Shown here: in pieces, positions 1 through 64,000 of the stretch
Numbering within the stretch: position 1 is the first letter of the stretch
How the letters are laid out: each line of letters starts with the position of its first letter
Origin: Candidatus Poribacteria bacterium
Lineage (GTDB): Bacteria > Poribacteria > WGA-4E > JAJDTR01
Direction of reading: 5' to 3'
Assembly: GCA_028820655.1 (NCBI GenBank)
Contig: JAPPIK010000021.1
Location: forward strand, 94,113 to 158,112
DNA: 64,000 nt
Made by a program: the position numbers and the translations under genes
The notes under the pieces: generated by a model
Told to the model about the DNA's origin: nothing
The model's input: the letters and a program-made list of their open reading frames with translations, nothing else
Database searches by the model: none

Positions 1-879
1 GAACAACCCGATCAGGCGGCGCTCACCGAACGCTACGTGGAACAGGCGGTGCGTTTTATCCGAAACAACCGCGAAACACCATTTTTTTTATACTTTGCCC
101 ACATGTATGTCCATCTTCCCATCTACCCTCCCGAAGCTTTTCTCAAGACATCCGAGAACGGACGGTATGGCGGTGCGGTCGAGCACATTGACTGGTCAAT
201 GGCAGTGATACTGAACGAACTTCAGCGATCGGGATTGGACGAGAACACCTTGGTTGTTTTCACCTCGGACAACGGTTCAAGGGGTAGCGAGGGAGGCAGC
301 AACGGCGCCTTGCGCGGCCGCAAAGGCACAACATGGGAAGGGGGACAGCGGGTACCCTGTCTGATGCGCTTCCCCGGACGTATTCCCGCGGGAATCGTCG
401 AGAGCGGAATTGTGACGGCCATGGATTTTCTCCCGACTTTTGCGGGATTGGCCGATGCCAACGTACCTTCTGATCGCGCAATCGACGGTGAAGACATTCG
501 CGCGCTCATGTACCGGGAAGGAGACCCTGTTTCCCAACCCCGCACTTTCTTTTATTATTCAGGGGAAAATCTTGAAGCTGTGCGTTCGGGGAAATGGAAA
601 CTCCACATCCGCAAGCGAAACGAAGAGATACGCGAGTTGTATGACCTAGAGTCGGACATCGGCGAGACGAACAATCTATATGACCGGCACCCGGAGGTGG
701 TAAAGCAACTGACTTCCAAGATTCTAGCCTGCCGGGAGGACATTGGGGATAAAACGGTTGGAGCAGAAGGCGCCAACTGCCGACCGATTGGCGTTGTCGA
801 GAATCCGGGGCCTTTAACCAAGTACGACCCAAACCATCCTTACATCATCGCCATGTACGACCTCGAGGACGCCGGATGA
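1..879 (+). CDS. Sulfatase, C-terminal part (5' end outside window)
   Basis: The frame is open from base 1, so the gene enters from the left; the GTG at 37 is internal. Sulfatases of the alkaline-phosphatase superfamily hydrolyse sulfate esters. Seen here are the metal-site motif TSDNG and the conserved lysine in GRKGTTWEGG, followed by the usual C-terminal part (FFYYSGENLEAVRSGKWKLH, then YDLESDIGETNNLY). The formylglycine motif CxPxR would lie upstream and cannot be checked. The substrate is unknown. A convergent PhyH-like gene ends 18 bp downstream. The family call is secure. Confidence 0.93.
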   Translation, partial: EQPDQAALTERYVEQAVRFIRNNRETPFFLYFAHMYVHLPIYPPEAFLKTSENGRYGGAVEHIDWSMAVILNELQRSGLDENTLVVFTSDNGSRGSEGGSNGALRGRKGTTWEGGQRVPCLMRFPGRIPAGIVESGIVTAMDFLPTFAGLADANVPSDRAIDGEDIRALMYREGDPVSQPRTFFYYSGENLEAVRSGKWKLHIRKRNEEIRELYDLESDIGETNNLYDRHPEVVKQLTSKILACREDIGDKTVGAEGANCRPIGVVENPGPLTKYDPNHPYIIAMYDLEDAG

Positions 880-897
880 AACCAGTCTTCAGTCCAT

Positions 898-1707
898 CTA
901 AGTGGGTCTAGCTATCGGTCTTTGGGGGGAAACGATCTGTCGCCGTTCCGGTGTCAGGCGTTCGAGAAGTTCCGGCGATGGTTGGTAACCGTACCGAAAA
1001 TTTCCCCAAGACGGTCCGTAACGATACACTACCATCCGCCGTATGCCCGGATTCACGCGCTTGGCTGCTCCATGTGCGGTCCAGTCTACAAACAGTAGGG
1101 CATCCCCCGCCGGCATGTAAACCTCAACAGCTCCGTCAATGTTGTCCACGGACGCGCCGTAAGGGGCGGGATTGTCATTGAAGTAAGGATGTGGAAAGTT
1201 GGACTTGTGGCTTCCGGGGATCACCATGGTGGGGCCGTCACCTGTACCTATGTCCGTTAGCGCCACAAGAAGGTTAATTTGACCGCACATGAATTTCCCG
1301 TTGCGGAACGCAAATGCGCCGCGTTTCGCCTCTTGGCTCGAGTGCAGGCCAATGGCTTCACCCGGCTCGCGAAAGTTAACATGGTTTTCATCGATGAAAA
1401 GAGAGCCGTGGTTGTAATCGAATGTCCCCGCACCCCCGACAAAACGCCTAATCTTGTCAATCCAAGACGGGTGATCGATCAGTTTCTCAAACGGTTCACC
1501 CGCCTCGTATATCTGCTGATAATTCACTCCGGAAGTTTTGTCCCCATATTGGTGCCCGTGGATATATCCATACCATTCTCCCGGCTTTAGCGGCGGAATC
1601 GTATCCAAACAGTCGTTGAGGTCTTTCACTTCAGCCTTTGTCAATGCGCCTTCCAGATGCAGGAATCCCTGCAAATCAAAAAAGTAATCGTCTCTATCGA
1701 CTACCAT
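898..1707 (-). CDS. Phytanoyl-CoA dioxygenase (PhyH) family protein, atypical metal triad
   Basis: 269 aa. The ATG is preceded by GGGAGG at good spacing. The family consists of Fe(II)/2-oxoglutarate oxygenases with an HxD...H iron triad. The PhyH-type features are clear: GDGPTMVIPGSHKSNF, then AGDALLFVDWTAHG with the probable distal histidine, then an arginine-containing strand (RRMVVYRYGP). At the place of the proximal HxD I read GLHSSQEAK, that is H-S-S, so the carboxylate ligand appears to be missing. The second PhyH protein here (9229-10020) keeps HAD. Substrate unknown; it could be an oxygenase, a halogenase-like variant or an inactive relative. Confidence 0.88.
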   Translation of the reverse strand: MVVDRDDYFFDLQGFLHLEGALTKAEVKDLNDCLDTIPPLKPGEWYGYIHGHQYGDKTSGVNYQQIYEAGEPFEKLIDHPSWIDKIRRFVGGAGTFDYNHGSLFIDENHVNFREPGEAIGLHSSQEAKRGAFAFRNGKFMCGQINLLVALTDIGTGDGPTMVIPGSHKSNFPHPYFNDNPAPYGASVDNIDGAVEVYMPAGDALLFVDWTAHGAAKRVNPGIRRMVVYRYGPSWGNFRYGYQPSPELLERLTPERRQIVSPQRPIARPT

Positions 1708-1816
1708 GTTTTCCTCCCGTCTTATTCACGTGTTACGCTCCCGATTCAAAAAAATTGGGTTCCAAATCGATTCAGGACTCGGAACTTGACACTCACGCAT
1801 GAATGTGTGAGGTAAT

Positions 1817-3631
1817 TTAGGCATTTTTTCCGCGCTCGCTCAAGTGTTTCCTGATGTTTGCCGCGATCGCATGAGTAATCCCTTTCACGGCCAGCAACTG
1901 GTCAAGGCTTGCGACACGGATGCTATCAATAGAGCCGAAATGCTGCAAGAGTGCCTGTTTGCGTTTTGCGCCAATGTTAGGAATTGCGTCCAGCACAGAG
2001 TGATTAAGCGCCCGACTGCGCAATTTGCGATGGTAGGCAAGGGCGAATCGATGTGCTTCATCACGCAAACGCTGGATAAGATGGAGAGTTGGATTGTCGT
2101 GACGAAGCACTATAGGTTCAGATTGTCCCGGCAAAAAAATGTGCTCAAATCGCTTGGCCAGCCCGATGATCGGAAGATTCTCAAGGTTCAGTGACTCAAG
2201 CGCCTCGCAAGCAGCGCTCAACTGACCCTTGCCGCCGTCGATTAGAATAAGGTCCGGCAAGGTGTTTTCCGCAATCGCACGGCTTAGCCGACGGCCCAGC
2301 ACTTCATTCATCATCGCAAAGTCATCCTGACCTTGTACCGTGCGGATCTTGAAGCGTCGATATTCCGATTTGGCAGGTTCCCCATCTTCAAGCACCACCA
2401 TTGAACCGACAGCGAATTGGCTCCCCAAGTTGGAAATGTCAAAACCCTCGATTCGTTGCGGTGGATGAGAAAGACTCAACAACTCCTGTAATTCGATTAG
2501 CGCCGGGTTGTCGCCAGCTTTGTAGACGACGTGTGTTTCCTTCTGATTTAGAATAAGTTCAGCGTTCTTAGAAGCCATCTCCACTAAACGACGCATCCGC
2601 CCTTTCTGCGGGATGTGCAGATTTGTACCGCTGCCACGCTTTTCGGACAGCCATTTTCGAATTGCCTCCGGCATCTCGGTTTCATTGGGCAACACAATTG
2701 TTTTGGGGATAAACGAGGCATTTTGATAGAATTGTTGCACAAACGCCGTTAACGATTCCACCGGCAATTCCGAATCGACATCGTTTAGAAAGTAGTGTTC
2801 CCTATCCATTAACTTTCCGTCTCGCACCATCAAAACTTGGGCGCACGCTTCGGTGCCGTTGTAGGCAATGCCGATCACATCCTCATCCGCCGCCGAAACA
2901 GTGTCTAGATTCTGCCTGGCGATCGCTTGTTTCACCATGTCAATCCGGTCCCGGTATTTGGCTGCCGCTTCGAAATCCAGGGTGGCGGCGGCCGACTCCA
3001 TTTTTTCTTCCAGTTCTTTGAGGACTTGCCGCGTGTTACCGCTTAGAAACCGGCATACGCTTTGGACGATTTCGCCATATTCATCGGGATTGATTAGATC
3101 GGCGCAGGGACCGGGGCAACGATTGATATGATAGTCCAAACAGACTCGATGGGGATTCTCGGATGCTTTCAGGTCTAATCCGCACGTGCGAATAGGGAAA
3201 ACTTTTGTAAGTTGCTTAATGGTCTGACGTATCGCCCGAACATGCACGAAAGGCCCGAAAAATTTTGCGCCGGAGTTGTCACTTTGGCGCGTCACGGAGA
3301 GCCTCGGAAATGGTTCTTGCACAGATATTTTCAGGTAAGGGTAGCGTTTGTCGTCTTTAAGTTTGACGTTGTAGCGCGGTTGATGCTCTTTGATAAGGTT
3401 ATTCTCGAGTATGAGCGCATCGACACTATTGGTCGTAGCCACGTATTCTACGTCATTGACATAGCGCATCATTGGCTGCGCCATGAAATTCGGTTGCGCC
3501 GAAGACTGAAAGTAGGAAGCTACGCGGTGTCGCAGCGATGAAGCCTTGCCAACGTAAAGCACTTCCCCCTGCACATTCTTCATGAGGTAAACCCCGGGGC
3601 ACGATGGGAGATTCTTGAAGGATTTAGCCAT
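1817..3631 (-). CDS. uvrC: UvrABC excinuclease subunit C
   Basis: 604 aa, the usual UvrC length. UvrC makes the 3' and 5' incisions around bulky lesions in nucleotide excision repair with UvrA and UvrB. Domains in order: GIY-YIG nuclease at about residues 11-90 (PGVYLM, VLYVGKASSLRHRV), a cysteine-containing linker (RTCGLDLK, CLDYHINRCPGPC), a UVR helix pair near 205-240 (TLDFEAAAKYRDRI), an RNase H-like C-terminal nuclease (LILIDGGKGQL) and a final helix-hairpin-helix (IPNIGAKRKQALLQHFGS). All landmarks are present. trmB lies upstream on the same strand with a 163-bp gap. Confidence 0.97.
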   Translation of the reverse strand: MAKSFKNLPSCPGVYLMKNVQGEVLYVGKASSLRHRVASYFQSSAQPNFMAQPMMRYVNDVEYVATTNSVDALILENNLIKEHQPRYNVKLKDDKRYPYLKISVQEPFPRLSVTRQSDNSGAKFFGPFVHVRAIRQTIKQLTKVFPIRTCGLDLKASENPHRVCLDYHINRCPGPCADLINPDEYGEIVQSVCRFLSGNTRQVLKELEEKMESAAATLDFEAAAKYRDRIDMVKQAIARQNLDTVSAADEDVIGIAYNGTEACAQVLMVRDGKLMDREHYFLNDVDSELPVESLTAFVQQFYQNASFIPKTIVLPNETEMPEAIRKWLSEKRGSGTNLHIPQKGRMRRLVEMASKNAELILNQKETHVVYKAGDNPALIELQELLSLSHPPQRIEGFDISNLGSQFAVGSMVVLEDGEPAKSEYRRFKIRTVQGQDDFAMMNEVLGRRLSRAIAENTLPDLILIDGGKGQLSAACEALESLNLENLPIIGLAKRFEHIFLPGQSEPIVLRHDNPTLHLIQRLRDEAHRFALAYHRKLRSRALNHSVLDAIPNIGAKRKQALLQHFGSIDSIRVASLDQLLAVKGITHAIAANIRKHLSERGKNA

Positions 3632-3794
3632 TAGAAGACCTGTCTTCAGGATGTGAATTCAAAGTTTGGATGGAATATACGTGACAGAAGACCGTGAATG
3701 CCTCGAACCTAATACGACAGAGCATCGAATCGGTAGACCGGTGGGTAAGACGGTGTTGAGGCATAGAAGTTGAATGCAAGTTTTGTTCTGGAGA

Positions 3795-4526
3795 TTAACT
3801 ATCCTCGAGATCGGGTTTTTCAAACACCGCGCGATAAATCTCACGTCCTTCTGCCAGATATTTCATCTCAAAGTTCGTTTGGACGTGATCCGTCTGAACT
3901 GTTGCAGATGTTGTTTCAACGAGACACGTAGATTGGTCAAGCCTGTGCCGAATTTCGTCGAAATATTCACTGTAGTCTGTCGCAATGTGGAGACGTCCAC
4001 CGCACGGGCGTAACGTGCGCTCCACGCCGCGAAGCCATGTCTCATTTCTGAAAAGTCGACGCTTGTGTTGACGCTTTTTCGGCCATGGATCGGGAAAGTA
4101 AACATGATATGCTTGAACACACCGTTCTGCCACGTAGAAGTCGACAAAACGTGCGGCGTCGGTCCAAGCCAACCGTACATTCTGAAACAGGACACTCCGC
4201 AATTCGCCGTTATGCAAAGTGGTATGTTTGGCATGTTTCCGGAATCGTTGCTGTGTTCGTCGAACATATTTTGGCGCGCGTTCTACGCCCAGGTAGTTTA
4301 TCTCCGGGCACCGTCTCGCGGACTCAAGTAGGAATCGTCCCTTGCCGCAGCCGACCTCAATCTCAACCGGGTTCCCATTTCCAAAGATGTCTTTCCAACA
4401 GATTGGAGCGCTAATGTCAGCCAAGTTGGTTTGACTTCCGCTATCCAAGTCGATAATACAGGAATTGAACTGTGTGAATTCGTAGTAGGTTTCATTGTAA
4501 CGCGGTTCTTCATTCATTTTTCGCAT
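3795..4526 (-). CDS. trmB: tRNA (guanine-N7-)-methyltransferase
   Basis: 243 aa SAM-dependent enzyme that makes m7G46 in tRNA variable loops. The SAM-binding motif VEVGCGKGRFLLE-type (here EIEVGCGKGRFLLESA) is followed by the acidic NYLGVERAPKY and by the TrmB signature YFPDPWPKKRQHKRRL, which carries the catalytic aspartate. About 60 extra N-terminal residues precede the core. The start ATG has only a weak ribosome site; the ATG at 4517 (residue 4) is equally possible. Divergent from mtnA. Confidence 0.95.
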   Translation of the reverse strand: MRKMNEEPRYNETYYEFTQFNSCIIDLDSGSQTNLADISAPICWKDIFGNGNPVEIEVGCGKGRFLLESARRCPEINYLGVERAPKYVRRTQQRFRKHAKHTTLHNGELRSVLFQNVRLAWTDAARFVDFYVAERCVQAYHVYFPDPWPKKRQHKRRLFRNETWLRGVERTLRPCGGRLHIATDYSEYFDEIRHRLDQSTCLVETTSATVQTDHVQTNFEMKYLAEGREIYRAVFEKPDLEDS

Positions 4527-4815
4527 TCAACTCGAGCGAAGTGTCAATAGAGATTTTGGTGAGTAAGTTCCGCTATAGCGCGGGAAAGCAATACCTTCGC
4601 ACCAAAACGATTGTCATTCATCACCCTTACGCTGCTGTCTTGGTACGGTGTAGCCGTGTGTATCAATGACACTTCCGGGCTCGATAGACCAGTGCGTTTC
4701 GCTCATCAATTCATAGCATAGCATTCTCCGAAATTCAAGTAAAGCAAATCTGATGCCGAGCGTTAAAGTTGCAAGCTATGATACGCCCTGCTCGGAATGG
4801 AGCCTTCCTTTTCCG

Positions 4816-4844
4816 TTGCGTCGATTATTGGTAGTTGCTATAAT
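4816..4844 (+). promoter_or_regulatory. Probable sigma70-type promoter of mtnA
   Basis: TTGCGT (4816-4821), a 17-nt spacer and a perfect TATAAT (4839-4844), 53 nt before the mtnA ATG. It lies in the 371-bp divergent gap (4527-4897) between trmB and mtnA. I see no other feature in that gap. Sequence match only. Confidence 0.6.
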
Positions 4845-4897
4845 CGAGAAAACGACATTGGCTGCGCGAAGAGTCTTGCCGACTGGAGAATAGAGAA

Positions 4898-5938
4898 ATG
4901 TCAATTGCGACGATAGAATGGGTAGATGGCAGAATACGGCTGATAGATCAGACATTGCTGCCCAATGAGTTCAAACAGATATACTGCGATAACTTGGAGG
5001 CCGTGTGGGAATCGATTAAGTTGCTTCGCGTTCGTGGCGCGCCCGCTATCGGGATTGCGGCGGCACTGGGCACTGTGCTTGGAGTGTGGAAGTCGCGTGC
5101 GGCGAACTACGCCGAATTTTCAGATGAATTGAGGAAGGTAACCGATTATCTTGCAACATCCCGACCCACCGCCGTGAATCTGTTCTGGGCGCTCAACCGC
5201 ATGATCATGACGGCGGAGAAGCACCAACATGCCTCAATTTCCCAGTTAAAGAAAGTGTTGTTGGATGAGGCATTGGCGATAATTGAAGAAGATCGCGCAA
5301 TGTGCCGAGCCATCGGAAAGCACGGACTGCAACTCCTGAATGAAGGCGACACCATCCTAACGCATTGTAATGCAGGGGGATTGGCGACCTCGGATTACGG
5401 CACGGCTTTGGCGGTCATGTTTACGGCGCATGAAGCCGGCAAGAATATAAGTGTCTACGCTGACGAGACTCGCCCGTTGCTCCAAGGATCGCGACTAACC
5501 GCATGGGAGTTGATGCAAGCGGGAATTGACGTAACGCTTATTTGTGACAATATGGCTGCTCAAGTCATGAAGGAGGGAAAGATTCAGTGCGCCGTCGTCG
5601 GGGCAGATCGAATTGCCGCAAACGGAGACGCGGCGAACAAGATTGGCACCTACAACGTTGCAATTCTTGCGCAAGCGCACGAGATTCCGTTCTATGTCGC
5701 CGCACCGACATCCACGCTCGATTTCTCACTGGATACGGGAGACCGGATTCCCATTGAGGAACGCGCTGCGGAGGAGATCACGGAAGGTTTTGGAAAACGA
5801 ACGGCGCCGGACGGCGTCAAAGTTTACAGTCCGGCATTTGATGTCACGCCTGCCAGCCTGATTACCGCCATCATTACGGACAAGGGGATTGCCCTACCGC
5901 CTTACACTGTTAGTTTAAGAGGGTTAGTGACGGCTTGA
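4898..5938 (+). CDS. mtnA: S-methyl-5-thioribose-1-phosphate isomerase
   Basis: 346 aa. Converts 5-methylthioribose-1-phosphate to the ribulose form in the methionine salvage pathway. Family landmarks: RVRGAPAIGIAAALG near residue 45, the catalytic-cysteine motif THCNAGGLATSDYGTAL near 155-170, and the catalytic-aspartate region GADRIAANGDAANKIGT near 235-250. Length is typical. A GGAG lies upstream of the ATG. No other methionine-salvage genes are adjacent, so it appears to be a single-gene unit. Some members act on ribose-1,5-bisphosphate or 5-deoxyribose-1-phosphate analogues, which cannot be excluded. Confidence 0.96.
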   Translation: MSIATIEWVDGRIRLIDQTLLPNEFKQIYCDNLEAVWESIKLLRVRGAPAIGIAAALGTVLGVWKSRAANYAEFSDELRKVTDYLATSRPTAVNLFWALNRMIMTAEKHQHASISQLKKVLLDEALAIIEEDRAMCRAIGKHGLQLLNEGDTILTHCNAGGLATSDYGTALAVMFTAHEAGKNISVYADETRPLLQGSRLTAWELMQAGIDVTLICDNMAAQVMKEGKIQCAVVGADRIAANGDAANKIGTYNVAILAQAHEIPFYVAAPTSTLDFSLDTGDRIPIEERAAEEITEGFGKRTAPDGVKVYSPAFDVTPASLITAIITDKGIALPPYTVSLRGLVTA

Positions 5939-6135
5939 ACCTGTTTGGAAGGAATCCGAGGGATTGATAAGAATATGCACGTTTGCAGTGGATAATATGT
6001 AGTAAAACACATTGTCTATTGTGAAATCCAAAATCCCTTTTCCAATTCCTTGTGGTCAAGTCACTTTTACTGAGTCGCGAAAATGTGGGATAAATTACGC
6101 CGCACTACCACACAAAGACTTTAGCCATTCCCTTC

Positions 6136-6261
6136 ATGGCAACTCCATCAGCCTTGCAAATAGCAAAGATGCTAGGAATCCCTTATCCATTCATCTACAC
6201 GCGCGAAGGCAAGTGGTTCGGCAGAGTCAATCCTAAGAATGAACATGACGGGTCCGACTGA
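6136..6261 (+). CDS. Possible 41-residue small ORF in the mtnA-repeat protein gap
   Basis: The gap 5939-6401 holds no convincing long gene. This ATG frame encodes a 41-residue peptide of ordinary amino-acid composition (MATPSALQIAKMLGIPYPF..., ending VNPKNEHDGSD). It looks more protein-like than the overlapping 74-codon frame at 6012-6236. The first part resembles one helix-turn-helix unit, and the frame stays open upstream to a TAA at 6091, so it may be a remnant of a regulator. No strong ribosome-binding site. Weak call. Confidence 0.25.
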   Translation: MATPSALQIAKMLGIPYPFIYTREGKWFGRVNPKNEHDGSD

Positions 6262-6401
6262 CGACCTGTGAAGTTTACGCGGAGGAGGAGCGAAAAAGTA
6301 ATGGGCACACTGTCGTTCTGCCACGCCGCATGTCTAAAGATTGACCGACTACCGTCTACACCCGCACCGATAGTACAACTATACTCTACTTGGAGGATAA
6401 A

Positions 6402-7139
6402 GTGAAAACAAAAGAAAGATTCTTCTACATGGTCTGCGGCGCCGTCTTTGGTGTCACTATTCTTCTCATCGGGATGGCAGTTTCACCCACAACCGCACAG
6501 CGAGACACATTCGGTGAGATAATTTGTACGGGTCTAACGGTTGTAGATCGAGAAGGGAATAAGCGGGTGCGGTTAGAGATTGACAAGAACGATGGAGTTA
6601 TCGGTACATGGAACAGACACGGGAAGATTGTCGCACTGATGGGGGGCAGGGAACATGGTGGTGTGATCGGTATCAGGAATAGAGACGGGGAGTATATCGC
6701 TCGAATGTTCTCTAACAATGGCATCGGAACGATTCAAGTTTCAGATCTGAGGGTTACGGATAAGGTTCCCTACGGGACCGAGTGGGTGCGGTTGTGGGCT
6801 GCCGACAACGGTGGCCATGTAGCAGTCTATGGCAAAAACGCGGACATAGCCGCTGCCTACATGACCGCTCGTTTAGAAGGCGGTGGGATAATCTGGGTTA
6901 CGGACCAAGACGGGGATGCTGTTGCCACTTTGACCTCCTACGAGCGCGGCGGGTTAATACGGGTTCGGGGCAAAGACGGTGGAGATCGCGCCGACATGAA
7001 AGCCGGTAAATACGGCGGTTTGGTTAACGTGTATAGCAACCACGGTGAAGGTCGCTCTACTATGGGAGTCAACCAGTCTGGCCACGGTGCGGTCGCTACT
7101 TGGGACAAACACGGCGAAAAACATGGTGATTTGAAGTAA
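6402..7139 (+). CDS. Membrane-anchored glycine-rich repeat protein (beta-solenoid-like), unknown function
   Basis: 245 aa. I chose GTG 6402 because GGAGG at 6392-6396 sits 5 nt before it; the TTG at 6390 would overlap that site. Residues about 8-28 form one hydrophobic segment (FYMVCGAVFGVTILLIGMAV), a signal anchor or signal peptide. The rest is a run of imperfect repeats of about 20-25 residues of the form GG-x-I-x-V-x-(N/D)-x-x-G-x-x-x-A-x-M, for example GGVIGIRNRDGEYIARM, GGGIIWVTDQDGDAVATL and GGLIRVRGKDGGDRADM. Such short-period beta-strand/turn repeats suggest a solenoid outside the cytoplasm. I recognise no enzyme motif. Confidence 0.7.
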   Translation: MKTKERFFYMVCGAVFGVTILLIGMAVSPTTAQRDTFGEIICTGLTVVDREGNKRVRLEIDKNDGVIGTWNRHGKIVALMGGREHGGVIGIRNRDGEYIARMFSNNGIGTIQVSDLRVTDKVPYGTEWVRLWAADNGGHVAVYGKNADIAAAYMTARLEGGGIIWVTDQDGDAVATLTSYERGGLIRVRGKDGGDRADMKAGKYGGLVNVYSNHGEGRSTMGVNQSGHGAVATWDKHGEKHGDLK

Positions 7140-7256
7140 ATACGCAGTCTCCCCGAGTCTCTGCAGAATAAACCCCCAAATTGCATTTTATGCGATTATC
7201 GGGGCGGCCAAGTATCAGATTCGCCGCTCTCAAGAATAGTAAGAATCAAACGACGT

Positions 7257-7280
7257 GAGTTCTATCGCACTATCTATTCA
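7257..7280 (+). repeat. Copy of the dispersed CTATCGCAC intergenic motif
   Basis: Reads GTTCTATCGCACTATCTATT at its core. The same CTATCGCAC core recurs near 9147, 37263, 37491, 39535 (variant CTATCGCGG), 58193, 63466 (variant CTATCGCAT) and 63498, always between genes. Confidence 0.5.
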
Positions 7281-7320
7281 GCTTCTATCACTGCGATTTC
7301 GTTCTTGCGTTTATCTTCAT

Positions 7321-7668
7321 TCATTTACTACCAAATGCGCCAGCAGCGTTCAATGCCCCGACAATTCCGATAAAAAAACCAACTGCTAAGCCAGCAACAA
7401 ACCCCGTATAACTGTCAGTCGTAGTAACACTGCACACAACGCCTAGAACAATGCCCATTAGTGGCCCTGCTATCAGCCAAGTCCTTACGTTCTCGTTTTC
7501 AATACTCCAGAGAATGCCGACATACGTCCCTAATGCTGCGCCCAACACAGCAATATCAAAAAAAGGATCGTAGACCCATAAGCAAATAACAAGCCCAACC
7601 ATCGCGCCCCCCACTACACAAACCAAGATTTTGAGTAAAACCCTGAGAATCACTTTGAGCAAATCCAC
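7321..7668 (-). CDS. Small glycine-rich integral membrane protein
   Basis: 115 aa from GTG 7668. That start has GGGAGG 7 nt upstream, while the TTG at 7686 lies before this site. The protein has about four hydrophobic segments with small-residue packing motifs (VVGGAMVGLVICLWVY, VLGAALGTYVGILW, AGPLMGIVLGVVCSV, GFVAGLAVGFFIGIVGALNAAG). I do not recognise a family. The glycine-zipper-like segments suggest a compact helical bundle. It is first in a set of three tiny minus-strand membrane genes (7321-8194). Confidence 0.6.
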   Translation of the reverse strand: MDLLKVILRVLLKILVCVVGGAMVGLVICLWVYDPFFDIAVLGAALGTYVGILWSIENENVRTWLIAGPLMGIVLGVVCSVTTTDSYTGFVAGLAVGFFIGIVGALNAAGAFGSK

Positions 7669-7815
7669 CCCATGTCCTCCCGTCAATAGTCATTGACAAA
7701 GTAAGTGACCCCGTGAGAAACGTCTAACTCCCGCGTGTGATGCAGCAATTCTAGCGAAGCCTTTGTGTACGCACTTCAATGTCGCCCAGCAGCCCCTCAA
7801 TGTCGTCCAGCCGAC

Positions 7816-7970
7816 TCACTTGGTATCCCCGAGCCGATTTTCAATCGTCATTAACTGCCACCTCATCTGCTCTATCTTCTTGTTGATTGAAAGCAGATAT
7901 ACAAACAGGAAATCCGAACAATCAGCGTGACCAGCACCACCCAAAATACGTGGCAATTCTTCCATTGCAT
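7816..7970 (-). pseudogene. Small membrane/coiled-coil gene apparently split by a frameshift
   Basis: From ATG 7970, frame one encodes a 32-residue peptide with one membrane helix (FWVVLVTLIVRISCLYICF) and stops at 7872. The overlapping frame, open down to 7816, encodes FLFVYLLSINKKIEQMRWQL followed by MTIENRLGDTK, a natural continuation as a short charged coiled coil. Joining the two would give a TM-plus-coiled-coil protein of about 50 residues. It starts 8 nt after the stop of the 7979-8194 gene. Either a real frameshift or a sequencing indel explains it; chance is possible at this size. Confidence 0.4.
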
Positions 7971-7978
7971 TATCTCGT

Positions 7979-8194
7979 TCACTCGCTTTTATTCCTCTTC
8001 CTTGCTGCCAAGAATCGAGACAAATTTCTGCTAGTAAGGAAAATAAAAAAGATGAAAATGAGCACAGCAACCAGTTCGCCGAGTTCCTCGTGGCCATGCC
8101 ACAGTTTCGGCATGCCCTCGACAAATCCTGAAAATGTCACTATAGCCCCCACACAACCGACGACTACCCCGCACAATTGCTTTTTTCCCTTCAA
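7979..8194 (-). CDS. Small two-helix membrane protein
   Basis: 71 aa. TTG start with a strong GGAGG 6 nt upstream (GGAGGTTCAAC-TTG). Two hydrophobic stretches (LCGVVVGCVGAIVTFSGFV and LVAVLIFIFFIFLTS) separated by the short loop GMPKLWHGHEELGE, then a basic tail (RNLSRFLAARKRNKSE). Family not recognised. The clear ribosome-binding site and the helix-loop-helix-basic-tail layout argue that it is expressed. It heads the minus-strand set with the frameshifted gene at 7816-7970. Confidence 0.6.
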   Translation of the reverse strand: MKGKKQLCGVVVGCVGAIVTFSGFVEGMPKLWHGHEELGELVAVLIFIFFIFLTSRNLSRFLAARKRNKSE

Positions 8195-8281
8195 GTTGAA
8201 CCTCCTGTTTTGAAACTGATACCTAATGGGTGCAACTCAAATACCGCTATCTCAAGAACGCGTCATAACCAACCGTTTGCC

Positions 8282-8881
8282 CTAGGTTCGTACAAACTCT
8301 GAAGTGAGAAACCACGCATCCTCGACTGTCAGTTCTGGAATTACCCTGCGTATGTCTTCTTTGTTCATGCGTTGAAACCAGCGTTGATGTCCGCGTAGTC
8401 TTTTAATGCAGTATCTGTCCTCCTCAAGTCGAGGTGTAATCAGTTCCAACATACGACGTTGATTCTCCTTCGTATAACACCATTTTGGCTCATTTAGTAT
8501 TGTCTTCATGTAATACACGGAAAAAAAACATGCAAGTCCTTCTTGTAAATTGGTCACGTTTTGGCTGCCGGTCGGTGCAAGTAGATGAACCGTTTCATGA
8601 GCCATTTCAAAACACGCCTGCGACATGTTTCGAATAGCTGATTGGCTAAGTCTAATGATGATGTTCACACCGTCACGTTCAGGTCTGGACAAATATCTTA
8701 ACTTGGAATCGGCACCATGGAACTCAATACCGACACACCGGTACCAACAATCTCGCCATCCAAACAAATCCTCTGCCAGTTCAAGCATATTAATCAGATG
8801 ACTCCGCAACTGTTGTGCGCATTTACTATCGTTTCCATCCGGGTGATGAACAAACACATCTGAACTGTTAGCCTTTGTCAT
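8282..8881 (-). CDS. Putative HExxH zinc metalloprotein, unknown function
   Basis: 199 aa from ATG 8881 (GGTGGTGG upstream). An ATG at 8956 would add 25 residues of unprotein-like sequence. In the middle I read CFEMAHETVHLLAP followed 15-20 residues later by NLQEGLACFFS. HETVH is an HExxH zinc motif and the glutamate of LQEG is well placed as the third ligand, as in gluzincin peptidases. There is no signal peptide. The C-terminal half is charged and helical. Substrate unknown and no close family recognised. Confidence 0.65.
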   Translation of the reverse strand: MTKANSSDVFVHHPDGNDSKCAQQLRSHLINMLELAEDLFGWRDCWYRCVGIEFHGADSKLRYLSRPERDGVNIIIRLSQSAIRNMSQACFEMAHETVHLLAPTGSQNVTNLQEGLACFFSVYYMKTILNEPKWCYTKENQRRMLELITPRLEEDRYCIKRLRGHQRWFQRMNKEDIRRVIPELTVEDAWFLTSEFVRT

Positions 8882-9095
8882 AATTGTTCTACCACCACCT
8901 TTCGAAATGGTCCATATTGTAGTCTCTATCATACTTACCAGACGGTTTGCACCCATCTAAAGTTGCCTTCGTTATGAGAAAAACACAATCACCCTCATCA
9001 CCTACGATAGAATAATTGACTTGCGGTATTCCATCTATGAAAAAGTCAGCAGCAGTTTCTTGTACCATACGGCCTGTGGTCCCGCTGGCACTCCC

Positions 9096-9190
9096 AAAGG
9101 CTAGTGCGCGGTGCGCAACTTACAAGGCATGGTGGGAAGGGGATTCCTATCGCACTCACTATCCGTTCCTCTGATTCCACCCTACAAATG
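9096..9190 (+). repeat. Composite intergenic repeat: GTGCGC palindrome plus CTATCGCAC motif
   Basis: Within the 347-bp gap 8882-9228. Bases 9096-9124 contain GGCTAGTGCGCGGTGCGCA, related to the GGCTGGTGCGC(A/T)GTGCGCACC hairpins at 37308, 37536 and 54157. Bases 9142-9185 contain CCTATCGCACTCACTATCCG followed by a TTCC-rich stretch, closely matching 58186-58230. No gene is apparent in this gap. Confidence 0.6.
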
Positions 9191-9228
9191 TACAAAGTCG
9201 GGCTAAGGATCAAATTCCTTTCGCTAGT

Positions 9229-10020
9229 TTATCCTTCAGACTCTTCAAACAGGGAGGGAAAGAACCGCAGCGGATCTGAGGGGTCGCGGAAGAGAATTTT
9301 TTGCCGAGGCGTAAGTTCCACGCTCGTCGGCGGTTGGACACGCTTTGTTTTCCACGCCATATACGAAACGCAATATTTATACAGGAGAGAACGCCGCTCG
9401 TGATTCGCCGTCCAAGCCGCTGTTCCGTGAGTCAATGCCTCCGTGAATAAAGTTACCGAACCCGCGGGCGCATTCGGAACGACGACGCATGCTGCCTTAT
9501 CGGGTGCATCATCTATCTGCTGCGGCAGTTTGAAGTTGCATTTATGACTGCCGGGAATACAACAGAAACCGCCGGAGTCTGGCCCCGCATCTGTCATATT
9601 CCACGTCACCACGACAAATCCATTAACGATTTGATTGTCTCGGAAGGGGTAATATTCACCGCGGCGAGCGCCGGAGTAAGGCGCCGAGGCGCCGTAGTCT
9701 GCGTGGAGCCTTCCCCTTTGCATTCCCTCATGCATGCACATCCCGTAAATTCGATCAAGCCGAAATGCGTCTCCCAACCGAAATCTAAGGATTGGCAGAA
9801 TCTTTGGGTGATCAAGTAAATCGCAAAACGGTTTTCCCCACTGCAGAAACCCCGGTCCTTCCGGGGCGCTCCCAAATCGCTGCGTCTGACCGGGCTCGGG
9901 TAATTCCTGCTCGTCCAGCATCTCATTGAATTTTGACACCTCGGTCTCGCTCAAGACGTTTTCAATGACCAAGTAACCTTGTAGATCGAAGAGGTATTGC
10001 TGCATCTCAAGATCGGCCAT
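9229..10020 (-). CDS. Phytanoyl-CoA dioxygenase (PhyH) family protein
   Basis: 263 aa, ATG preceded by AGGAG. Fe(II)/2-oxoglutarate-dependent oxygenase fold. The proximal iron motif is intact as RLHADYG (HxD). The middle carries DSGGFCCIPGSHKCNFKLP, and the distal histidine lies in ALTHGTAAWTANHERRSLLYKY, whose arginine would bind 2-oxoglutarate. The sequence starts with QQYLFDLQGYLVIENVLS, the usual N-terminal strand-helix of this subfamily. Substrate cannot be deduced. A hypothetical gene lies 41 bp upstream on the same strand. Confidence 0.92.
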   Translation of the reverse strand: MADLEMQQYLFDLQGYLVIENVLSETEVSKFNEMLDEQELPEPGQTQRFGSAPEGPGFLQWGKPFCDLLDHPKILPILRFRLGDAFRLDRIYGMCMHEGMQRGRLHADYGASAPYSGARRGEYYPFRDNQIVNGFVVVTWNMTDAGPDSGGFCCIPGSHKCNFKLPQQIDDAPDKAACVVVPNAPAGSVTLFTEALTHGTAAWTANHERRSLLYKYCVSYMAWKTKRVQPPTSVELTPRQKILFRDPSDPLRFFPSLFEESEG

Positions 10021-10061
10021 GATGTGCTCTCCTCGTACTTGCCGACATTTACCGTCTCCAC

Positions 10062-10796
10062 TTATAATCCCGCATAAAGACGGTTACTCGCCGCCAAGCT
10101 AATGCGCCGAGAAAAGTGGTAGACGTGTGTGTCTGTCGTTTCCCGTTTGTTACCAATCGGTGTGGATTCCTCTACGATGAAATCAGCGAAATGCGCCGAG
10201 TTGAAAGCAACGAAGGCAAGATTGATTGAATCCACGAGCCTCTCGTGCCGTACAAAAAGATTGGGAAACGACACAGGTCCGGTGTCGATTTGGTAGGCGA
10301 CGTCCGATTTTCGTATATTTAGCGTTTTGACCGGGTACTCGATAATCGCTCGTAATTCTGAGTCGTCGTGGCGGATCTCCGTTTGCGCAACCACCGGGTA
10401 AAATTCGTGTGTGAACCGAATTATGTCCTCGGCGGTATTCAGATTCTTATAACGTGCGTGTTCTTGTAGATGTCGGGTAGGCCCGCCAAACATCTCCGAC
10501 GTTTTCAGACAACTCTTGTAATTGGGATTCCGCCACGCCTTGCGCCGGAAGATTAGCCCGTATTCCGGTCCGAAGATCGGGAGAAAGTCGTAGTTGTCTT
10601 CAAGGAACAGGTTCCGTTTTGCAAACGTGTCTTCGCTCTTGCATGACGCGCATTGGAGAAAATCTTCCGTCTTTCCACTGCGTTCGTCAATGACACGCGT
10701 GCGGGATTCAACCCAAAATCGCACTTCATTCTCCGGATTTGTTCCAAGAAGGTAGGTCTTACTGTAATCCAGAGGTCTCATGGAGGTGTAGTTCAC
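10062..10796 (-). CDS. Hypothetical protein, no recognised family
   Basis: 244 aa from GTG 10796; ATG 10781 (residue 6) is an alternative, and neither has a strong ribosome site. It has no signal peptide or membrane segment. An early CASC pair stands alone, so a zinc site is not obvious. Aromatic and charged residues alternate as in a soluble alpha/beta protein (FLPIFGPEYGLIFRRKAW, VYHFSRRISLAASNRLYAGL). Same strand and 41 bp upstream of the PhyH gene, so the two may be co-transcribed. Function unknown. Confidence 0.7.
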   Translation of the reverse strand: MNYTSMRPLDYSKTYLLGTNPENEVRFWVESRTRVIDERSGKTEDFLQCASCKSEDTFAKRNLFLEDNYDFLPIFGPEYGLIFRRKAWRNPNYKSCLKTSEMFGGPTRHLQEHARYKNLNTAEDIIRFTHEFYPVVAQTEIRHDDSELRAIIEYPVKTLNIRKSDVAYQIDTGPVSFPNLFVRHERLVDSINLAFVAFNSAHFADFIVEESTPIGNKRETTDTHVYHFSRRISLAASNRLYAGL

Positions 10797-10864
10797 CCAT
10801 TCAGAGAAGCGATCAAATAAAAACTCGGTTTCTTGAAATGCCTAGCAACTTGGGACTACCTAAC

Positions 10865-10907
10865 AAAAAAGCACCCTCCAGCTTCCATCAATTCCAAAGG
10901 GTGCTTT
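10865..10907 (-). terminator. Rho-independent terminator of the EF-G-like gene
   Basis: Read on the minus strand: stem GCACCCT/AGGGTGC (10904-10898 with 10877-10871) around a 20-nt loop, followed by TTTTTT (10870-10865). It lies 37 nt after the stop of the gene at 10944-13013. Confidence 0.75.
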
Positions 10908-10943
10908 CCTGACTAGATTTCATGATAGCGATTCTCGCCGGAG

Positions 10944-13013
10944 TTACTCCTTCTGTTCCTCTTTCGCCGCGGCGATAACCTTCTGTGCAAGCTCATCGGG
11001 GACAATTTCGTACCGGGAGAACTCCATCGTGAAGCTTCCTCTCGCACTTGTTATCGATTTGAGGTCAATCGAATAGCGTAGCATCTCCGCAAGCGGCACG
11101 GTGGCTTGGATCACTTGGCGCTTGCCGGACTGTTCTACTCCCATCACTTGACCGCGCTTACTGTTCAGGTCGCCAATGATGTCACCCATGAACTGTTCGG
11201 GAACAGAAATTGTGACATCCATTATCGGCTCGAGCAGCGCCGGATTCGCTTGGTCCGCTGCCGCCGAAAATGCTAACGAACCCGCCATCTGAAACGCAAA
11301 GTCGGACGAATCGACAGGATGATACTTCCCATCGTAGAGTTCGATTTGAGTGTCAACGAGAGGGTAACCGGCGATAATCCCTTGCTCCATTTTTTCGCGG
11401 ATTCCCTTTTCTACCGCGGGAATGTAATTCCGGGGAATCGATCCGCCAACAATGCTATCCACGAATTCAAACCCGCTGCCTCGTTCGAGCGGCGAAACGT
11501 TTATCCAGCAATCGCCAAATTGGCCGCGGCCGCCGGATTGGCGTTTGTATCTGCCTTGAGTCCCACTGACACGCCTACGAAGCGTCTCTCTGTAAGGCAC
11601 CTTGGGAGGTTCAACATCAGTTTCGACACCGAAGCGATCTTTCATTCGTTCGCGTGTGAGGCTGATATGGAGTTCGCCCAATCCCGAAACCAAGAGTTGT
11701 GATGTGATGTCATTCCGCTCTAGTCTAAAGGTCGGGTCTTCCTCCGTCATCCTGTTCAAGGTTGAAATGAGTTTCTCGTCATCGCCCTCCCGCAATGGTT
11801 TTACCGCGAACGAAATCAGAGGTTTCGGAAATTCGATTCCGGTAAGCTGGATTTCGTTACCCGTCTCGCACCATGTGTCCCCAGTCTGTGAAATTGAGAG
11901 TTTGGGGACAACACCGATGTCGCCCGCGACGACTTGCGCGGTGTTAATGGAATCCTTGCCCTGGCTAAACGCCAGTTTCCCAATCTTCTCGTTCTCTCCT
12001 CTCGTCGAATTGAATACTTGGGAATCTCCTTTTAGAATCCCGGAATAGACTCGAAAGAACGTGAGCCGACCCGAAAAAGGGTCTGCCATGGTTTTGAAAA
12101 CGAGAGTGGACATCGGCGCATCTGCCGAGGCTTCTAACGTCGAATCACCATCGGCACTCTCAACGGGCTTTCCATTGACCGGAGATGGAAAGCATGTGAC
12201 TATCGCATCCATCAACTGCTGAACGCCGATATTCTCCAGTGCGGAACCACAGAGCACCGGCACGACGTTGCCGCTAGAAATGCCCGACTGCAAGCCAACG
12301 CTGATCTCCTCGTCCGTCAGTTCGCCTTCAAAGAATTTCTCGATTAACTCATCATCGCCCTCCGCGGCGACCTCAACGAGCTGTTCTCGGCATTCCGCAG
12401 CCTGCGCTTCAAGATCGGATGGTATCTCCGATGGAGGCGCCGGATTGTTGCCGTCAGGTTTCATGAACGCGCTCATTCGGACAAAGTCCGACACCCCGGT
12501 GAAATTTTCTTCCGCACCGATAGGAAGTTGTGCGACGGTTGCGCCTGCCTCCAAGATTTCCTCGACACTCGCTACGGCGTTTTCAAAGTTCGCGTTCTCT
12601 TTGTCCATTTTATTGACAAAGATTAGCCGTGGCAGATTATACTTGTCCGCGATTTCCCAGACCTTTTCCGTGCCGCCTTCTACACCGGTTGTCGCATCGA
12701 TCAATACTACGACGGCGTCGGATACGCGCAACACACTCTCAAGATCACCGTAAAAGTCCTCCGCGCCCGGTGTGTCGATGATATTTAACTTGTACCCATT
12801 CCATTCCGCAACACAAACCGAGCAATTTAGTGTCGTCTTACGTTCTATTTCATCCGGAGAGTAATCGGCGACGGTATTTCCCTGGTCCACTTGGCCCATT
12901 CGTTCAACCGCACCTCCGTTGTAGAGCATTGCTTCAATTAACGATGTCTTCCCCGCGCCAGAATGTGCAATTATTCCGATGTTTCGGATCTGTTCTGTTC
13001 GGTATTCTCTCAT
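10944..13013 (-). CDS. Elongation factor G-like GTPase (EF-G2 type)
   Basis: 689 aa translational GTPase. The P-loop is AHSGAGKTS, G4 is NKMD, and domains II-V follow (GELHISLTRERMKDRFGVE; late KRGQVMGVEQSGKRQVI). Two classical EF-G features differ. The switch I RGITI element is replaced by ERKTTL, and the switch II DTPGH reads DTPGAEDF, so the catalytic histidine is an alanine. This pattern fits the EF-G2/FusA2-like paralogues rather than the main translocase. The exact role is uncertain, since such paralogues may work in ribosome recycling or be weak GTPases. No rps/tuf genes are adjacent, which supports a paralogue. Confidence 0.9.
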   Translation of the reverse strand: MREYRTEQIRNIGIIAHSGAGKTSLIEAMLYNGGAVERMGQVDQGNTVADYSPDEIERKTTLNCSVCVAEWNGYKLNIIDTPGAEDFYGDLESVLRVSDAVVVLIDATTGVEGGTEKVWEIADKYNLPRLIFVNKMDKENANFENAVASVEEILEAGATVAQLPIGAEENFTGVSDFVRMSAFMKPDGNNPAPPSEIPSDLEAQAAECREQLVEVAAEGDDELIEKFFEGELTDEEISVGLQSGISSGNVVPVLCGSALENIGVQQLMDAIVTCFPSPVNGKPVESADGDSTLEASADAPMSTLVFKTMADPFSGRLTFFRVYSGILKGDSQVFNSTRGENEKIGKLAFSQGKDSINTAQVVAGDIGVVPKLSISQTGDTWCETGNEIQLTGIEFPKPLISFAVKPLREGDDEKLISTLNRMTEEDPTFRLERNDITSQLLVSGLGELHISLTRERMKDRFGVETDVEPPKVPYRETLRRRVSGTQGRYKRQSGGRGQFGDCWINVSPLERGSGFEFVDSIVGGSIPRNYIPAVEKGIREKMEQGIIAGYPLVDTQIELYDGKYHPVDSSDFAFQMAGSLAFSAAADQANPALLEPIMDVTISVPEQFMGDIIGDLNSKRGQVMGVEQSGKRQVIQATVPLAEMLRYSIDLKSITSARGSFTMEFSRYEIVPDELAQKVIAAAKEEQKE

Positions 13014-13397
13014 GTTGTTGCGAGTTCTCCTTACGGTGTCAGTCTGCCAAAGATAATGCGTGATTTTAGCACACGCTTATGGGAAAAGCAAGCCTAAAAG
13101 TGTGCAGTGAATCGGGCGAAGGCTTGTCCCCAAATCGCATAAAATCGGGGCGTCACGGGGGCCGCGCATGGTCAGCCGAGACGCGGAATTGACAAGCAGA
13201 GAAACGGAATACACATACCGTACCAGATGAGTTTGGCATCGGGAATTACGGGATTTGCCGTCAATCTATCTACACCGCAGCCTGCGGCACAGAATTTCTT
13301 CAACCCACGATGTTCAAGAGATGATATACTCTATTATGAGGTGAAATCTCGTCTTTAGGCAGCTTGAATACGGTAGATTTTTTGGAGGACAACATCG
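13014..13397. other. Intergenic region without recognised feature
   Basis: 384 bp between the divergent EF-G-like and DUF423 genes. AT-rich patches such as TATACT at 13325-13330 could be a -10 element, but no -35 element sits at the right distance. I see no repeat or gene. Confidence 0.5.
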
Positions 13398-13769
13398 ATG
13401 CAACGAATTTTCTTCTGTCTCGGTGGCGGTTTTGCTCTGCTCTCGGTTGCGATTGGAGCCTTTGCCGCTCACGCGCTGAAAACAAGACTCTCGGAGGACA
13501 TGCTGGCTATCTTCGAAATCGGCGCGCGCTATCAGATGTATCATGCCTTGGGTCTTATTGCGGTTGCTTGGGCTTTTTCCCAGTGGAATAGCCAGCTTAT
13601 TTCCGCTGCAGGGTGGCTCTTTGTCGCCGGCATCGTCATTTTTTCCGGCAGTCTGTATGCGTTAAGTTTGACTGGCGTCCGCCAACTGGGCGCGATTACG
13701 CCAATCGGCGGATTGGCATTTATCGTTGGCTGGTTTCTGCTTGTTTTGGCGGCGCTGCGAAATCAATGA
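13398..13769 (+). CDS. DUF423 family small membrane protein (YgdD/TMEM256-like)
   Basis: 123 aa with four membrane helices. The family signature is clear: GAFAAHALKTRL near residue 20, then FEIGARYQMYHALGLI, then GWLFVAGIVIFSGSLYALSLTG and ITPIGGLAFIVGW. DUF423 proteins sit in the inner membrane and have no established function. GGAGG lies a few bases upstream of the ATG. The aminotransferase gene follows 46 bp later on the same strand. Confidence 0.93.
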   Translation: MQRIFFCLGGGFALLSVAIGAFAAHALKTRLSEDMLAIFEIGARYQMYHALGLIAVAWAFSQWNSQLISAAGWLFVAGIVIFSGSLYALSLTGVRQLGAITPIGGLAFIVGWFLLVLAALRNQ

Positions 13770-13815
13770 CCAAAAAGAAGCCGACATCGTCCGCATCGGG
13801 CAGCAAGGATTCTCT

Positions 13816-14958
13816 ATGAATTTGCAAGAATCGGTGGTCAACTGGGATAAATGGCGCGATCAGTTTCCGGTGACTGAGAACCATATCTATATGAATCACG
13901 CGGGCATTGCTCCACTATCTCTCCGCGTGCGAAATGCCATGCGGGCTTTTCTAGACGATGCTACCGTCGATGGAGCAGTGCATGCGGACGATTGGGCGGC
14001 GGCGGCGGAAGCTTGCCGCCAATCGTCGGCGAAACTGATTCATGCCAACGTCGATGAAATTGCGTTCATGAAGAACACCACGCAGGGTATCCTTCTTGCG
14101 GCAAACGGGATCGATTGGCGTGAGGGCGACAACATCGTAACGACAGCAGTGGAGTTTCCCGCTAACGTATATCCATGGTGGAGTTTGAAGGAACGATACG
14201 GTGTGGAAACGCGGATGGTCGCCGAACGCGAAGGGCGGATTCCTATAGGTGAGCTTGCAGCGGCTATCGACTCGCGCACTCGGGTGCTTACTATCAGCCA
14301 TGTGGAGTTTGCATCCGGTTTTCGACACGACATTCAAGCAATCGGGGAGATTTGCCGGGAAAAGGGAATCTGGTTTGTCGTGGACGCAATTCAGAGCGTC
14401 GGGGTGATAGACTTTGACGTTGAGGCTTGCTGCATCGACATTTTAGCTGCCGACGGGCACAAGTGGTTGTGCGCGCCCGAGGGCGCGGCAATCTTTTACT
14501 GTGCGGAAAAACGACAGGATCAGCTAATCAACACAAATCTTGGCTGGGCAGGTGTGGTCAATCCTCGAGATTTTCTCGATTATGATCTTACGCCGAAACC
14601 CGATGCGACGCGGTTTGAGGAGGGCTCGTACAACAGTGTCGGATTATTTGGATTGCACGCCGCGATTGATCTGCTATTGGAAATCGGCGTGCCCCGGATT
14701 GAGAAGCGCGTAATTGATCTGACCGGACGCTTGATTGACGGGCTCCAATCCAAGGGGTATCGCGTCTCGACGCCAACGACGGATTCGGAGAGATCCGGTA
14801 TCGTGATATTCCACAGTTGCCGCCACTCGACAACCGAACTTTACCAGTTACTTCAACGAGCCAACGTGGTTTCCGCGGAACGAGAAGGACTGCGCCTGTC
14901 ACCACACTTTTATAATACTACCGATGAGATTGAACAGGTCTTAGCGTGTCTTCCGTAA
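13816..14958 (+). CDS. Class V aminotransferase (PLP-dependent, cysteine desulfurase-like fold)
   Basis: 380 aa from ATG 13816, which has AAGGA 6 nt upstream; the frame is open from 13726 inside the DUF423 gene but that part is a shadow. Landmarks: IYMNHAGIAPLS at the N-terminus, FMKNTTQGILLAANGI, VDAIQSVGVIDFDV, and the PLP lysine in AADGHKWLCAPEG. EEGSYNSVGLFGL matches the late conserved block. There is no IscS-type active-site cysteine loop, so it is probably an aminotransferase or lyase rather than a dedicated desulfurase. Substrate unknown. Confidence 0.9.
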   Translation: MNLQESVVNWDKWRDQFPVTENHIYMNHAGIAPLSLRVRNAMRAFLDDATVDGAVHADDWAAAAEACRQSSAKLIHANVDEIAFMKNTTQGILLAANGIDWREGDNIVTTAVEFPANVYPWWSLKERYGVETRMVAEREGRIPIGELAAAIDSRTRVLTISHVEFASGFRHDIQAIGEICREKGIWFVVDAIQSVGVIDFDVEACCIDILAADGHKWLCAPEGAAIFYCAEKRQDQLINTNLGWAGVVNPRDFLDYDLTPKPDATRFEEGSYNSVGLFGLHAAIDLLLEIGVPRIEKRVIDLTGRLIDGLQSKGYRVSTPTTDSERSGIVIFHSCRHSTTELYQLLQRANVVSAEREGLRLSPHFYNTTDEIEQVLACLP

Positions 14959-15082
14959 GCGATTTTAAATTGGCAACCCCCATTTACTGTGGTAGAATTC
15001 ATTAGCCGAATCGAACAAGGTGAAATGATGAAACAACGCAATCTTCCGGTTAGCTATTCTTGACTTCAAGGAGCGGTTCAGT

Positions 15083-16549
15083 TTGATTAAACTCAACTTA
15101 CGGTACTGTTGGATTTTGTTTCTTATTTTCGGATTAGTTGGTTGCGCCCCTCCCGGAAGCAGGAATAGGAATATCCCGCAAATAAAACTCACCGTTCAAA
15201 ACACGCTGCCAATCAAGCGCAGAGATGTGCCAGTCGTGGTTGCATTACATGAATTAAGGGAAATTGCTCCAGATTTCTCGTTTGACGCCTACCTTGTAAT
15301 TTCCGGTCAACCCCCGGCAGAAATCCCAAGTCAAGCGGACGATCTCAACTATGACGGACAAAAAGATGAACTGGTGTTTCTAGCCACTCTTGAACCTCAA
15401 GAAACCAAGGTGTTTACCATCCGCTATACTCCGGACTACCCGGTGGCAGTGATGCTTGGGTTTCACAAGCGTACAAGGGCAGGCATCTTCCCGGAGTTGG
15501 GCGGCATAGCGGCGCTGGAATCCGAGTTGGCGGCGTATCGCATTTTAGATAACGGAGCGATCCAACCGTATGGCAAAAAAACGGATCTCATATTGAGTGT
15601 TGAAACGCGATTCCAAGGTGATTTAGCATATCGGAAATCCATATCGCCGGAATTGCGAAGGGAATTTGATAGAAACAATATTCCGATTGCACGGGACACC
15701 GTGGTCGAAATTCTTAAGCCGTATCATAGTTGGTTAATACACAATCAAGACGGCCGGCAAAGGTACTTGGTCCGGAAAAGTGAGGACGACCTGAAGATTT
15801 ACAAGGGTGAGGAATTGTCCATTGATAGCTTGGTCCATCAAGAAACCGCACAAGCTGACGAGGACAAGGCTATGATTCCGCTAATCTCGGAAATAAATTC
15901 AATCGGTTGCGGTGGGTTTGCGCTATGGACTGAAAGTGGGAAGCGATTTATTGTTCCAACAGGTACAGCGGACTACGTACGGGTCATTGCCGATGGGCCC
16001 ATCAGATCGGTGGTTCAGCGGATTATTCCGAATTGGCGGCTTGATAGCGGGTTGGTACAACTGACGTCAACGATAATGATTTACGGTGGCAATCGTTGGT
16101 TTGAACATCACGTTAATATCGATGGACTTTCATCGGACCATTGGATTTTGACAGGGATTCCGGCTCTTGGGGGCAGTGTTGGGAAAGATGGAGCCGGCGG
16201 GTGGTTGTGGACGTGGGGCAACATACAGACGTTATCCAAAAAGTGTGGCATGGGCGTGATATTCTCCGCTGATCGATATCAGAGATTTGAAGATATTTCC
16301 TCGCTCGACTCCGGATTGGGTTCAATAGTGGCGCTGCTGCGTCCAAACGAAGCCGGTTATCTGAAATATTACGCTTTTTCGCTTTGGGGTGACGCAGTGG
16401 ATGGTCTGGGTACAAAGGAAGAATTTGATGAATATGTCCAAATCACCGCAACCGCTCTCAACACGCCTCCGGTGCTGAAATTGTCTTCAGAAGAATCTGA
16501 AAAGGAAAAGAAGACAAGAGAGGAGAACGACGAACAGACGGTTGAGTGA
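15083..16549 (+). CDS. DUF4861-like lipoprotein
   Basis: 488 aa. TTG start supported by AAGGAG nine bases upstream. The N-terminus is a lipoprotein signal: basic start, hydrophobic stretch (WILFLIFGLVGC) and a lipobox with the cysteine at residue 21, so it should be membrane-anchored outside the cytoplasm. The body resembles DUF4861-type secreted proteins (TVQNTLPIKRRDVPVVV, DDLNYDGQKDELVFLATLEP, LTSTIMIYGGNRWFEHHVNI). A highly charged tail (EESEKEKKTREENDEQ) ends it. DUF4861 members are often linked to polysaccharide use, but nothing adjacent confirms that here. Confidence 0.75.
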   Translation: MIKLNLRYCWILFLIFGLVGCAPPGSRNRNIPQIKLTVQNTLPIKRRDVPVVVALHELREIAPDFSFDAYLVISGQPPAEIPSQADDLNYDGQKDELVFLATLEPQETKVFTIRYTPDYPVAVMLGFHKRTRAGIFPELGGIAALESELAAYRILDNGAIQPYGKKTDLILSVETRFQGDLAYRKSISPELRREFDRNNIPIARDTVVEILKPYHSWLIHNQDGRQRYLVRKSEDDLKIYKGEELSIDSLVHQETAQADEDKAMIPLISEINSIGCGGFALWTESGKRFIVPTGTADYVRVIADGPIRSVVQRIIPNWRLDSGLVQLTSTIMIYGGNRWFEHHVNIDGLSSDHWILTGIPALGGSVGKDGAGGWLWTWGNIQTLSKKCGMGVIFSADRYQRFEDISSLDSGLGSIVALLRPNEAGYLKYYAFSLWGDAVDGLGTKEEFDEYVQITATALNTPPVLKLSSEESEKEKKTREENDEQTVE

Positions 16550-16803
16550 ACGTGATGAATTGCAAAGCGGCGTTACCCGATTACTCGTGTGTCTTTTTAG
16601 CGGCGAGAACGGTAACAACCTGCGATGACTTGAACTCGGTTCTTGCATTTCGGGAAATGTGAGTTTTTTTTGGATATTCGGAAGTCTTATCGCACGTGTT
16701 TTGATTCCCCGCTCGCCGGAAGGGTTAGAAACCTGACGTGCGGGTATGGGTGGCAACTTAAGGTAATTCTTGAGAATAGATTGATTGCGAGGCAAAGCGA
16801 AGT

Positions 16804-17397
16804 ATGATTGATAAAGAGAAATGCTTGGGGATTCTTGCAAAATATCGAACGGATGAAGTAATGGTTGCGAGCATGGGCGTTACGGTTCCGTGGAGTAAGT
16901 TTTCCGACCATCGGCTTGATTACGCCTCCGTCGGGAGCGCAATGGGGCATACCGCAGACTTTGCGCTCGGCATCGCTCTGGCACAGCCCAATCGAAAAGT
17001 GCTGGCGCTCAATGGGGATGGAAGCATGCTGATGTGTCTGGGTACGCTTGCGACTATCGCGGGACTGGAAAAACCTGCTCGCAACTTCTATCTATTTGTA
17101 TGTCACAATGGGACTTATGAGGTGACCGGCAATCAGCATATTCCGGGACGTTCAGGGTTCAGTTTTTCAGCGATTGCAAAGGGAGTAGGGCTGGAAAAGG
17201 TCTACGACTTCAACACGGCAGAGTCGCTCGACGCATCTCTCCCGGTAATTTTGAAAGAGGATGGACCTACGCTCATCACTCTGGAGATGACACCCGCCAA
17301 CGAGCCGCCGCCGCATCGAAGTCCGAATCATCCCGTGCGCTATCTGACGGCTACTCTTGCCGAATCGACGCACGAGTTGAAGGACGCGTTGGTTTGA
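16804..17397 (+). CDS. Thiamine-diphosphate-binding enzyme subunit (C-terminal PP-type domain only)
   Basis: 197 aa. The ThDP/Mg2+ motif runs from NGDGSMLMCLG to CHNGTYEVTG, the GDG...N pattern of decarboxylase PP domains. The length fits a separate beta subunit such as sulfopyruvate or phosphonopyruvate decarboxylase ComE types, which need an alpha (PYR) partner. No partner gene lies nearby. Adjacent genes encode a lipoprotein and glycosyltransferases and give no pathway hint. It may pair with a distant subunit. Confidence 0.8.
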   Translation: MIDKEKCLGILAKYRTDEVMVASMGVTVPWSKFSDHRLDYASVGSAMGHTADFALGIALAQPNRKVLALNGDGSMLMCLGTLATIAGLEKPARNFYLFVCHNGTYEVTGNQHIPGRSGFSFSAIAKGVGLEKVYDFNTAESLDASLPVILKEDGPTLITLEMTPANEPPPHRSPNHPVRYLTATLAESTHELKDALV

Positions 17398-17441
17398 TGC
17401 GAAGAGAACCCCTGATCCGTCGAAATTGCCAAACAGGTTCT

Positions 17442-18392
17442 CTATTCCAAAATTTTCGATACGGAATAATCCTTGATTCTCCGAGCGTGCGTAAAGACAA
17501 TAATCTCGCCGAGCAGGCCGATAGAAAATAATTGAACCCCCATAACCATCAGCAATACTCCTAAAACGAGCAATGGGCGGCCAACGAGGGTTTCGTGCCC
17601 CAAGATTTGAAGGGCGACAGAAACAGCCGCGATCAACCCTCCGGCGCCAAACAGTCCTGAACCAAGCAACCCAAAGAATCTTAGAGGCCTTTTCGTAAAC
17701 TTGAAAAGGAAGAAGAGGGTTAGGAGATCGAGTGCCCCCTTCAGACAGACACCGAGACGGTTTGCTCTGTGTTTCTTGTCAGTTCCGCTTTGCCGCACCG
17801 AAACTTCCACGACTGAAAAACCTCGTTGATATGCCAGAAACGGAAGAAATCGGTGAAGATCGCCGTAGAGTCTAACCTCTTCCATCACCTCACGCTTCAT
17901 TATGCGCAGCCGGCAACCGACATCATGATACGGCAACTTGGTCAGCATTCGAGTAAGCCGGTGGAAAACCCAAGACTGAATCCGATTCAGAATCGAGTCA
18001 ATTCGGGGCTCCCGCCTCGATATTATCAAATCGTATTCCTCCCCGTTGAATTCCTGAAACACACGACTGATTTCAGCCGGTTCGACCTGCAAATGCGGGG
18101 CAAGTGTCAGGATGGTCGAGCCTTGAGCATACTCAAATCCGATGGCGAGAGCGGTTGCTTCACCAACTCTTCGATTCGTCGTAACAACCTTAAGCTGCGG
18201 AAATTCGCTTTTTAACTCCTTTGAGATTTCGAGTGCCGCTGAATTGACACCATCCAAAACGAAGATGAACTCGTAAGAATAGTTACTTGCCGCGAGCGCT
18301 TCCGCATGTTGGAGATAGAGTTTCCGGAGGTCATCACACCGCTCAGATATCGGAATGATGACCGAAAGAGATACAGCATTCTCCGACTGCAT
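17442..18392 (-). CDS. Glycosyltransferase family 2, membrane-anchored, degenerate DxD
   Basis: 316 aa. Fold and layout of polyprenyl-phosphate glycosyltransferases (DPM1/ArnC/GtrB type): an N-terminal GT-A domain starting LSVIIPISERCDDL and two C-terminal membrane helices (LLGSGLFGAGGLIAAVSVAL, LLVLGVLLMVMGVQLFSIGLLG). The nucleotide/metal-binding DxD that should follow the GSTILTL strand reads LAPHLQ, so the acidic residues are absent. The early DDGS is LDGVNS. It may be inactive, regulatory or use another mechanism. The neighbouring GT2 at 18580-19545 has intact motifs. Confidence 0.88.
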   Translation of the reverse strand: MQSENAVSLSVIIPISERCDDLRKLYLQHAEALAASNYSYEFIFVLDGVNSAALEISKELKSEFPQLKVVTTNRRVGEATALAIGFEYAQGSTILTLAPHLQVEPAEISRVFQEFNGEEYDLIISRREPRIDSILNRIQSWVFHRLTRMLTKLPYHDVGCRLRIMKREVMEEVRLYGDLHRFLPFLAYQRGFSVVEVSVRQSGTDKKHRANRLGVCLKGALDLLTLFFLFKFTKRPLRFFGLLGSGLFGAGGLIAAVSVALQILGHETLVGRPLLVLGVLLMVMGVQLFSIGLLGEIIVFTHARRIKDYSVSKILE

Positions 18393-18579
18393 GATGTCCC
18401 TAATCTACCCCCGTTCAGAAGCTAATTGACCTATCCTGTTGCCTTTGTAGCTCGACCTGTAAGGTTGTGCATGTGACGCGCAAACCGACAGTTTGCGCTA
18501 GAAAATCTCAGCAACAAATCAACTATATTAAATTGAATTCAGCGGTGAATGCCTAAAAATTTTCCGATAACAAATTGGA

Positions 18580-19545
18580 TCAATTGGCATTCCCCGATTT
18601 CCCGAGCGTCGTGACCGTTGGACGCACGTCCTTTTTAGGGAGGTAGTCTCCCGTTTTCAACCCCAATTCTGCTACGAGGCCGATTGAGAGTAGATTCACT
18701 CCTAGGAACATCCACAACAATCCAACAGTGAACAGGACATCCCAGGACACCGGAGGGTTGGTGAAGAGCGCGGCGACCGCAGCGAAAATCGTCAATGAGC
18801 CGAGGACGAATACGGGAAAGGCAAATAAGCCAAACCATAATCCCGGTCGTGACGCAAAGCCGGTAAGCGTCTTCACAGTAACAATATCAAGCGCAACGCG
18901 CCAAGCACGTCCGATTCCGTATTTGCTTTTGCCAAAACGACGCGGGTGGTGACTCACGGGAATCTCGGCGGTCCGAGCTCCTGCCAATGTTGACATTGCG
19001 GGAATGAAACGGTGCATCTCGCCATAAAGTGCGACTTTCTTGATAACAGATGCCCTATACGCCTTGAGAGAGCACCCGTTATCGCGTATCCGGACACCCG
19101 TGACTTTACCTATTAGCCAATTTGCGGCGACTGACGGCACACGTCGAGACCAAAGCTTGTCTTGTCGGTTCTTTCTCCAACCGCAGACTATATCATAGCC
19201 TTCCTCCATCTTCTCCAAGAGAAGCGGAATGTCTGCCGGATCATTCTGCAGGTCTCCATCCATACTAACTATGACTTCTCCGCGCGCATATTCAAATCCC
19301 GCCGCCATTGCCGCAGTCTGACCGTAGTTTTTTCTGAATCGGATTGCCTTTACGCGGCCATCGTGACCGTGAATTTCTTCCAGTAGGTCAAAGGTTCGAT
19401 CACTACTACCGTCATCGACGAAGACAATTTCGTAACTTCGCCGCAGTGCTTTGCACGCTTCTCGAATTTTCTGATAGAGCAGGCGAACGTTCTCTTGTTC
19501 GTTAAACACCGGTATCACAACGGAAATGGCAGGATTTTCTTCCAC
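18580..19545 (-). CDS. Glycosyltransferase family 2 (polyprenyl-phosphate sugar transferase type)
   Basis: 321 aa, GTG start with weak GGAC upstream. It begins ISVVIPVFNEQENVRLLYQ, then FVDDGSSDRTFDLL (DDGS), then VIVSMDGDLQNDPADIP with the DxD motif. Two C-terminal membrane helices follow (LWFGLFAFPVFVLGSLTIFAAV, VGLLWMFLGVNLLSIGLV). This is the layout of enzymes that load undecaprenyl phosphate with a sugar. The donor sugar is unknown. Possibly co-transcribed with the degenerate paralogue that follows. Confidence 0.93.
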   Translation of the reverse strand: MEENPAISVVIPVFNEQENVRLLYQKIREACKALRRSYEIVFVDDGSSDRTFDLLEEIHGHDGRVKAIRFRKNYGQTAAMAAGFEYARGEVIVSMDGDLQNDPADIPLLLEKMEEGYDIVCGWRKNRQDKLWSRRVPSVAANWLIGKVTGVRIRDNGCSLKAYRASVIKKVALYGEMHRFIPAMSTLAGARTAEIPVSHHPRRFGKSKYGIGRAWRVALDIVTVKTLTGFASRPGLWFGLFAFPVFVLGSLTIFAAVAALFTNPPVSWDVLFTVGLLWMFLGVNLLSIGLVAELGLKTGDYLPKKDVRPTVTTLGKSGNAN

Positions 19546-19755
19546 AATTCGAGTCCAATACTTCCGAGGAGTTGCGATGACAAGATCGGCGAGTGTGTTC
19601 GGGTATGATGTTAAGGGTCATCGGGCGCGTCCATTGTGTTTGAATACCCGTCGGTCGCAGGATAAACAGATTCGATCCTTTTCAAACACGTGCGCGCACC
19701 CAACCACTAGATTCGTCACCTAGAAACAAAGTGACACACAGAATCCCGCGTTCTC

Positions 19756-20649
19756 TCAGGCGCGCCCGGGAAAAGTAAGTTCGGCTACGCCAGATTTATC
19801 CAGTTCTCCTTTTCCCATATCAATCATGCGATCATACTGAGCCTTTGTTGCCTTGGCAAGCGGCAAGTTCAGTCCTTCCGATTCTGCTAGATCGAGTGCA
19901 ATACCGGAGTCCTTTGACGCGTGCGCGGAGGAGAAGTAGCACTCATGGTCCCGATTTTCCATGTCCTCGCCATCCGTTTCAAGCACCCTGGAGTTTGCTC
20001 CGGTTTGAGCGAAAACCTCTTGAAGCATCGAAAGATCAAGTCCAAGCGCGGCGCCAAGACCCAATCCCTCTGCAAGTCCAGCCGTGTTGATATTCATAAC
20101 CATATTCACTAACGCTTTGACTTGTGCAGCTTGTCCGGCTTGCCCGATGTAGCGTAGCGAAATGCTCATTGAATCCAAGATAGGTCTTGCCTGATCGAAA
20201 GCCGCCTCATTTCCGCCGCACATGAGGTATAGGGTGCCCTCTCGAGCTTGCGTGATACTTGACGCCATGCAACCTTCAAGACTTTGGGCGCCGTGTTTGT
20301 CAGTGAGTGTTTCCACGTCAACATGCACTTGCGGCGAAATTGTAGCGCAATTAATAAACAGTTTTCCTGCAGCTCCTTTGAGAAGGCTGTCCTCGGCGCT
20401 TTCCGAAAAAATCTGTCTCATCGCCGCGTCGTCGGTAACCACCGTGATAACGTAATTAGCAAGCTCGGTCACTCGCGCGAGTGAATTTGTAGCCTCCGCT
20501 CCGATTTCATCGCCAAGCGCTTGGGCTAGATCTGCCGAGGTGTCATACACGGCTACGACTTGAAACCCCTCATCGTTCAAATGGCGGGCGATGTTACTTC
20601 CCATTCTGCCGACACCGACGACCCCTATTTTGTAGTCTGAGTTTGCCAT
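19756..20649 (-). CDS. NAD(P)-dependent oxidoreductase, 3-hydroxyisobutyrate dehydrogenase family
   Basis: 297 aa from ATG 20649, preceded by AAGGAG at 7 nt. The frame is open to 20721 but that part precedes the ribosome site. The N-terminal Rossmann motif is IGVVGVGRMGSNIARHL. The substrate-signature region reads LEGCMASSITQAREGTLYLMCGG, where the classical DAPVSGG is replaced by EGCMASSI. The catalytic lysine region is GQAAQVKALVNMVMNINTAGLAEGL. It reduces or oxidises a small beta-hydroxy acid or semialdehyde; the exact substrate is unknown. Confidence 0.9.
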   Translation of the reverse strand: MANSDYKIGVVGVGRMGSNIARHLNDEGFQVVAVYDTSADLAQALGDEIGAEATNSLARVTELANYVITVVTDDAAMRQIFSESAEDSLLKGAAGKLFINCATISPQVHVDVETLTDKHGAQSLEGCMASSITQAREGTLYLMCGGNEAAFDQARPILDSMSISLRYIGQAGQAAQVKALVNMVMNINTAGLAEGLGLGAALGLDLSMLQEVFAQTGANSRVLETDGEDMENRDHECYFSSAHASKDSGIALDLAESEGLNLPLAKATKAQYDRMIDMGKGELDKSGVAELTFPGRA

Positions 20650-20926
20650 ATTTGTCTCCTTAAACTTTGCCGGGAGGGTGAGATTTGTTGCGTCGAAGCA
20701 GGTGAAGTTGACAAGTGGCAACCGAATGTCAGCGGATTTATTCTAGGTTGAAACTTGCCAAATATACGAGCAGTTTATCATAATTCCGATGTAAAGTACA
20801 GCCAAAAAACTTCCCTTTACGTCCTGTTCACGCCTAGTACACGGCGTGAATCTTCAACCGTCCACCGCGTATATTACGCTGGTGTTTCTGCTTTGATTGA
20901 CCGCCGCTTGGTCTTCCCAAAATGCC

Positions 20927-20955
20927 TTGAAAACCCTTGTGGGCAATGATATAAT
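20927..20955 (+). promoter_or_regulatory. Strong sigma70-type promoter of the TPR gene
   Basis: TTGAAA (20927-20932), a 17-nt spacer and a perfect TATAAT (20950-20955). Transcription would begin near 20962, 28 nt before the chosen ATG at 20990. This placement rules out the upstream in-frame start at 20897. Confidence 0.7.
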
Positions 20956-20989
20956 AGCCTCAAATCGCATGGTCATCGGGAGTAGGATA

Positions 20990-23900
20990 ATGGTATTTCA
21001 AAAAGCGCTCAGTCCCCGAACAGTTGCAGTCGTATTGATGACTGTTGTGCTGGTTTTTCCTGCGGTTGCGGGGGAGCGCGAGGAATACACCTTTGCGTTT
21101 AGCCTGTTTCAAGATGGGAAATACATCTTCGCGAAAGACCAGTTCAAAGCCTACCTTGAGAACTATCCGAATGCCGAAAATGCGGACGATGCGCGCTTCC
21201 TTTTGGGCGAATGTGCGCTGCGCCTCGAGGACTACGATGATGCCATCTATCACTACAAGAAACTGACAGAAAATCCGGCAAGCCCCTTGCGCTTGGATGC
21301 CGTGCGCGGTGTGGCGACCGCTTGGTTTCATCAAGGCAAGTACGAAGAGGCCATCAAGGCGTATGAGGAGGTTATAGAAGGATCTAAGGATGCGCAAGCG
21401 CTCTCACGGAGCCTTTATCTCGTTGGGGAATCGTACGACAATCTGGGGCTATATCAAAAAGCGGTCGAATATTACAATCGCGTCCTAGAGCAATTCCCCA
21501 TATCAGCAGAGGCCGAAGACGCGTTGTATGGGAAGGCGTGGGGGCTGTTTCGGATAGAAGACTACGGTGCGGCACACAGTGCTTTTGCCGAATTCGTCAA
21601 AACGTCACCGAATCATCCCGCGATTGCAGAGGCTTCATACCGAGGGGCGGAATCCCTCTTCAAGTCTCGCGATTGGGCGCGCGCTCAAGTTGCCTACCAG
21701 AACGTGATCGACACCTACCGAGATGATGACGAACTCCGTGAATTCGTCATAAATGCGCGATACCGCCTCGGCGAATGTTACTTTCAACAGAGGATGATGG
21801 AAAAAGCAAAGAGTACTTTCAATTTGCTACTTCATGAAAGCGCCGCCTCGTCCGTGGCACCGGATGCTCAATATTGGATCGCCGAAATTCTCTTGGAAAA
21901 AGAGGAATACGTTGAGGCAATCCACGAGTATCGAAAGGTGAAGGAGCTATATCCTAGAAGTGACGTTGTTGACGACGCACAATTTGGAATAGCAACGGTT
22001 CATTTTCTGCAGGGAGACTATGCGCAAGCGCGAAGTCAATATAAAGTTGTCGCCGATAACCCGCGCTCCGATCTTGCTGACTCCGCACGTTTCCGAATTG
22101 GCGAATGTTTTCGTTTGCAGCGCGAGTTCAATTCTGCCATCCTGCACTATAAAAGGGTTGGTCCGAAATCAGCCTATGCCGACGACGCACTCTACGGTTT
22201 CGCCACGAGTGCCTTTCAATTGCGAGATTATGCGGAGACTGTGCGCACTTTGAATGTCCTACTGCAATCCCATCCTTCCAGTCCCCTAAAGGCTTACGCT
22301 CTATATCAGCTTGCCTTGGCCTATTTCCATCAGAAAGATTTTGCCAAATGCGTCGAATCCTTGATTCGACACGAGGAAGTTCGCGGAAGCGCGACATTGG
22401 AGACGGCCCCCGCAGATGAAGTATTGATGTGGAAAGCGCGTGCTCTCTATGAACTAGAGGATTATCAAGCCACGATCGGGACGTGTGAGAGTTTAGTTCG
22501 GGAACATCCAAAGAGTCCGCTTCGATTCCGGGCGGAGTTCTTTATTGCGGAAAGTACCTATTGGAGTGATCAATCGGTTGATGCCTATCGTTCCGCCCGT
22601 TCGCAATACCAATCCTTACTGAACAAAGAGCCCGCGGCCGAATGGGCCGAAAAGTGCCGATACGGAATTGGATGGACCCATCTTTCCGAAGCAGCCGCGT
22701 CCAGCGGCCGGGACCAGGTTATGCATTATCAGCAAGCGATCAAAGCGTGGGAAGAGGTTGTCAAACATCATCCCCGCGGCGAATTTGCGGATGCAGCGCT
22801 CTACCAGAGCGGGGTTGTCTATGTCAACCTCAAACAGTACAAGGAAGCGATTGAAGCATTTACGCAAGTGCTTTCACGTTTTCCGGGTAGTGATTGGCAC
22901 GACAATGCCCGGTACCAAATTGGACGCGCCTACTACAAACAGGAGAAATACCCGGAATCGATTATCGCTTTCAACGATATGTTGCGTCAGCATCCCGGAT
23001 CGCCGCTTGTTCCCAAAACAATCTTCGGTACAGCCAACGCGTATTTCAAGCAGCAGAAGTTTACCGATGCCATCAGATATTACCAGCAGGTTGTCGAGAA
23101 GTTTCCCAATCAAATGGTACCGGCACATGAAGCGGGAGCGGAACCCATTGAAGACCTTCGGCCGGAGGCGCAGTATTATAGCGCCGAAAGCTATCTGAAT
23201 CTCGCAGATTATTTACAAGCCATACGCGCTTACGAAGAGGTCATCCAACATTATCCGAAAAGTGATTGGGCTGACGATGCACAATACGGCATAGCCGTCG
23301 CATACGAAAACCTCGGACAGAAAGAGAAAGCGATTCAAGCCTATCAGACCTTGATGGTCAGATATGGGGATGGTGAGCTTGCCGTCGACGTACAGTTGCA
23401 GATCGCACGATTCTACTATCAAGACAAGGACTACAAACGCGCCATCGCGGAGTTCCAAAAAGTCATCAACCAGTATCCCAAAACCGCATCGGCATGGCTC
23501 GCGCAGTATAATATCGGGAAATGTTACCTTGCCTTAGATTCATACCGACAAGCAATTCAAGCGTTTGAGCGGGTTGATTCACGGAGCGAGTATGCCTCAA
23601 CTGCCGCTTTTGAAATCGGGAACGCTTGGTACAATCCGAATAATCAAGGTCGAAATCTGCGTAACGCCGTGGATGCGCTTCGAAATGTATCGATCAAACA
23701 CCCCAACAGTCCGGACGCTCCACGCGCCTTGCTGCTCGCGGGACAGTGCTACGAGGAGTTGGTTCAGTGGAATGAGGCGATTGAAATGTATCAGTATATC
23801 ATCGCCGAATATCCGAATTCCAAGCAGGCGGAAGTTGCACAGCTCGTTTTGGGACACGCGTATCGTTCTGCGGGCGACTACCCGATGGCTATACAGGCCT

Positions 23901-24274
23901 ACGATGTTATTCGCGAAGGGGGTGTCGGCAGGTATCCTCCCAATGTTGTCATCGAGGCTATCTTGCACATGGCGGAGACGCAGTCATTCTTGAGCAAGCA
24001 TCGCGATGCGGCAACCTCTTATCTACGCGTATTTTACCTGTATAAGGAGCACGATCCGCTGAGCGCTTTAACCGCAGTCGTTCGGGCGGGGGATGCATTT
24101 ACCGACGCAACCCAATTGAGAAATGCACGCGATGAATATCAGAGGGCAGTTGCCTTTTATGAAGATCAGAGTTCGGCAATCCAAGATTCACCGGACAAAA
24201 AATCATGGGACAAGTTGCACAACTACGCCAGGGAAAAACTCGAACAGGTTAAGAGTAAAATCGATCAAGACTGA
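20990..24274 (+). CDS. Large secreted tetratricopeptide-repeat protein
   Basis: 1094 aa from ATG 20990 (AGGA just upstream, promoter at 20927-20955). A signal peptide covers about residues 1-27 (TVAVVLMTVVLVFPAVAG). The remainder is a nearly unbroken chain of TPR-like units of 34-37 residues with the pattern A-x-Y-x-x-G-x-x-x-x-x-x-x-x-Y-x-x-A-I-x-x-Y-x-x-V-x-x-x-x-P-x-S (for example YEEAIKAYEEVIEG, YPKSDWADDAQYGIAVAY). I estimate about 25 units. It probably forms a periplasmic scaffold. It precedes an outer-membrane barrel, ExbB and a TonB-like gene on the same strand, which suggests a shared envelope role. Confidence 0.9.
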   Translation: MVFQKALSPRTVAVVLMTVVLVFPAVAGEREEYTFAFSLFQDGKYIFAKDQFKAYLENYPNAENADDARFLLGECALRLEDYDDAIYHYKKLTENPASPLRLDAVRGVATAWFHQGKYEEAIKAYEEVIEGSKDAQALSRSLYLVGESYDNLGLYQKAVEYYNRVLEQFPISAEAEDALYGKAWGLFRIEDYGAAHSAFAEFVKTSPNHPAIAEASYRGAESLFKSRDWARAQVAYQNVIDTYRDDDELREFVINARYRLGECYFQQRMMEKAKSTFNLLLHESAASSVAPDAQYWIAEILLEKEEYVEAIHEYRKVKELYPRSDVVDDAQFGIATVHFLQGDYAQARSQYKVVADNPRSDLADSARFRIGECFRLQREFNSAILHYKRVGPKSAYADDALYGFATSAFQLRDYAETVRTLNVLLQSHPSSPLKAYALYQLALAYFHQKDFAKCVESLIRHEEVRGSATLETAPADEVLMWKARALYELEDYQATIGTCESLVREHPKSPLRFRAEFFIAESTYWSDQSVDAYRSARSQYQSLLNKEPAAEWAEKCRYGIGWTHLSEAAASSGRDQVMHYQQAIKAWEEVVKHHPRGEFADAALYQSGVVYVNLKQYKEAIEAFTQVLSRFPGSDWHDNARYQIGRAYYKQEKYPESIIAFNDMLRQHPGSPLVPKTIFGTANAYFKQQKFTDAIRYYQQVVEKFPNQMVPAHEAGAEPIEDLRPEAQYYSAESYLNLADYLQAIRAYEEVIQHYPKSDWADDAQYGIAVAYENLGQKEKAIQAYQTLMVRYGDGELAVDVQLQIARFYYQDKDYKRAIAEFQKVINQYPKTASAWLAQYNIGKCYLALDSYRQAIQAFERVDSRSEYASTAAFEIGNAWYNPNNQGRNLRNAVDALRNVSIKHPNSPDAPRALLLAGQCYEELVQWNEAIEMYQYIIAEYPNSKQAEVAQLVLGHAYRSAGDYPMAIQAYDVIREGGVGRYPPNVVIEAILHMAETQSFLSKHRDAATSYLRVFYLYKEHDPLSALTAVVRAGDAFTDATQLRNARDEYQRAVAFYEDQSSAIQDSPDKKSWDKLHNYAREKLEQVKSKIDQD

Positions 24275-24707
24275 ACTGACGTGAAACCGGATCGATCGCA
24301 CTAGTCATGCTGTGGCGCGGTCCGGGCTTTGTCGATATTTGTATTGAGCGGGCGCAAAATCAGATGAGACATTCAACAAATTTGAGGAATTCAACGCCTA
24401 CGGTTCCTTGTGTATACGGCAATTTCTTCGAGTTCAAACTCTCTCGTAATTGTGGCGGCGGGTTTCAAGCCAACGAATAGTGAACGAGCAACTGAGCGAT
24501 CAGCCAAGAGGATAGCGATTCCCTCCCTCACCCTCACTCAACACAGAAATGATTATTTTGCCCGGTTTGATTCTGTGCGAGCAACTATTTGTGTCTCCCT
24601 CGATTATCTGGTAGCGGCTATATCGACAGAACCAAGTTCATCTCTTCCCTAAAACTCGGTTACTTCGATCAAATTTCCAGAAACCGATCTCGAATAGGCA
24701 GTGTCCA
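24275..24707. other. Intergenic region without recognised feature
   Basis: 433 bp between the TPR gene and the outer-membrane protein gene. There is no plausible ORF and no repeat family member. It is long enough for a separate promoter, so the two genes need not share one transcript. Confidence 0.5.
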
Positions 24708-26444
24708 TTGGTAAAACATCTATTGGCGATCAATATTCTCGTTATTCTCTGTGGGTTGGGCGGTTTCAATCTGTATGCCCAACCGCCAGAGTCGGAAGAA
24801 CAGTTGAAAGCCGAAGATTTGCCAGAGGTCATCCGGGCGCGAATCATTGACACAACGCAGATATGGCTGCTACCCCGCGCACGATTCAAGGATTCAGCCA
24901 AACCGCAACTCATACCCTCGCTGGCTTTATATACAAAAGAGCGCCGATGGAACCTACCGCCCATCCTAACGCCAACCAAAGTCAGTAGGACGGCCCCCCT
25001 GCCGCGCGAAGACTACCTGCTGAGGCTTACCGCGTACCCAAGCCTACCCGACGCACTCTTCTATCAAGCCACATTCGGTGGAAACCTTGACAATACCCGT
25101 GCGTTTCTTCATTTGAACCGAGGTCAAATGGGCGATGAGCGCACAAAAAAGCGGGGAGACTACAGCGCTGATGGGATCCGGGGCGGGTTAACGCATCAGC
25201 ACGCCGAGCGGAGCGAACTTGCCGTGGATGCCGCGCTTGACCTCAAGAATCTCAATTGGTTGGAGGTAACATCCGGGAATAGTCTTGTTGGCAAGGAGGT
25301 GCAGCAACTGCGTACCGCTGCCCGATGGGAGCACGGGATCTCGCAACGAGGACGAACCGCCATTTCCGTGAATCTGGAAGAATTCCGACTGCGGCCAACG
25401 CAGGGTGAGACGCAACCGGAATATCGAGCCACGGATGTGCGATTCAAACTTGACCTGGAAACGCCGGTTGGAATACAAAACCCTTTTCACTTCGGTAGAG
25501 GGGTTGACATTAATCCGATCCACGTCGGCGCGGCTACGGAATATACCACCGCAGCGCATGGCCCAGATGCAGATGAGTTGGCGAGCCGAGACAATTGGTC
25601 AACAATCTTCCGATTGTATCTTCGTGATGAGTTTACCTCGGTAAAATGGTTTGCGATGGGGATCGGAGTGGAAGGTGTGGGCTATCGGGAGCGCGGACGC
25701 GATGAAGAGGAAGCGATTCACTATAAGGTTAATCCGCATGTGGCGATTACAACACATTTCGGCGAGGGTTGGAGCTTTGAATTGCAAGGGAAACGGAAAA
25801 TTGAGCGGGCCAAGCTGTCGGAGCTCTACTTCGACGCCGACTACCTCTCCCTGAATCCGTTCTTACGCCCTGAAAAGGCGTGGGACGGAAATGTAACCCT
25901 CACTCGTCATCAAGGGAGGAGGTTTGAAGCCAAATTTTCCGGTTTTGCCAAGCATGTTGAGGACCTCGTAGTTCTAGAAGAGTCATCGAAAAATTCCGAA
26001 AGCGCTGCAAAAGGGATTTCATGGGTGCCGCGGAATGGCGAAAAACCTGTCCAAATCTTCGGCGGAAGCGTTGGTATGACTGCCTATATCACCAATCGCC
26101 TTGAAACGCAAGTTCGGTACACGCACGAAGTTCACAAACCGAATGATGGCGAACGGATTCCGTATCGACCAAACGCACTCTTAGACCTACATGCCGCCTT
26201 TCATTTTCCGTCAGATTTCCATATTGAGCTTGACGGAGAGTTTCGAGGTGCCCGTTATCCGGATGAGGTCGGCGATAGAATACTGGAACCTTACTTTTTG
26301 CTGAAGCCAAAGATAAGCAAGTTTATCGAGAATCACGTGGGCTTGTTTATTGGCGGGAATTTTGCTATTGGAACATACGCGCTTCTGGATGGATACGAAC
26401 TTGCACAGAATTATTTTGATTTCGGACTCGAATTGAAATTTTAG
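24708..26444 (+). CDS. Outer-membrane beta-barrel protein, TonB-dependent-receptor-like
   Basis: 578 aa, TTG start with AGG 8 nt before. A signal peptide covers residues 1-24 (LAINILVILCGLGGFNLYAQ). From about residue 100 to the end, alternating strands typical of a barrel appear (FYQATFGGNLDNTRAFLHLNRG, RAFLHLNRG; FEAKFSGFAKHVEDLVVLEES), and the chain ends in FDFGLELKF with a terminal phenylalanine, the BAM signal. The C-terminal half resembles TonB-dependent receptor barrels, but I see no plug domain. ExbB and TonB-like genes follow within 40 bp, which supports energy-coupled transport. Ligand unknown. Confidence 0.75.
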   Translation: MVKHLLAINILVILCGLGGFNLYAQPPESEEQLKAEDLPEVIRARIIDTTQIWLLPRARFKDSAKPQLIPSLALYTKERRWNLPPILTPTKVSRTAPLPREDYLLRLTAYPSLPDALFYQATFGGNLDNTRAFLHLNRGQMGDERTKKRGDYSADGIRGGLTHQHAERSELAVDAALDLKNLNWLEVTSGNSLVGKEVQQLRTAARWEHGISQRGRTAISVNLEEFRLRPTQGETQPEYRATDVRFKLDLETPVGIQNPFHFGRGVDINPIHVGAATEYTTAAHGPDADELASRDNWSTIFRLYLRDEFTSVKWFAMGIGVEGVGYRERGRDEEEAIHYKVNPHVAITTHFGEGWSFELQGKRKIERAKLSELYFDADYLSLNPFLRPEKAWDGNVTLTRHQGRRFEAKFSGFAKHVEDLVVLEESSKNSESAAKGISWVPRNGEKPVQIFGGSVGMTAYITNRLETQVRYTHEVHKPNDGERIPYRPNALLDLHAAFHFPSDFHIELDGEFRGARYPDEVGDRILEPYFLLKPKISKFIENHVGLFIGGNFAIGTYALLDGYELAQNYFDFGLELKF

Positions 26445-26482
26445 TCGCGGACGATTCAGATTCTTGACGGTTAATATCGCTT

Positions 26483-27178
26483 ATGGAGTACGTTGCAAGC
26501 CTAATAATTTCGGGGTTAGACCGGTTGACGAGCGGTGGGCCGATTTTAATCCCGATAATTTTTTTCTCGCTCTGGTCACATAAGATTATCCTCGAACGGG
26601 CGTACCACCTGCGCCGACCGCGCGTAATTCCATCGCGTTTTGTGACGCAGAGCATCTATCATGAACTCGTCCAAGGCAATCCGGAAATTGCTATCAGAAT
26701 GTGCGAAAAGAGCCCGGGACCTCTGAGTAACGTCCTGCGTGCCGGAATTCGGCATCGCGATGCCGACGAGGACACGCTCAAGCGCATTATTCGTCAGGCG
26801 ATTCGTACCGAAAAACCGGTTTTGATCGAAGGGCTGAGTACTTTGGGAATGCTCGCCCCCGTTGCAATGTTCACGGGGTTGCTTGGGACGGTGCTTGGCA
26901 TGAGAGGATCGTTTGGGGCATTGATAGAGGTGCAAACAAAGCAATTGCCCACTATCGCGGACGGTATTTCCGAAGCATTACTCACAACCGCCGCCGGATT
27001 AATCGTCGCGCTGCCCAGTTATGTCGCTTACGATTACTTCAGGAATAAAGCGGATCGCTTTCTCGCCGATTTGGAAAGGCACGGGATGTCACTTGTCCGT
27101 TTCCTCGCCGCAGGGGAATACAAGCTCTTTCAAGAGGAATATGGGGACATTCGGGAGTTAAAGAGGGTTGAAGACTGA
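26483..27178 (+). CDS. ExbB/TolQ/MotA-family proton channel subunit
   Basis: 231 aa with three membrane helices in the ExbB order: one near residues 18-35 (GGPILIPIIFFSLWSHKII), a cytoplasmic loop, then MLAPVAMFTGLLGTVLGMRGSF near 120-140 and ISEALLTTAAGLIVALPSYVAYDYF near 160-185. These late helices carry the conserved TGLLGTVxG and TTAxGLxVAxP patterns. It powers TonB-like proteins using the proton gradient. The stop TGA overlaps the ATG of the next gene by one base (TGATG), so translation is coupled. No ExbD gene lies between them. Confidence 0.93.
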   Translation: MEYVASLIISGLDRLTSGGPILIPIIFFSLWSHKIILERAYHLRRPRVIPSRFVTQSIYHELVQGNPEIAIRMCEKSPGPLSNVLRAGIRHRDADEDTLKRIIRQAIRTEKPVLIEGLSTLGMLAPVAMFTGLLGTVLGMRGSFGALIEVQTKQLPTIADGISEALLTTAAGLIVALPSYVAYDYFRNKADRFLADLERHGMSLVRFLAAGEYKLFQEEYGDIRELKRVED

Positions 27179-28056
27179 TGGAGAAGAAAGTGCGCGGGGG
27201 GCGATTCTTCATAGGGATAGTGGTCATCGAGCACATCGTGTTTGCCCTTTTGATGGCATTGGCGATTGCCCCCAAGTCGCCGCCGCGGCCGAGGGAATCC
27301 GCGATTGAGGTTGACATCGTGAATACCGAGACGCCGCGGAATAAAATCAAAACGGAGATTCCATTCGTCGTTCCCAATGTTAGAAAGAACCAACCCCCAG
27401 ACACGCTGCCGCAAATCCAGCCCACAACCAATCTTCGCGACTATCTCGCGACGACGCAAACGCGGGGCGGCTTACCAAATCTTCAAAGAACTCAGGCATC
27501 CAGCGAGAATCCCGATCGCCTGTCCCTCGGCGCCCCTCCATCGAAAGGACGCAGCAGAGGCGATTTTCTGGATGAGCCCAACGCCCTGGTTCGGAGCAGA
27601 CCGCTGGACATTGAGACGGGATACCACGGACGTGATGGCCACAAGGGGCTGCCGGAACGGGATAGGCGCCGTTCCATTACGGGGGAGAGCGGAAGAGGGA
27701 TGGCAGGCAGGTTTGCTCCGGGAAAACTGTCGGGGGTGAAGACCAATCTGATTACGGAAGGCGTACCGTACGAAATCAGCGGCGAGGTCAGTGGTCGAGC
27801 GGTGATAAGCGGCCTCGAAAAACCGCTTCAGTCGAAGGGCAAGCAGGGAGGGGGCGTACATCTAAGTTTCAAAGTCCGACCCGACGGAAGTGTGTTCGGC
27901 GTCCAAATCAAACCGGGGCGGACGACAATCGGCGAGGTTAGACTAAAGGAGCGTGCCAGGCGTTACGTCGAACAGATTCGATTCAGTGCGCTGCCGAAGA
28001 ATGTGTCTCAAGTCGTGCAATCCGGCGAGATCTTCATTAACTTTACGGTGAATTAG
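27178..28056 (+). CDS. TonB-like energy transducer
   Basis: 292 aa. A short cytoplasmic start, one membrane helix (residues about 10-33, FFIGIVVIEHIVFALLMALA), a proline-rich basic periplasmic linker, then a C-terminal TonB-type domain (GGVHLSFKVRPDGSVFGVQI, then a last strand ending GEIFINFTVN). TonB spans the periplasm and transmits energy to outer-membrane receptors; the barrel at 24708-26444 is the obvious partner. Coupled to exbB through TGATG. The helix lacks an obvious SHLS motif, though a histidine is present (EHIVF). Confidence 0.85.
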   Translation: MEKKVRGGRFFIGIVVIEHIVFALLMALAIAPKSPPRPRESAIEVDIVNTETPRNKIKTEIPFVVPNVRKNQPPDTLPQIQPTTNLRDYLATTQTRGGLPNLQRTQASSENPDRLSLGAPPSKGRSRGDFLDEPNALVRSRPLDIETGYHGRDGHKGLPERDRRRSITGESGRGMAGRFAPGKLSGVKTNLITEGVPYEISGEVSGRAVISGLEKPLQSKGKQGGGVHLSFKVRPDGSVFGVQIKPGRTTIGEVRLKERARRYVEQIRFSALPKNVSQVVQSGEIFINFTVN

Positions 28057-28198
28057 AACCGGTCAGACTCGCGGTGTAGCAACGCATTCACGATACTTGA
28101 ATCGCACGGGCTTCAATCTCTCCAATTGTACATAGATTGTGGGACGACGCACGGAAAGACACCGGCATTGTCCCACTTACCAACCCTCCGGCCTTCCA

Positions 28199-28513
28199 TC
28201 ATTCCATTCCCAATTTTTGTTGGACGCTGGTGACCTTGTCATCCATGGTCTGATTTCGGTCGGTGCGCGTTCCAAACTTTAGTGTGGTCGAAATGCGCGG
28301 CGCACCCAGTTCGTGGACGACCTCATGACAGCGCTTGATTGCGGTAAACACCTCGTCCCACTCTCCCTCGATGTTGGTGCCGTAGGCGTGGAGCTGCGTT
28401 TTCAGTCCCGCGTCCTTGAGCACCTTTTCACACGCCGCCACATGCTCGGAAACAGATACCCCGACGCCTATCGGCACGACGCATAGATCAGCAATGATTT
28501 TCAATTTGGCCAC
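28199..28513 (-). CDS. MTH1187/YkoF-like (DUF77) thiamine-binding family protein
   Basis: 104 aa from GTG 28513 (VAKLKIIADLCVVPIG). A frame start at 28549 exists, but its 12 extra residues look non-coding. The DUF77 pattern is clear: VPIGVGVSVSEHVAACEKVL, LQLHAYGTNIEGEWDEVF-type (here QLHAYGTNIEGEWDEVFTAI) and RISTTLKFGTRTD. Family members form ferredoxin-like oligomers, and some bind thiamine. It lies just downstream of nrdJ, same strand. No thiamine-transport genes are near. Confidence 0.88.
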   Translation of the reverse strand: MAKLKIIADLCVVPIGVGVSVSEHVAACEKVLKDAGLKTQLHAYGTNIEGEWDEVFTAIKRCHEVVHELGAPRISTTLKFGTRTDRNQTMDDKVTSVQQKLGME

Positions 28514-28552
28514 CTCGTTCCCGGTTTGTCGGCGGTTGTGCCGCACCACTCC

Positions 28553-31500
28553 TTATGAACATCCACTCGTGGCACCGCAATTGGCGCACCGGTAACACGT
28601 ACCGCTCCGGGTCATAATCGTGCCGCAGGCATGGCATGGAGGCGCATCCGACTGCATGGTCGCCACTTGCTTTTCGCGCGCTTCAATGGCTTCGATCTTG
28701 TCGGAATCCGCACCGGAAGATAAGGGGCGCAGATGCTGTGGATCCGCAAGTTCGTCTTCAAGACTAGCGACCTCATCAGCGGCAATCTGACTGTCGGGAA
28801 GGAATTTCAGCCCAAGCCAACGGAAGACGTAATCGATGATTGACTTGGCAATTGGAATATCCTTGTTGTTGGTGAAGCCCGAGGGTTCGAATCGAATGTG
28901 ACTAAACTTGTCCACAAAGAACTCCAACGGCACGCCGTGTTGTAACGAAACCGAGGTCATCAACGCGATGGTATCCATGAGTCCGGAGATGACCGAGCCC
29001 TCTTTCGACATATTCAGAAATACCTCTCCGGGTCTTCCGTCGTCATACATGCCAACCGTGAGATAACCTTCATGTCCCCCGACGCTGAACTTGTGAGTAA
29101 TCGATGAACGTTCATCCGGAAGCCGTTTGCGGACGGGCTGACTTTCTTTCTCCTCCTGCTGGTTCGCCGAGGACAGCGGTTGACTGCTCTTGGATCCATC
29201 CCGGTAGACCGCCAGACATTTGACGCCGAGTTTCCATGCCTCGACATATACCTGCGTAATATCCTCCACCGTAGCATCGTTCGGAAGATTGACGGTTTTG
29301 CTGATTGCGCCGCTGATGAATGGCTGAACCGCCGCCATCATTCTGACATGTCCCATCGGTTCGATGAAACGAGTTCCGGTTCGGCCGCACGTATTCGCGC
29401 AGTCGAAGATAGGATAGTGAACTTCCTTGAGATACGGAGCTCCTTCGACCGTCCCGTATCCGCAGATAACTTCATCGGCGGCGTCGATTTCTTCTTGACG
29501 GAATCCAATTTCGCCGAGGATATTGAATCCCGGTTTCTGCGCTTTCGCGCTATCAAATCCCAAGCGGTCCAAACAGTCGCCGCCGAGTATACCCGGAGCG
29601 AAAGCCAAGTCTAAACTAAACACGCCCGGAAGCATGCGCTCTATTTTGGCCAAATCTTCATCGGTGAATCCTTTGGCCTTGAGCGTACGCTCGTTGATGT
29701 ACGGTACCCCCTTGAGTGTTCCCGTGCCTACAACGTAAGTCTCGATTTCATCGATTTGGCCCCGCGGATATCCGAGTTGCGCCAACGCATTCGGCACCGC
29801 CTGATTGACAATTTTGAGATATCCGCCGCCCGCGAGCTTCTTGAACTTCACGAGCGCAAAATCGGGTTCTATTCCTGTCGTGTCGCAATCCATCAAGAAC
29901 GCGATTGTGCCGGTAGGCGCGATCACGCTAATCTGCGAATTTCGGTATCCGAATAGTTCACCCGCCCGCACACAAGCATCCCAATCCTGATGTGCCGCTT
30001 TGAGCAGATTTTGCGGGCATGCAATCTCGTCGAGTTTGTAAGCTTCGTCGCGGTGCAGCCGCATGACGTCCAGCATCGACGCCCGGTTTTCATCGAATCC
30101 GGCAAACGCTCCGATGCTGCTTGCTATCTCCGCGCTCGTAAGATAACCGTGTCCCGAGAGAATGGCAGAGATGGCTCCCGCCCACGCCAAGCCAACCTCC
30201 GAATCATACGGGATTCCGTTCAACATCAATAGTGCGCCCAGATTTCCGTACCCCAAGCCCAACGGACGAAAGTCATGCGACCGACTCGCAATCCGTTCGG
30301 TCGGGTACGAGGAGATTCCCACGATAATCTCCATGGCAATGATGAAGATGCGGATTGCATGGCGGTACGCTTCAACATCAAATGTTCCATCCTCTCTCAG
30401 GAACTTCACCAAATTGATGCTTGCCAAATTACACGATGTGTCATCCAAGAACACGAACTCGCTGCACGGATTCGTGCCGTTGATCCTATCCGAAATTTTG
30501 CATGTATTCCACTTCTGAATGGTAGTGTCGAACTGAACGCCCGGGTCGGCGCACGCCCAAGCGGCGTAGGAAATCTTGTCCATCAGGTGTTTCGCCTCGT
30601 GCTGGTCGGCGACCATTCCGTTCATGCGATACGTTGTATGCCATTTTCCGTTCTTTAGGTATGAGTCCATGAAGTCATCGGGTATTCGGACGGAATTATT
30701 GCTATTCTGCCCGCTGATGGTTCGGTACGCTTCGCCGTTAAAGTCGGATTCGTAGCCGGCGGCAATGAGTGCTTGTGCCTTTTTCTCTTCATGTAGCTTC
30801 CAATCGATGAAGTCCTCAATCTCGGGGTGATCCATGTCGAGGATAACCATTTTCGCCGCTCTGCGGGTTGTTCCCCCGGACTTAATGCTTCCCGCCCAGC
30901 GGTCAAATCCTTCAAGAAATGAGAGAACCCCCGACGATGCACCACCACCCGACAATTCCTCCCGCTTCGCTCGAATCTTGCTGAAATTTGTGCCCGTGCC
31001 GCTCCCGTACTTGAAGAGCCGAACTTCCGCTTTCTGCAATTCAAGCATAGAGTCAAGCGAGTCATCGACGCTTTGAATAAAACACGCCGAGTTTTGCGGG
31101 TGTTCATAAGCATTCGTCGTTGTCCGGACGTTTTGCGTTGCGCGATCCCAGAAGAAGTTGCCGCCGCCGCCTTCGATTCCGTACTCATGCCAAAGCCCGC
31201 AATTGAACCAAACGGGGGAGTTGAACGCTCCTCGCTGTGAAATCAGCAGATAGGTTAATTCCGACTCAAATGCGTCCGCGTCAGCCGACGTTGCAAAGTA
31301 ACCCCCGAACTCGTCTCCGGAACGGCGGATGGTGCGTGCAACGCGCCCCACCAACTGGCGCATGCTAGTTTCGTTGCCTGTGCCCGGTACGCCGGCTTTA
31401 CGGAGATATTTCGAGGCTCCGATATCTGTAGCCAATTGCGACCACGTTTTTGGAACTTCAATATCCTTTTGCTCAAATATCGTGTCCCCTTTTTCGTTAT

Positions 31501-31687
31501 AGATAGTCGCATCTCTATGTTCCCATTCCATCTCTTCAAATGGATGGTTACCGGAATCGGTAAAATGGCGATTGATCTTCAATCCGCGTTTCCGCGCGGC
31601 GTCAGATTGTTCTACCCGGGGGGATTCGTCGGACGGCGCCGCAGCGATTGAATCATCATTAGACTCAGGGATTCTCGTTTCGGACAT
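28553..31687 (-). CDS. nrdJ: Adenosylcobalamin-dependent class II ribonucleotide reductase
   Basis: 1044 aa. Reduces ribonucleotides to deoxyribonucleotides with coenzyme B12. Landmarks: FNSPVWFNCGLW near residue 155, SACFIQSVDDSLDSML, KYGSGTGTNFSKIRA, the radical-site loop TNPCSEFVFLDDTSCNLASI with the N-x-C-x-E residues, and SVIAPTGTIAFLMDCDTTG. The C-terminus has a zinc-ribbon-like CHACGTIMTRSGTCYRC motif. Length matches the long NrdJ group. nrdR lies 230 bp upstream on the same strand, and both point the same way. Needs B12 supply from elsewhere in the genome. Confidence 0.96.
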   Translation of the reverse strand: MSETRIPESNDDSIAAAPSDESPRVEQSDAARKRGLKINRHFTDSGNHPFEEMEWEHRDATIYNEKGDTIFEQKDIEVPKTWSQLATDIGASKYLRKAGVPGTGNETSMRQLVGRVARTIRRSGDEFGGYFATSADADAFESELTYLLISQRGAFNSPVWFNCGLWHEYGIEGGGGNFFWDRATQNVRTTTNAYEHPQNSACFIQSVDDSLDSMLELQKAEVRLFKYGSGTGTNFSKIRAKREELSGGGASSGVLSFLEGFDRWAGSIKSGGTTRRAAKMVILDMDHPEIEDFIDWKLHEEKKAQALIAAGYESDFNGEAYRTISGQNSNNSVRIPDDFMDSYLKNGKWHTTYRMNGMVADQHEAKHLMDKISYAAWACADPGVQFDTTIQKWNTCKISDRINGTNPCSEFVFLDDTSCNLASINLVKFLREDGTFDVEAYRHAIRIFIIAMEIIVGISSYPTERIASRSHDFRPLGLGYGNLGALLMLNGIPYDSEVGLAWAGAISAILSGHGYLTSAEIASSIGAFAGFDENRASMLDVMRLHRDEAYKLDEIACPQNLLKAAHQDWDACVRAGELFGYRNSQISVIAPTGTIAFLMDCDTTGIEPDFALVKFKKLAGGGYLKIVNQAVPNALAQLGYPRGQIDEIETYVVGTGTLKGVPYINERTLKAKGFTDEDLAKIERMLPGVFSLDLAFAPGILGGDCLDRLGFDSAKAQKPGFNILGEIGFRQEEIDAADEVICGYGTVEGAPYLKEVHYPIFDCANTCGRTGTRFIEPMGHVRMMAAVQPFISGAISKTVNLPNDATVEDITQVYVEAWKLGVKCLAVYRDGSKSSQPLSSANQQEEKESQPVRKRLPDERSSITHKFSVGGHEGYLTVGMYDDGRPGEVFLNMSKEGSVISGLMDTIALMTSVSLQHGVPLEFFVDKFSHIRFEPSGFTNNKDIPIAKSIIDYVFRWLGLKFLPDSQIAADEVASLEDELADPQHLRPLSSGADSDKIEAIEAREKQVATMQSDAPPCHACGTIMTRSGTCYRCANCGATSGCS

Positions 31688-31917
31688 CTTTATTCCTTTC
31701 GAAGCTGCCGACCTGCAAGATCAATTTCACAAGAAAACAGCCACAACTGAGCAAATCTCCAACCTTTGAACAGTGCATATAATCAACTATAAACAATGCG
31801 GTAATGTCAACAACTGTACATATTTCGAGTCCATTGGTTGCAATCTACCTCAACCAAATGTTTTGAGCACTATTTGTGTTATCAATCTCGATTACGTTCA
31901 ACTTTCGCACGCAACCT

Positions 31918-32376
31918 CTATTGCGAATTTTGTGTAAACTGTTGCAGTTCCTTTTCAAAATCCGTTTCGTCCTTAAAATCGCGGTAGACAGAAGCGAATC
32001 GAATGTACGCAACGCGGTCAGTGTCTTTGAGTATGTCCATGACCAAATCACCAATCGAACGACTGTCGATCTCCGACTTTCGCATCCCAATCAACTGCTG
32101 TTCAATCTCTCCAATCAGGTGATCAATCGTCTCTTGGCTGATTGGCCGTTTTTCACAGGCCTTCATCAGATTGCGCCTTAATTTCACCCGATTAAAGGCT
32201 TCGCGCCGCTGATCTTTTTTGATGACGAACAGATCCAACACTTCCGCCCGTTCATACGTGGTAAACCGCTTTTCACAAGCGAGGCATTCTCGCCGCCTGC
32301 GGGTGACACTTCTGCCGTCAGTCTCACGCTTATCAAGGACTTTAGTCTCAAAACTCCCACAGTACGGGCATTTCAT
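31918..32376 (-). CDS. nrdR: Ribonucleotide reductase transcriptional repressor NrdR
   Basis: 152 aa, the full family length. An N-terminal zinc ribbon (MKCPYCGSFETKVLDKRE and RRECLACEKRFTTYER) is followed by an ATP-cone (LFVIKKDQRREAFNRVKLRR). NrdR senses dATP/ATP and represses nrd genes by binding tandem NrdR boxes. Here it directly precedes nrdJ on the same strand. I looked for a good NrdR box pair before nrdJ and nrdR and found only half-matches. Confidence 0.97.
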   Translation of the reverse strand: MKCPYCGSFETKVLDKRETDGRSVTRRRRECLACEKRFTTYERAEVLDLFVIKKDQRREAFNRVKLRRNLMKACEKRPISQETIDHLIGEIEQQLIGMRKSEIDSRSIGDLVMDILKDTDRVAYIRFASVYRDFKDETDFEKELQQFTQNSQ

Positions 32377-33075
32377 AAATCACCGGCATCTTGTGTGAAA
32401 TGTGCTATCGTAATACTATATGTGCAGGATAGGATAGCATAACATTATACCATGTCAAGTATTTTTTTGCAAAATTGCAGAAAACTTGGGAAGTCCATTG
32501 AGCGTGTGACGCGCTACCGGTTAGGTCACGGTGATTACGACCCAGCACTAAAAGAGTGCTTGACATATAAGTGGCGAATCTAAAAAAAGCTAGCCAAAAA
32601 AGGTTAAATTGAAATACAATTCCAAGAGGCTTGGTTTTTTGCGCACAATCAATTGGGGCGCTGAATGTGAGATTTTTGGGAAATTCAGCGCCTAGCGATG
32701 AAATGTCGATTCGCCGACGGTGGTACGCATTTTGCCAAATGAAAAGCGATTGAAAGTATTCTGAAGGTGTGCTATAATTCATTGTGGTTGAATATTGAAG
32801 ATTGAAAACACACGATTCGGATTCTTCCGCCATCAATTTGCGCCTTACAATTCTGAATGGAGAAGGCTTGCCAAGACGCCGAGGACATTTCCTCTAGTTT
32901 CTCCGAATAGATTGACAAGGTAAGCGTGAGGATGCCGGATTGATCCGACCTGAATTCCGTCAAGAACTTTCAATTATCCGGTCATAAGTGCACGAACGAG
33001 ATTTGCGGGAATGTTCAAATCAAAGTGACGTGACGGTAAAGGGTTAACCTCAAGACTATTGGAACGAGGTAAGAA
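32377..33075. other. Intergenic region, no convincing gene
   Basis: 699 bp between divergent nrdR and the CorC-like gene. A 143-codon minus-strand frame (32405-32836) has low-complexity, non-protein-like composition and no ribosome site. Small hairpins exist (GCACTAAAAGAGTGC at 32546-32560) but none with a poly-T tail. I cannot assign a function. Confidence 0.5.
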
Positions 33076-34023
33076 ATGAAAGGAAATCCATCCCGACCAA
33101 CAAACATCAAAGTCGTCGATTCAACACCTTCGGATGCCTTGGTTGTTTCCGCGCAGCGAGGGGGCGGGCTTGTTCCCAAACGGAACAAAGAGGTCGAGGA
33201 AAAAGGCTTTTTCGGCAAACGCAAACGCAAGAGCGGTCCGACGGAAGAACATATCAAGCGCGTAGTCTTGGAGAATATCGACGCCTTCCCAAGCAACGAA
33301 GTTCGCATGCTGCGGGGAGTTTTTTCATTGTCCACGACGGCAGTGCGCGAAATCATGATCCCGCTCTCCGAACTCGTAGCGGTGCACATCAACACTCCGA
33401 CAGACCAAGTCAAAGCCATGGCGGAAAGCGCCAATTACCGATTCGTGCCTGTTTACGAAGAACGCATCGATAGACTTATTGGCGTCGTAGATGTCATGGA
33501 AATCCTTTACACGCCGCGCGAGTACAATGACGTGAGTACATTTACTCGACGACTGGAGAGGGTACCGGAATCAAAACCGGCAGGCGAGTTGCTCGAAGAG
33601 TTTTGCGGCTCCACCGAGCCTGTAGCTGCCATCATCGGGGAACATGCCGGCTGTACCGGCTTTGTGACATTGGAGGACATTCTCGAGTTGATTGTGGGTG
33701 AAATCCGATATAACCACAGGCGTCACAGCCCACACACCGAATTACTCGGCAACGACCACTGGTCGCTTGATGCACGCACCTCGATCGATGTTGTCAATGA
33801 TGAGTTAGGCACCGATATACCGAAAGATCGTTGCGATACCATTGGCGGATTTCTGTTGGCTCAACTTGGCCGCCTTCCGGAACAAGGTGAAAAGGTCGTC
33901 TATGACGACATTGAATTCCTGGTTGAGGAGGTTTTTGGCTACGGCATAGTCTCTGTTCAAGCTACACGCGTTGACAAACCAAGGAATCCAAGGAATCGCG
34001 GCCGCTTTGAGCAGCAGCATTGA
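33076..34023 (+). CDS. CorC/HlyC-like CBS-domain protein
   Basis: 315 aa, ATG with GAGG upstream. After about 65 residues of basic low-complexity sequence comes a tandem CBS (Bateman) pair of the hemolysin/CorC family: FSLSTTAVREIMIPLSELVA, RFVPVYEERIDRLIGVVDVMEIL, and CTGFVTLEDILELIVGEI. The C-terminal CorC_HlyC domain contains GGFLLAQLGRLPEQGEKVVY. The N-terminal DUF21 membrane domain is absent, so this is the soluble form related to CorC, linked in other bacteria to Mg2+/Co2+ efflux. A 44-residue membrane ORF follows 20 bp later. Confidence 0.88.
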   Translation: MKGNPSRPTNIKVVDSTPSDALVVSAQRGGGLVPKRNKEVEEKGFFGKRKRKSGPTEEHIKRVVLENIDAFPSNEVRMLRGVFSLSTTAVREIMIPLSELVAVHINTPTDQVKAMAESANYRFVPVYEERIDRLIGVVDVMEILYTPREYNDVSTFTRRLERVPESKPAGELLEEFCGSTEPVAAIIGEHAGCTGFVTLEDILELIVGEIRYNHRRHSPHTELLGNDHWSLDARTSIDVVNDELGTDIPKDRCDTIGGFLLAQLGRLPEQGEKVVYDDIEFLVEEVFGYGIVSVQATRVDKPRNPRNRGRFEQQH

Positions 34024-34043
34024 AAAGCCCCTTTAGGCAAATC

Positions 34044-34178
34044 ATGAAACCTGACAAACGCCCGCCGCAACGCAAGATTAAACCGGGATCCTGGAAGTTG
34101 ATCGTATTCTACCTGATTGTGTTGGCGGCAATTCTTGTTCTGATTTGGCAAATGCCCTCAATCGTTAGTCTAATCTGA
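34044..34178 (+). CDS. Single-helix 44-residue membrane protein
   Basis: MKPDKRPPQRKIKPGSWK is a basic cytoplasmic start, followed by one membrane helix (LIVFYLIVLAAILVLIW) and a short end. TAGG six nucleotides before the ATG is a fair ribosome site. It starts 20 bp after the CorC-like gene and probably belongs to its transcript. Function unknown. It is too short for usual gene-length cutoffs. Confidence 0.55.
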   Translation: MKPDKRPPQRKIKPGSWKLIVFYLIVLAAILVLIWQMPSIVSLI

Positions 34179-34273
34179 ACGACTGGATTCTTCTTGTTGA
34201 AGCGAACACAAATCCTTGAGCGCGATGCCAGTGTTTTTCGCGCCTATCAACACCGAGTAAGAGAATTGCCATA

Positions 34274-35623
34274 GTGTTTCCCGCCAAGTCGCTGATTTGT
34301 TCCCTCACCATCATTCTCTGCTGTGCGATTGCCTGCCCGCAAAGTTCCATCGCTTTAGAAGATAAACTCATCATCATATCGCCGCATCCCGAATCAATCG
34401 AAAAAGAGTTTGGTCGCACCTTCAAGGAATGGTATCTTCGGAAAACGGGGAGATCGGTGTCGCTAGATTGGATAGATTTGGGTGGTTCGTCATCGGATTT
34501 TCGTTTCATCGAGTCCGAATTTCAACGCGTGCCCCAAGGAATCGGAGTCGACCTGTTTTTCGGCGGCGGGACAGACAATTACCTCAAGCTCGCCGAGCAA
34601 GGTTTGCTATTTCCATACAGGTTGTCCGATGCACAACTCGCACGAGTGCCCAAAGAGATATTCGGTATCCCTGTCTATGACTCGGAATACCGTTGGTACG
34701 GAGCCGCCCTCTCCAGTTTCGGCATCATGTACAATGAGGAACTTCGCCAAATTCTCCAATTGCCCGAGGTGACGACATGGAATGATTTAACGCACCCGGA
34801 CTTGGTTGGCCGAGTTGGCGCCGCGGATCCGCGAGAAAGCGGAAGCGCCCACATGATGTACGAAATCATCTTGCAGGGATACGGCTGGGAAAAGGGATTC
34901 GAACTCATAACGAAACTGGGTGCAAACGTACGGGGTTTCTCTGCCGGATCAAACGCGATTCCCAAGGATGTCGTGTTCGGCCAAGTCATCTACGGGATGG
35001 CTATTGATTTTTACGCTTACGGTCAAATTGCGGTACTGGGCGATGATATCATCAAGTATCTCGTACCGCCGGATGCCGCGGTTGTAAGCCCGGACTCGAT
35101 TGCAATTCTCAAGGGTGCGCCGAACGTGGAGGTCGCGCAGGCGTTTCTTGAATTTGTGCTTTCCGATACGGCGCAAAAACTCTGGGTACTGCGTGACGAT
35201 GATCCCGAAGGTCCAAAATGGAGGGGTGGTTTAAACCGCGCGAGTGTCATTCCCGATTTATACGATGCACTCGGTGAGCGGTGCGTGGTCATCAATCCAT
35301 TCAAGCGGAAACTGACCCCGATTCGATACGATGCCGCAAAGGGCGGAGAACGCTGGGCGCTTGTCAACGACCTCATTGGCGCCCTCATTATTGATCCGCA
35401 CAAAGACTTGGTCACCGCGTGGAAAGCGATAAGCAAATGTAAAGACGAACAGAAGCGCCAAGCAGCTATTGATCGATTGATAGAGATGCCGATTACGGCC
35501 GACGAGGGATTGCGGATAGCACAATCGGAGTGGAGAAAGCCGGATTATCGAAATCAGAAGCTAACCGAGTGGAACGGCTTCGCGCGGCGGAAGTATGCCG
35601 AAGCATTAAAATTGGCCAAATAG
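34274..35623 (+). CDS. Extracellular solute-binding protein, family 1 (ABC transporter-type)
   Basis: 449 aa, GTG start. A signal peptide (LICSLTIILCCAIACPQSSIAL) is followed by the mature start DKLIIISPHPESIEKEFGRTF, typical of iron- or organophosphate-type binding proteins. Body features: DLFFGGGTDNYLKLAEQGLL, GIMYNEELRQIL, GRVGAADPRESGSAHMMYEI, VSPDSIAILKGAPNVEVAQAF. The fold is a type II periplasmic binding protein. No permease or ATPase gene is adjacent, so it works with distant partners or serves as a receptor. Ligand unknown; iron is one candidate. Confidence 0.88.
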   Translation: MFPAKSLICSLTIILCCAIACPQSSIALEDKLIIISPHPESIEKEFGRTFKEWYLRKTGRSVSLDWIDLGGSSSDFRFIESEFQRVPQGIGVDLFFGGGTDNYLKLAEQGLLFPYRLSDAQLARVPKEIFGIPVYDSEYRWYGAALSSFGIMYNEELRQILQLPEVTTWNDLTHPDLVGRVGAADPRESGSAHMMYEIILQGYGWEKGFELITKLGANVRGFSAGSNAIPKDVVFGQVIYGMAIDFYAYGQIAVLGDDIIKYLVPPDAAVVSPDSIAILKGAPNVEVAQAFLEFVLSDTAQKLWVLRDDDPEGPKWRGGLNRASVIPDLYDALGERCVVINPFKRKLTPIRYDAAKGGERWALVNDLIGALIIDPHKDLVTAWKAISKCKDEQKRQAAIDRLIEMPITADEGLRIAQSEWRKPDYRNQKLTEWNGFARRKYAEALKLAK

Positions 35624-35712
35624 CATGGTTTCAAAATATGAATGTTCCTAACGATTCTGTAGGATTAATGCCGTCGCCATAAAACATCTACATACCTGAA
35701 CCCTCCCTTCCT

Positions 35713-37185
35713 TTACATGTCTACCATCTCCGTCATCGGGTCCAACGGATAGATGGGACGCCTTAATTTCTCATACCGGAAATTCGTAAGGTTCGGGCTG
35801 TGCACGCCCGGCGTATCGACCTCCAATATCTCGTGAGCAATCGGCGTGTAGTCCGCGCGGTAGTGGACGGCGGATTTCAACGCAATGAGTTTCCTATCCT
35901 TCGGTTCTATGCCGACGCTTCGAAGGACTTCGGCATCAAGCGGTTGGGACCTTTCCTCGGTTAAAATTACCTCTACCCCTCCGATTTTAATCACTGCGGT
36001 ACGCCCCATTCTGTCGATGGCTCCCCGCGCCATCGGTCCCTTTCGCACATAGACGCCATCGGAGATTGTTTTCACATAGGCATCAAGTGCTAGTGGTTCG
36101 CCGTGCATATCGTCGGTCTTGCCGCCAACGTTGAGTGTCACACGGTTTCCGACGCCGGCGGCAATCGCACGCGCTACGGATTCGGGATCGGCGATGATGG
36201 CGACAACGGCATCTTGAACGCCAGCTTCTACGAAGGCGCGCAGGATGAATGTGCCGTCGCAAGGACCGCCTCCACCGGGGTTGTCGGCTCCTTCCGCCAG
36301 AACAATAGGTTGACCTGCGGATTGATTTGCATATTCGATAGCTTCCTCTATCGACACCAAGTTCATTCTGAAGGTTTCACGAATTGACCAGATGTGCCGG
36401 GCAAATTCGTCAACCTTACGCTCGGCGAGCTCGCGATTCCCATCCGTGGTGACGAGTACGGAAACCCCCGCGTTTTGAATATCCGCAAAGGGGAACCCCA
36501 TTGACAACGTCGCCGTCACCACGCCCTCTTCGGATTCCAAGCTGTGGAGTTTCTTCACCAGATCGCTCGCCGGCTGTCTCATGGTGCACTGCGCCGGCGG
36601 CGACATCAGCAGCGGGAGTTGGCGATACGCCATCGTGGGCCGGATTTCTCCAAGAACAGTTTTGTGCAGAATCTCAAGTGCCTCGACACCCCGTTCGTAT
36701 GTGTCAACGTGAGGATAGGTATCGAATCCGATAATCACATCGGGGTGCTTCACCGTATCGGGTGTGATGTTGGCGTGGAGATCGAACGTCACCACAATGG
36801 GACGGGAACCGACAATCTCACGCACGCTGGAAATCAGGTCGGCTTCGGCATCCTCGATTTCCTCCGTCACCATGGCGCCGTGCAAGTCGAGCGCCATACC
36901 GTCAATCTCCCCGGCGCCCGAAAGCAGATTCAGGAACTCGGATTTTAGCGTTTCATATGCGTCCTGTTCGACCCTTCTTGCCGGGGTTGCAAAACTCCAG
37001 AGTAGGGGCACAAGATCCACCCGCAATTCATCTGCGGCGTCAATAATGCCCCCCGTAATGGTGCGGGTGTGTCCGAAGTGTTTTAGAATGTCATCCCCGA
37101 CCATTCTGCTAAAGCTGTCAATCGTGGTGGGAACAGGTGAGAAGGTATTCGTTTCGTGGCCGATACACCCCGTCGCAATCCGCAT
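35713..37185 (-). CDS. M81 family metallopeptidase (MlrC/microcystinase C-like)
   Basis: 490 aa. The N-terminus MRIATGCIGHETNTFSPVPT contains the early GHExNTFSP motif. Others are MALDLHGAMVTE, VTFDLHANITPDTVKHPDVI (metal ligands) and ADNPGGGGPCDGTF near residue 300. MlrC was first described in linear microcystin breakdown, but the family is wide and this one may act on other peptides or amides. The gene's first 22 codons are part of a 228-bp tandem duplication. The start here has GAGGGA upstream; a stronger AAGGAGG precedes the outermost duplicated start at 37641. Confidence 0.93.
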   Translation of the reverse strand: MRIATGCIGHETNTFSPVPTTIDSFSRMVGDDILKHFGHTRTITGGIIDAADELRVDLVPLLWSFATPARRVEQDAYETLKSEFLNLLSGAGEIDGMALDLHGAMVTEEIEDAEADLISSVREIVGSRPIVVTFDLHANITPDTVKHPDVIIGFDTYPHVDTYERGVEALEILHKTVLGEIRPTMAYRQLPLLMSPPAQCTMRQPASDLVKKLHSLESEEGVVTATLSMGFPFADIQNAGVSVLVTTDGNRELAERKVDEFARHIWSIRETFRMNLVSIEEAIEYANQSAGQPIVLAEGADNPGGGGPCDGTFILRAFVEAGVQDAVVAIIADPESVARAIAAGVGNRVTLNVGGKTDDMHGEPLALDAYVKTISDGVYVRKGPMARGAIDRMGRTAVIKIGGVEVILTEERSQPLDAEVLRSVGIEPKDRKLIALKSAVHYRADYTPIAHEILEVDTPGVHSPNLTNFRYEKLRRPIYPLDPMTEMVDM

Positions 37186-37305
37186 TGGCTTCCCTCTTTC
37201 AGTGAATTGATGTGTGTTTTCTTAAATGCGCTGAAGTCAGATTCAAAGAAAAACGAAATATCTCTATCGCACTCGCTAACCGGTCGCCTGACGCCTCCCA
37301 GGCCT

Positions 37306-37413
37306 TCAAAGGCTGGTGCGCTGTGCGCACCCTACATTTGCACTGTGAATCGTGGTGGGAACAGGTGAGAAGGTGTTCGTTTCGTGGCCGATACACCCCG
37401 TCGCAATCCGCAT
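37306..37413 (-). pseudogene. Duplicated 35-codon MlrC 5' fragment (middle copy)
   Basis: ATG 37413 reads MRIATGCIGHETNTFSPVPT, as in the real gene, continues TIHSANVGCAQRTSL and stops at 37306. It has the same GAGGGA ribosome site as the functional copy. A decoy or relic of the duplication. Confidence 0.7.
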
Positions 37414-37533
37414 TGGCTTCCCTCTTTCAGTGAATTGATGTGTGTTTTCTTAAATGCGCTGAAGTCAGATTCAAAGAAAAACGAAATATCTCTATCGCAC
37501 TCGCTAACCGGTCGCCTGACGCCTCCCAGGCCT

Positions 37534-37641
37534 TCAAAGGCTGGTGCGCAGTGCGCACCCTACATTTGCACTGTCAATCGTGGTTGGAACAGGTGAGAAG
37601 GTGTTCGTTTCGTGGCCGATACACCCCGTGGCAATCCGCAT
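37534..37641 (-). pseudogene. Duplicated 35-codon MlrC 5' fragment (outer copy, best ribosome site)
   Basis: ATG 37641 is preceded by AAGGAGG with 5-nt spacing, the strongest start in the region. It repeats the first 23 codons of the MlrC-like protein, ends TIDSANVGCALRTSL and stops at 37534. The TTIDS junction equals the real gene, so this is probably the original start, cut off by the repeat insertion. Confidence 0.7.
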
Positions 37642-37912
37642 CAATTCCTCCTTGAACCCGAGTTTTTTCTCGAAAACTTGGGTTCTTGACAAGAACTAGC
37701 CTGTCATTTTGTCATCAACCCCGCCGGCAATGACAAAGATACCTCAATCCCAAGGCGGGGAAGACACTAACCTACCCGTTCTCAACCTGGGTGAGGGCTG
37801 GAGCTTCGTCCAGCCTTCCGCCCTTCCACCTTTGGTAATTGTCTGGTGCATCAATCTCTGCCGCCGATGGCGGTTTGTAGTAGCTCATTACCCGTCCGCC
37901 GTGGCTAGTATC

Positions 37913-37945
37913 GAACAGGGAGGATCTCTATCGATCCCCCTGTTC
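37913..37945. repeat. Imperfect palindrome with CTCTATCG loop
   Basis: GAACAGGGAGGATC pairs with GATCCCCCTGTTC with one bulged base, around a TCTATC loop. No poly-T follows on the plus strand, so a terminator is unlikely. Confidence 0.5.
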
Positions 37946-38037
37946 CGTCGGTTAAAATTCAATATGCCATGCTTATTTCTCGCATCGAAATCAGATCACT
38001 GATTTATGGCTAGGCAACACCCGTCTATCTTAGCCTG

Positions 38038-38169
38038 CGTTAGCCCAGATAACGATTTAACCTGTCGGTTGAGCCAGGTCGGAGGAGGCCGATGAATGCA
38101 GTCGTAGCCCCCGTTGACGGCGTTCCGGATGGGGAAAAAACAGATGGTTCTTGCGATTCCGGGCTAACG
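38038..38169. ncRNA. Candidate structured RNA, unknown class
   Basis: A perfect 9-bp closing stem (CGTTAGCCC 38038-38046 with GGGCTAACG 38161-38169) encloses three possible hairpins on the plus strand: CCTG/CAGG (38061-64 with 38075-78), TCGG/CCGA (38079-82 with 38089-92, loop AGGAGG) and CCCC/GGGG (38109-12 with 38131-34, containing CCG-TTGA-CGG). The surrounding 0.87 kb (37643-38507) has no convincing gene. The strand is not certain, as the reverse complement folds similarly. It does not match SRP RNA, tmRNA, RNase P or the common riboswitches that I know. Confidence 0.4.
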
Positions 38170-38507
38170 AACACGATCTGGAGGTTGCCGCCATTGAAAG
38201 ATTGCTCCTAACTAGTGTAACTGCCACTCCCCTTTTTCGATTCATTGTCTAATCCTGCTGAATTATACTATACATATGTAAAGTTGTCAATGCAAATTTC
38301 AGTTTTGTGGATAGTGGAGGTTGGAGATACTGAATGGTGAAGATCGGAAACAAACATTGTGTTCGGGCACTATCGGAAACAAGGCATCAGTAGAAAAGAA
38401 GATACACTTGGGTTGCTATCCCCCGGCTGATTCCCTCGGTTCTGTGGAAGCCAACGCGGAAAATCTATCTATATGCGAATACTCTCCTTACTTGTTGTTT
38501 CCGTTAT

Positions 38508-39347
38508 CTACGCTTTGAACAACGCCCAACTTCGTCCGGGTTCGTCGACACGAAAAGTCTCCACGTTGCCCCGGTCAGCCATCGTTACATAACAGGTGCG
38601 GCCATCGGGCCCGCCGAATGCGATGTTCGAGCAAAGTTTGCCCGCTAACGGGATTTCCAGCAGCACCTCGCCCTCCGGTGAGATCTTCGCCACCGTGCCC
38701 TTGCTGTGCCGCGTGACGTAAAGATTTCCCGCGATGTCGCAGCGCATGCCATCCATCTTGAAATCGGGGAACTCGATCAATAGCCGCTTGTTGCCAATGT
38801 CGCCTTCGGACGAGAGGTCGTACGCCCAAATGTTAAGCTGATCGGTTTCATTGACGTAGAGCGTGCGCTCGTCAGGGCTGACCTCGATCCCGTTTGTCGT
38901 ACTCATCCCCGCTTCCAACAGTGTGACGTCGCCATCCGTTCCAACGCGCCACAACTGCCCTGTCGATTCACTCCAGTTCGGATCGCTGGCGTAGATAATG
39001 TCATTTGCTCCAATGGCAAGGTCGTTCGGCTGATTCATCCGCGGTTCATGGGCGTGAACCGAAATGCGCCGCGTCTCCATGTCTACCTTTAGCACATTGT
39101 GGTTCGTGTAGTCCGCGATGAACATGTTTCCGGCGCGGTTGAATCGGATGCCGTTACCGACGCTGCCGTTCGGAAGTTCCACGAACACGCTGGCTTCTCC
39201 AGCGGGGGTGACTTTCCCTATCGTGTGCTCCCTCGCAAAGTTGACGGCGTAGAGATTGCCCTCCGCATCGCAAGCGGGACCTTCAACCCCGGTGGTAAAT
39301 CCGTTGACGGGCGTGAATTCTCGGCTAACAAAAAGTTCCTCGTTCAA
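38508..39347 (-). CDS. SMP-30/gluconolactonase/LRE family protein
   Basis: 279 aa six-bladed beta-propeller. TTG start with GGAG and AGGAG nearby. The metal-ligand pattern is present: E in TGVEGPACDAEGNLY, N in TNGIEVSPDERTLYVNE and D in KMDGMRCDIAGNLYVT. Repeated blade strands are visible (GIRFNRAGNMFIADYTNHNV, NDLAIGANDIIYASDPNW). Such enzymes hydrolyse lactones of sugar acids. No pathway partners sit nearby; the substrate is unknown. Confidence 0.92.
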   Translation of the reverse strand: MNEELFVSREFTPVNGFTTGVEGPACDAEGNLYAVNFAREHTIGKVTPAGEASVFVELPNGSVGNGIRFNRAGNMFIADYTNHNVLKVDMETRRISVHAHEPRMNQPNDLAIGANDIIYASDPNWSESTGQLWRVGTDGDVTLLEAGMSTTNGIEVSPDERTLYVNETDQLNIWAYDLSSEGDIGNKRLLIEFPDFKMDGMRCDIAGNLYVTRHSKGTVAKISPEGEVLLEIPLAGKLCSNIAFGGPDGRTCYVTMADRGNVETFRVDEPGRSWALFKA

Positions 39348-40103
39348 TTCTCCGTGCTCCTTCCACTCTGTTATTGATTTATCCGATTATTCCGTTTGTT
39401 GACACTCTCCGCGACTATTTCTCATATTTTAGCACATACGAGGACATTAGGAGAAGGTATGTTACAGGTTTGTGCCGGGAGAACGCATCGGAATTCCGGA
39501 CGTGACACAAGGGAAAATTGTCTGAATGGGATCTCTATCGCGGTCACTATTCGTTCCCTTGATCGGATTAAACGGATTACGCGGATTACACGGATGGGAA
39601 TCGTACAATCGGTGACGTACGCATAAGGCGCGAAACTTCACGGAAGAACCCCATGAGGGAAGAGAGCAGATCGGCAATTTGGTGATTGAGAATGTCTTTA
39701 GAAAAGCGATAATGGTAACTGAATAGTTGGGTTTCACTGTGTTCAACCCAACCTGCGCACAGTGCACGGTTGAGGAGCTTTTTTGTGGCTAATTTTCAAG
39801 TTCTTCAAATCGTTGATTGAATGTGTTATACTAAATGTATGTTTTCGAATTCTCATTGACACAAGGGAAATCGAACGTTGTTTTCGTTCCAGTTCGGATA
39901 CACGTTTGGTAGTTGCTGTCCTTCTCCGCTAAATCACCGTAAAGAGCAGAAGTCGTCAATTTGCACTTATAATTTCCATATTGGGAATATTTTGTAGGGA
40001 AAAACGATCGTTATTCCCTACACATCACCAATATGCTCTTTCTAACCGATGGACTTGGGAATCTACAGTCTATCTTAAAGAATCCAACATTAGGAATCAT
40101 ACC
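39348..40103. other. Intergenic region with a CTATCGC motif and a CGGATTA microrepeat
   Basis: 756 bp without a convincing gene. Bases 39530-39555 contain GGATCTCTATCGCGGTCACT, a member of the dispersed motif. Bases 39563-39597 hold four successive CGGATTA-type units of about 9-10 bp. A possible -10 (TATACT, 39831-39836) lies before the Mrr-like gene, but I could not place its -35. Confidence 0.5.
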
Positions 40104-41057
40104 ATGCGAACCGTGATGAGAAAAGCATTCGACGAAACTACCGGACAAGAATACGAGATTGAGATTCCATCAACAGAGGATGTACGGGATGCTCTACTCA
40201 AATATGATTATCCACCCGATGGCGTTAGAATTAAGGATGTCGCGCATGCATTAGCCACTCACTATGGATTGGATGAAAGACTGATAGGAGCCAAAAACAA
40301 ACACAAGCAGTTTGTTTTTTCGAAGCATGTACTCATACAAATTCATGCTCTGGTGAAATCAGGGAAGTTGGCGAAGCTAGAAACCGGTCTAGTTGTTCGG
40401 GCGGAAGAGACCAGCGAGGGTGTAAAAGGAGGCAACGAAACATTGGGTGCCCGTGAAATAGTATTGCCCTCCGGTGATAATGCAGGAAATGGTGCATGCA
40501 CTGGCAGTATCAGTCCGACCGCCGAAGAATCTATTGAAAGAGATTACCGGCAAATCCGCTGTGAATTGGCAGAAGAACTACTGCAACATATTAGAGAAAA
40601 CAGTCCGCGTTTTTTCGAGGAACTTGTGTTAGATCTTCTAGTTAAGATGGAATATGGTGGTTCACGGGAAGATGCCGCCAAAGCCGTTGGACGTAGTAGG
40701 GATGGCGGTATTGACGGCATCATTAAGGAGGATAGGCTCGGCCTTGATGCCATTTACGTTCAGGCCAAGCGGTGGGACGCTAATGTTAGCCGCCCTGAAC
40801 TTCAAAAATTCGCGGGTGCACTTCAGGGACAACGAGCGAGAAAAGGAATATTCATTACAACATCAGGTTTTTCGAGAGACGCTCGTGAATTTGTAAACAA
40901 CATTGACTCGAAGATTGTACTCATTGATGGCCGTCAACTTGCTAAACTCATGATTGACTACAATGTCGGGGTTTCTACCGTAACGACCTACGAAATCAAG
41001 CGCGTGGATTCAGATTATTTCATTGAAACCGATGACTCACAAACGCAGGATTCTTAA
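40104..41057 (+). CDS. Mrr-like restriction endonuclease
   Basis: 317 aa from ATG 40104 (TAGGA upstream). The open frame extends to 39981, but that part is not protein-like. An N-terminal winged-helix Mrr_N-type region ([20 protein letters not shown]) precedes a PD-(D/E)xK nuclease: [33 protein letters not shown] with the catalytic aspartate, and AIYVQAKRW (QxK), then [16 protein letters not shown]. Such enzymes cut DNA, often modified DNA (type IV). The hsdM ATG begins 11 bp after its stop, so the two form one transcript. Confidence 0.9.
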
Positions 41058-41068
41058 AAACTAACATC

Positions 41069-42622
41069 ATGAACACAAACCTAAACGAACTTGAAAGACG
41101 CCTATGGGACGCCGCCGATGAATTGAGAGCCAACTCAAAACTCAAGTCATCCGAATACTCCATTCCCGTGTTGGGCTTGATATTCCTGCGGTACGCAGAC
41201 TTTAAATTCACGCAGGCGGAGGATGAGCTTGCGAGCGAGCCTAGAAGCAGCAGACGAAGAAAAATAGAAAAGGCGGACTATCAAGCGCGCGGCGTCTTTT
41301 TTCTGCCGGAGGAGGCAAGATTCGGACACTTACTGAATCTGTCCGAAGATGAGAACATCGGTCAAGCCATCACCGACGCCATGAAAGCCATCGAGGCGGA
41401 GAACCCGCAGGTGAACGGCGTGCTTCCCAAGACCTACAACCGCCTCGAAAAAAGCACCCTGATCGAACTGCTGCGCATCATGGACCAGATTCCGATGGAG
41501 ATCGAGGGCGACGCTTTCGGCAAAATCTACGAGTATTTCCTCGGCAACTTCGCCATGACCGAAGGGCAGCGCGGCGGCGAGTTCTTCACGCCGACCTCGC
41601 TCGTCAAACTGATCGTCGAAATCATCGAACCCTTCCAAGGGCGCATCCTCGACCCCGCCTGCGGCTCCGGGGGTATGTTCGTGCAGAGCGCAGAGTTTAT
41701 CCACAGCCACAAAAAGAACGGAAACGGTCAAATCAGCATCCACGGAATCGAGCGCGTAGCGGAGACCATCAGGCTGTGCAAGATGAACCTCGCCGTTCAC
41801 GGACTCGAAGGCGACATCCGGCAAGCCAACAGCTACTACGAAGACCCGCACAAGTTGCTGGGGGTATTCGATTTCGTGATGGCGAATCCTCCCTTCAACG
41901 TGGATCGTGTGGACAGGGAACGCATCAAGGATGACCCGCGCTTCCCGTTCGGGATGCCGCGCGTGGACAACGCAAACTACTTGTGGATCCAACTGTTCTA
42001 CAGCTCGCTCTCCGAGTTTGGACGCGCCGGATTCGTCATGGCGAACTCCGCCTCGGATGCAAGAGGTTCTGAACTAGAGATACGCAAAGGGATTATCCAG
42101 TCCCGCGCCGTTGACGTGATGGTGGGTATCGCGTCGAACTTCTTTTACACCGTCACGCTGCCGTGTATGCTCTGGTTCTTCGACAAGTCGAAACGGGGCA
42201 GCGAGCGCCAGGACAAGGTGTTGTTTATCGATGCTCGCGGCCATTACCAACAACTGACCCGCGCGCACCGGGGTTTTACGCCGCAGCATATCGAGTTCTT
42301 CGCAAACATCGCGCGGCTTTACCGCGGCGACCCACCGGAAAACCAGCATGACAGCGCGGAGTTGTTGGCGGTACACTTCCCAGACGGAGAATTCGTAGAT
42401 GTACCGGGTTTGTGTAAATCGGTAACCATCGACGAGATTGAGGCGAACGGGTGGACGCTCAATCCGGGACGCTATGTGGGGGTCGCCGACCGGGAAGCGG
42501 AGGAGTTCGACTTTTCGGACCGGCTGGGTGCGCTCAACGAGGAGTTGGAGGTGCTGACAAGCGAGGCGCGGCAATTGGAGGAACAGATCGCCGAAAACGT
42601 GGGGATGATTCTGGACCGGTAG
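41069..42622 (+). CDS. hsdM: Type I restriction-modification DNA methyltransferase subunit M
   Basis: 517 aa. Methylates adenine N6 at the site chosen by HsdS. The N-terminal four-helix HsdM domain ([20 protein letters not shown]) is followed by motif I ([19 protein letters not shown]) and motif IV ([12 protein letters not shown]). A C-terminal coiled coil ([20 protein letters not shown]) would contact HsdS. Unusually, hsdS lies 3 kb away, beyond two SDR genes and an HTH gene. Strong codon bias here yields long antisense frames, which I regard as shadows. Confidence 0.95.
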
Positions 42623-42768
42623 TAGGCATACTCCGTATGCCGTAACCTTGTGAATGTTCCGGCACGACGGAGGAATTGTAACTGTTTAGTTCAGCCAAAA
42701 CGAGTGGCAATAGGGTTTGTCAGAATATTGCGCCTGACTATCGGCAGCAGGGTATTCTTGGATTAAAT

Positions 42769-42893
42769 GTGGGAGGGGCATCTTGCCCCGATGCAGGAGC
42801 GATTCCCTACCGAAAGTGGATTTTCATTGCATAGAGTTGTTTAGTGAGTTGATTTATCGTGAACGGAATATCGGGGCAAGATGCCCCTCCCAC
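42769..42893. repeat. 125-bp element with perfect 24-bp terminal inverted repeats
   Basis: GTGGGAGGGGCATCTTGCCC begins the left arm (42769-42792), and its exact 24-bp reverse complement ends the element (42870-42893). Each arm is itself a GGGGCA-TCT-TGCCCC hairpin. The 77-bp centre has no ORF. The layout resembles a non-autonomous MITE. It lies between hsdM and the SDR genes. Confidence 0.8.
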
Positions 42894-43058
42894 AAGGAAT
42901 ATCGCTCGCATGTTGGGTAACATGGGAGAAATTGCCATCGGTTGTAGAATAATGGGAGCGCCTTGTATTCGCCGCAAGGAGACAATGGACTAAACGATTA
43001 CGAGGAACTTTTATGAGACTGGATGAACATATCCACAAACGGTAAGAGGAAGCATTTC

Positions 43059-43832
43059 ATGGTACTCAAAGATCGAATCGGCATAGTGACCGGCGGGAGT
43101 TCAGGCGTCGGAAGGGGAATCGCGCTCGAGTTTGCTCGCGAGGGCGCCCGTGTCGTCATCGCCGACAAGCAGGAGGCGCCGCTCCGGGGGAAATATCACG
43201 AGACGGATGTCACCACGCCGACCGTGGAAGAGATTGAAAAACTCGGCGTAGAGGCGATTTTCGTCCGGACGGATGTCACGGATGAATCTCAGATTGAACG
43301 GTTGATTGAGCAAAGCGTCCAGCACTTCGGTGGATTGGACATCCTCGTCAACAACGCCGGCATCCATATCCCCGGCGGGGCGCAGGACATTTCGATTGCG
43401 CAGTGGGACCAAGTCGTGGGAACGAACCTTCGCGGCGTGTTCGTTGCGACGAAACTCGCCATTCCCCATCTGAAGGGTTCCAAATATGGACGAATCATCC
43501 AAATTGCCTCCGTTCACGCTTACGGCGGCGGCGCGGGACCTGCGTACGCCCCGGCGAAAGCCGGCGTCGTCAACATGGTTCGGGATACGGCGATGGAGGT
43601 CGGGGAATTCGGGATAACCGTCAACGCCATCTGCCCCGGCTACATAGAGACATCGCTTCAGGACTACCTCACGCAGGAGATGATCGATGCCGTCGCCGAA
43701 AAGACTGCGCTACCCCGATTCGGCAAACCGAGGGACGTCGGGCGAGCCGCGGTGTTCCTCGCCTCCGACGACGCCGAATGGATCACCGGCGCCTCCCTCC
43801 TCGTTGACGGCGGCTTAATCACGGGAACTTAG
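43059..43832 (+). CDS. Short-chain dehydrogenase/reductase (SDR)
   Basis: 257 aa from ATG 43059, with AGGAAG 8 nt upstream; the frame start at 43023 precedes this site. Classical SDR motifs: TGGSSGVGRGIA (NAD(P) binding, residues about 10-21), NNAGIH, and the catalytic YAPAKAG (YxxxK). GITVNAICPGYIETSL is the usual late block. It oxidises or reduces a hydroxyl/keto group; the substrate is unknown. It sits inside the type I R-M locus, next to a second SDR 77 bp downstream. Confidence 0.92.
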   Translation: MVLKDRIGIVTGGSSGVGRGIALEFAREGARVVIADKQEAPLRGKYHETDVTTPTVEEIEKLGVEAIFVRTDVTDESQIERLIEQSVQHFGGLDILVNNAGIHIPGGAQDISIAQWDQVVGTNLRGVFVATKLAIPHLKGSKYGRIIQIASVHAYGGGAGPAYAPAKAGVVNMVRDTAMEVGEFGITVNAICPGYIETSLQDYLTQEMIDAVAEKTALPRFGKPRDVGRAAVFLASDDAEWITGASLLVDGGLITGT

Positions 43833-43856
43833 AATCAACGCATTGGACTTGTCCTT

Positions 43857-43884
43857 GTAGGGGACGCAGATCTGCGTCCCCTAC
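43857..43884. repeat. 28-bp perfect palindrome GTAGGGGACGCAGA...
   Basis: The 14-bp arm GTAGGGGACGCAGA is followed by its exact reverse complement. The identical 28 bp occurs at 59910-59937. Confidence 0.9.
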
Positions 43885-43909
43885 TGATTTCATTCGGGAG
43901 GGAAAACGA

Positions 43910-44707
43910 ATGCTTAACAATCCTTGGGGCACGGTTCGATTCACGGACAAGGTTGCGCTGATCACAGGCGGCGCCTCCGGCATCGGACGCGCCACCGCAA
44001 ACCGTTTGGCGGCTGAAGGCGCACACGTCATCATCGCGGACAACAACGCTCCGTTAGCGAATCGAGCCGTCTCCCAAATCGAGGCAGACGGCGGAAAAGC
44101 CAGCCATATCGAAGTCGATCTGGCGGACGACGAATCCGTCTGCGCCTGCGGCCGGGAGGTGGCTGAACGCTTTCCCGCGCTCCACATGCTCGTAAACAAC
44201 GCCGCCATACTCCGACAGGGCAGGATTGAAGACGGCTCATGGAAGGAGAATTGGGATGCGGAGACAGCCGTCGGTTTGCGAGGTTGGGCGCTCATCACTC
44301 AAGAACTGTTGCCGACGCTAAAGAAGGGGGGCGGCGCCATCGTCAACATCTCATCGGAGGCCGGATTTCTCGGCAGACCCAACGGATGGGTCTACGACGC
44401 CATTAAAGCCGCTTTGGTCTCCCTCACGAAAACCATGGCGCAGGAGTTTGTCGGCTACGGGATTCGCGTCAACGCGGTGGCGCCCGGTTGGATTGTCACC
44501 GAGATGCACTTCGGCAGGGCGCCCGACCCCGCCGCGCGAAAAAAAGAACTGGAAGATACGCCGTACGAAGGCTGTATCATGAAACGCCGAGCGGCGCCGG
44601 AGGAGGTAGCGTCCGCCATCGCCTTCCTGCTGAGCAACGACGCCTCCTACATTGCGGGGCAGACCATTCATGTAGACGGGGGACGTATGGGGATGTCGTT
44701 GCGGTGA
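43910..44707 (+). CDS. Short-chain dehydrogenase/reductase (SDR), second copy
   Basis: 265 aa, GGGAGG before the ATG. Motifs: ITGGASGIGRATANRL, NNAAIL, catalytic YDAIKAAL (YxxxK), and GIRVNAVAPGWIVTEM. It shares the fold but not close sequence with the first SDR, so an old duplication or two imports are possible. Together they form a two-gene unit separating hsdM from hsdS. Substrate unknown. Confidence 0.92.
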   Translation: MLNNPWGTVRFTDKVALITGGASGIGRATANRLAAEGAHVIIADNNAPLANRAVSQIEADGGKASHIEVDLADDESVCACGREVAERFPALHMLVNNAAILRQGRIEDGSWKENWDAETAVGLRGWALITQELLPTLKKGGGAIVNISSEAGFLGRPNGWVYDAIKAALVSLTKTMAQEFVGYGIRVNAVAPGWIVTEMHFGRAPDPAARKKELEDTPYEGCIMKRRAAPEEVASAIAFLLSNDASYIAGQTIHVDGGRMGMSLR

Positions 44708-44795
44708 GGGACGCCGCCGCCGTCGTCCGTGGCAACCTTCGCGTGTGTGGGAGGTGTTGAAAACCCGTTAACATGGTGATTGGAGGCAATGGAAA

Positions 44796-45017
44796 ATGAA
44801 CGCATCAACAATGACAGACTGCGAAATTCATGAACTAGGGATCCAAGCGCTGCGGGAGAAATTGGGACCCGATGGAGCAATCCGTTTCCTTCTTCAGTTG
44901 GAAAAGAGGGAAGGCGATTACTCCGTGGATGGAGATCAGTGGCTCAACGCGCCCGATGTTGAAACAATCGCAAACCAGATTCGAGAAGCGCGCGAGGCGA
45001 ATCGGGATAATGAATGA
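44796..45017 (+). CDS. Small hypothetical protein before the HTH gene
   Basis: 73 aa with GGAGG upstream. It is soluble, with the pattern IHELGIQALREKLGPDGAIR, then EKREGDYSVDGDQWL and a helical end (VETIANQIREAREANRDN). Similar short proteins with a GDYxxxRxxWL-like block occur beside toxin-antitoxin genes in other bacteria; I recall the pattern but not a family name. It precedes the HTH gene by 39 bp and may be its partner. Confidence 0.6.
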   Translation: MNASTMTDCEIHELGIQALREKLGPDGAIRFLLQLEKREGDYSVDGDQWLNAPDVETIANQIREAREANRDNE

Positions 45018-45056
45018 ATCAACTCCACAGAATGGTGTTGGAATGGGACCCCAATA

Positions 45057-45386
45057 ATGAATGAAACTATCAAATCTGAAAAGAGTTCCGGAAACGTGTT
45101 TCTGGATATCGGTTTCTCCGAAGAGGAAGCGGAACACGAACTGTTGCGATCAGATCTTGCTTTTGAAGTCTATAGCATTCTTGAGGCACGAAAACTGACG
45201 CGGTCGGAAATTGGGAAAGTTCTTGACATCGACCAATCTGATGTGTCTCGACTAAAGAACGGCGATTTTCACCGTTTTAGCGTGGAGCGTCTGTTTATGT
45301 TTCTAAATCGGTTGAACCGTAATGTTGAGATTCGCATTACACCATCGGGGGATATGGTCGGTCACCAGCGCGTATTAGCCTTGTAG
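45057..45386 (+). CDS. XRE-type helix-turn-helix protein, antitoxin-like
   Basis: 109 aa. The start FLDIGFSEEEAEHELLRSDL is the hallmark of HigA-like/HTH_37 antitoxins. It is followed by the helix-turn-helix LTRSEIGKVLDIDQSDVSRL, then FSVERLFMFLNRLNRNVEIR. Proteins of this type normally pair with a RelE/HigB toxin, but none is adjacent. It could be an orphan antitoxin or a regulator of the surrounding R-M genes. Confidence 0.82.
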   Translation: MNETIKSEKSSGNVFLDIGFSEEEAEHELLRSDLAFEVYSILEARKLTRSEIGKVLDIDQSDVSRLKNGDFHRFSVERLFMFLNRLNRNVEIRITPSGDMVGHQRVLAL

Positions 45387-45635
45387 CACGGATATTTTTG
45401 GCTGTGTAGGTGACGCATCTCTCCGTGGCATTTGGAAAAGTGAATTTCCTCCTTTGCCAACTCTCCGCCTTCTTTGGAGAAAAAGATCTGTGAGAAAACG
45501 CTTGTGCGGAGCACGAATTCTAGCGAATTCAAGACGGCATGATTGAGTATTTCACTGCATGGGTTGTCTTTTATAACTCCTTAATCCACAAGCGACGACT
45601 GAGAGACATGGTGCTGATTTCTTGGGAAATGTGTG

Positions 45636-47141
45636 ATGGAACGTCATAAGAAAAATTGGATAGTCAAAACATTAGATGAGGTATGTCAGTTCCAGAATGG
45701 ATTTTCCTTCAAAAACAAGGACTATCGGAATGAATCTGTTGACGGTTATGTCGTGTTTCGCATGGGGAACATCAATCGTGGGGGAGGATTGAAAAGGGAT
45801 ACGTCAACCGTCCGCATTAGTAAGGACCAATCAACGAAACTTAAGCGCTACATTCTCAACAAAAACGATATTGTAATGTGTATGACCGATATGAAGTCAA
45901 GCATGGATCTCTTGGGACATACCGCTGTGGTTGACAGGGACAATTACTACGTTTTAAATCAGCGAGTTGGTAGAATAACGGTGAGTAGAGAGGATGTGCT
46001 CCATTATCGTTATCTTTTCTATTATACGAACAGTGAAACATATCTTCTGCACTTGCGACGTATGGCGCACAGTGGAGTTCAGGTCAATTTGTCAACTAAG
46101 GCAATTAAAGAATCCCCAATCTTTCTTCCTCCGCTCCCAACTCAACGCAAAATCGCCTCAATCCTCGGCAACTACGACGACCTCATTGAAAACAACACCC
46201 GCCGCATCAAAATCCTTGAGGAGATGGCGGCTACCATCTACCGCGAATGGTTTGTCGAATTCCGATTTCCCGAGCATGAGAATGTGAAGATGGTGGAGTC
46301 GGAGTTGGGGTTGATTCCGCAGGGGTGGGAGGTAAAGTGTTTTGGCGACGTTTCTTTAAACTTCGATCGTCTGCGGAAGCCACTATCAGGACAGGTTAGA
46401 TCGACGATGCAAGGCGAATATCCATATTACGGCGCTGCTAGCATATTGGACCATGTCAACGATTACTTGTTTGATGGCAGGTATTTACTGATTGGAGAAG
46501 ATGGTAGTGTTATTACTAAGGATGGAAGACCTGTATTACAGCTAGTAGCTGGAAAATTTTGGGCAAATAATCATACTCATGTCGTTCAAGGTAAGTCCCC
46601 AATTTCGACGAATTTTCTTTACCTGCTCATGTCCAACGTAACGATTTCGAGTTACGTTACAGGCACCGCACAGCCAAAGATTAACCAAGAGAATCTGAAT
46701 AGGATTCCGGTGGTTTCACCTCCACGAAGTCTACTAGAAAGATTCGACCAAATAGTAAACCCTATTTACGATGACATTGTTATTTTGGATCGCAAGAATA
46801 TAAACCTCCGCAATACCCGCGACATGTTGCTGCCCAAACTCATCTCTGGCGAGATTGACGTATCTGGGTTTGTTATAAACGTTGACGGAATACAACCGAG
46901 AATGGGCGGAACGCACATCCCGCATCCATTGACACAGTGGCTGCACAGTGACGAGAAAATCCTCTCTGGGAAGCCCGTGATTAAGGGAACACGCTTAGCT
47001 GTCGAGTTCATCATCGAATTGTTGGAAAATCATTGGAGTGAAGAAGACATACGTGGAAATTATCCTAACATTACACGCGAAGATATTGACGCATGTCGTG
47101 CTTATCAACGGAAGGTACTGGATGCGCCTGTTAGCGGATGA
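45636..47141 (+). CDS. hsdS: Type I R-M specificity subunit HsdS fused to a C-terminal DUF433 domain
   Basis: 501 aa from ATG 45636 (GTG 45633 also in frame). Two target-recognition domains are separated by the conserved helical region PLPTQRKIASILGNYDDLIE and end with LRNTRDMLLPKLISGEIDVS, the usual HsdS terminus. The frame then continues without a stop into about 75 residues: HPLTQWLHSDEKILSGKPVI, then KGTRLAVEFIIELLENHWSE and YPNITREDIDACRAYQRK. These are the DUF433 (antitoxin) features. An internal ATG at 46902 could make the DUF433 part alone. It overlaps the DUF5615 gene by 20 bp. Confidence 0.9.
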   Translation: MERHKKNWIVKTLDEVCQFQNGFSFKNKDYRNESVDGYVVFRMGNINRGGGLKRDTSTVRISKDQSTKLKRYILNKNDIVMCMTDMKSSMDLLGHTAVVDRDNYYVLNQRVGRITVSREDVLHYRYLFYYTNSETYLLHLRRMAHSGVQVNLSTKAIKESPIFLPPLPTQRKIASILGNYDDLIENNTRRIKILEEMAATIYREWFVEFRFPEHENVKMVESELGLIPQGWEVKCFGDVSLNFDRLRKPLSGQVRSTMQGEYPYYGAASILDHVNDYLFDGRYLLIGEDGSVITKDGRPVLQLVAGKFWANNHTHVVQGKSPISTNFLYLLMSNVTISSYVTGTAQPKINQENLNRIPVVSPPRSLLERFDQIVNPIYDDIVILDRKNINLRNTRDMLLPKLISGEIDVSGFVINVDGIQPRMGGTHIPHPLTQWLHSDEKILSGKPVIKGTRLAVEFIIELLENHWSEEDIRGNYPNITREDIDACRAYQRKVLDAPVSG

Positions 47142-47484
47142 AAACTTTCCTCGCGTTACGGTGAGACTACTTCGTTCATGCGGACATGACCTTATGTGGA
47201 TACACGAGATAACACCCGGTATCAACGATGTATTGGTATTGGCGCGCGCCACGACCGAGAAGCGTACCCTTATCACATTCGACAAGGATTTTGGCGACTT
47301 GGTCTTCCGTCAAAAATTTAAAGCACCAGCGGGGATAATTTTGGTTCGCATTTCATCAACCCCGACATCGGTTGTCAGCCGAATAGCAGTAACTGCATTG
47401 GACAGTCGGATTGATTGGACAGGACATTTCTGGGTTGTTCGCGGCGAAAATGACATTAGGATGAGGTGCCTGCCAAATTCATGA
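47122..47484 (+). CDS. DUF5615 family PIN-like toxin
   Basis: 120 aa from ATG 47122, within the end of hsdS-DUF433, with AAGG 6 nt upstream. The N-terminus MRLLADENFPRVTVRLLRS carries the first acidic site, TLITFDKDFGDLVFR the second, and FWVVRGENDIRMR ends it. DUF5615 proteins are PIN-domain-like nucleases that pair with DUF433 antitoxins, and here the only DUF433 directly upstream is on HsdS. The 20-bp overlap implies coupled translation. Confidence 0.88.
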   Translation: MRLLADENFPRVTVRLLRSCGHDLMWIHEITPGINDVLVLARATTEKRTLITFDKDFGDLVFRQKFKAPAGIILVRISSTPTSVVSRIAVTALDSRIDWTGHFWVVRGENDIRMRCLPNS

Positions 47485-47594
47485 GCCTTCACGCTCAAAA
47501 GCAAAACTTAGTGTGACAGTAAAATCCACCTGATAAAATGAAGTACGCGTGAAGACGTGTTCGTCAACGGGGCGTTTCCGACCGACTGTCAAAC

Positions 47595-47623
47595 TTGCTT
47601 TGCAGGATTTCGGATGTTATGCT
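47595..47623 (+). promoter_or_regulatory. Probable promoter of the AAA ATPase/DUF4276 pair
   Basis: TTGCTT (47595-47600), 17-nt spacer, TATGCT (47618-47623), 50 nt before the ATG at 47674. It lies in the 189-bp gap after the DUF5615 gene, so the ATPase pair can be expressed separately from the R-M genes. Confidence 0.5.
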
Positions 47624-47673
47624 AAGATGGTCAGTTCCAATAACCGAATAATCACAAGGAACGGTGAAAAACT

Positions 47674-48870
47674 ATGGCGGACGCGAGCGCATTCCTAGAA
47701 AAGGTCCATATCAGAAACTACCTAAGCCTGCAGGATGTAGAACTTCCACTTAAGCCTTTGACCGTGCTCGTCGGGCCCAATGCAAGTGGGAAATCCAATG
47801 TTTTGAAAGCTTTGCGCCTTCTCAAGACGATGATGACCCGTGAAGAACTGCCCTCAGATGAATTCGTCCGAGATTCCCTTTGGGCAGGTGAAGCAAGCCA
47901 AATTACCTTCCAATTACGAGCTGAGGTGAAAGAAATCCAAGCTGTATACGGATTGGACCTAAAGGCAGAAACTGACAATCTTAATGTTACGGAGGGATTG
48001 TCCGTTGACGGTGTCGAAGTTATATCGATTCAAAGCGGTGAAGGCGTCGTTACGGATGAAGACGGCAAAAACGGAACCAATTACAAGTCCAAGAAACTCG
48101 CTCTGAAGTCTGCCGGGGACTATGGAAACTAGCCCATTACCAGTGCCTTAACCGCGTTCATCAAGACGTGGGAGTTTTATGACTTTCAACCAGACTTGAT
48201 ACGAGGCAATCTCTCAGGATTTCCGTTTGTTATAGTAGAGAATGTTTTATCGGACAAATCCAAGGCCTCACGCGAATCTCCTAAGCTGGACGATGATGGT
48301 TCAAGATTATCGGAAGTACTGGCATACTGGCACGAGAACCACAGGGGGCGTTTCGACAGAATTAGCGAATCCCTCGAAACTTCCACCGGCTTAAAAATCC
48401 AATCACGCCCGATTGACGGCGATAACAAACTCTGTCTTTTGGAAGGGTACAAGAAGCCGATACCTCTGAAGCGAGCGTCTGATGGTACATTGCGTCTAGT
48501 TGCATATTACATCTTGCTTAATGAACCTGAATTGCCGCCCCTCATTGCCATTGAAGAACCCGAGCGAAATCTGCACCCCGGTGCTCTGGCGGAGATTACA
48601 AACGCCCTTGAGCAACTTGCCGAACGCACCCAAGTCATAATCACAACTCACAGTTCCCAACTCCTGGATGCATTTAATCCTCAGAACCTGTCAAACTCGC
48701 CCGGCGTTTTGTTGTTACGCAACCCTCTTGGGCACGGCACAGAAGTCACCAACCTTGAGGACATTCGCGGCAAACGAGAAGCACTGGATGGTTGGATTAC
48801 CGATTTCGGAATCGGAAGTGCGATTTTCCATAGTCAGCTCTTACCTGGCCCAGTTGAGGAATCTGAATGA
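47674..48870 (+). pseudogene. AAA family ATPase (OLD/SMC-like) interrupted by an in-frame TAG
   Basis: Residues 1-152 start FLEKVHIRNYLSLQDVELPL with the Walker A motif VGPNASGKSNVLKAL. A TAG at 48130-48132 ends the frame. The same frame then continues directly as PITSALTAFIKTWEFYDFQP and on to the ABC-type signature region (LKRASDGTLRLVAYYILL), Walker B (LIAIEEPERNLHPGAL) and the switch histidine (ITTHSSQLLDAF). One nonsense change therefore splits an otherwise intact ATPase of about 398 aa. TAG ends normal genes here (for example hsdM), so it is a stop. A TTG at 48196 could restart the C-terminal part. Confidence 0.85.
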
Positions 48871-49580
48871 CGACCATAAGAATCTGGGCTGTGGAATCGG
48901 ACTACGATGCCAAAGCCGTTGAGCGTTTGGCAACCAAGTTGGCTGAGCATCTACAACTCCGCAATTTATCGATCCAAGTATCCGGCAAGCAGGCTTTGGC
49001 GCACCGCCAGTTGGATAAGGCGACACGCAACTACCTCAAAGAAGCGGCCTGCGTCATTTTTGTCATTGACCAAGACAGCCCGATGTTTCTCCATCAACGT
49101 CGACAGCAGCCGAATTCTCTAATCAATCAGGTTGAACAGCTTGTCAACGACAGTAGTCTTGATGGTCGAGTATTTCTGGTGTTCGCTATCCAGGAACTTG
49201 AGGCGTGGCTACTGATTGATTGTCTTGGAATATTCTGTTATTTCGCTAGCCAACGAGGACGGTATAGGAATAATTGCCGAGATCGTGTTTCCGAAAATAA
49301 GGACTTTGCACGAATGATTGACAGCGAGCAGAAAGGCGACACCGAAAAGATTGTAGAGCCGGAAAGTGGTGGCAAGGGGGCCAAAGAATACTTGGAAAGA
49401 TTCTCCGAACGGATTCTGCTCAAACTCAATCCGAACAGGCGGCGCAAAAACGTCGAGAACGAACGGTATCGTGAGGCCATGTCACCCATGATGGCAGAGC
49501 ATGTTGTTATTGATAGAGAAACGCTAAAGTGGAACAATTCCCTCAGATATTTCGGAGAAGTGCTTGCCCATTTCAAGTAA
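48867..49580 (+). CDS. DUF4276-like protein, TOPRIM-type partner of the AAA ATPase
   Basis: 237 aa; its ATG overlaps the ATPase stop (ATGA), so translation is coupled. An early acidic VESDYDAKAVERLATKL, then VIFVIDQDSPMF (D-x-D) and FLVFAIQELEAWLLIDCLG, match DUF4276, a TOPRIM-like fold often encoded next to AAA ATPases in defence loci. ATPase-TOPRIM pairs, such as PARIS (AriA/AriB) or OLD systems, sense phage factors and cut RNA or DNA. This pair may be a relative, but with the ATPase broken it may be inactive. Confidence 0.78.
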   Translation: MTTIRIWAVESDYDAKAVERLATKLAEHLQLRNLSIQVSGKQALAHRQLDKATRNYLKEAACVIFVIDQDSPMFLHQRRQQPNSLINQVEQLVNDSSLDGRVFLVFAIQELEAWLLIDCLGIFCYFASQRGRYRNNCRDRVSENKDFARMIDSEQKGDTEKIVEPESGGKGAKEYLERFSERILLKLNPNRRRKNVENERYREAMSPMMAEHVVIDRETLKWNNSLRYFGEVLAHFK

Positions 49581-49621
49581 GTTGATGTTGTTCTTGCCGT
49601 GCGCTTCTTCATTTAGGAGAA

Positions 49622-49879
49622 ATGAGTACGACCAAAATATCCGAACCGATAACCCTTGAAAAACTGATGCCGCTAATCCAAAGATTATCTCAAGACGAGC
49701 GTGAACAACTGCGTCAACTTCTCGAAAGGGACTCGACAACCGGAAGGAAAAAGCGAGGAAATGTCATTCTTCATTCTCGCGATGCCGGTGCGGGTATGCC
49801 CGATGAGGAAGCGCTCAGCGAATTTAACGCCATACTAGCAGAAATAAGAAGTCGGAAAAGCGAGGATCCCAAGGAGTAA
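49622..49879 (+). CDS. Small antitoxin-like hypothetical protein
   Basis: 85 aa. A helical N-terminus (LEKLMPLIQRLSQDEREQLR), a short basic middle (TTGRKKRGNVILHSRDAG) and a second charged helix (EEALSEFNAILAEIRSRKSE). The length and composition resemble small antitoxins, but no DNA-binding motif is certain. Its stop lies 3 bp before the tandem DUF433 gene and carries AAGGAG for it, so the two form a pair. Confidence 0.6.
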   Translation: MSTTKISEPITLEKLMPLIQRLSQDEREQLRQLLERDSTTGRKKRGNVILHSRDAGAGMPDEEALSEFNAILAEIRSRKSEDPKE

Positions 49880-49882
49880 GGA

Positions 49883-50632
49883 ATGGAACTTACAGACATT
49901 TTTGAATTCATCAGTCCAAACGCGATCCGCATCAAGGGAACGCGCAGTGACATTGAGTTTGTGATTGAGGAATTCCTCTACGGCTCAAACCCAAGGAGAA
50001 TCCGGCGGCGCTACCCGCATCTGACGCCGCTTCAAATTTACGGCTCGATAACCTACTATCTACTCAACCGAGAGAAAATGGATGCCTACATTGAAGCCGG
50101 TCGCGCCGCGGTTACAGCCGTTATTGAGAAGCATCGTAGAGATCGATCGGCCTCCTCGTCGTCTGGTGGCAGTTCGCAACTCCCGAAATCCTCCACCGGC
50201 GGAAGAGAGAAGGCGGTCATTCGGGAGTCTGCTCCCGAGATGGCGCAGGTTGACACCGGGGGAAACGCCGGGACAAAAACGAAAAGCCTGCACATTCGGG
50301 ATATCTTTGAGTTTATCAGCCCGGAGGCGATCCGCATCAAGGGCACGCGCGTTGGCATTGAGATCGTGATTGAGAGATTTCTTGATGACGAAAGCCCGGA
50401 TGAAATTCGGAGGCACCATCCGCTCCTGACGCCGCTACAAATATATGGCTCGATAACTTACTATCTGCTAAACAAGGAGGTGCTTGACGCCTACTTGAAG
50501 GCTGGATGGGAGGGTGCGGAAGCCGCGTATCAGGAACAGCTTAAAAATCCGTCTCCCGGTGTAGTGCGGCTCACTAAGATTGCGGAGGAAGCCAGAGCCG
50601 CTCGGTTGAGGCTGCGCGAACTGTCGTACTAG
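49883..50632 (+). CDS. Protein with two DUF433 domains in tandem
   Basis: 249 aa with AAGGAG directly upstream. Residues about 5-65 and 140-200 repeat the same block: DIFEFISP(N/E)AIRIKGTR, then IE(F/I)VIE, then LTPLQIYGSITYYLLN. This is the DUF433 pattern, with a serine-rich linker between. The DNA of the two halves is also similar, so an internal duplication is likely. DUF433 proteins usually act as antitoxins to DUF5615 toxins; the only DUF5615 gene here (47122) already has DUF433 on HsdS. Lies 226 bp before hsdR. Confidence 0.8.
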   Translation: MELTDIFEFISPNAIRIKGTRSDIEFVIEEFLYGSNPRRIRRRYPHLTPLQIYGSITYYLLNREKMDAYIEAGRAAVTAVIEKHRRDRSASSSSGGSSQLPKSSTGGREKAVIRESAPEMAQVDTGGNAGTKTKSLHIRDIFEFISPEAIRIKGTRVGIEIVIERFLDDESPDEIRRHHPLLTPLQIYGSITYYLLNKEVLDAYLKAGWEGAEAAYQEQLKNPSPGVVRLTKIAEEARAARLRLRELSY

Positions 50633-50697
50633 GATCTTTGTCGTTCGCGTTATTTGCTTGGCCGATCTATTCGTTCGGTCAATCCCCACAAACATAT

Positions 50698-50719
50698 GGT
50701 GGGCAATGCCCACCCTACA
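50698..50719. repeat. GGTGGGCAATGCCCACCCTACA palindrome
   Basis: GGTGGGCA-TGCCCACC palindrome with a CTACA end, in the gap before hsdR. A matching inverted copy is at 57210-57232. Confidence 0.8.
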
Positions 50720-50857
50720 GAAGGATAACGCCTTGCTGGTGCCCCTTGTCAGACCATTAACTACTGCTTGTAAGGTTCGTAACGGTGGAATTCATTGCAC
50801 ATCTTGTGGCTATAGGGTTTTAGCTAGTCACTAATCACTTTCCCTTATCGATAACCG

Positions 50858-53800
50858 ATGCAAAATCCCTACAGCGAAGACCAACTTGTTGAACAACCCG
50901 CCATTGGCCTGCTCGCAGAACTCGGCTGGGAGAGGCTGGACTGTTTCGACGAATTTTCGCAGGCCGGCGGGAGCCCGCTCGGTAGGGAGACAAAATCGGA
51001 AGTCGTGCTGACATCGCGCCTGCGTCCCGCTTTGCGGCGGTTCAACCCCGGTGCCTCCGACGCCGCGGTTGACGCGGCAATCGAGGAGCTTACCCGCCCC
51101 CGCTCCGCCATGAGCCCCGCCACCGCCAATCGGGAGATTTACGAACTCCTGAAAGACGGCGTGAGGGTGACGGTAAGCGATCCGGATGGCGAAGAGGAAC
51201 TCGTCGAAGTCCTGCGCGTCATTGATTGGAGCTCCCCGTCAAACAACGATTTCTTCGCCGCATCTCAAATGTGGATTTCCGGCGAAACCTACCAGCGGCG
51301 GCCCGACCTCATCGGCTTTGTCAACGGGGTACCCCTGCTGCTGATGGAGTTCAAACGGATTGACGAACCCGTCTGCTCCGCCTACCACGACAATCTCCGC
51401 GACTACAAAGACACCATTCCCCACCTGTTCTGGTACAATGCTCTGATTATCGTTTCCAACGGCTCCGAGAGCAAATTCGGCGGGGTCACCGCCAGTTGGG
51501 AGCACTTCGCCGAGTGGAAACGCATCAGTTCCGAGGAGGAACAGGGAGCCAGTTCGTTGGAGACCATGCTCAGAGGACTGTGCGACCATGAACGGATGCT
51601 GGACCTCATCGAAAACTTCACGCTCTTCATGGAGGTGCAGGGCGGACTGATCAAGCTCATCGCCAAGAATCACCAATACTTGGGCGCGAACAACGCCATC
51701 CGAGCCTTGCGGGAGATTGAATCGAACCGGGGAAAGCTGGGTGTGTTCTGGCATACGCAGGGCTCCGGGAAAAGCGTGTCGATGATTTTCTTCGCTCAAA
51801 AGGTGTTGAGAAAGATACCGGGAAACTGGAGTTTTGTGCTCGTGACCGACCGCGTCGAGTTGGACAAGCAACTCTACAAAAACTTCGCGGATTCCAGCGG
51901 GGTTGTCATCGGGCAGGAGGTTCATGCGGAAAGTGTGGTACATCTCCGGCAACTCCTGGGGGAAGACCACCGATACATTTTCACGCTTATCCACAAGTTT
52001 CAGACAAGAGACGGTGAAAACCACCCTGTGCTCTCGGATCGCTCCGACATCATCGTCATCACGGACGAATCGCACCGAAGTCAGTACGACACCTTGGCGC
52101 TGAACATGCGTACGGCGCTGCCCAACGCGGCGTTCATCGCCTTCACCGGCACGCCGCTCATCGCCGGGGAGGAGAGAACGCGGCAGGTGTTCGGCGATTA
52201 TGTCTCGATTTACGACTTCAAGCAGTCGGTCGAGGATGGCGCGACGGTGCCGCTTTTCTACGAGAACCGCGTCCCGAAACTCCAACTTACCAACGACGAA
52301 CTCAACCGGGAATTAGAGGGCATTCTTGAGGACGCCGAACTCGACGATGCGCAGGAATCGAAGATCGAGGGTGAGTTTTCCAGAGAGTATCACCTCATCA
52401 CGCGGGAGGACCGCTTGGACGCCATCGCAGAAGACATCGTCGCTCACTTCATGGGGCGCGGCTATCGGGGAAAGGCGATGGTCATCTCCATCGACAAAGC
52501 CACCACTGTCAAGATGTACGACAAGGTGGGTGCGCATTGGAAAGCGTACATCGCAGGCCTCCGAGCGGAATGGGAGGACGCGGCGTCTCCCGATACCCGC
52601 GATCCGATTGCCGCCAAGATTCGCTACATGAAAGAGACGGACATGGCGGTTGTGGTATCTCAATCTCAGAACGAGATTGACGACCTTAAACGGCGGGATG
52701 TTGACATCGTGCCGCACAGAAGGCGTATGGTTACCGAGGATTTGGATACCAAGTTCAAAGATCCGGACGACCCGTTCCGGATCGTGTTCGTGTGCTCCAT
52801 GTGGAGCACGGGTTTTGACGTTCCGTCGTGTTCGACCATCTATCTCGACAAGCCGCAGCGCAACCACACGCTGATGCAGACAATAGCACGGGCGAATCGG
52901 GTTTTTCGCGAAAAGGTCAACGGCTTGATAGTGGATTATATCGGCGTGTTCCGCGACCTTGAAAAGGCGTTGGCAACCTACACCGGAAACGGTGATACTA
53001 ACGGAGAAAACCCTATTGTAGAAAAATCGAAGTTGGTCGAGATGTTGCGAGAAGCACTTGTGGAGATCAACGCATTTTGTCTGGGAATAGGTGTGGATCT
53101 CTTTCCAATTAACGAAGCGGAGGCGTTTGAGAGAGCCGAGTCAATTGACGATGCGGTAGACAAGATAGTAGCCAACGACGCTACGAAACGGGAATATCTC
53201 CAACTTGCCGGGAATGTCACCAAATTGTATAAAGCCATCCTGCCGGATTCGAGTGCGGGTGACTTCGCCGCAACCTGTTCGCTCGTGGATATCATCGGGA
53301 AGAAGATAAGAAAACTCGCCGCAACGGCTGACATCTCCGAGGTGATGGGGGAGGTGGAAGCCCTGCTCGATCGCTCGGTTGCGCCCGAGGGTTATGTCAT
53401 TGAAGAAACCGAACACGAGTGGGAAACCGACGAGACCATCGATTTGAGCGAGATTGACTTTGAGGCGCTGCGGGAGCGGTTCAACACGAGACGGAAAGGG
53501 ATCGAAGCGGAGAAACTCAGGGTGGCGGTAAAGAGGAAGCTGACGCAACTGGTTCAGGTCAACCGCACCCGGATGGACTTTCAGGAGAAATTCGAGGAGA
53601 TGATAGCGGAGTACAACGATGGCAAAATCAACGTCGATCTGCATTTCGAGGAGTTGATTAGGCTGGTAGAAACGCTTAACGAAGAGGAGCAACGCGCGGT
53701 TAGCGAGCATCTCAGCGAAGAGCAACTGACCCTTTTTGACCACTTGACGCGGTCCGAAGAGAACCTCACCGAGGCGGAACGAGATCAGGTGAAAGACATA

Positions 53801-54037
53801 TCGCGCACGTTGCTGGATACCCTAAATCGTGAAAAGTTGGTATTGGACTGGCGCAAGAAGCAACAGTCGCGCGCCGATGTCAAACTGACTATCAAAAAAG
53901 TCCTTGACGCATTGCCGGAATGTTACTCGGAAGAACTCTACGAACAGAAATGCGATGTCGTATATCAGCACATCTATGAATCCTATTACGGTGACGGCAA
54001 CAGTGTGTATACGATCGGCGAATCTCGTTTGATTTAA
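50858..54037 (+). CDS. hsdR: Type I restriction endonuclease subunit R
   Basis: 1059 aa. It cleaves DNA after ATP-driven translocation with HsdM and HsdS. The N-terminus EDQLVEQPAIGLLAELGWE is typical. The nuclease core has RRPDLIGFVNGVPLLLMEFK (D...ExK). The helicase motor follows: Walker A HTQGSGKSVSM, DESHRSQ (motif II) and FTGTPLIAGEERT (motif III region), later QTIARANRVFREK (motif VI). The C-terminal region with coiled coils is present to residue 1059. It appears intact although its partner genes are scattered over 13 kb. Confidence 0.96.
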   Translation: MQNPYSEDQLVEQPAIGLLAELGWERLDCFDEFSQAGGSPLGRETKSEVVLTSRLRPALRRFNPGASDAAVDAAIEELTRPRSAMSPATANREIYELLKDGVRVTVSDPDGEEELVEVLRVIDWSSPSNNDFFAASQMWISGETYQRRPDLIGFVNGVPLLLMEFKRIDEPVCSAYHDNLRDYKDTIPHLFWYNALIIVSNGSESKFGGVTASWEHFAEWKRISSEEEQGASSLETMLRGLCDHERMLDLIENFTLFMEVQGGLIKLIAKNHQYLGANNAIRALREIESNRGKLGVFWHTQGSGKSVSMIFFAQKVLRKIPGNWSFVLVTDRVELDKQLYKNFADSSGVVIGQEVHAESVVHLRQLLGEDHRYIFTLIHKFQTRDGENHPVLSDRSDIIVITDESHRSQYDTLALNMRTALPNAAFIAFTGTPLIAGEERTRQVFGDYVSIYDFKQSVEDGATVPLFYENRVPKLQLTNDELNRELEGILEDAELDDAQESKIEGEFSREYHLITREDRLDAIAEDIVAHFMGRGYRGKAMVISIDKATTVKMYDKVGAHWKAYIAGLRAEWEDAASPDTRDPIAAKIRYMKETDMAVVVSQSQNEIDDLKRRDVDIVPHRRRMVTEDLDTKFKDPDDPFRIVFVCSMWSTGFDVPSCSTIYLDKPQRNHTLMQTIARANRVFREKVNGLIVDYIGVFRDLEKALATYTGNGDTNGENPIVEKSKLVEMLREALVEINAFCLGIGVDLFPINEAEAFERAESIDDAVDKIVANDATKREYLQLAGNVTKLYKAILPDSSAGDFAATCSLVDIIGKKIRKLAATADISEVMGEVEALLDRSVAPEGYVIEETEHEWETDETIDLSEIDFEALRERFNTRRKGIEAEKLRVAVKRKLTQLVQVNRTRMDFQEKFEEMIAEYNDGKINVDLHFEELIRLVETLNEEEQRAVSEHLSEEQLTLFDHLTRSEENLTEAERDQVKDISRTLLDTLNREKLVLDWRKKQQSRADVKLTIKKVLDALPECYSEELYEQKCDVVYQHIYESYYGDGNSVYTIGESRLI

Positions 54038-54393
54038 GCAGGGCTATAGAGACTAATCTGCGATCATCAAATCGAAGTAAAATTGTCCCATTGCAGCGCC
54101 TGTAGGAGCGAGTTTTACTCGCGATCCCGGAAATCTACTTCGCGACTGGGACATACAAAGGCTGGTGCGCAGTGCACACCCTACATCTAAACCTGTGTTT
54201 CACCTCGCCGACGATCAACCCTACCGTAAATCTAACCTCTCCCGCCCTGAAGGCAAATCATCCGGATGTCCACCCAATCCGACGCTAGGCAAACTGTCAA
54301 TTGCATAACTCCGCGAGTTCAACTATAATATCGGACGAATGACGTACCGCGCCACATGAGATACCGTGATTGCCGCGTCTCGTCAAAAAATGT
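54038..54393. other. Intergenic region with two palindromic repeats
   Basis: Bases 54108-54122 form the hairpin GCGAG-TTTTA-CTCGC. Bases 54157-54185 carry AAAGGCTGGTGCGCAGTGCA, the fourth member of the GTGCGC palindrome family. No gene is seen in the 356-bp gap. Confidence 0.7.
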
Positions 54394-55248
54394 ATGAACT
54401 CCCTTAATCTTCTACCGTCCGACTGGATCACGGTACTCTATCTCGCGGTCACCAGCGTCTTGGTATTAATTTTTCGCAAGAACCTCGGGCGCTGGTATGT
54501 CTTCCTGTCTGTCTCTATCCACATCGTAGCAGTCTTGGGAATACTTTCGCTCCATTTCGTTTCCGCGCCGCTGTCGCCTCTGTTGCAGTTCCTGCGTGAT
54601 TGGTACGCGCTTGCAACCATCCTAATCTTCTATTGGGGAGTTCAGCCGCTAACTCAGATGGTCTTTCAGGGCATGTTCGATGATCGGATTGTCCGGTGGG
54701 AGAATCGTCTCTTCAACGGGCAGCCGAGCACCTTTTTGAGCGCGCGGTTTCCTTCGGTGGCTCTGTCGGAGTATCTGCATCTGTGCTACCTGAGCTATTA
54801 TTTTATTCCCGTTTTCCTGCCGGTAATGCTCTATTTTCGCGGAATGCGCGAGGCATTCTTCGAGACGTTGTTCGCCGAACTGATCACGTTCAACCTTTGC
54901 TTAATCTGGTATATTTTTATGCCGGTCGCGGGGCCTCGCTACTTCGAGGAAAAGATTAAAGAACCTCTGTCGAATGGTCTCTTATGCAGGCTGACGCATG
55001 CCCTCCTTTCCAGCGCTTCCACGAAAGGCGCGGCGTTTCCCAGTTCTCACTCCGCGCTCGCGATCCTCGTTCTTCTCTGCGCGGCGCGCTATGATCTCAT
55101 CAGCTTCGTGATTCTGTTTCCATTTTGCACCGGGCTGGTGGTCGGTACGGTCTACGGTAGGCTTCATTATGCACTGGATGCCGTTGCCGGGGTACTCCTC
55201 GGGGTCGTGATGTTCGGTCTATACCCGTTCGTTTACCGATGGTTCTGA
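54394..55248 (+). CDS. PAP2-superfamily membrane phosphatase
   Basis: 284 aa from ATG 54394; TTG 54370 would add eight residues. About six membrane helices. The acid-phosphatase motifs are FPSSHSALAILVLL (P-S-S-H) and GTVYGRLHYALDAVAGVLLG (R-x-x-H-x-x-x-D). An upstream AGPRYF fits the AUR1/inositol phosphotransferase-like branch. It probably acts on a phospholipid or polyprenyl phosphate in the inner membrane. The next gene starts 4 bp after its stop, so they are one operon. Confidence 0.85.
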   Translation: MNSLNLLPSDWITVLYLAVTSVLVLIFRKNLGRWYVFLSVSIHIVAVLGILSLHFVSAPLSPLLQFLRDWYALATILIFYWGVQPLTQMVFQGMFDDRIVRWENRLFNGQPSTFLSARFPSVALSEYLHLCYLSYYFIPVFLPVMLYFRGMREAFFETLFAELITFNLCLIWYIFMPVAGPRYFEEKIKEPLSNGLLCRLTHALLSSASTKGAAFPSSHSALAILVLLCAARYDLISFVILFPFCTGLVVGTVYGRLHYALDAVAGVLLGVVMFGLYPFVYRWF

Positions 55249-55252
55249 GACA

Positions 55253-57124
55253 GTGTATGAAGATATGCGAGTGAACAATCCGCCTAGTTTACCCCTGGTG
55301 ATTTACGACGCAGAATGTGATTTCTGCCGTTTCTGGATTGCACGCTGGCGGCATGCGACATCGGAACACGTCGATTACATCTCGTCTCAGGAGGTCGGAG
55401 AGCGGTTTCCCGAGATTCCGAACGAGCATTTTCAAAATGCGGTGCAACTGGTTAATCCCGATGGTGAGGTGTTTTGCGGCGCCGAAGCCGTTTTTCGCGC
55501 ATTCGCCCACAGCGGCCGCAGACTATGGCCTCTGGGATTGTATCAACGTCTTCCGGGCTTTGCATCGGTGGCAGAGCGGACATACCGGTTCATCGCGGGG
55601 CATCGGGGGTTCTTCTCGACGGTAACGCGCTGGTGTTGGGGCAGGCAGCCGACACGACCGACATTCTTCCTGACGCGCTGGCTGTTCCTCCGACTGCTCG
55701 GCGTCATCTATCTCGTCGCTTTCCTGTCGCTCTGGACTCAGATTGACGGCTTGATAGGGAGTGACGGCATTTTGCCTGCTGAGCGATACCTGACCGCCAT
55801 CCGCGATCAGGTCGGTCTTGAACGGTATTTCGCCTTTCCAACGCTGTACTGGCTTAACGATAGCGATGCCTCTCTACACCTCTTGTGCGGCGTTGGCGCC
55901 TTTTTGTCGCTGCTGTTGATTGGCGGCGTTGCACCGGTTCTGGCGCTAATCGGCTTGTGGGTGTCCTACCTCTCGCTAGTGACGGCGGGGCGGAGTTTTC
56001 TGAGTTTCCAGTGGGATGCGCTCCTGCTGGAAACCGGATTTCTCGCCATATTTTTCGCGCCGCTCCGGATGCTGCCGAGAATCTCACGCGAGGCGGAACC
56101 TTCGACTGTTGTGTTGTGGCTGTTCCGCTGGCTGCTGTTTCGTTTGATGTTCGCTTCCGGCGTCGTTAAGTTGATGAGCGGCGATTCGACGTGGAGTAAC
56201 CTGACCGCGCTCAATTTCCATTATGAAACGCAACCGCTCCCGACAGTTTTAGGTTGGTACGCGCACCACCTGCCCGAATGGTTTCAGAAGTTTTCCGTGG
56301 CAGGGATGTTTGGGATCGAGATTGTCGTTCCGTTCCTCATCTTTGCGCCGCGCCGTCCGCGAATTCTTGGCGCGATTGTTCTCGCGGCGTTACAGCTTCT
56401 AATCGCCGCAACCGGAAATTACTGTTTCTTCAACCTGCTAACGATTGCCCTCTGCATCTTCTTGCTTGATGACACCGCTTTACGGCGCTGCATACCAACT
56501 CGGATTGCCAAGGGGTTGGCGCTTCCGTCCACCATAGATGCCGCTCAACAGTGGAAACGCTTGTTTATTGGCGCTTTAGCCGCGTTCATACTATTGGTGA
56601 GCGGACTTCGGATGGCCGGGACGTTCCTGCGGCAAGAAGGGATTCCACCGGTTGCGCAGAGCGTATTACAATGGGTTGCCCCGTTTCGCGTGGTGAACAG
56701 CTATGGGCTCTTTACGGTGATGACCACTTCACGGCCTGAAATCGGGGTTGAAGGCAGCGACGATAGAAGGACGTGGAAGGAGTACAAATTCAGGTGGAAA
56801 CCCAATGAGTTGGACCGCGCGCCGCGCTGGGTTGCGCCTCACCAACCGCGGTTGGATTGGCAGATGTGGTTTGCGGCGCTTCGCGGAAACTGCCAGAATG
56901 TACCATGGTTCGTCAACTTCATGATACGCTTGCTACAGGGTTCGCCCGATGTGATTGAACTACTGGAAGAGAATCCGTTCCCCGAGGCGCCGCCACGGTA
57001 CATCCGCGCCGTTCTCTACGACTACCGGTTCACAGACCTCGGAACAAAGCGAGAAAATGGTACCTGGTGGAAGCGCGAGCGGCGAGGGCTGTTTTGCCGC
57101 CCGATTGAATTACGTGCGAATTGA
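55253..57124 (+). CDS. DUF393 (thioredoxin-like DCC) domain fused to lipase maturation factor-like membrane protein
   Basis: 623 aa from GTG 55253 (ATG 55265 is also possible). Residues about 15-125 are DUF393: VIYDAECDFCRFWIARWRH with the DxxCxxC pattern, then FCGAEAVFRAF. Residues about 140-620 are a multi-helix membrane protein with lipase-maturation-factor features (LRLLGVIYLVAFLSLWTQ, FLSFQWDALLLETGFLAIFF, NYCFFNLLTIALCIFLLDD, APHQPRLDWQMWFAALR). LMF1 helps fold lipases in eukaryotes; bacterial members are poorly studied. The fused redox domain suggests a role in disulfide handling. Coupled to the PAP2 gene. Confidence 0.87.
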   Translation: MYEDMRVNNPPSLPLVIYDAECDFCRFWIARWRHATSEHVDYISSQEVGERFPEIPNEHFQNAVQLVNPDGEVFCGAEAVFRAFAHSGRRLWPLGLYQRLPGFASVAERTYRFIAGHRGFFSTVTRWCWGRQPTRPTFFLTRWLFLRLLGVIYLVAFLSLWTQIDGLIGSDGILPAERYLTAIRDQVGLERYFAFPTLYWLNDSDASLHLLCGVGAFLSLLLIGGVAPVLALIGLWVSYLSLVTAGRSFLSFQWDALLLETGFLAIFFAPLRMLPRISREAEPSTVVLWLFRWLLFRLMFASGVVKLMSGDSTWSNLTALNFHYETQPLPTVLGWYAHHLPEWFQKFSVAGMFGIEIVVPFLIFAPRRPRILGAIVLAALQLLIAATGNYCFFNLLTIALCIFLLDDTALRRCIPTRIAKGLALPSTIDAAQQWKRLFIGALAAFILLVSGLRMAGTFLRQEGIPPVAQSVLQWVAPFRVVNSYGLFTVMTTSRPEIGVEGSDDRRTWKEYKFRWKPNELDRAPRWVAPHQPRLDWQMWFAALRGNCQNVPWFVNFMIRLLQGSPDVIELLEENPFPEAPPRYIRAVLYDYRFTDLGTKRENGTWWKRERRGLFCRPIELRAN

Positions 57125-57209
57125 ACCTGATACCGATAGGTTTAACGCAATTCGTATTGTAGCAGAGTAGCTCATTGAGTTTTTTTTGCACGGTGGAAGA
57201 TTGGAAACC

Positions 57210-57232
57210 TGTAGGGTGGGCACTGCCCACCA
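57210..57232. repeat. TGTAGGGTGGGCACTGCCCACCA palindrome
   Basis: GTAGGGTGGGCA/TGCCCACC; inverse orientation of the copy at 50698-50719. It lies between the LMF-like gene and the inositol monophosphatase gene. Confidence 0.8.
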
Positions 57233-57296
57233 TTTCAATTACTATCTCCAGACTCATTGGGAAGAGACTATTATCGAAAGAAATTAGGAGGAATTT

Positions 57297-58100
57297 GTGG
57301 CAGACAAGAAGGATCCTGGACGCAGCCCGTTCCTGTTGGTTGCTTTAGAAGCCGCATCTAAGGCGGAAGCGGTCATAATGGATTATTATTCAGACAGCAT
57401 GGCGTCGGAAATAAAATCGGATGGGACGCCTGTGACGGTGGCGGACACCGAAGCCGAACAAATTATCATAGACACCATCTCGGACGCATTTCCCGACCAC
57501 GGGTTCTTGGGGGAAGAATCGGGAGATACGCACTCATCGTCTCCGTATGTATGGATAATCGACCCGATCGATGGCACAAAAAACTATATCCGGCACATTC
57601 CGCTGTTCGGGACGCAGATTGCGCTGATGAAATCGGACGAGCTTGTCTTGGGAGTTTCCAACCTCCCCGCGATGCATGAATTGGTTTATGCCGAGAAAGG
57701 GAGTGGGGTATTTCTGAACGATGAACGAGCAAGTGTGACGGCGGTGGATCAGATCTCCGGAGCGATGATTTGCCACGGCGGCATGGATGCATTTGGCGAA
57801 AGAGAAGTCTTGGGGAACCTTTGTGACCTCGCAATGGACGCCGCTAGAACGAGGAGTTTCGGTGACTGCTACATGTATCACCTGTTGGCATCCGGGAGGG
57901 TAGATGCCGTGATTGAGGCGGCAATTAGCATTTGGGATATTGCGGCGCTGACCGTAATCGTAGAGGAGGCGGGCGGTAGGGTGACCAACCTGCGAGGCGA
58001 ACCCATCGACAGGAACACTGATTCAATCCTAGCCACCAATGGATTTTTGCATCGACAGATTCTAAGGCGGTTTGAAAATTCACTCAGCGACGCTGCATGA
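57297..58100 (+). CDS. Inositol monophosphatase family protein
   Basis: 267 aa, GTG start with AGGAGG upstream. Mg2+-dependent phosphomonoesterase of the IMPase/HisN/CysQ fold. Motifs: FLGEESGDTH, WIIDPIDGTKNYI (D-x-D-G-T), and a late WDIAALTVIVEEAGG. All metal ligands appear present. HisN-type histidinol phosphatase or inositol phosphatase are both possible. It stands alone between genes of other function. Confidence 0.93.
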   Translation: MADKKDPGRSPFLLVALEAASKAEAVIMDYYSDSMASEIKSDGTPVTVADTEAEQIIIDTISDAFPDHGFLGEESGDTHSSSPYVWIIDPIDGTKNYIRHIPLFGTQIALMKSDELVLGVSNLPAMHELVYAEKGSGVFLNDERASVTAVDQISGAMICHGGMDAFGEREVLGNLCDLAMDAARTRSFGDCYMYHLLASGRVDAVIEAAISIWDIAALTVIVEEAGGRVTNLRGEPIDRNTDSILATNGFLHRQILRRFENSLSDAA

Positions 58101-58185
58101 ACACCCGAGACTGTTATTTTGTTCAAGTTGCCACCTTTGTAGCACAAGCTGTCAGGTGGTGCTTGAGATGTGCAAACTAGCGGCA

Positions 58186-58232
58186 GGAATCCCTATCGCA
58201 CTCGCTATCCGTCCGCTTGATTCCCGCCTACG
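58186..58232 (+). repeat. Copy of the dispersed CTATCGCAC motif
   Basis: Contains CCCTATCGCACTCGCTATCC followed by GTCCGCTTGATTCCCG. It matches 9142-9185 closely, and both end in a CCTAC-like tail. Intergenic. Confidence 0.6.
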
Positions 58233-58309
58233 GAAACTTTATGATTGAAGGTTTGTTAAGAGCAAATTGATTTACAAGCAAGTGCCGAGCCAAGGAGGAG
58301 GAACGTGAT

Positions 58310-59200
58310 ATGCCGTTAAGAACGGTTGGGATTTTAAGCCCGGGCGACATGGGACACACCGTCGGAAAAGTGTTGAGAGGGCACGGATTAAATGTAATCG
58401 CCTGTACTCAAGGACGGAGCAGGCGCACGCAGTTGCTTGCGCAGAGTGCGGGTATCAAACCCGTACCAACGTATCGGCAGCTTGTTGCGGAGTCGGACCT
58501 CATCCTGTCAATCCTCGTGCCCGCGCAAGCCAAGGCTGCAGCCGAAAGCATCGCGGAAGCGCTTGGCGAGACCAAAACGGAACTCGTTTATGCCGACTGC
58601 AACGCAATTGCTCCACAGACCGTGCGTGAGATTGATGGAATAATTTCGGCCGCGGGAGGGAATTTCGTGGACGCTTCAATCATCGGTCCGCCGCCAAAAA
58701 ACAAAGAATCGACGCGGTTTTACGCTTCCGGCGGCGACCTCGGCATCTTTCGGGAATTGAGCGAGTTTGGACTCGACATCCGGCCGTTGGGCGCCGAAAT
58801 CGGTTTGGCATCATCCATTAAGATGTGCTACGCGTCGTTGACAAAAGGCTTGACCGCGCTTAGCACGGAACTCCTTACCGCTGCGGAAAGTTTGGGTGTC
58901 TCGGGCGCACTTCGATCCGAGTTCAAGTTAAGTCAATCGGCACTTTACGAGCGCATGCAGCGAAGTTTGCCGTCGATGCCGCCAAAATCAAGACGCTGGA
59001 TTGGCGAAATGGAGGAAATCTCGGCTACGTTCGAGCACGTCGGCTTGACACCAAAAATCCTCGCCGGAGCAGCCGACATGTACCGTTTTGTCGGTGACTC
59101 GCATCTAGCGGATCTAACTCCCGAGGATGCCGAGTCATATCCGACGCTTGAAGAAATGATATCCGCCCTGGCGGAGCACTTAAGGAAACAGGATGCGTGA
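58310..59200 (+). CDS. NAD(P)-dependent dehydrogenase with DUF1932 (6PGDH-like) domain
   Basis: 296 aa, ATG preceded by AAGGAGGAGG. The N-terminal Rossmann start VGILSPGDMGHTVGKVLRG has the GxxxMGxxxG pattern of beta-hydroxyacid dehydrogenases. Then FVDASIIGPPPKNKESTRF, and the C-terminal DUF1932 helices (SIKMCYASLTKGLTALSTEL with the catalytic lysine). Related to but distinct from the gene at 19756-20649. Substrate unknown. Confidence 0.9.
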   Translation: MPLRTVGILSPGDMGHTVGKVLRGHGLNVIACTQGRSRRTQLLAQSAGIKPVPTYRQLVAESDLILSILVPAQAKAAAESIAEALGETKTELVYADCNAIAPQTVREIDGIISAAGGNFVDASIIGPPPKNKESTRFYASGGDLGIFRELSEFGLDIRPLGAEIGLASSIKMCYASLTKGLTALSTELLTAAESLGVSGALRSEFKLSQSALYERMQRSLPSMPPKSRRWIGEMEEISATFEHVGLTPKILAGAADMYRFVGDSHLADLTPEDAESYPTLEEMISALAEHLRKQDA

Positions 59201-59281
59201 TTGCCCCTTGAGGTCGTAGGACTACCGGTGCGTCGTTTTCTCCAGTCTCATTCGATTGTCCCACCGAATTTTCAGAAATGT

Positions 59282-59310
59282 TTGCACATATACGTGCGTT
59301 GAGATATAAT
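59282..59310 (+). promoter_or_regulatory. Near-consensus promoter of the cold-shock gene
   Basis: TTGCAC (59282-59287), 17-nt spacer and perfect TATAAT (59305-59310). The start codon lies near 59503, so transcription would give a leader of about 185 nt, like the thermosensing leader of cspA mRNAs. The leader sequence itself was not folded. Confidence 0.75.
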
Positions 59311-59502
59311 ACAATGGGATAGTGTTACAAGGGGTCGAGAAGTCTTGCTAGCAGCATGAGGAGCAAAACCGTAGTTATGCTACCGGTGACGAAAACAAAA
59401 TCCCTCTGTCCGGAATCACTGTTGTTTTGTACCTCTACGCTTCAAGCTCGAAAATAAATCTGTAGCTGTTGAGAGTTGCTGGCGAAAGGAGGTGGCCAAC
59501 TC

Positions 59503-59718
59503 ATGGCAACAGGTTCCGTCAAATGGTTTAGCGATCGTAAAGGTTACGGCTTCATAACCACCGACGAAGGGGAGGATGTTTTCGTGCATTTCTCCGCCAT
59601 TGAGGGTGAAGGTTTCAAATCTCTCGAGGAGGGGGAGGAGGTTGAATTCAAAATTGTCGAAAGCCCAAAGGGTTTTCAGGCCGAGGAAGTTGTGAGGTTA
59701 GATAATCGCGGCGAATAA
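59503..59718 (+). CDS. Cold-shock domain protein (CspA family)
   Basis: 71 aa from ATG 59503, with a very strong AAAGGAGGTGG upstream. The RNP1-type motif KGYGFI and RNP2-type VFVHFSAI are intact: [30 protein letters not shown]. It is a single-stranded nucleic-acid chaperone. The long leader and strong promoter fit a cold-induced gene. A terminator follows at 59832-59863. Confidence 0.97.
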
Positions 59719-59831
59719 TTGTCCACCTTGTACGTCCCTATCTTTAAGTATCAAATGTAACGTAGCAGAATTTACATTCATTGACGCGGAGGTTGTAGCT
59801 CTATAACTGATTAACATTTCGTGTCGTACAC

Positions 59832-59863
59832 AAAAAAGCTCTCATATTTTTGAGAGCTTTTTT
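59832..59863 (+). terminator. Bidirectional rho-independent terminator after the cold-shock gene
   Basis: GCTCTCA/TGAGAGC stem (59838-59844 with 59851-59857), preceded by AAAAAA and followed by TTTTTT, so it can end transcripts from both sides. It lies between convergent csp and ileS. Confidence 0.85.
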
Positions 59864-59909
59864 ATTGTCAAGGTCAATCTCACGCATTCATGCTATTGAC
59901 TAAAACGAA

Positions 59910-59937
59910 GTAGGGGACGCAGATCTGCGTCCCCTAC
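59910..59937. repeat. 28-bp perfect palindrome, identical to 43857-43884
   Basis: Arm GTAGGGGACGCAGA plus its exact reverse complement. It is between csp and ileS, near the 3' ends of both. Confidence 0.9.
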
Positions 59938-59980
59938 AGAGCGCGAACCGATAGCCGCAGACATGGCTTTTGGCGGCCGC

Positions 59981-62900
59981 CTATTTCCGAATCTGCTCCA
60001 CACCGATTGTTACCGCTTCCCCATTGACCTTCTGTGATTTCACAAATGAGGATTCACTTGATGAATCGACAACCTGCGTCGTCAAGGTCTCATGCGTGAT
60101 ATAATCGCGGTGTGCTTCGAAAGCTTCATGCACAATTGACGTTGATTTCAGACACAAGGAAATCCGATCAGAAAGGTTGAAATCCGCCTCTTTGCGCATC
60201 TGTTGGATTCGGTTGACCAGTTCTCGTGCAAAGCCTTCAAGCGTAAGTTCATGGGTGAGTTCTGTTGAAAGCGCGACAAATTTCTGCGCGTCCGCCTCGA
60301 CCATGTACCCCTCGCGAGGCGTTGACCGTACCTCAACGTCCTCCTTCTCCAAGGTGTACGTCGTCCCATCTGCCTCAATTTGCAGTTCGCCTGTTGCGTC
60401 AAGCTCGTTCTTGAGCGTGAATGCGTCGGTACCTCTTACAGCTTTTGCAATCGACTGGACGGTTTTCCCGTATTTCGGGCCGAGTAGTTTAAAATTCGGG
60501 TTCACCGTGTAGGCTGCGTATTCACCGATTTGGGACCCGAAGTCGATTGCCTTGACGTTGAGTTCGTCAAGAATGAGTTCCGACAACCGCTCAACGGCTA
60601 CCTGTTGTTCATCTGTTAAGCCTCCAAGCGTGATTAATCCGAGCGGCTGTCGGGTTTTGATTGCCGAACGATTGCGAGCCGCGCGTCCCAGGACAATCAG
60701 ATCGCGCACTAGCGCCATATCCTCCTCCAATTGCTGGTCGATCAACGCCTCATCCGCAACCGGGTAGTCGGAAAGGTGGACACTTTCAGGTGCATTCGAA
60801 TCGACTGAACCCACTAGATTGACGTACATTTCCTCCGTGACGAAGGGGATGAACGGCGCAAGCAGTCGGCTGCAACTCACCATCACCTGATACAGTGTCA
60901 AATAGGCGGATTCCTTGTCGGCATCGGCTTCCGACTTCCAGAATCGGCGCCGACTTCGCCGCAGATACCAATTCGACAGATCGTCCAGGAAAACCTCGAT
61001 AGCTCGGCATGCGCCATCCGGTTCATATCGCTCCAGTCGATTGGTGGTTTCCAGGATAGTGGCTTGAAGCCGCGATACGAGCCAGCGGTCAAGGGGGTTA
61101 TGCGGCGCATTAAATCCGGTTGCGGTGTCCACCGCCGGTTTCCAGCCATCTACATTGGCGTAGGTTACAAGAAAGCTGTACACATTCCACAACGGTATGA
61201 GAAACTGGCGTCGAACTTCATCGGCATTGTTGAAACCAAACATTAAGTTCTGCTCCGGTTTAGCGGCACAATAAAGCCATCGCATAACATCGACGCCCAT
61301 TTTTTCGGCGGCATCGTCAAACCAGATTGCGTTTCCCCAAGACTTGTGCATCTCGCGCCCATCCTCCGCGAACAACGTGGCGTAGCTGAAATTATGCTTA
61401 AAGGGCGCGCGCCCTTCCATCACGGTGCTCATGGCAATGAGCGAATAGAACCAGTTCCGAAACTGTCCGGGGAAACTTTCGCTGATTAGATCGGCGGGAA
61501 ACCACTGCTGCCAGTGGTCCCGGTCGGTGCGGTACTGCATCGTGCTAAAACTGACGCTGCCGGCATCAAGCCACGGATTTCCAACATCCGGGATACGCGA
61601 AACCGCGGCACCGCAATTTTTGCATGCAATCTTAACCGCGTCTATCCACGGGCGGTGCGGCGTGTGCCCCGCAAATCCATCCCAACCTTCCACCGCGCGT
61701 GCCTTGAGTTCTTCGGCACTCCCGATGACGTCGAAGACTCCGCATTCGCCGCATTCGTAGATTGGGAGCGCCAGTCCCCAGTATCGTTTCTTGGAGATCA
61801 TCCAATCGTGCATATTGCGCAGCCAATCCAGTTCGCGGGCGAGTCCAAAATCCGGATACCATTTGGTTTCATTGAGCACGACCTCCATCATTTGGTAACG
61901 CACATTCCGTTCCTTCTCCTCGTCGGTCACTTGCTCGTAAGGTTTGTCCAGTTGTTCGCCCATCGAAATGTACCACTCATCCACGAGACGAAACACCAAC
62001 TCGTCTTCGCAGCGCCAGCATACCGGGTAGCGATGGGTATAGTCCTCGAGCCGATAGACGATGCCCTTTTGTTTAAGGTTCTCAAAAATTTCTTCCGCTA
62101 CCGTGTGCACCTGACGGTCCGTCAACCAGTCAAACCCGTCACCATAGATTCCTCCGGGACCTAACGGAGCGATCACGACGAGGTTGTGCCGCTTGCTCAA
62201 ATCGAAATCTTCCGCGCCGCAGCCGGGTGCAATGTGAACGACTCCCGTGCCCTCGGCTTCACCGACCTCGTTCCACAGGATGACACGATGCTGTTTCGTT
62301 GCCCCTGAAGTCCCCTGCGCGGGCAATTCGTCAAATGGACCGTCGTAAGCCCAACCTTCCAATGCGGCCCCCTGTTTCTCGGCGACGACCTCATACGATC
62401 CCCGGATGGCGTTCTCCACCGCTCCTTCACTCAACCAGAAACGGTGACCGTCCTGTTCGACAAGGATATATGCCAAGTCCGGATGCACCGCCGCCGCAAC
62501 ATTGCTGGTTAATGTCCACGGGGTTGTCGTCCAAACCAGCAAGCTTTCACCCGGGCGGTCTCGCAACGGGAATCGAAGAAAGATGCTGGTGTGTGTCAAG
62601 TCTCGGTAGCCGTCGGTGGCGATTTCGTGTTGGCTGATGCCGGTATCGCAACGAGAGCACCACGGCATGACATCGGTGCCCTTGTAGATCCAACCGCGCT
62701 CAAAACACCTTTTCAGTATTGTCCAGATTGTGTAATTGTTTTCGTTTGAAAAAGTGAAATATGAACCGCCCAACTCGGGCAGCCCAAGCCTCCCGACTAT
62801 CTGTTCAACTGTGTCGGTGACCGGTCCCTGCGGACCTTCGACGGTGATAACCTCCGAGGGATTTGTCGCCATTTTGGATTCAAGCTCGCGAAGCAGTTCC

Positions 62901-63340
62901 GGATCGTTCCAATCCATCCAATATCCCAATCGAATCGATTGCTCGGTTTGTGTGGCCGCGTGCCGCAATACCTGCCGTTTGCACGCATTCACGAATTCCG
63001 CCAAACCGTAAGCTTCAATGTCCTTCTTGGTTTTGAACCCCATGTCGCGTTCAACGTTGACTTCAATCCACAAACCTTGACAATCAAATCCGTTTTGATA
63101 TCTCGTTTGATAACCCCGCATCGCCTTGTAACGATGAAAGAGATCTTTGTAAGTTCGTCCCCACGCATGGTGCACGCCCATCGGGTTATTCGCGGTAATC
63201 GGACCATCGATAAAACTCCAACGCGGGGCGTTTCGCCGTGCTTCTTTGAGTCGATCAAAAATCTTCCTGCCACGCCAAAAGTCTAAGATTCTATGCTCCT
63301 GCGCAATAAAATTGATGGAATTCGGTACATCTTTGAACAT
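59981..63340 (-). CDS. ileS: Isoleucyl-tRNA synthetase with divergent signature motifs
   Basis: 1119 aa from ATG 63340, with GAGGAG six bases upstream; ATG 63346 abuts that site. Charges tRNA-Ile. The region of the HIGH motif reads ANNPMGVHHAWGRTYKDL, and the KMSKS region reads EMHKSWGNAIWFDD. Other blocks are normal: YQNGFDCQGLWIEVNVE, VWTTTPWTLTSNVAAAVHPD (editing domain), WCSRCDTGISQHE, FSYATLFAEDGREMHKSWGN, then the anticodon-binding domain. The length fits the eukaryote-like IleS type 2. It is probably the cell's main enzyme, but a different amino-acid specificity cannot be excluded. Confidence 0.9.
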   Translation of the reverse strand: MFKDVPNSINFIAQEHRILDFWRGRKIFDRLKEARRNAPRWSFIDGPITANNPMGVHHAWGRTYKDLFHRYKAMRGYQTRYQNGFDCQGLWIEVNVERDMGFKTKKDIEAYGLAEFVNACKRQVLRHAATQTEQSIRLGYWMDWNDPELLRELESKMATNPSEVITVEGPQGPVTDTVEQIVGRLGLPELGGSYFTFSNENNYTIWTILKRCFERGWIYKGTDVMPWCSRCDTGISQHEIATDGYRDLTHTSIFLRFPLRDRPGESLLVWTTTPWTLTSNVAAAVHPDLAYILVEQDGHRFWLSEGAVENAIRGSYEVVAEKQGAALEGWAYDGPFDELPAQGTSGATKQHRVILWNEVGEAEGTGVVHIAPGCGAEDFDLSKRHNLVVIAPLGPGGIYGDGFDWLTDRQVHTVAEEIFENLKQKGIVYRLEDYTHRYPVCWRCEDELVFRLVDEWYISMGEQLDKPYEQVTDEEKERNVRYQMMEVVLNETKWYPDFGLARELDWLRNMHDWMISKKRYWGLALPIYECGECGVFDVIGSAEELKARAVEGWDGFAGHTPHRPWIDAVKIACKNCGAAVSRIPDVGNPWLDAGSVSFSTMQYRTDRDHWQQWFPADLISESFPGQFRNWFYSLIAMSTVMEGRAPFKHNFSYATLFAEDGREMHKSWGNAIWFDDAAEKMGVDVMRWLYCAAKPEQNLMFGFNNADEVRRQFLIPLWNVYSFLVTYANVDGWKPAVDTATGFNAPHNPLDRWLVSRLQATILETTNRLERYEPDGACRAIEVFLDDLSNWYLRRSRRRFWKSEADADKESAYLTLYQVMVSCSRLLAPFIPFVTEEMYVNLVGSVDSNAPESVHLSDYPVADEALIDQQLEEDMALVRDLIVLGRAARNRSAIKTRQPLGLITLGGLTDEQQVAVERLSELILDELNVKAIDFGSQIGEYAAYTVNPNFKLLGPKYGKTVQSIAKAVRGTDAFTLKNELDATGELQIEADGTTYTLEKEDVEVRSTPREGYMVEADAQKFVALSTELTHELTLEGFARELVNRIQQMRKEADFNLSDRISLCLKSTSIVHEAFEAHRDYITHETLTTQVVDSSSESSFVKSQKVNGEAVTIGVEQIRK

Positions 63341-63346
63341 CCTCAT

Positions 63347-63962
63347 CTCCTCGGTACGCCGTGTATTACAGTAAATCCAACAATCGTTTGTATGCCGCGT
63401 TAGGTTCGATTGCCTATTCGAACCGGTATTTATCCAGCCTCGTAGGTGCGGTTAGAAAGGGATCTCTATCGCATCGGACGGAATCTTTATGGGAGTTCTA
63501 TCGCACGAAGATTCCGTTCACGCGAGTAATTCACACGATTGATCCTATCCGGTCACTTGATCCTACGTTGTTTTGTTGCTTTATCTATTCGCTCGATTGA
63601 TCGCCTATCCACATGGGTGCCCGTAAATTCGGATTGGAGCATCAGAGCTACCTGTCACAAAAAAGCCCATCACCGAAACCGTTTCGATGATGGGCATTGG
63701 TATTTTATGATGACAATAAATTCAGGTTTATCGTTTGTTCATCAGCCCACCATCGTACTACCGTGTAATGAAGAGCGAGATAGCAAATCCAATGGAAGAA
63801 GGCATGCTCCGACTATGGTCCGAGCCTATCAAGGTGGCGTTTGATGATACTTCTGTCACGATGCGAATCTTCCTTATTGCCTTATCGGGCTAATCGGACT
63901 AGTGGCTATTTAAAAGAGTGTTTCATTCAACCGCGTTGGCGATGTCTGAACGAAGGACGTTT
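63347..63962. other. Region upstream of ileS with motif repeats
   Basis: 616 bp. Bases 63460-63480 (GGATCTCTATCGCATCGG) and 63493-63515 (GAGTTCTATCGCACG) belong to the dispersed motif family. The open frame 63539-63844 crosses the terminator hairpin and looks non-coding. I found no T-box (the conserved TGGTACCGCG-type element is absent on the minus strand). Confidence 0.5.
63659..63695 (-). terminator. Rho-independent terminator, minus strand
   Basis: GCCCATCA...TGATGGGC with inner CGAAAC/GTTTCG; on the minus strand it is followed by TTTTTT (63664-63659). It is about 320 nt upstream of ileS, so it probably ends an upstream transcript rather than acting as an attenuator. Confidence 0.7.
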
Positions 63963-64000
63963 ATGGTCAAGTTAATCAACACGTTTTCATCTGGAGCGAA
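63963..64000 (+). CDS. Start of a gene running off the window
   Basis: ATG 63963 with AAGGA six bases before it opens a frame (MVKLINTFSSGA...) to the end of the window. Too short to identify. Confidence 0.35.
   Translation, partial: MVKLINTFSSGA

What the first reader, a model, noticed from the sequence alone, without database searches (positions are those of the whole stretch)
47674..49580. AAA ATPase-DUF4276 pair with a single in-frame amber codon
Seen directly: one TAG at 48130-48132 splits a frame that has Walker A on one side and Walker B plus H-switch on the other. The DUF4276 gene overlaps the ATPase end (ATGA). The promoter-like site at 47595 supports separate expression. Inference: a phage-defence pair of the ATPase-TOPRIM type, recently inactivated or read through, or expressed as two parts with restart at TTG 48196.
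Basis: partly seen in the sequence, partly recalled or inferred. Interest (0 to 1): 0.65.

Follow-up and report, generated by a model that had tools for sequence, protein, structure and literature searches.

The report
Broken defence ATPase inside restriction operon
In a sponge-type Poribacteria genome, a two-gene antiviral module (a sensor-like ATPase and a nuclease-like partner) sits inside a DNA-restriction operon, and its ATPase is cut by one stop codon that none of 52 full-length relatives has, so it is most likely a recently disabled copy of a known kind of defence system rather than a new way of reading the code.

Summary
An ABC-type ATPase frame (47674-48870) has one TAG at 48130-48132, with Walker A before it and Walker B and the H-switch after it. 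A DUF4276-like gene (48867-49580) overlaps its end. All 52 full-length homologues read through; 45 have Lys there. Both sides of the TAG remain fully conserved. No tRNA-CUA or PylS was found, TAG ends about a quarter of the window's genes, and the proposed TTG restart has no ribosome-binding site. It is therefore a very recent nonsense allele or an assembly error, not programmed recoding and not a standing split gene. The proposed promoter is unsupported.

The pair is a divergent HEC-01-like ATPase/Toprim-like module between hsdS and hsdR of a type I restriction operon, an arrangement repeated in at least 12 relatives. The full-length partner keeps an invariant E/DxD triad (25/25) and elsewhere always has an intact ATPase beside it (17/17). 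Intact ATPases have lost the partner at least six times. In 17 of 53 ATPase loci the partner is instead a degenerate Toprim-like domain carrying an antitoxin-like tail, usually followed by a PIN toxin gene. Likely mechanism when intact: PARIS-like abortive infection. In this allele the pair is probably off.

The parts
47674..48870 (+). HEC-01-like ABC ATPase frame (398 codons), interrupted once
   Evidence: homologues of 380-425 aa all open
48130..48132 (+). in-frame TAG, at a loop between the two ATPase lobes in the model; Lys in 45 of 52 homologues
48196..48870 (+). C-terminal ORF from TTG (proposed restart); no Shine-Dalgarno; judged not a separate gene
48867..49580 (+). intact full-length DUF4276-like (Toprim-like) partner, ATGA overlap with the ATPase stop, own GAGGA ribosome-binding site
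39981..41057 (+). Mrr-type restriction endonuclease gene upstream of hsdM
41069..42622 (+). hsdM, type I methyltransferase subunit
45633..47141 (+). hsdS fused at its C-terminus to a DUF433 domain
   Evidence: same fusion in L068
47038..47484 (+). DUF5615 (PIN-like) gene overlapping the DUF433 end
49622..49879 (+). small 85-aa ORF conserved between the pair and hsdR in relatives
49883..50632 (+). double DUF433 protein
50858..54037 (+). hsdR, type I restriction subunit, intact

Best explanation
The window carries a divergent HEC-01-like defence pair embedded between hsdS and hsdR of a type I restriction-modification operon. When intact, the Rad50/OLD-like ABC ATPase is most likely the sensor and keeper, and the DUF4276 protein a Toprim-like metal nuclease that it holds and activates on infection, so that the pair backs up the restriction enzyme by abortive infection, as AriA/AriB do (inferred from anatomy, not shown). 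Here a single recent nonsense change separates the ATP-binding lobe from the signature/Walker B lobe. No complete ATPase is made and the pair is switched off. The intact partner is probably tolerated because it needs the ATPase for activation, because its expression is reduced by the untranslated stretch before it, or because the change is too young to have been purged.
For: Unique stop: 0 of 52 distinct homologues carry it, Lys in 45. Youth: none of 22 invariant columns before and 54 after the TAG is altered, and dN/dS is about 0.1-0.2 on both sides. TAG is a true stop here: 10 of 39 window genes end in TAG, no CUA anticodon among 42 tRNAs, no PylS. ATPase class: HEC-01A 9e-48 on the read-through frame; fold matches Rad50, PtuA and OLD heads. 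Partner: invariant E10, D68, D70 in 25/25 on an alternating alpha/beta N-terminal half. RM-embedded arrangement repeated in 12 relatives. Full-length partner never lacks an intact ATPase elsewhere, 17/17, whereas the ATPase has lost its partner in 7 loci, at least 6 events.
Against: No reads, so a base-call or strain-mixture error is not excluded. The rarity of full-length partner without ATPase (0/17) itself argues that such an allele would be selected against, which favours an error or an extremely young mutation. Fold search of the partner gave no significant match (best OLD Toprim region, TM 0.39-0.44, E 0.16). No activity data exist for this subfamily.
Confidence: 0.6

Rival explanations
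1. The TAG is a base error or a minority-strain base in a metagenome-assembled contig; the organism's ATPase gene is intact.
For: Perfect conservation on both sides of the TAG; one nucleotide from the usual lysine codon; full-length partner without ATPase is otherwise not seen; the genome is a draft of 61 contigs.
Against: A single isolated substitution with no other damage in the operon is also what a young mutation looks like; no independent evidence of error in the window.
Confidence: 0.27
2. The two halves are translated separately (stop at 48130, restart at TTG 48196) and assemble, as separately expressed Rad50 lobes can.
For: The TAG falls in a loop between the two lobes, where Rad50/SMC heads carry their insertion.
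Against: No Shine-Dalgarno at TTG 48196 and no in-frame ATG or GTG in the remainder; a restart there loses the helix at residues 154-164; no homologue is split there.
Confidence: 0.05
3. Programmed or suppressor-mediated read-through of TAG yields full-length ATPase at low level.
For: Both halves still look constrained.
Against: No tRNA-CUA, no PylS, TAG used as ordinary stop; TAG not conserved in any intact homologue. Constraint is equally explained by youth.
Confidence: 0.04
4. Adaptive loss: the ATPase was inactivated by selection because the pair was costly, as part of turnover in which RM-embedded modules are disarmed while the restriction enzyme is kept.
For: hsdM, hsdS and hsdR are intact; the genome holds two further intact, canonical HEC-01 pairs; relatives show repeated disarming of one gene or the other.
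Against: Usual disarming hits the partner, not the ATPase; a single allele cannot show selection.
Confidence: 0.04

Closest known systems
HEC-01 (Hma-embedded candidate 01; PADLOC HEC-01A/HEC-01B)
   Same: AAA/ABC ATPase plus overlapping DUF4276-type gene; ATPase matches HEC-01A at 9e-48. The same genome has two canonical, intact HEC-01 pairs (3e-138/6e-69 and 4e-160/4e-73).
   Different: The window pair is a divergent subfamily: partner only 8.6e-7 to HEC-01B and below Pfam's DUF4276 cut-off; it lies in a type I RM operon; relatives exchange the partner for a degenerate Toprim-like domain with an antitoxin-like tail, usually before a PIN gene.
PARIS (AriA/AriB)
   Same: ABC ATPase sensor with a Toprim nuclease effector that it holds and activates (PMC12409363, PMC11455837); works alongside restriction; AriA models match at 3e-30.
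   Different: HEC-01A models fit better than AriA; the partner matches DUF4276/HEC-01B rather than AriB.
Genes embedded in type I RM loci: TgvAB (VPI-2) and the Campylobacter R-linked orfs (rlo genes)
   Same: Extra defence genes between hsdS and hsdR; TgvAB is a separate two-gene defence embedded in a type I operon, and RloF lies between hsdR and hsdS (PMC11411939). RloA/RloB as ATPase-type embedded genes is from my own knowledge.
   Different: TgvAB is GmrSD-like (DUF262/DUF1524), not ATPase/Toprim.
OLD / Gabija GajA / PtuA (retron, Septu) ATPases
   Same: Same ABC ATPase head; best sequence matches in solved structures are OLD (6p74) and PtuA.
   Different: OLD and GajA carry the Toprim nuclease on the same chain; PtuA partners an HNH protein.

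Membership tests
HEC-01 | HEC-01A-type ATPase | tested here: met
   Both halves and the read-through frame match HEC-01A best (4e-33 for the C-half; 9.3e-48 whole)
HEC-01 | adjacent HEC-01B (DUF4276) gene | tested here: inconclusive
   Best HEC-01B 8.6e-7; Pfam DUF4276 27.6 bits against cut-off 30.2; canonical pairs in the same genome score 6e-69 and 4e-73
HEC-01 | two genes in one operon, ATPase first | tested here: met
   ATGA overlap here; overlap or short gap in nearly all relatives
HEC-01 | anti-phage activity | not testable with these tools
   no experiment possible
PARIS | AriA ATPase as best match | tested here: not met
   HEC-01A 9e-48 beats AriA 3e-30
PARIS | AriB-type Toprim partner | tested here: not met
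   no AriB hit; partner hits DUF4276/HEC-01B only
Toprim nucleases (wider class) | E after strand 1 and DxD after strand 3 in an alternating alpha/beta fold | tested here: met
   E10, D68, D70 invariant 25/25 at the ends of strands 2-7 and 62-69; found by inspection
Toprim nucleases (wider class) | significant fold match to a solved Toprim domain | tested here: inconclusive
   OLD C-terminal region 6nk8, TM 0.39/0.44, E 0.16
UAG recoding / suppression | tRNA with CUA anticodon or PylS | tested here: not met
   42 tRNAs, none CUA; PylS absent; genome about 95% complete
UAG recoding / suppression | UAG conserved at the position in homologues | tested here: not met
   0 of 52

The most novel reading that the evidence does not exclude
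The RM-embedded ATPase is a common sensor that has been re-wired repeatedly between two kinds of effector. One is an active Toprim-like nuclease (full-length DUF4276, metal triad invariant). The other is a catalytically degenerate Toprim-like docking domain with an antitoxin-like tail, behind which a PIN RNase toxin is encoded, so that infection sensing by the ATPase would release a PIN toxin. This would be a direct evolutionary bridge between PARIS-like systems and type II toxin-antitoxin modules inside restriction operons. Basis: 12 homologous PIN-family ORFs (one shortened) right after short partners plus 2 unrelated ORFs after UPF0175-type partners, triad kept in 25/25 long against 3/13 short partners, at least 4 switches between the two types.
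Probability: 0.4. Interest if true: 0.65.

Novelty: new variant of a known kind. Interest (0 to 1): 0.36.

Why it matters
The amber codon itself is ordinary. What may matter is the family around it: a sponge-symbiont lineage that keeps an ATPase/Toprim-like pair inside its type I restriction operon, repeatedly loses the partner but, for the full-length partner, not the ATPase, and swaps the nuclease for a toxin-antitoxin pair. That asymmetry makes two testable predictions: the full-length partner is harmful without the ATPase, and the ATPase can control different effectors through a shared Toprim-like domain.

Tried and rejected
Suppression or recoding: rejected. Restart at TTG 48196: rejected for lack of a ribosome-binding site. 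Old pseudogene: rejected by full conservation on both sides. 'Homologues always split there': rejected. 'ATPase never lost in relatives': I first thought so from searches with the C-terminal half. A search with the N-terminal half found two more damaged copies: G043/L185 (a TAG plus deletions, hsdR decayed too) and G031/L186 (ATPase residues 1-142 fused by deletion to a short partner's tail). An orphan-partner search added G018/L187 with a 31-residue remnant. The asymmetry claim is therefore limited to full-length partners. An apparent orphan long partner in G029 was a contig edge. My first automatic typing of partners mislabelled six rows and was corrected before the final count. Promoter at 47595: not found. 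Partner fold search: nothing significant. No relatives in viral contigs. No paper in the library mentions DUF4276, or HEC-01 together with PADLOC.

Full report
WHAT IS THERE. The frame 47674-48870 is open for 398 codons except for one TAG at 48130-48132. Pfam AAA_15/AAA_21 match both halves. The DUF4276 gene starts inside the ATPase stop (ATGA, 48867) and runs to 49580 with its own GAGGA ribosome-binding site. The claimed promoter at 47595 is not recovered by the scan, whose other hits equal the shuffled expectation.

SURROUNDINGS. The order is mrr (39981), hsdM (41069), two short-chain dehydrogenase-type genes (43023, 43910), an HTH gene (45057), hsdS fused to DUF433 (45633-47141), DUF5615 (47038), ATPase, DUF4276 gene, an 85-aa ORF, a double-DUF433 gene, hsdR (50858-54037). 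The domain assignment of the second dehydrogenase-type gene rests on reading its sequence. In 12 of 47 loci fetched from named genomes the pair is likewise followed by a related hsdR within about 2 kb, often with hsdS upstream. Others have hsdS only (L047, L054, L061) or lie at other sites, for example between argG and argH in Latescibacterota-named MAGs (L039).

WHOSE GENOME. The window lies in G000:C35. The nearest homologues come from MAGs named Candidatus Poribacteria, Latescibacterota and Caldilineaceae, so this is a sponge-type Poribacteria-order genome. The one held genome of the same genus lacks the pair.

IS THE STOP REAL BIOLOGY OF THE FAMILY? No. Fifty-two other distinct homologues (one per unique protein) have an open frame. 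At the TAG column 45 have Lys, 3 Asn, 3 Ser and 1 Ile. TAG is an ordinary terminator here (10 of 39 window genes). PylS is absent. After the TAG there is no in-frame ATG or GTG, and the TTG at 48196 has no Shine-Dalgarno sequence. The frame shows no decay: 0 of 22 invariant columns before and 0 of 54 after the TAG are altered, and dN/dS against the nearest relatives is about 0.1-0.2 on both sides. So the change is either extremely young or an error of the assembly. These tools cannot separate the two without reads.

WHAT THE ATPASE IS. The AlphaFold model (TAG read as Lys; mean pLDDT 81.8) matches Rad50, PtuA and OLD heads. Sequence profiles agree. The TAG sits in a loop between the strand-rich N-lobe and the C-lobe, so the truncated product keeps Walker A and loses Walker B and the H-switch. 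Among defence profiles HEC-01A is best (9e-48), above AriA (3e-30). The same genome has two more, canonical and intact HEC-01 pairs (L002, L003). The window pair is a divergent subfamily.

WHAT THE PARTNER IS. The full-length partner is DUF4276-like below the curated cut-off and HEC-01B-like at 8.6e-7. The model (pLDDT 89.8) has an alternating alpha/beta N-terminal half. E10 and the D68-x-D70 pair, positioned as in Toprim domains, are invariant in 25 of 25 sequences. A short relative hits Toprim_2 weakly. Foldseek gave nothing significant; an OLD Toprim region is among the better TM-scores. 'Toprim-like nuclease' is therefore an inference from motif and context.

NATURAL HISTORY. The seven losses need at least six events; some are in-frame deletions, for example L044 and L051. 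Short partners keep the N-terminal Toprim-like half, often lose the triad (3 of 13 complete), and end in an antitoxin-like tail (UPF0175 in L038). Twelve are followed by a PIN_3-family ORF, one of these shortened to 100 aa (three tested by Pfam, all homologous by alignment). Two others, L038 and L043, are followed by a different 163-aa ORF; the L038 one has no Pfam hit. Searching with the partner showed that every full-length partner elsewhere (17 of 17, plus one at a contig edge) has an intact ATPase beside it. Short partners do occur without an intact ATPase (L185, L187-L189). The window is the only full-length partner beside a broken ATPase.

HOW IT MOST LIKELY WORKS. Shown: gene order, motifs, conservation, the pattern of losses. 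Inferred: the ATPase senses infection or inhibition of the restriction enzyme and holds, then activates, the Toprim-like nuclease. This is modelled on PARIS, where AriA sequesters AriB and triggers include anti-restriction proteins (PMC11455837), and where AriB seems to be activated by AriA, not merely released (PMC12409363). Embedding of a second two-gene defence system in a type I operon is known for TgvAB (PMC11411939). In the window's allele the sensor is cut, so the pair should be off, with restriction itself unaffected.

VERDICT. Observation mostly right; interpretation right about the kind of system and recent inactivation, wrong or unsupported about read-through, restart and promoter. 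The stop is ordinary; the partner exchange in the wider family is the part worth following.

Noticed in passing
45633-47484; L068:3151-4722; L045, L058, L067: hsdS is fused in frame to a DUF433 domain and overlaps a DUF5615 (PIN-like) gene; the same arrangement recurs in several relatives, so a DUF433/DUF5615 toxin-antitoxin-like pair seems joined to the specificity subunit.
   Followed up: partly
L037:6720-7707, L045:6711-7713, L046:6738-7722 and nine more loci: Short partners of the same ATPase are Toprim-like domains with an antitoxin-like tail followed by a PIN_3 toxin gene; the metal triad is mostly lost.
   Followed up: partly
L038:6720-7939, L043:1067-2286: Short partner with a UPF0175-type tail (tested in L038) followed by a different 163-aa ORF without a Pfam hit (starts FVDTDVL, PIN-like).
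   Followed up: partly
L044:6640-6768 and L051 after 6720: In-frame deletions removed the partner's body; in L044 the ATPase now ends in the partner's last residues.
   Followed up: yes
L186 (G031:C30) 2770-3252: ATPase residues 1-142 fused in frame to the tail of a short partner by deletion, inside a type I RM operon.
   Followed up: partly
L185 (G043:C40): A second interrupted ATPase of this family (TAG plus deletions) in a type I operon whose hsdR is also decayed.
   Followed up: partly
L039, L040, L044 around 3900-9030: In Latescibacterota-named MAGs the pair sits between argininosuccinate synthase and argininosuccinate lyase genes, a possible fixed insertion site.
   Followed up: no
43023-44707: Two dehydrogenase-type genes lie between hsdM and hsdS; similar genes occur near the RM operon in several relatives (L037, L048, L067, L185).
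   Followed up: no
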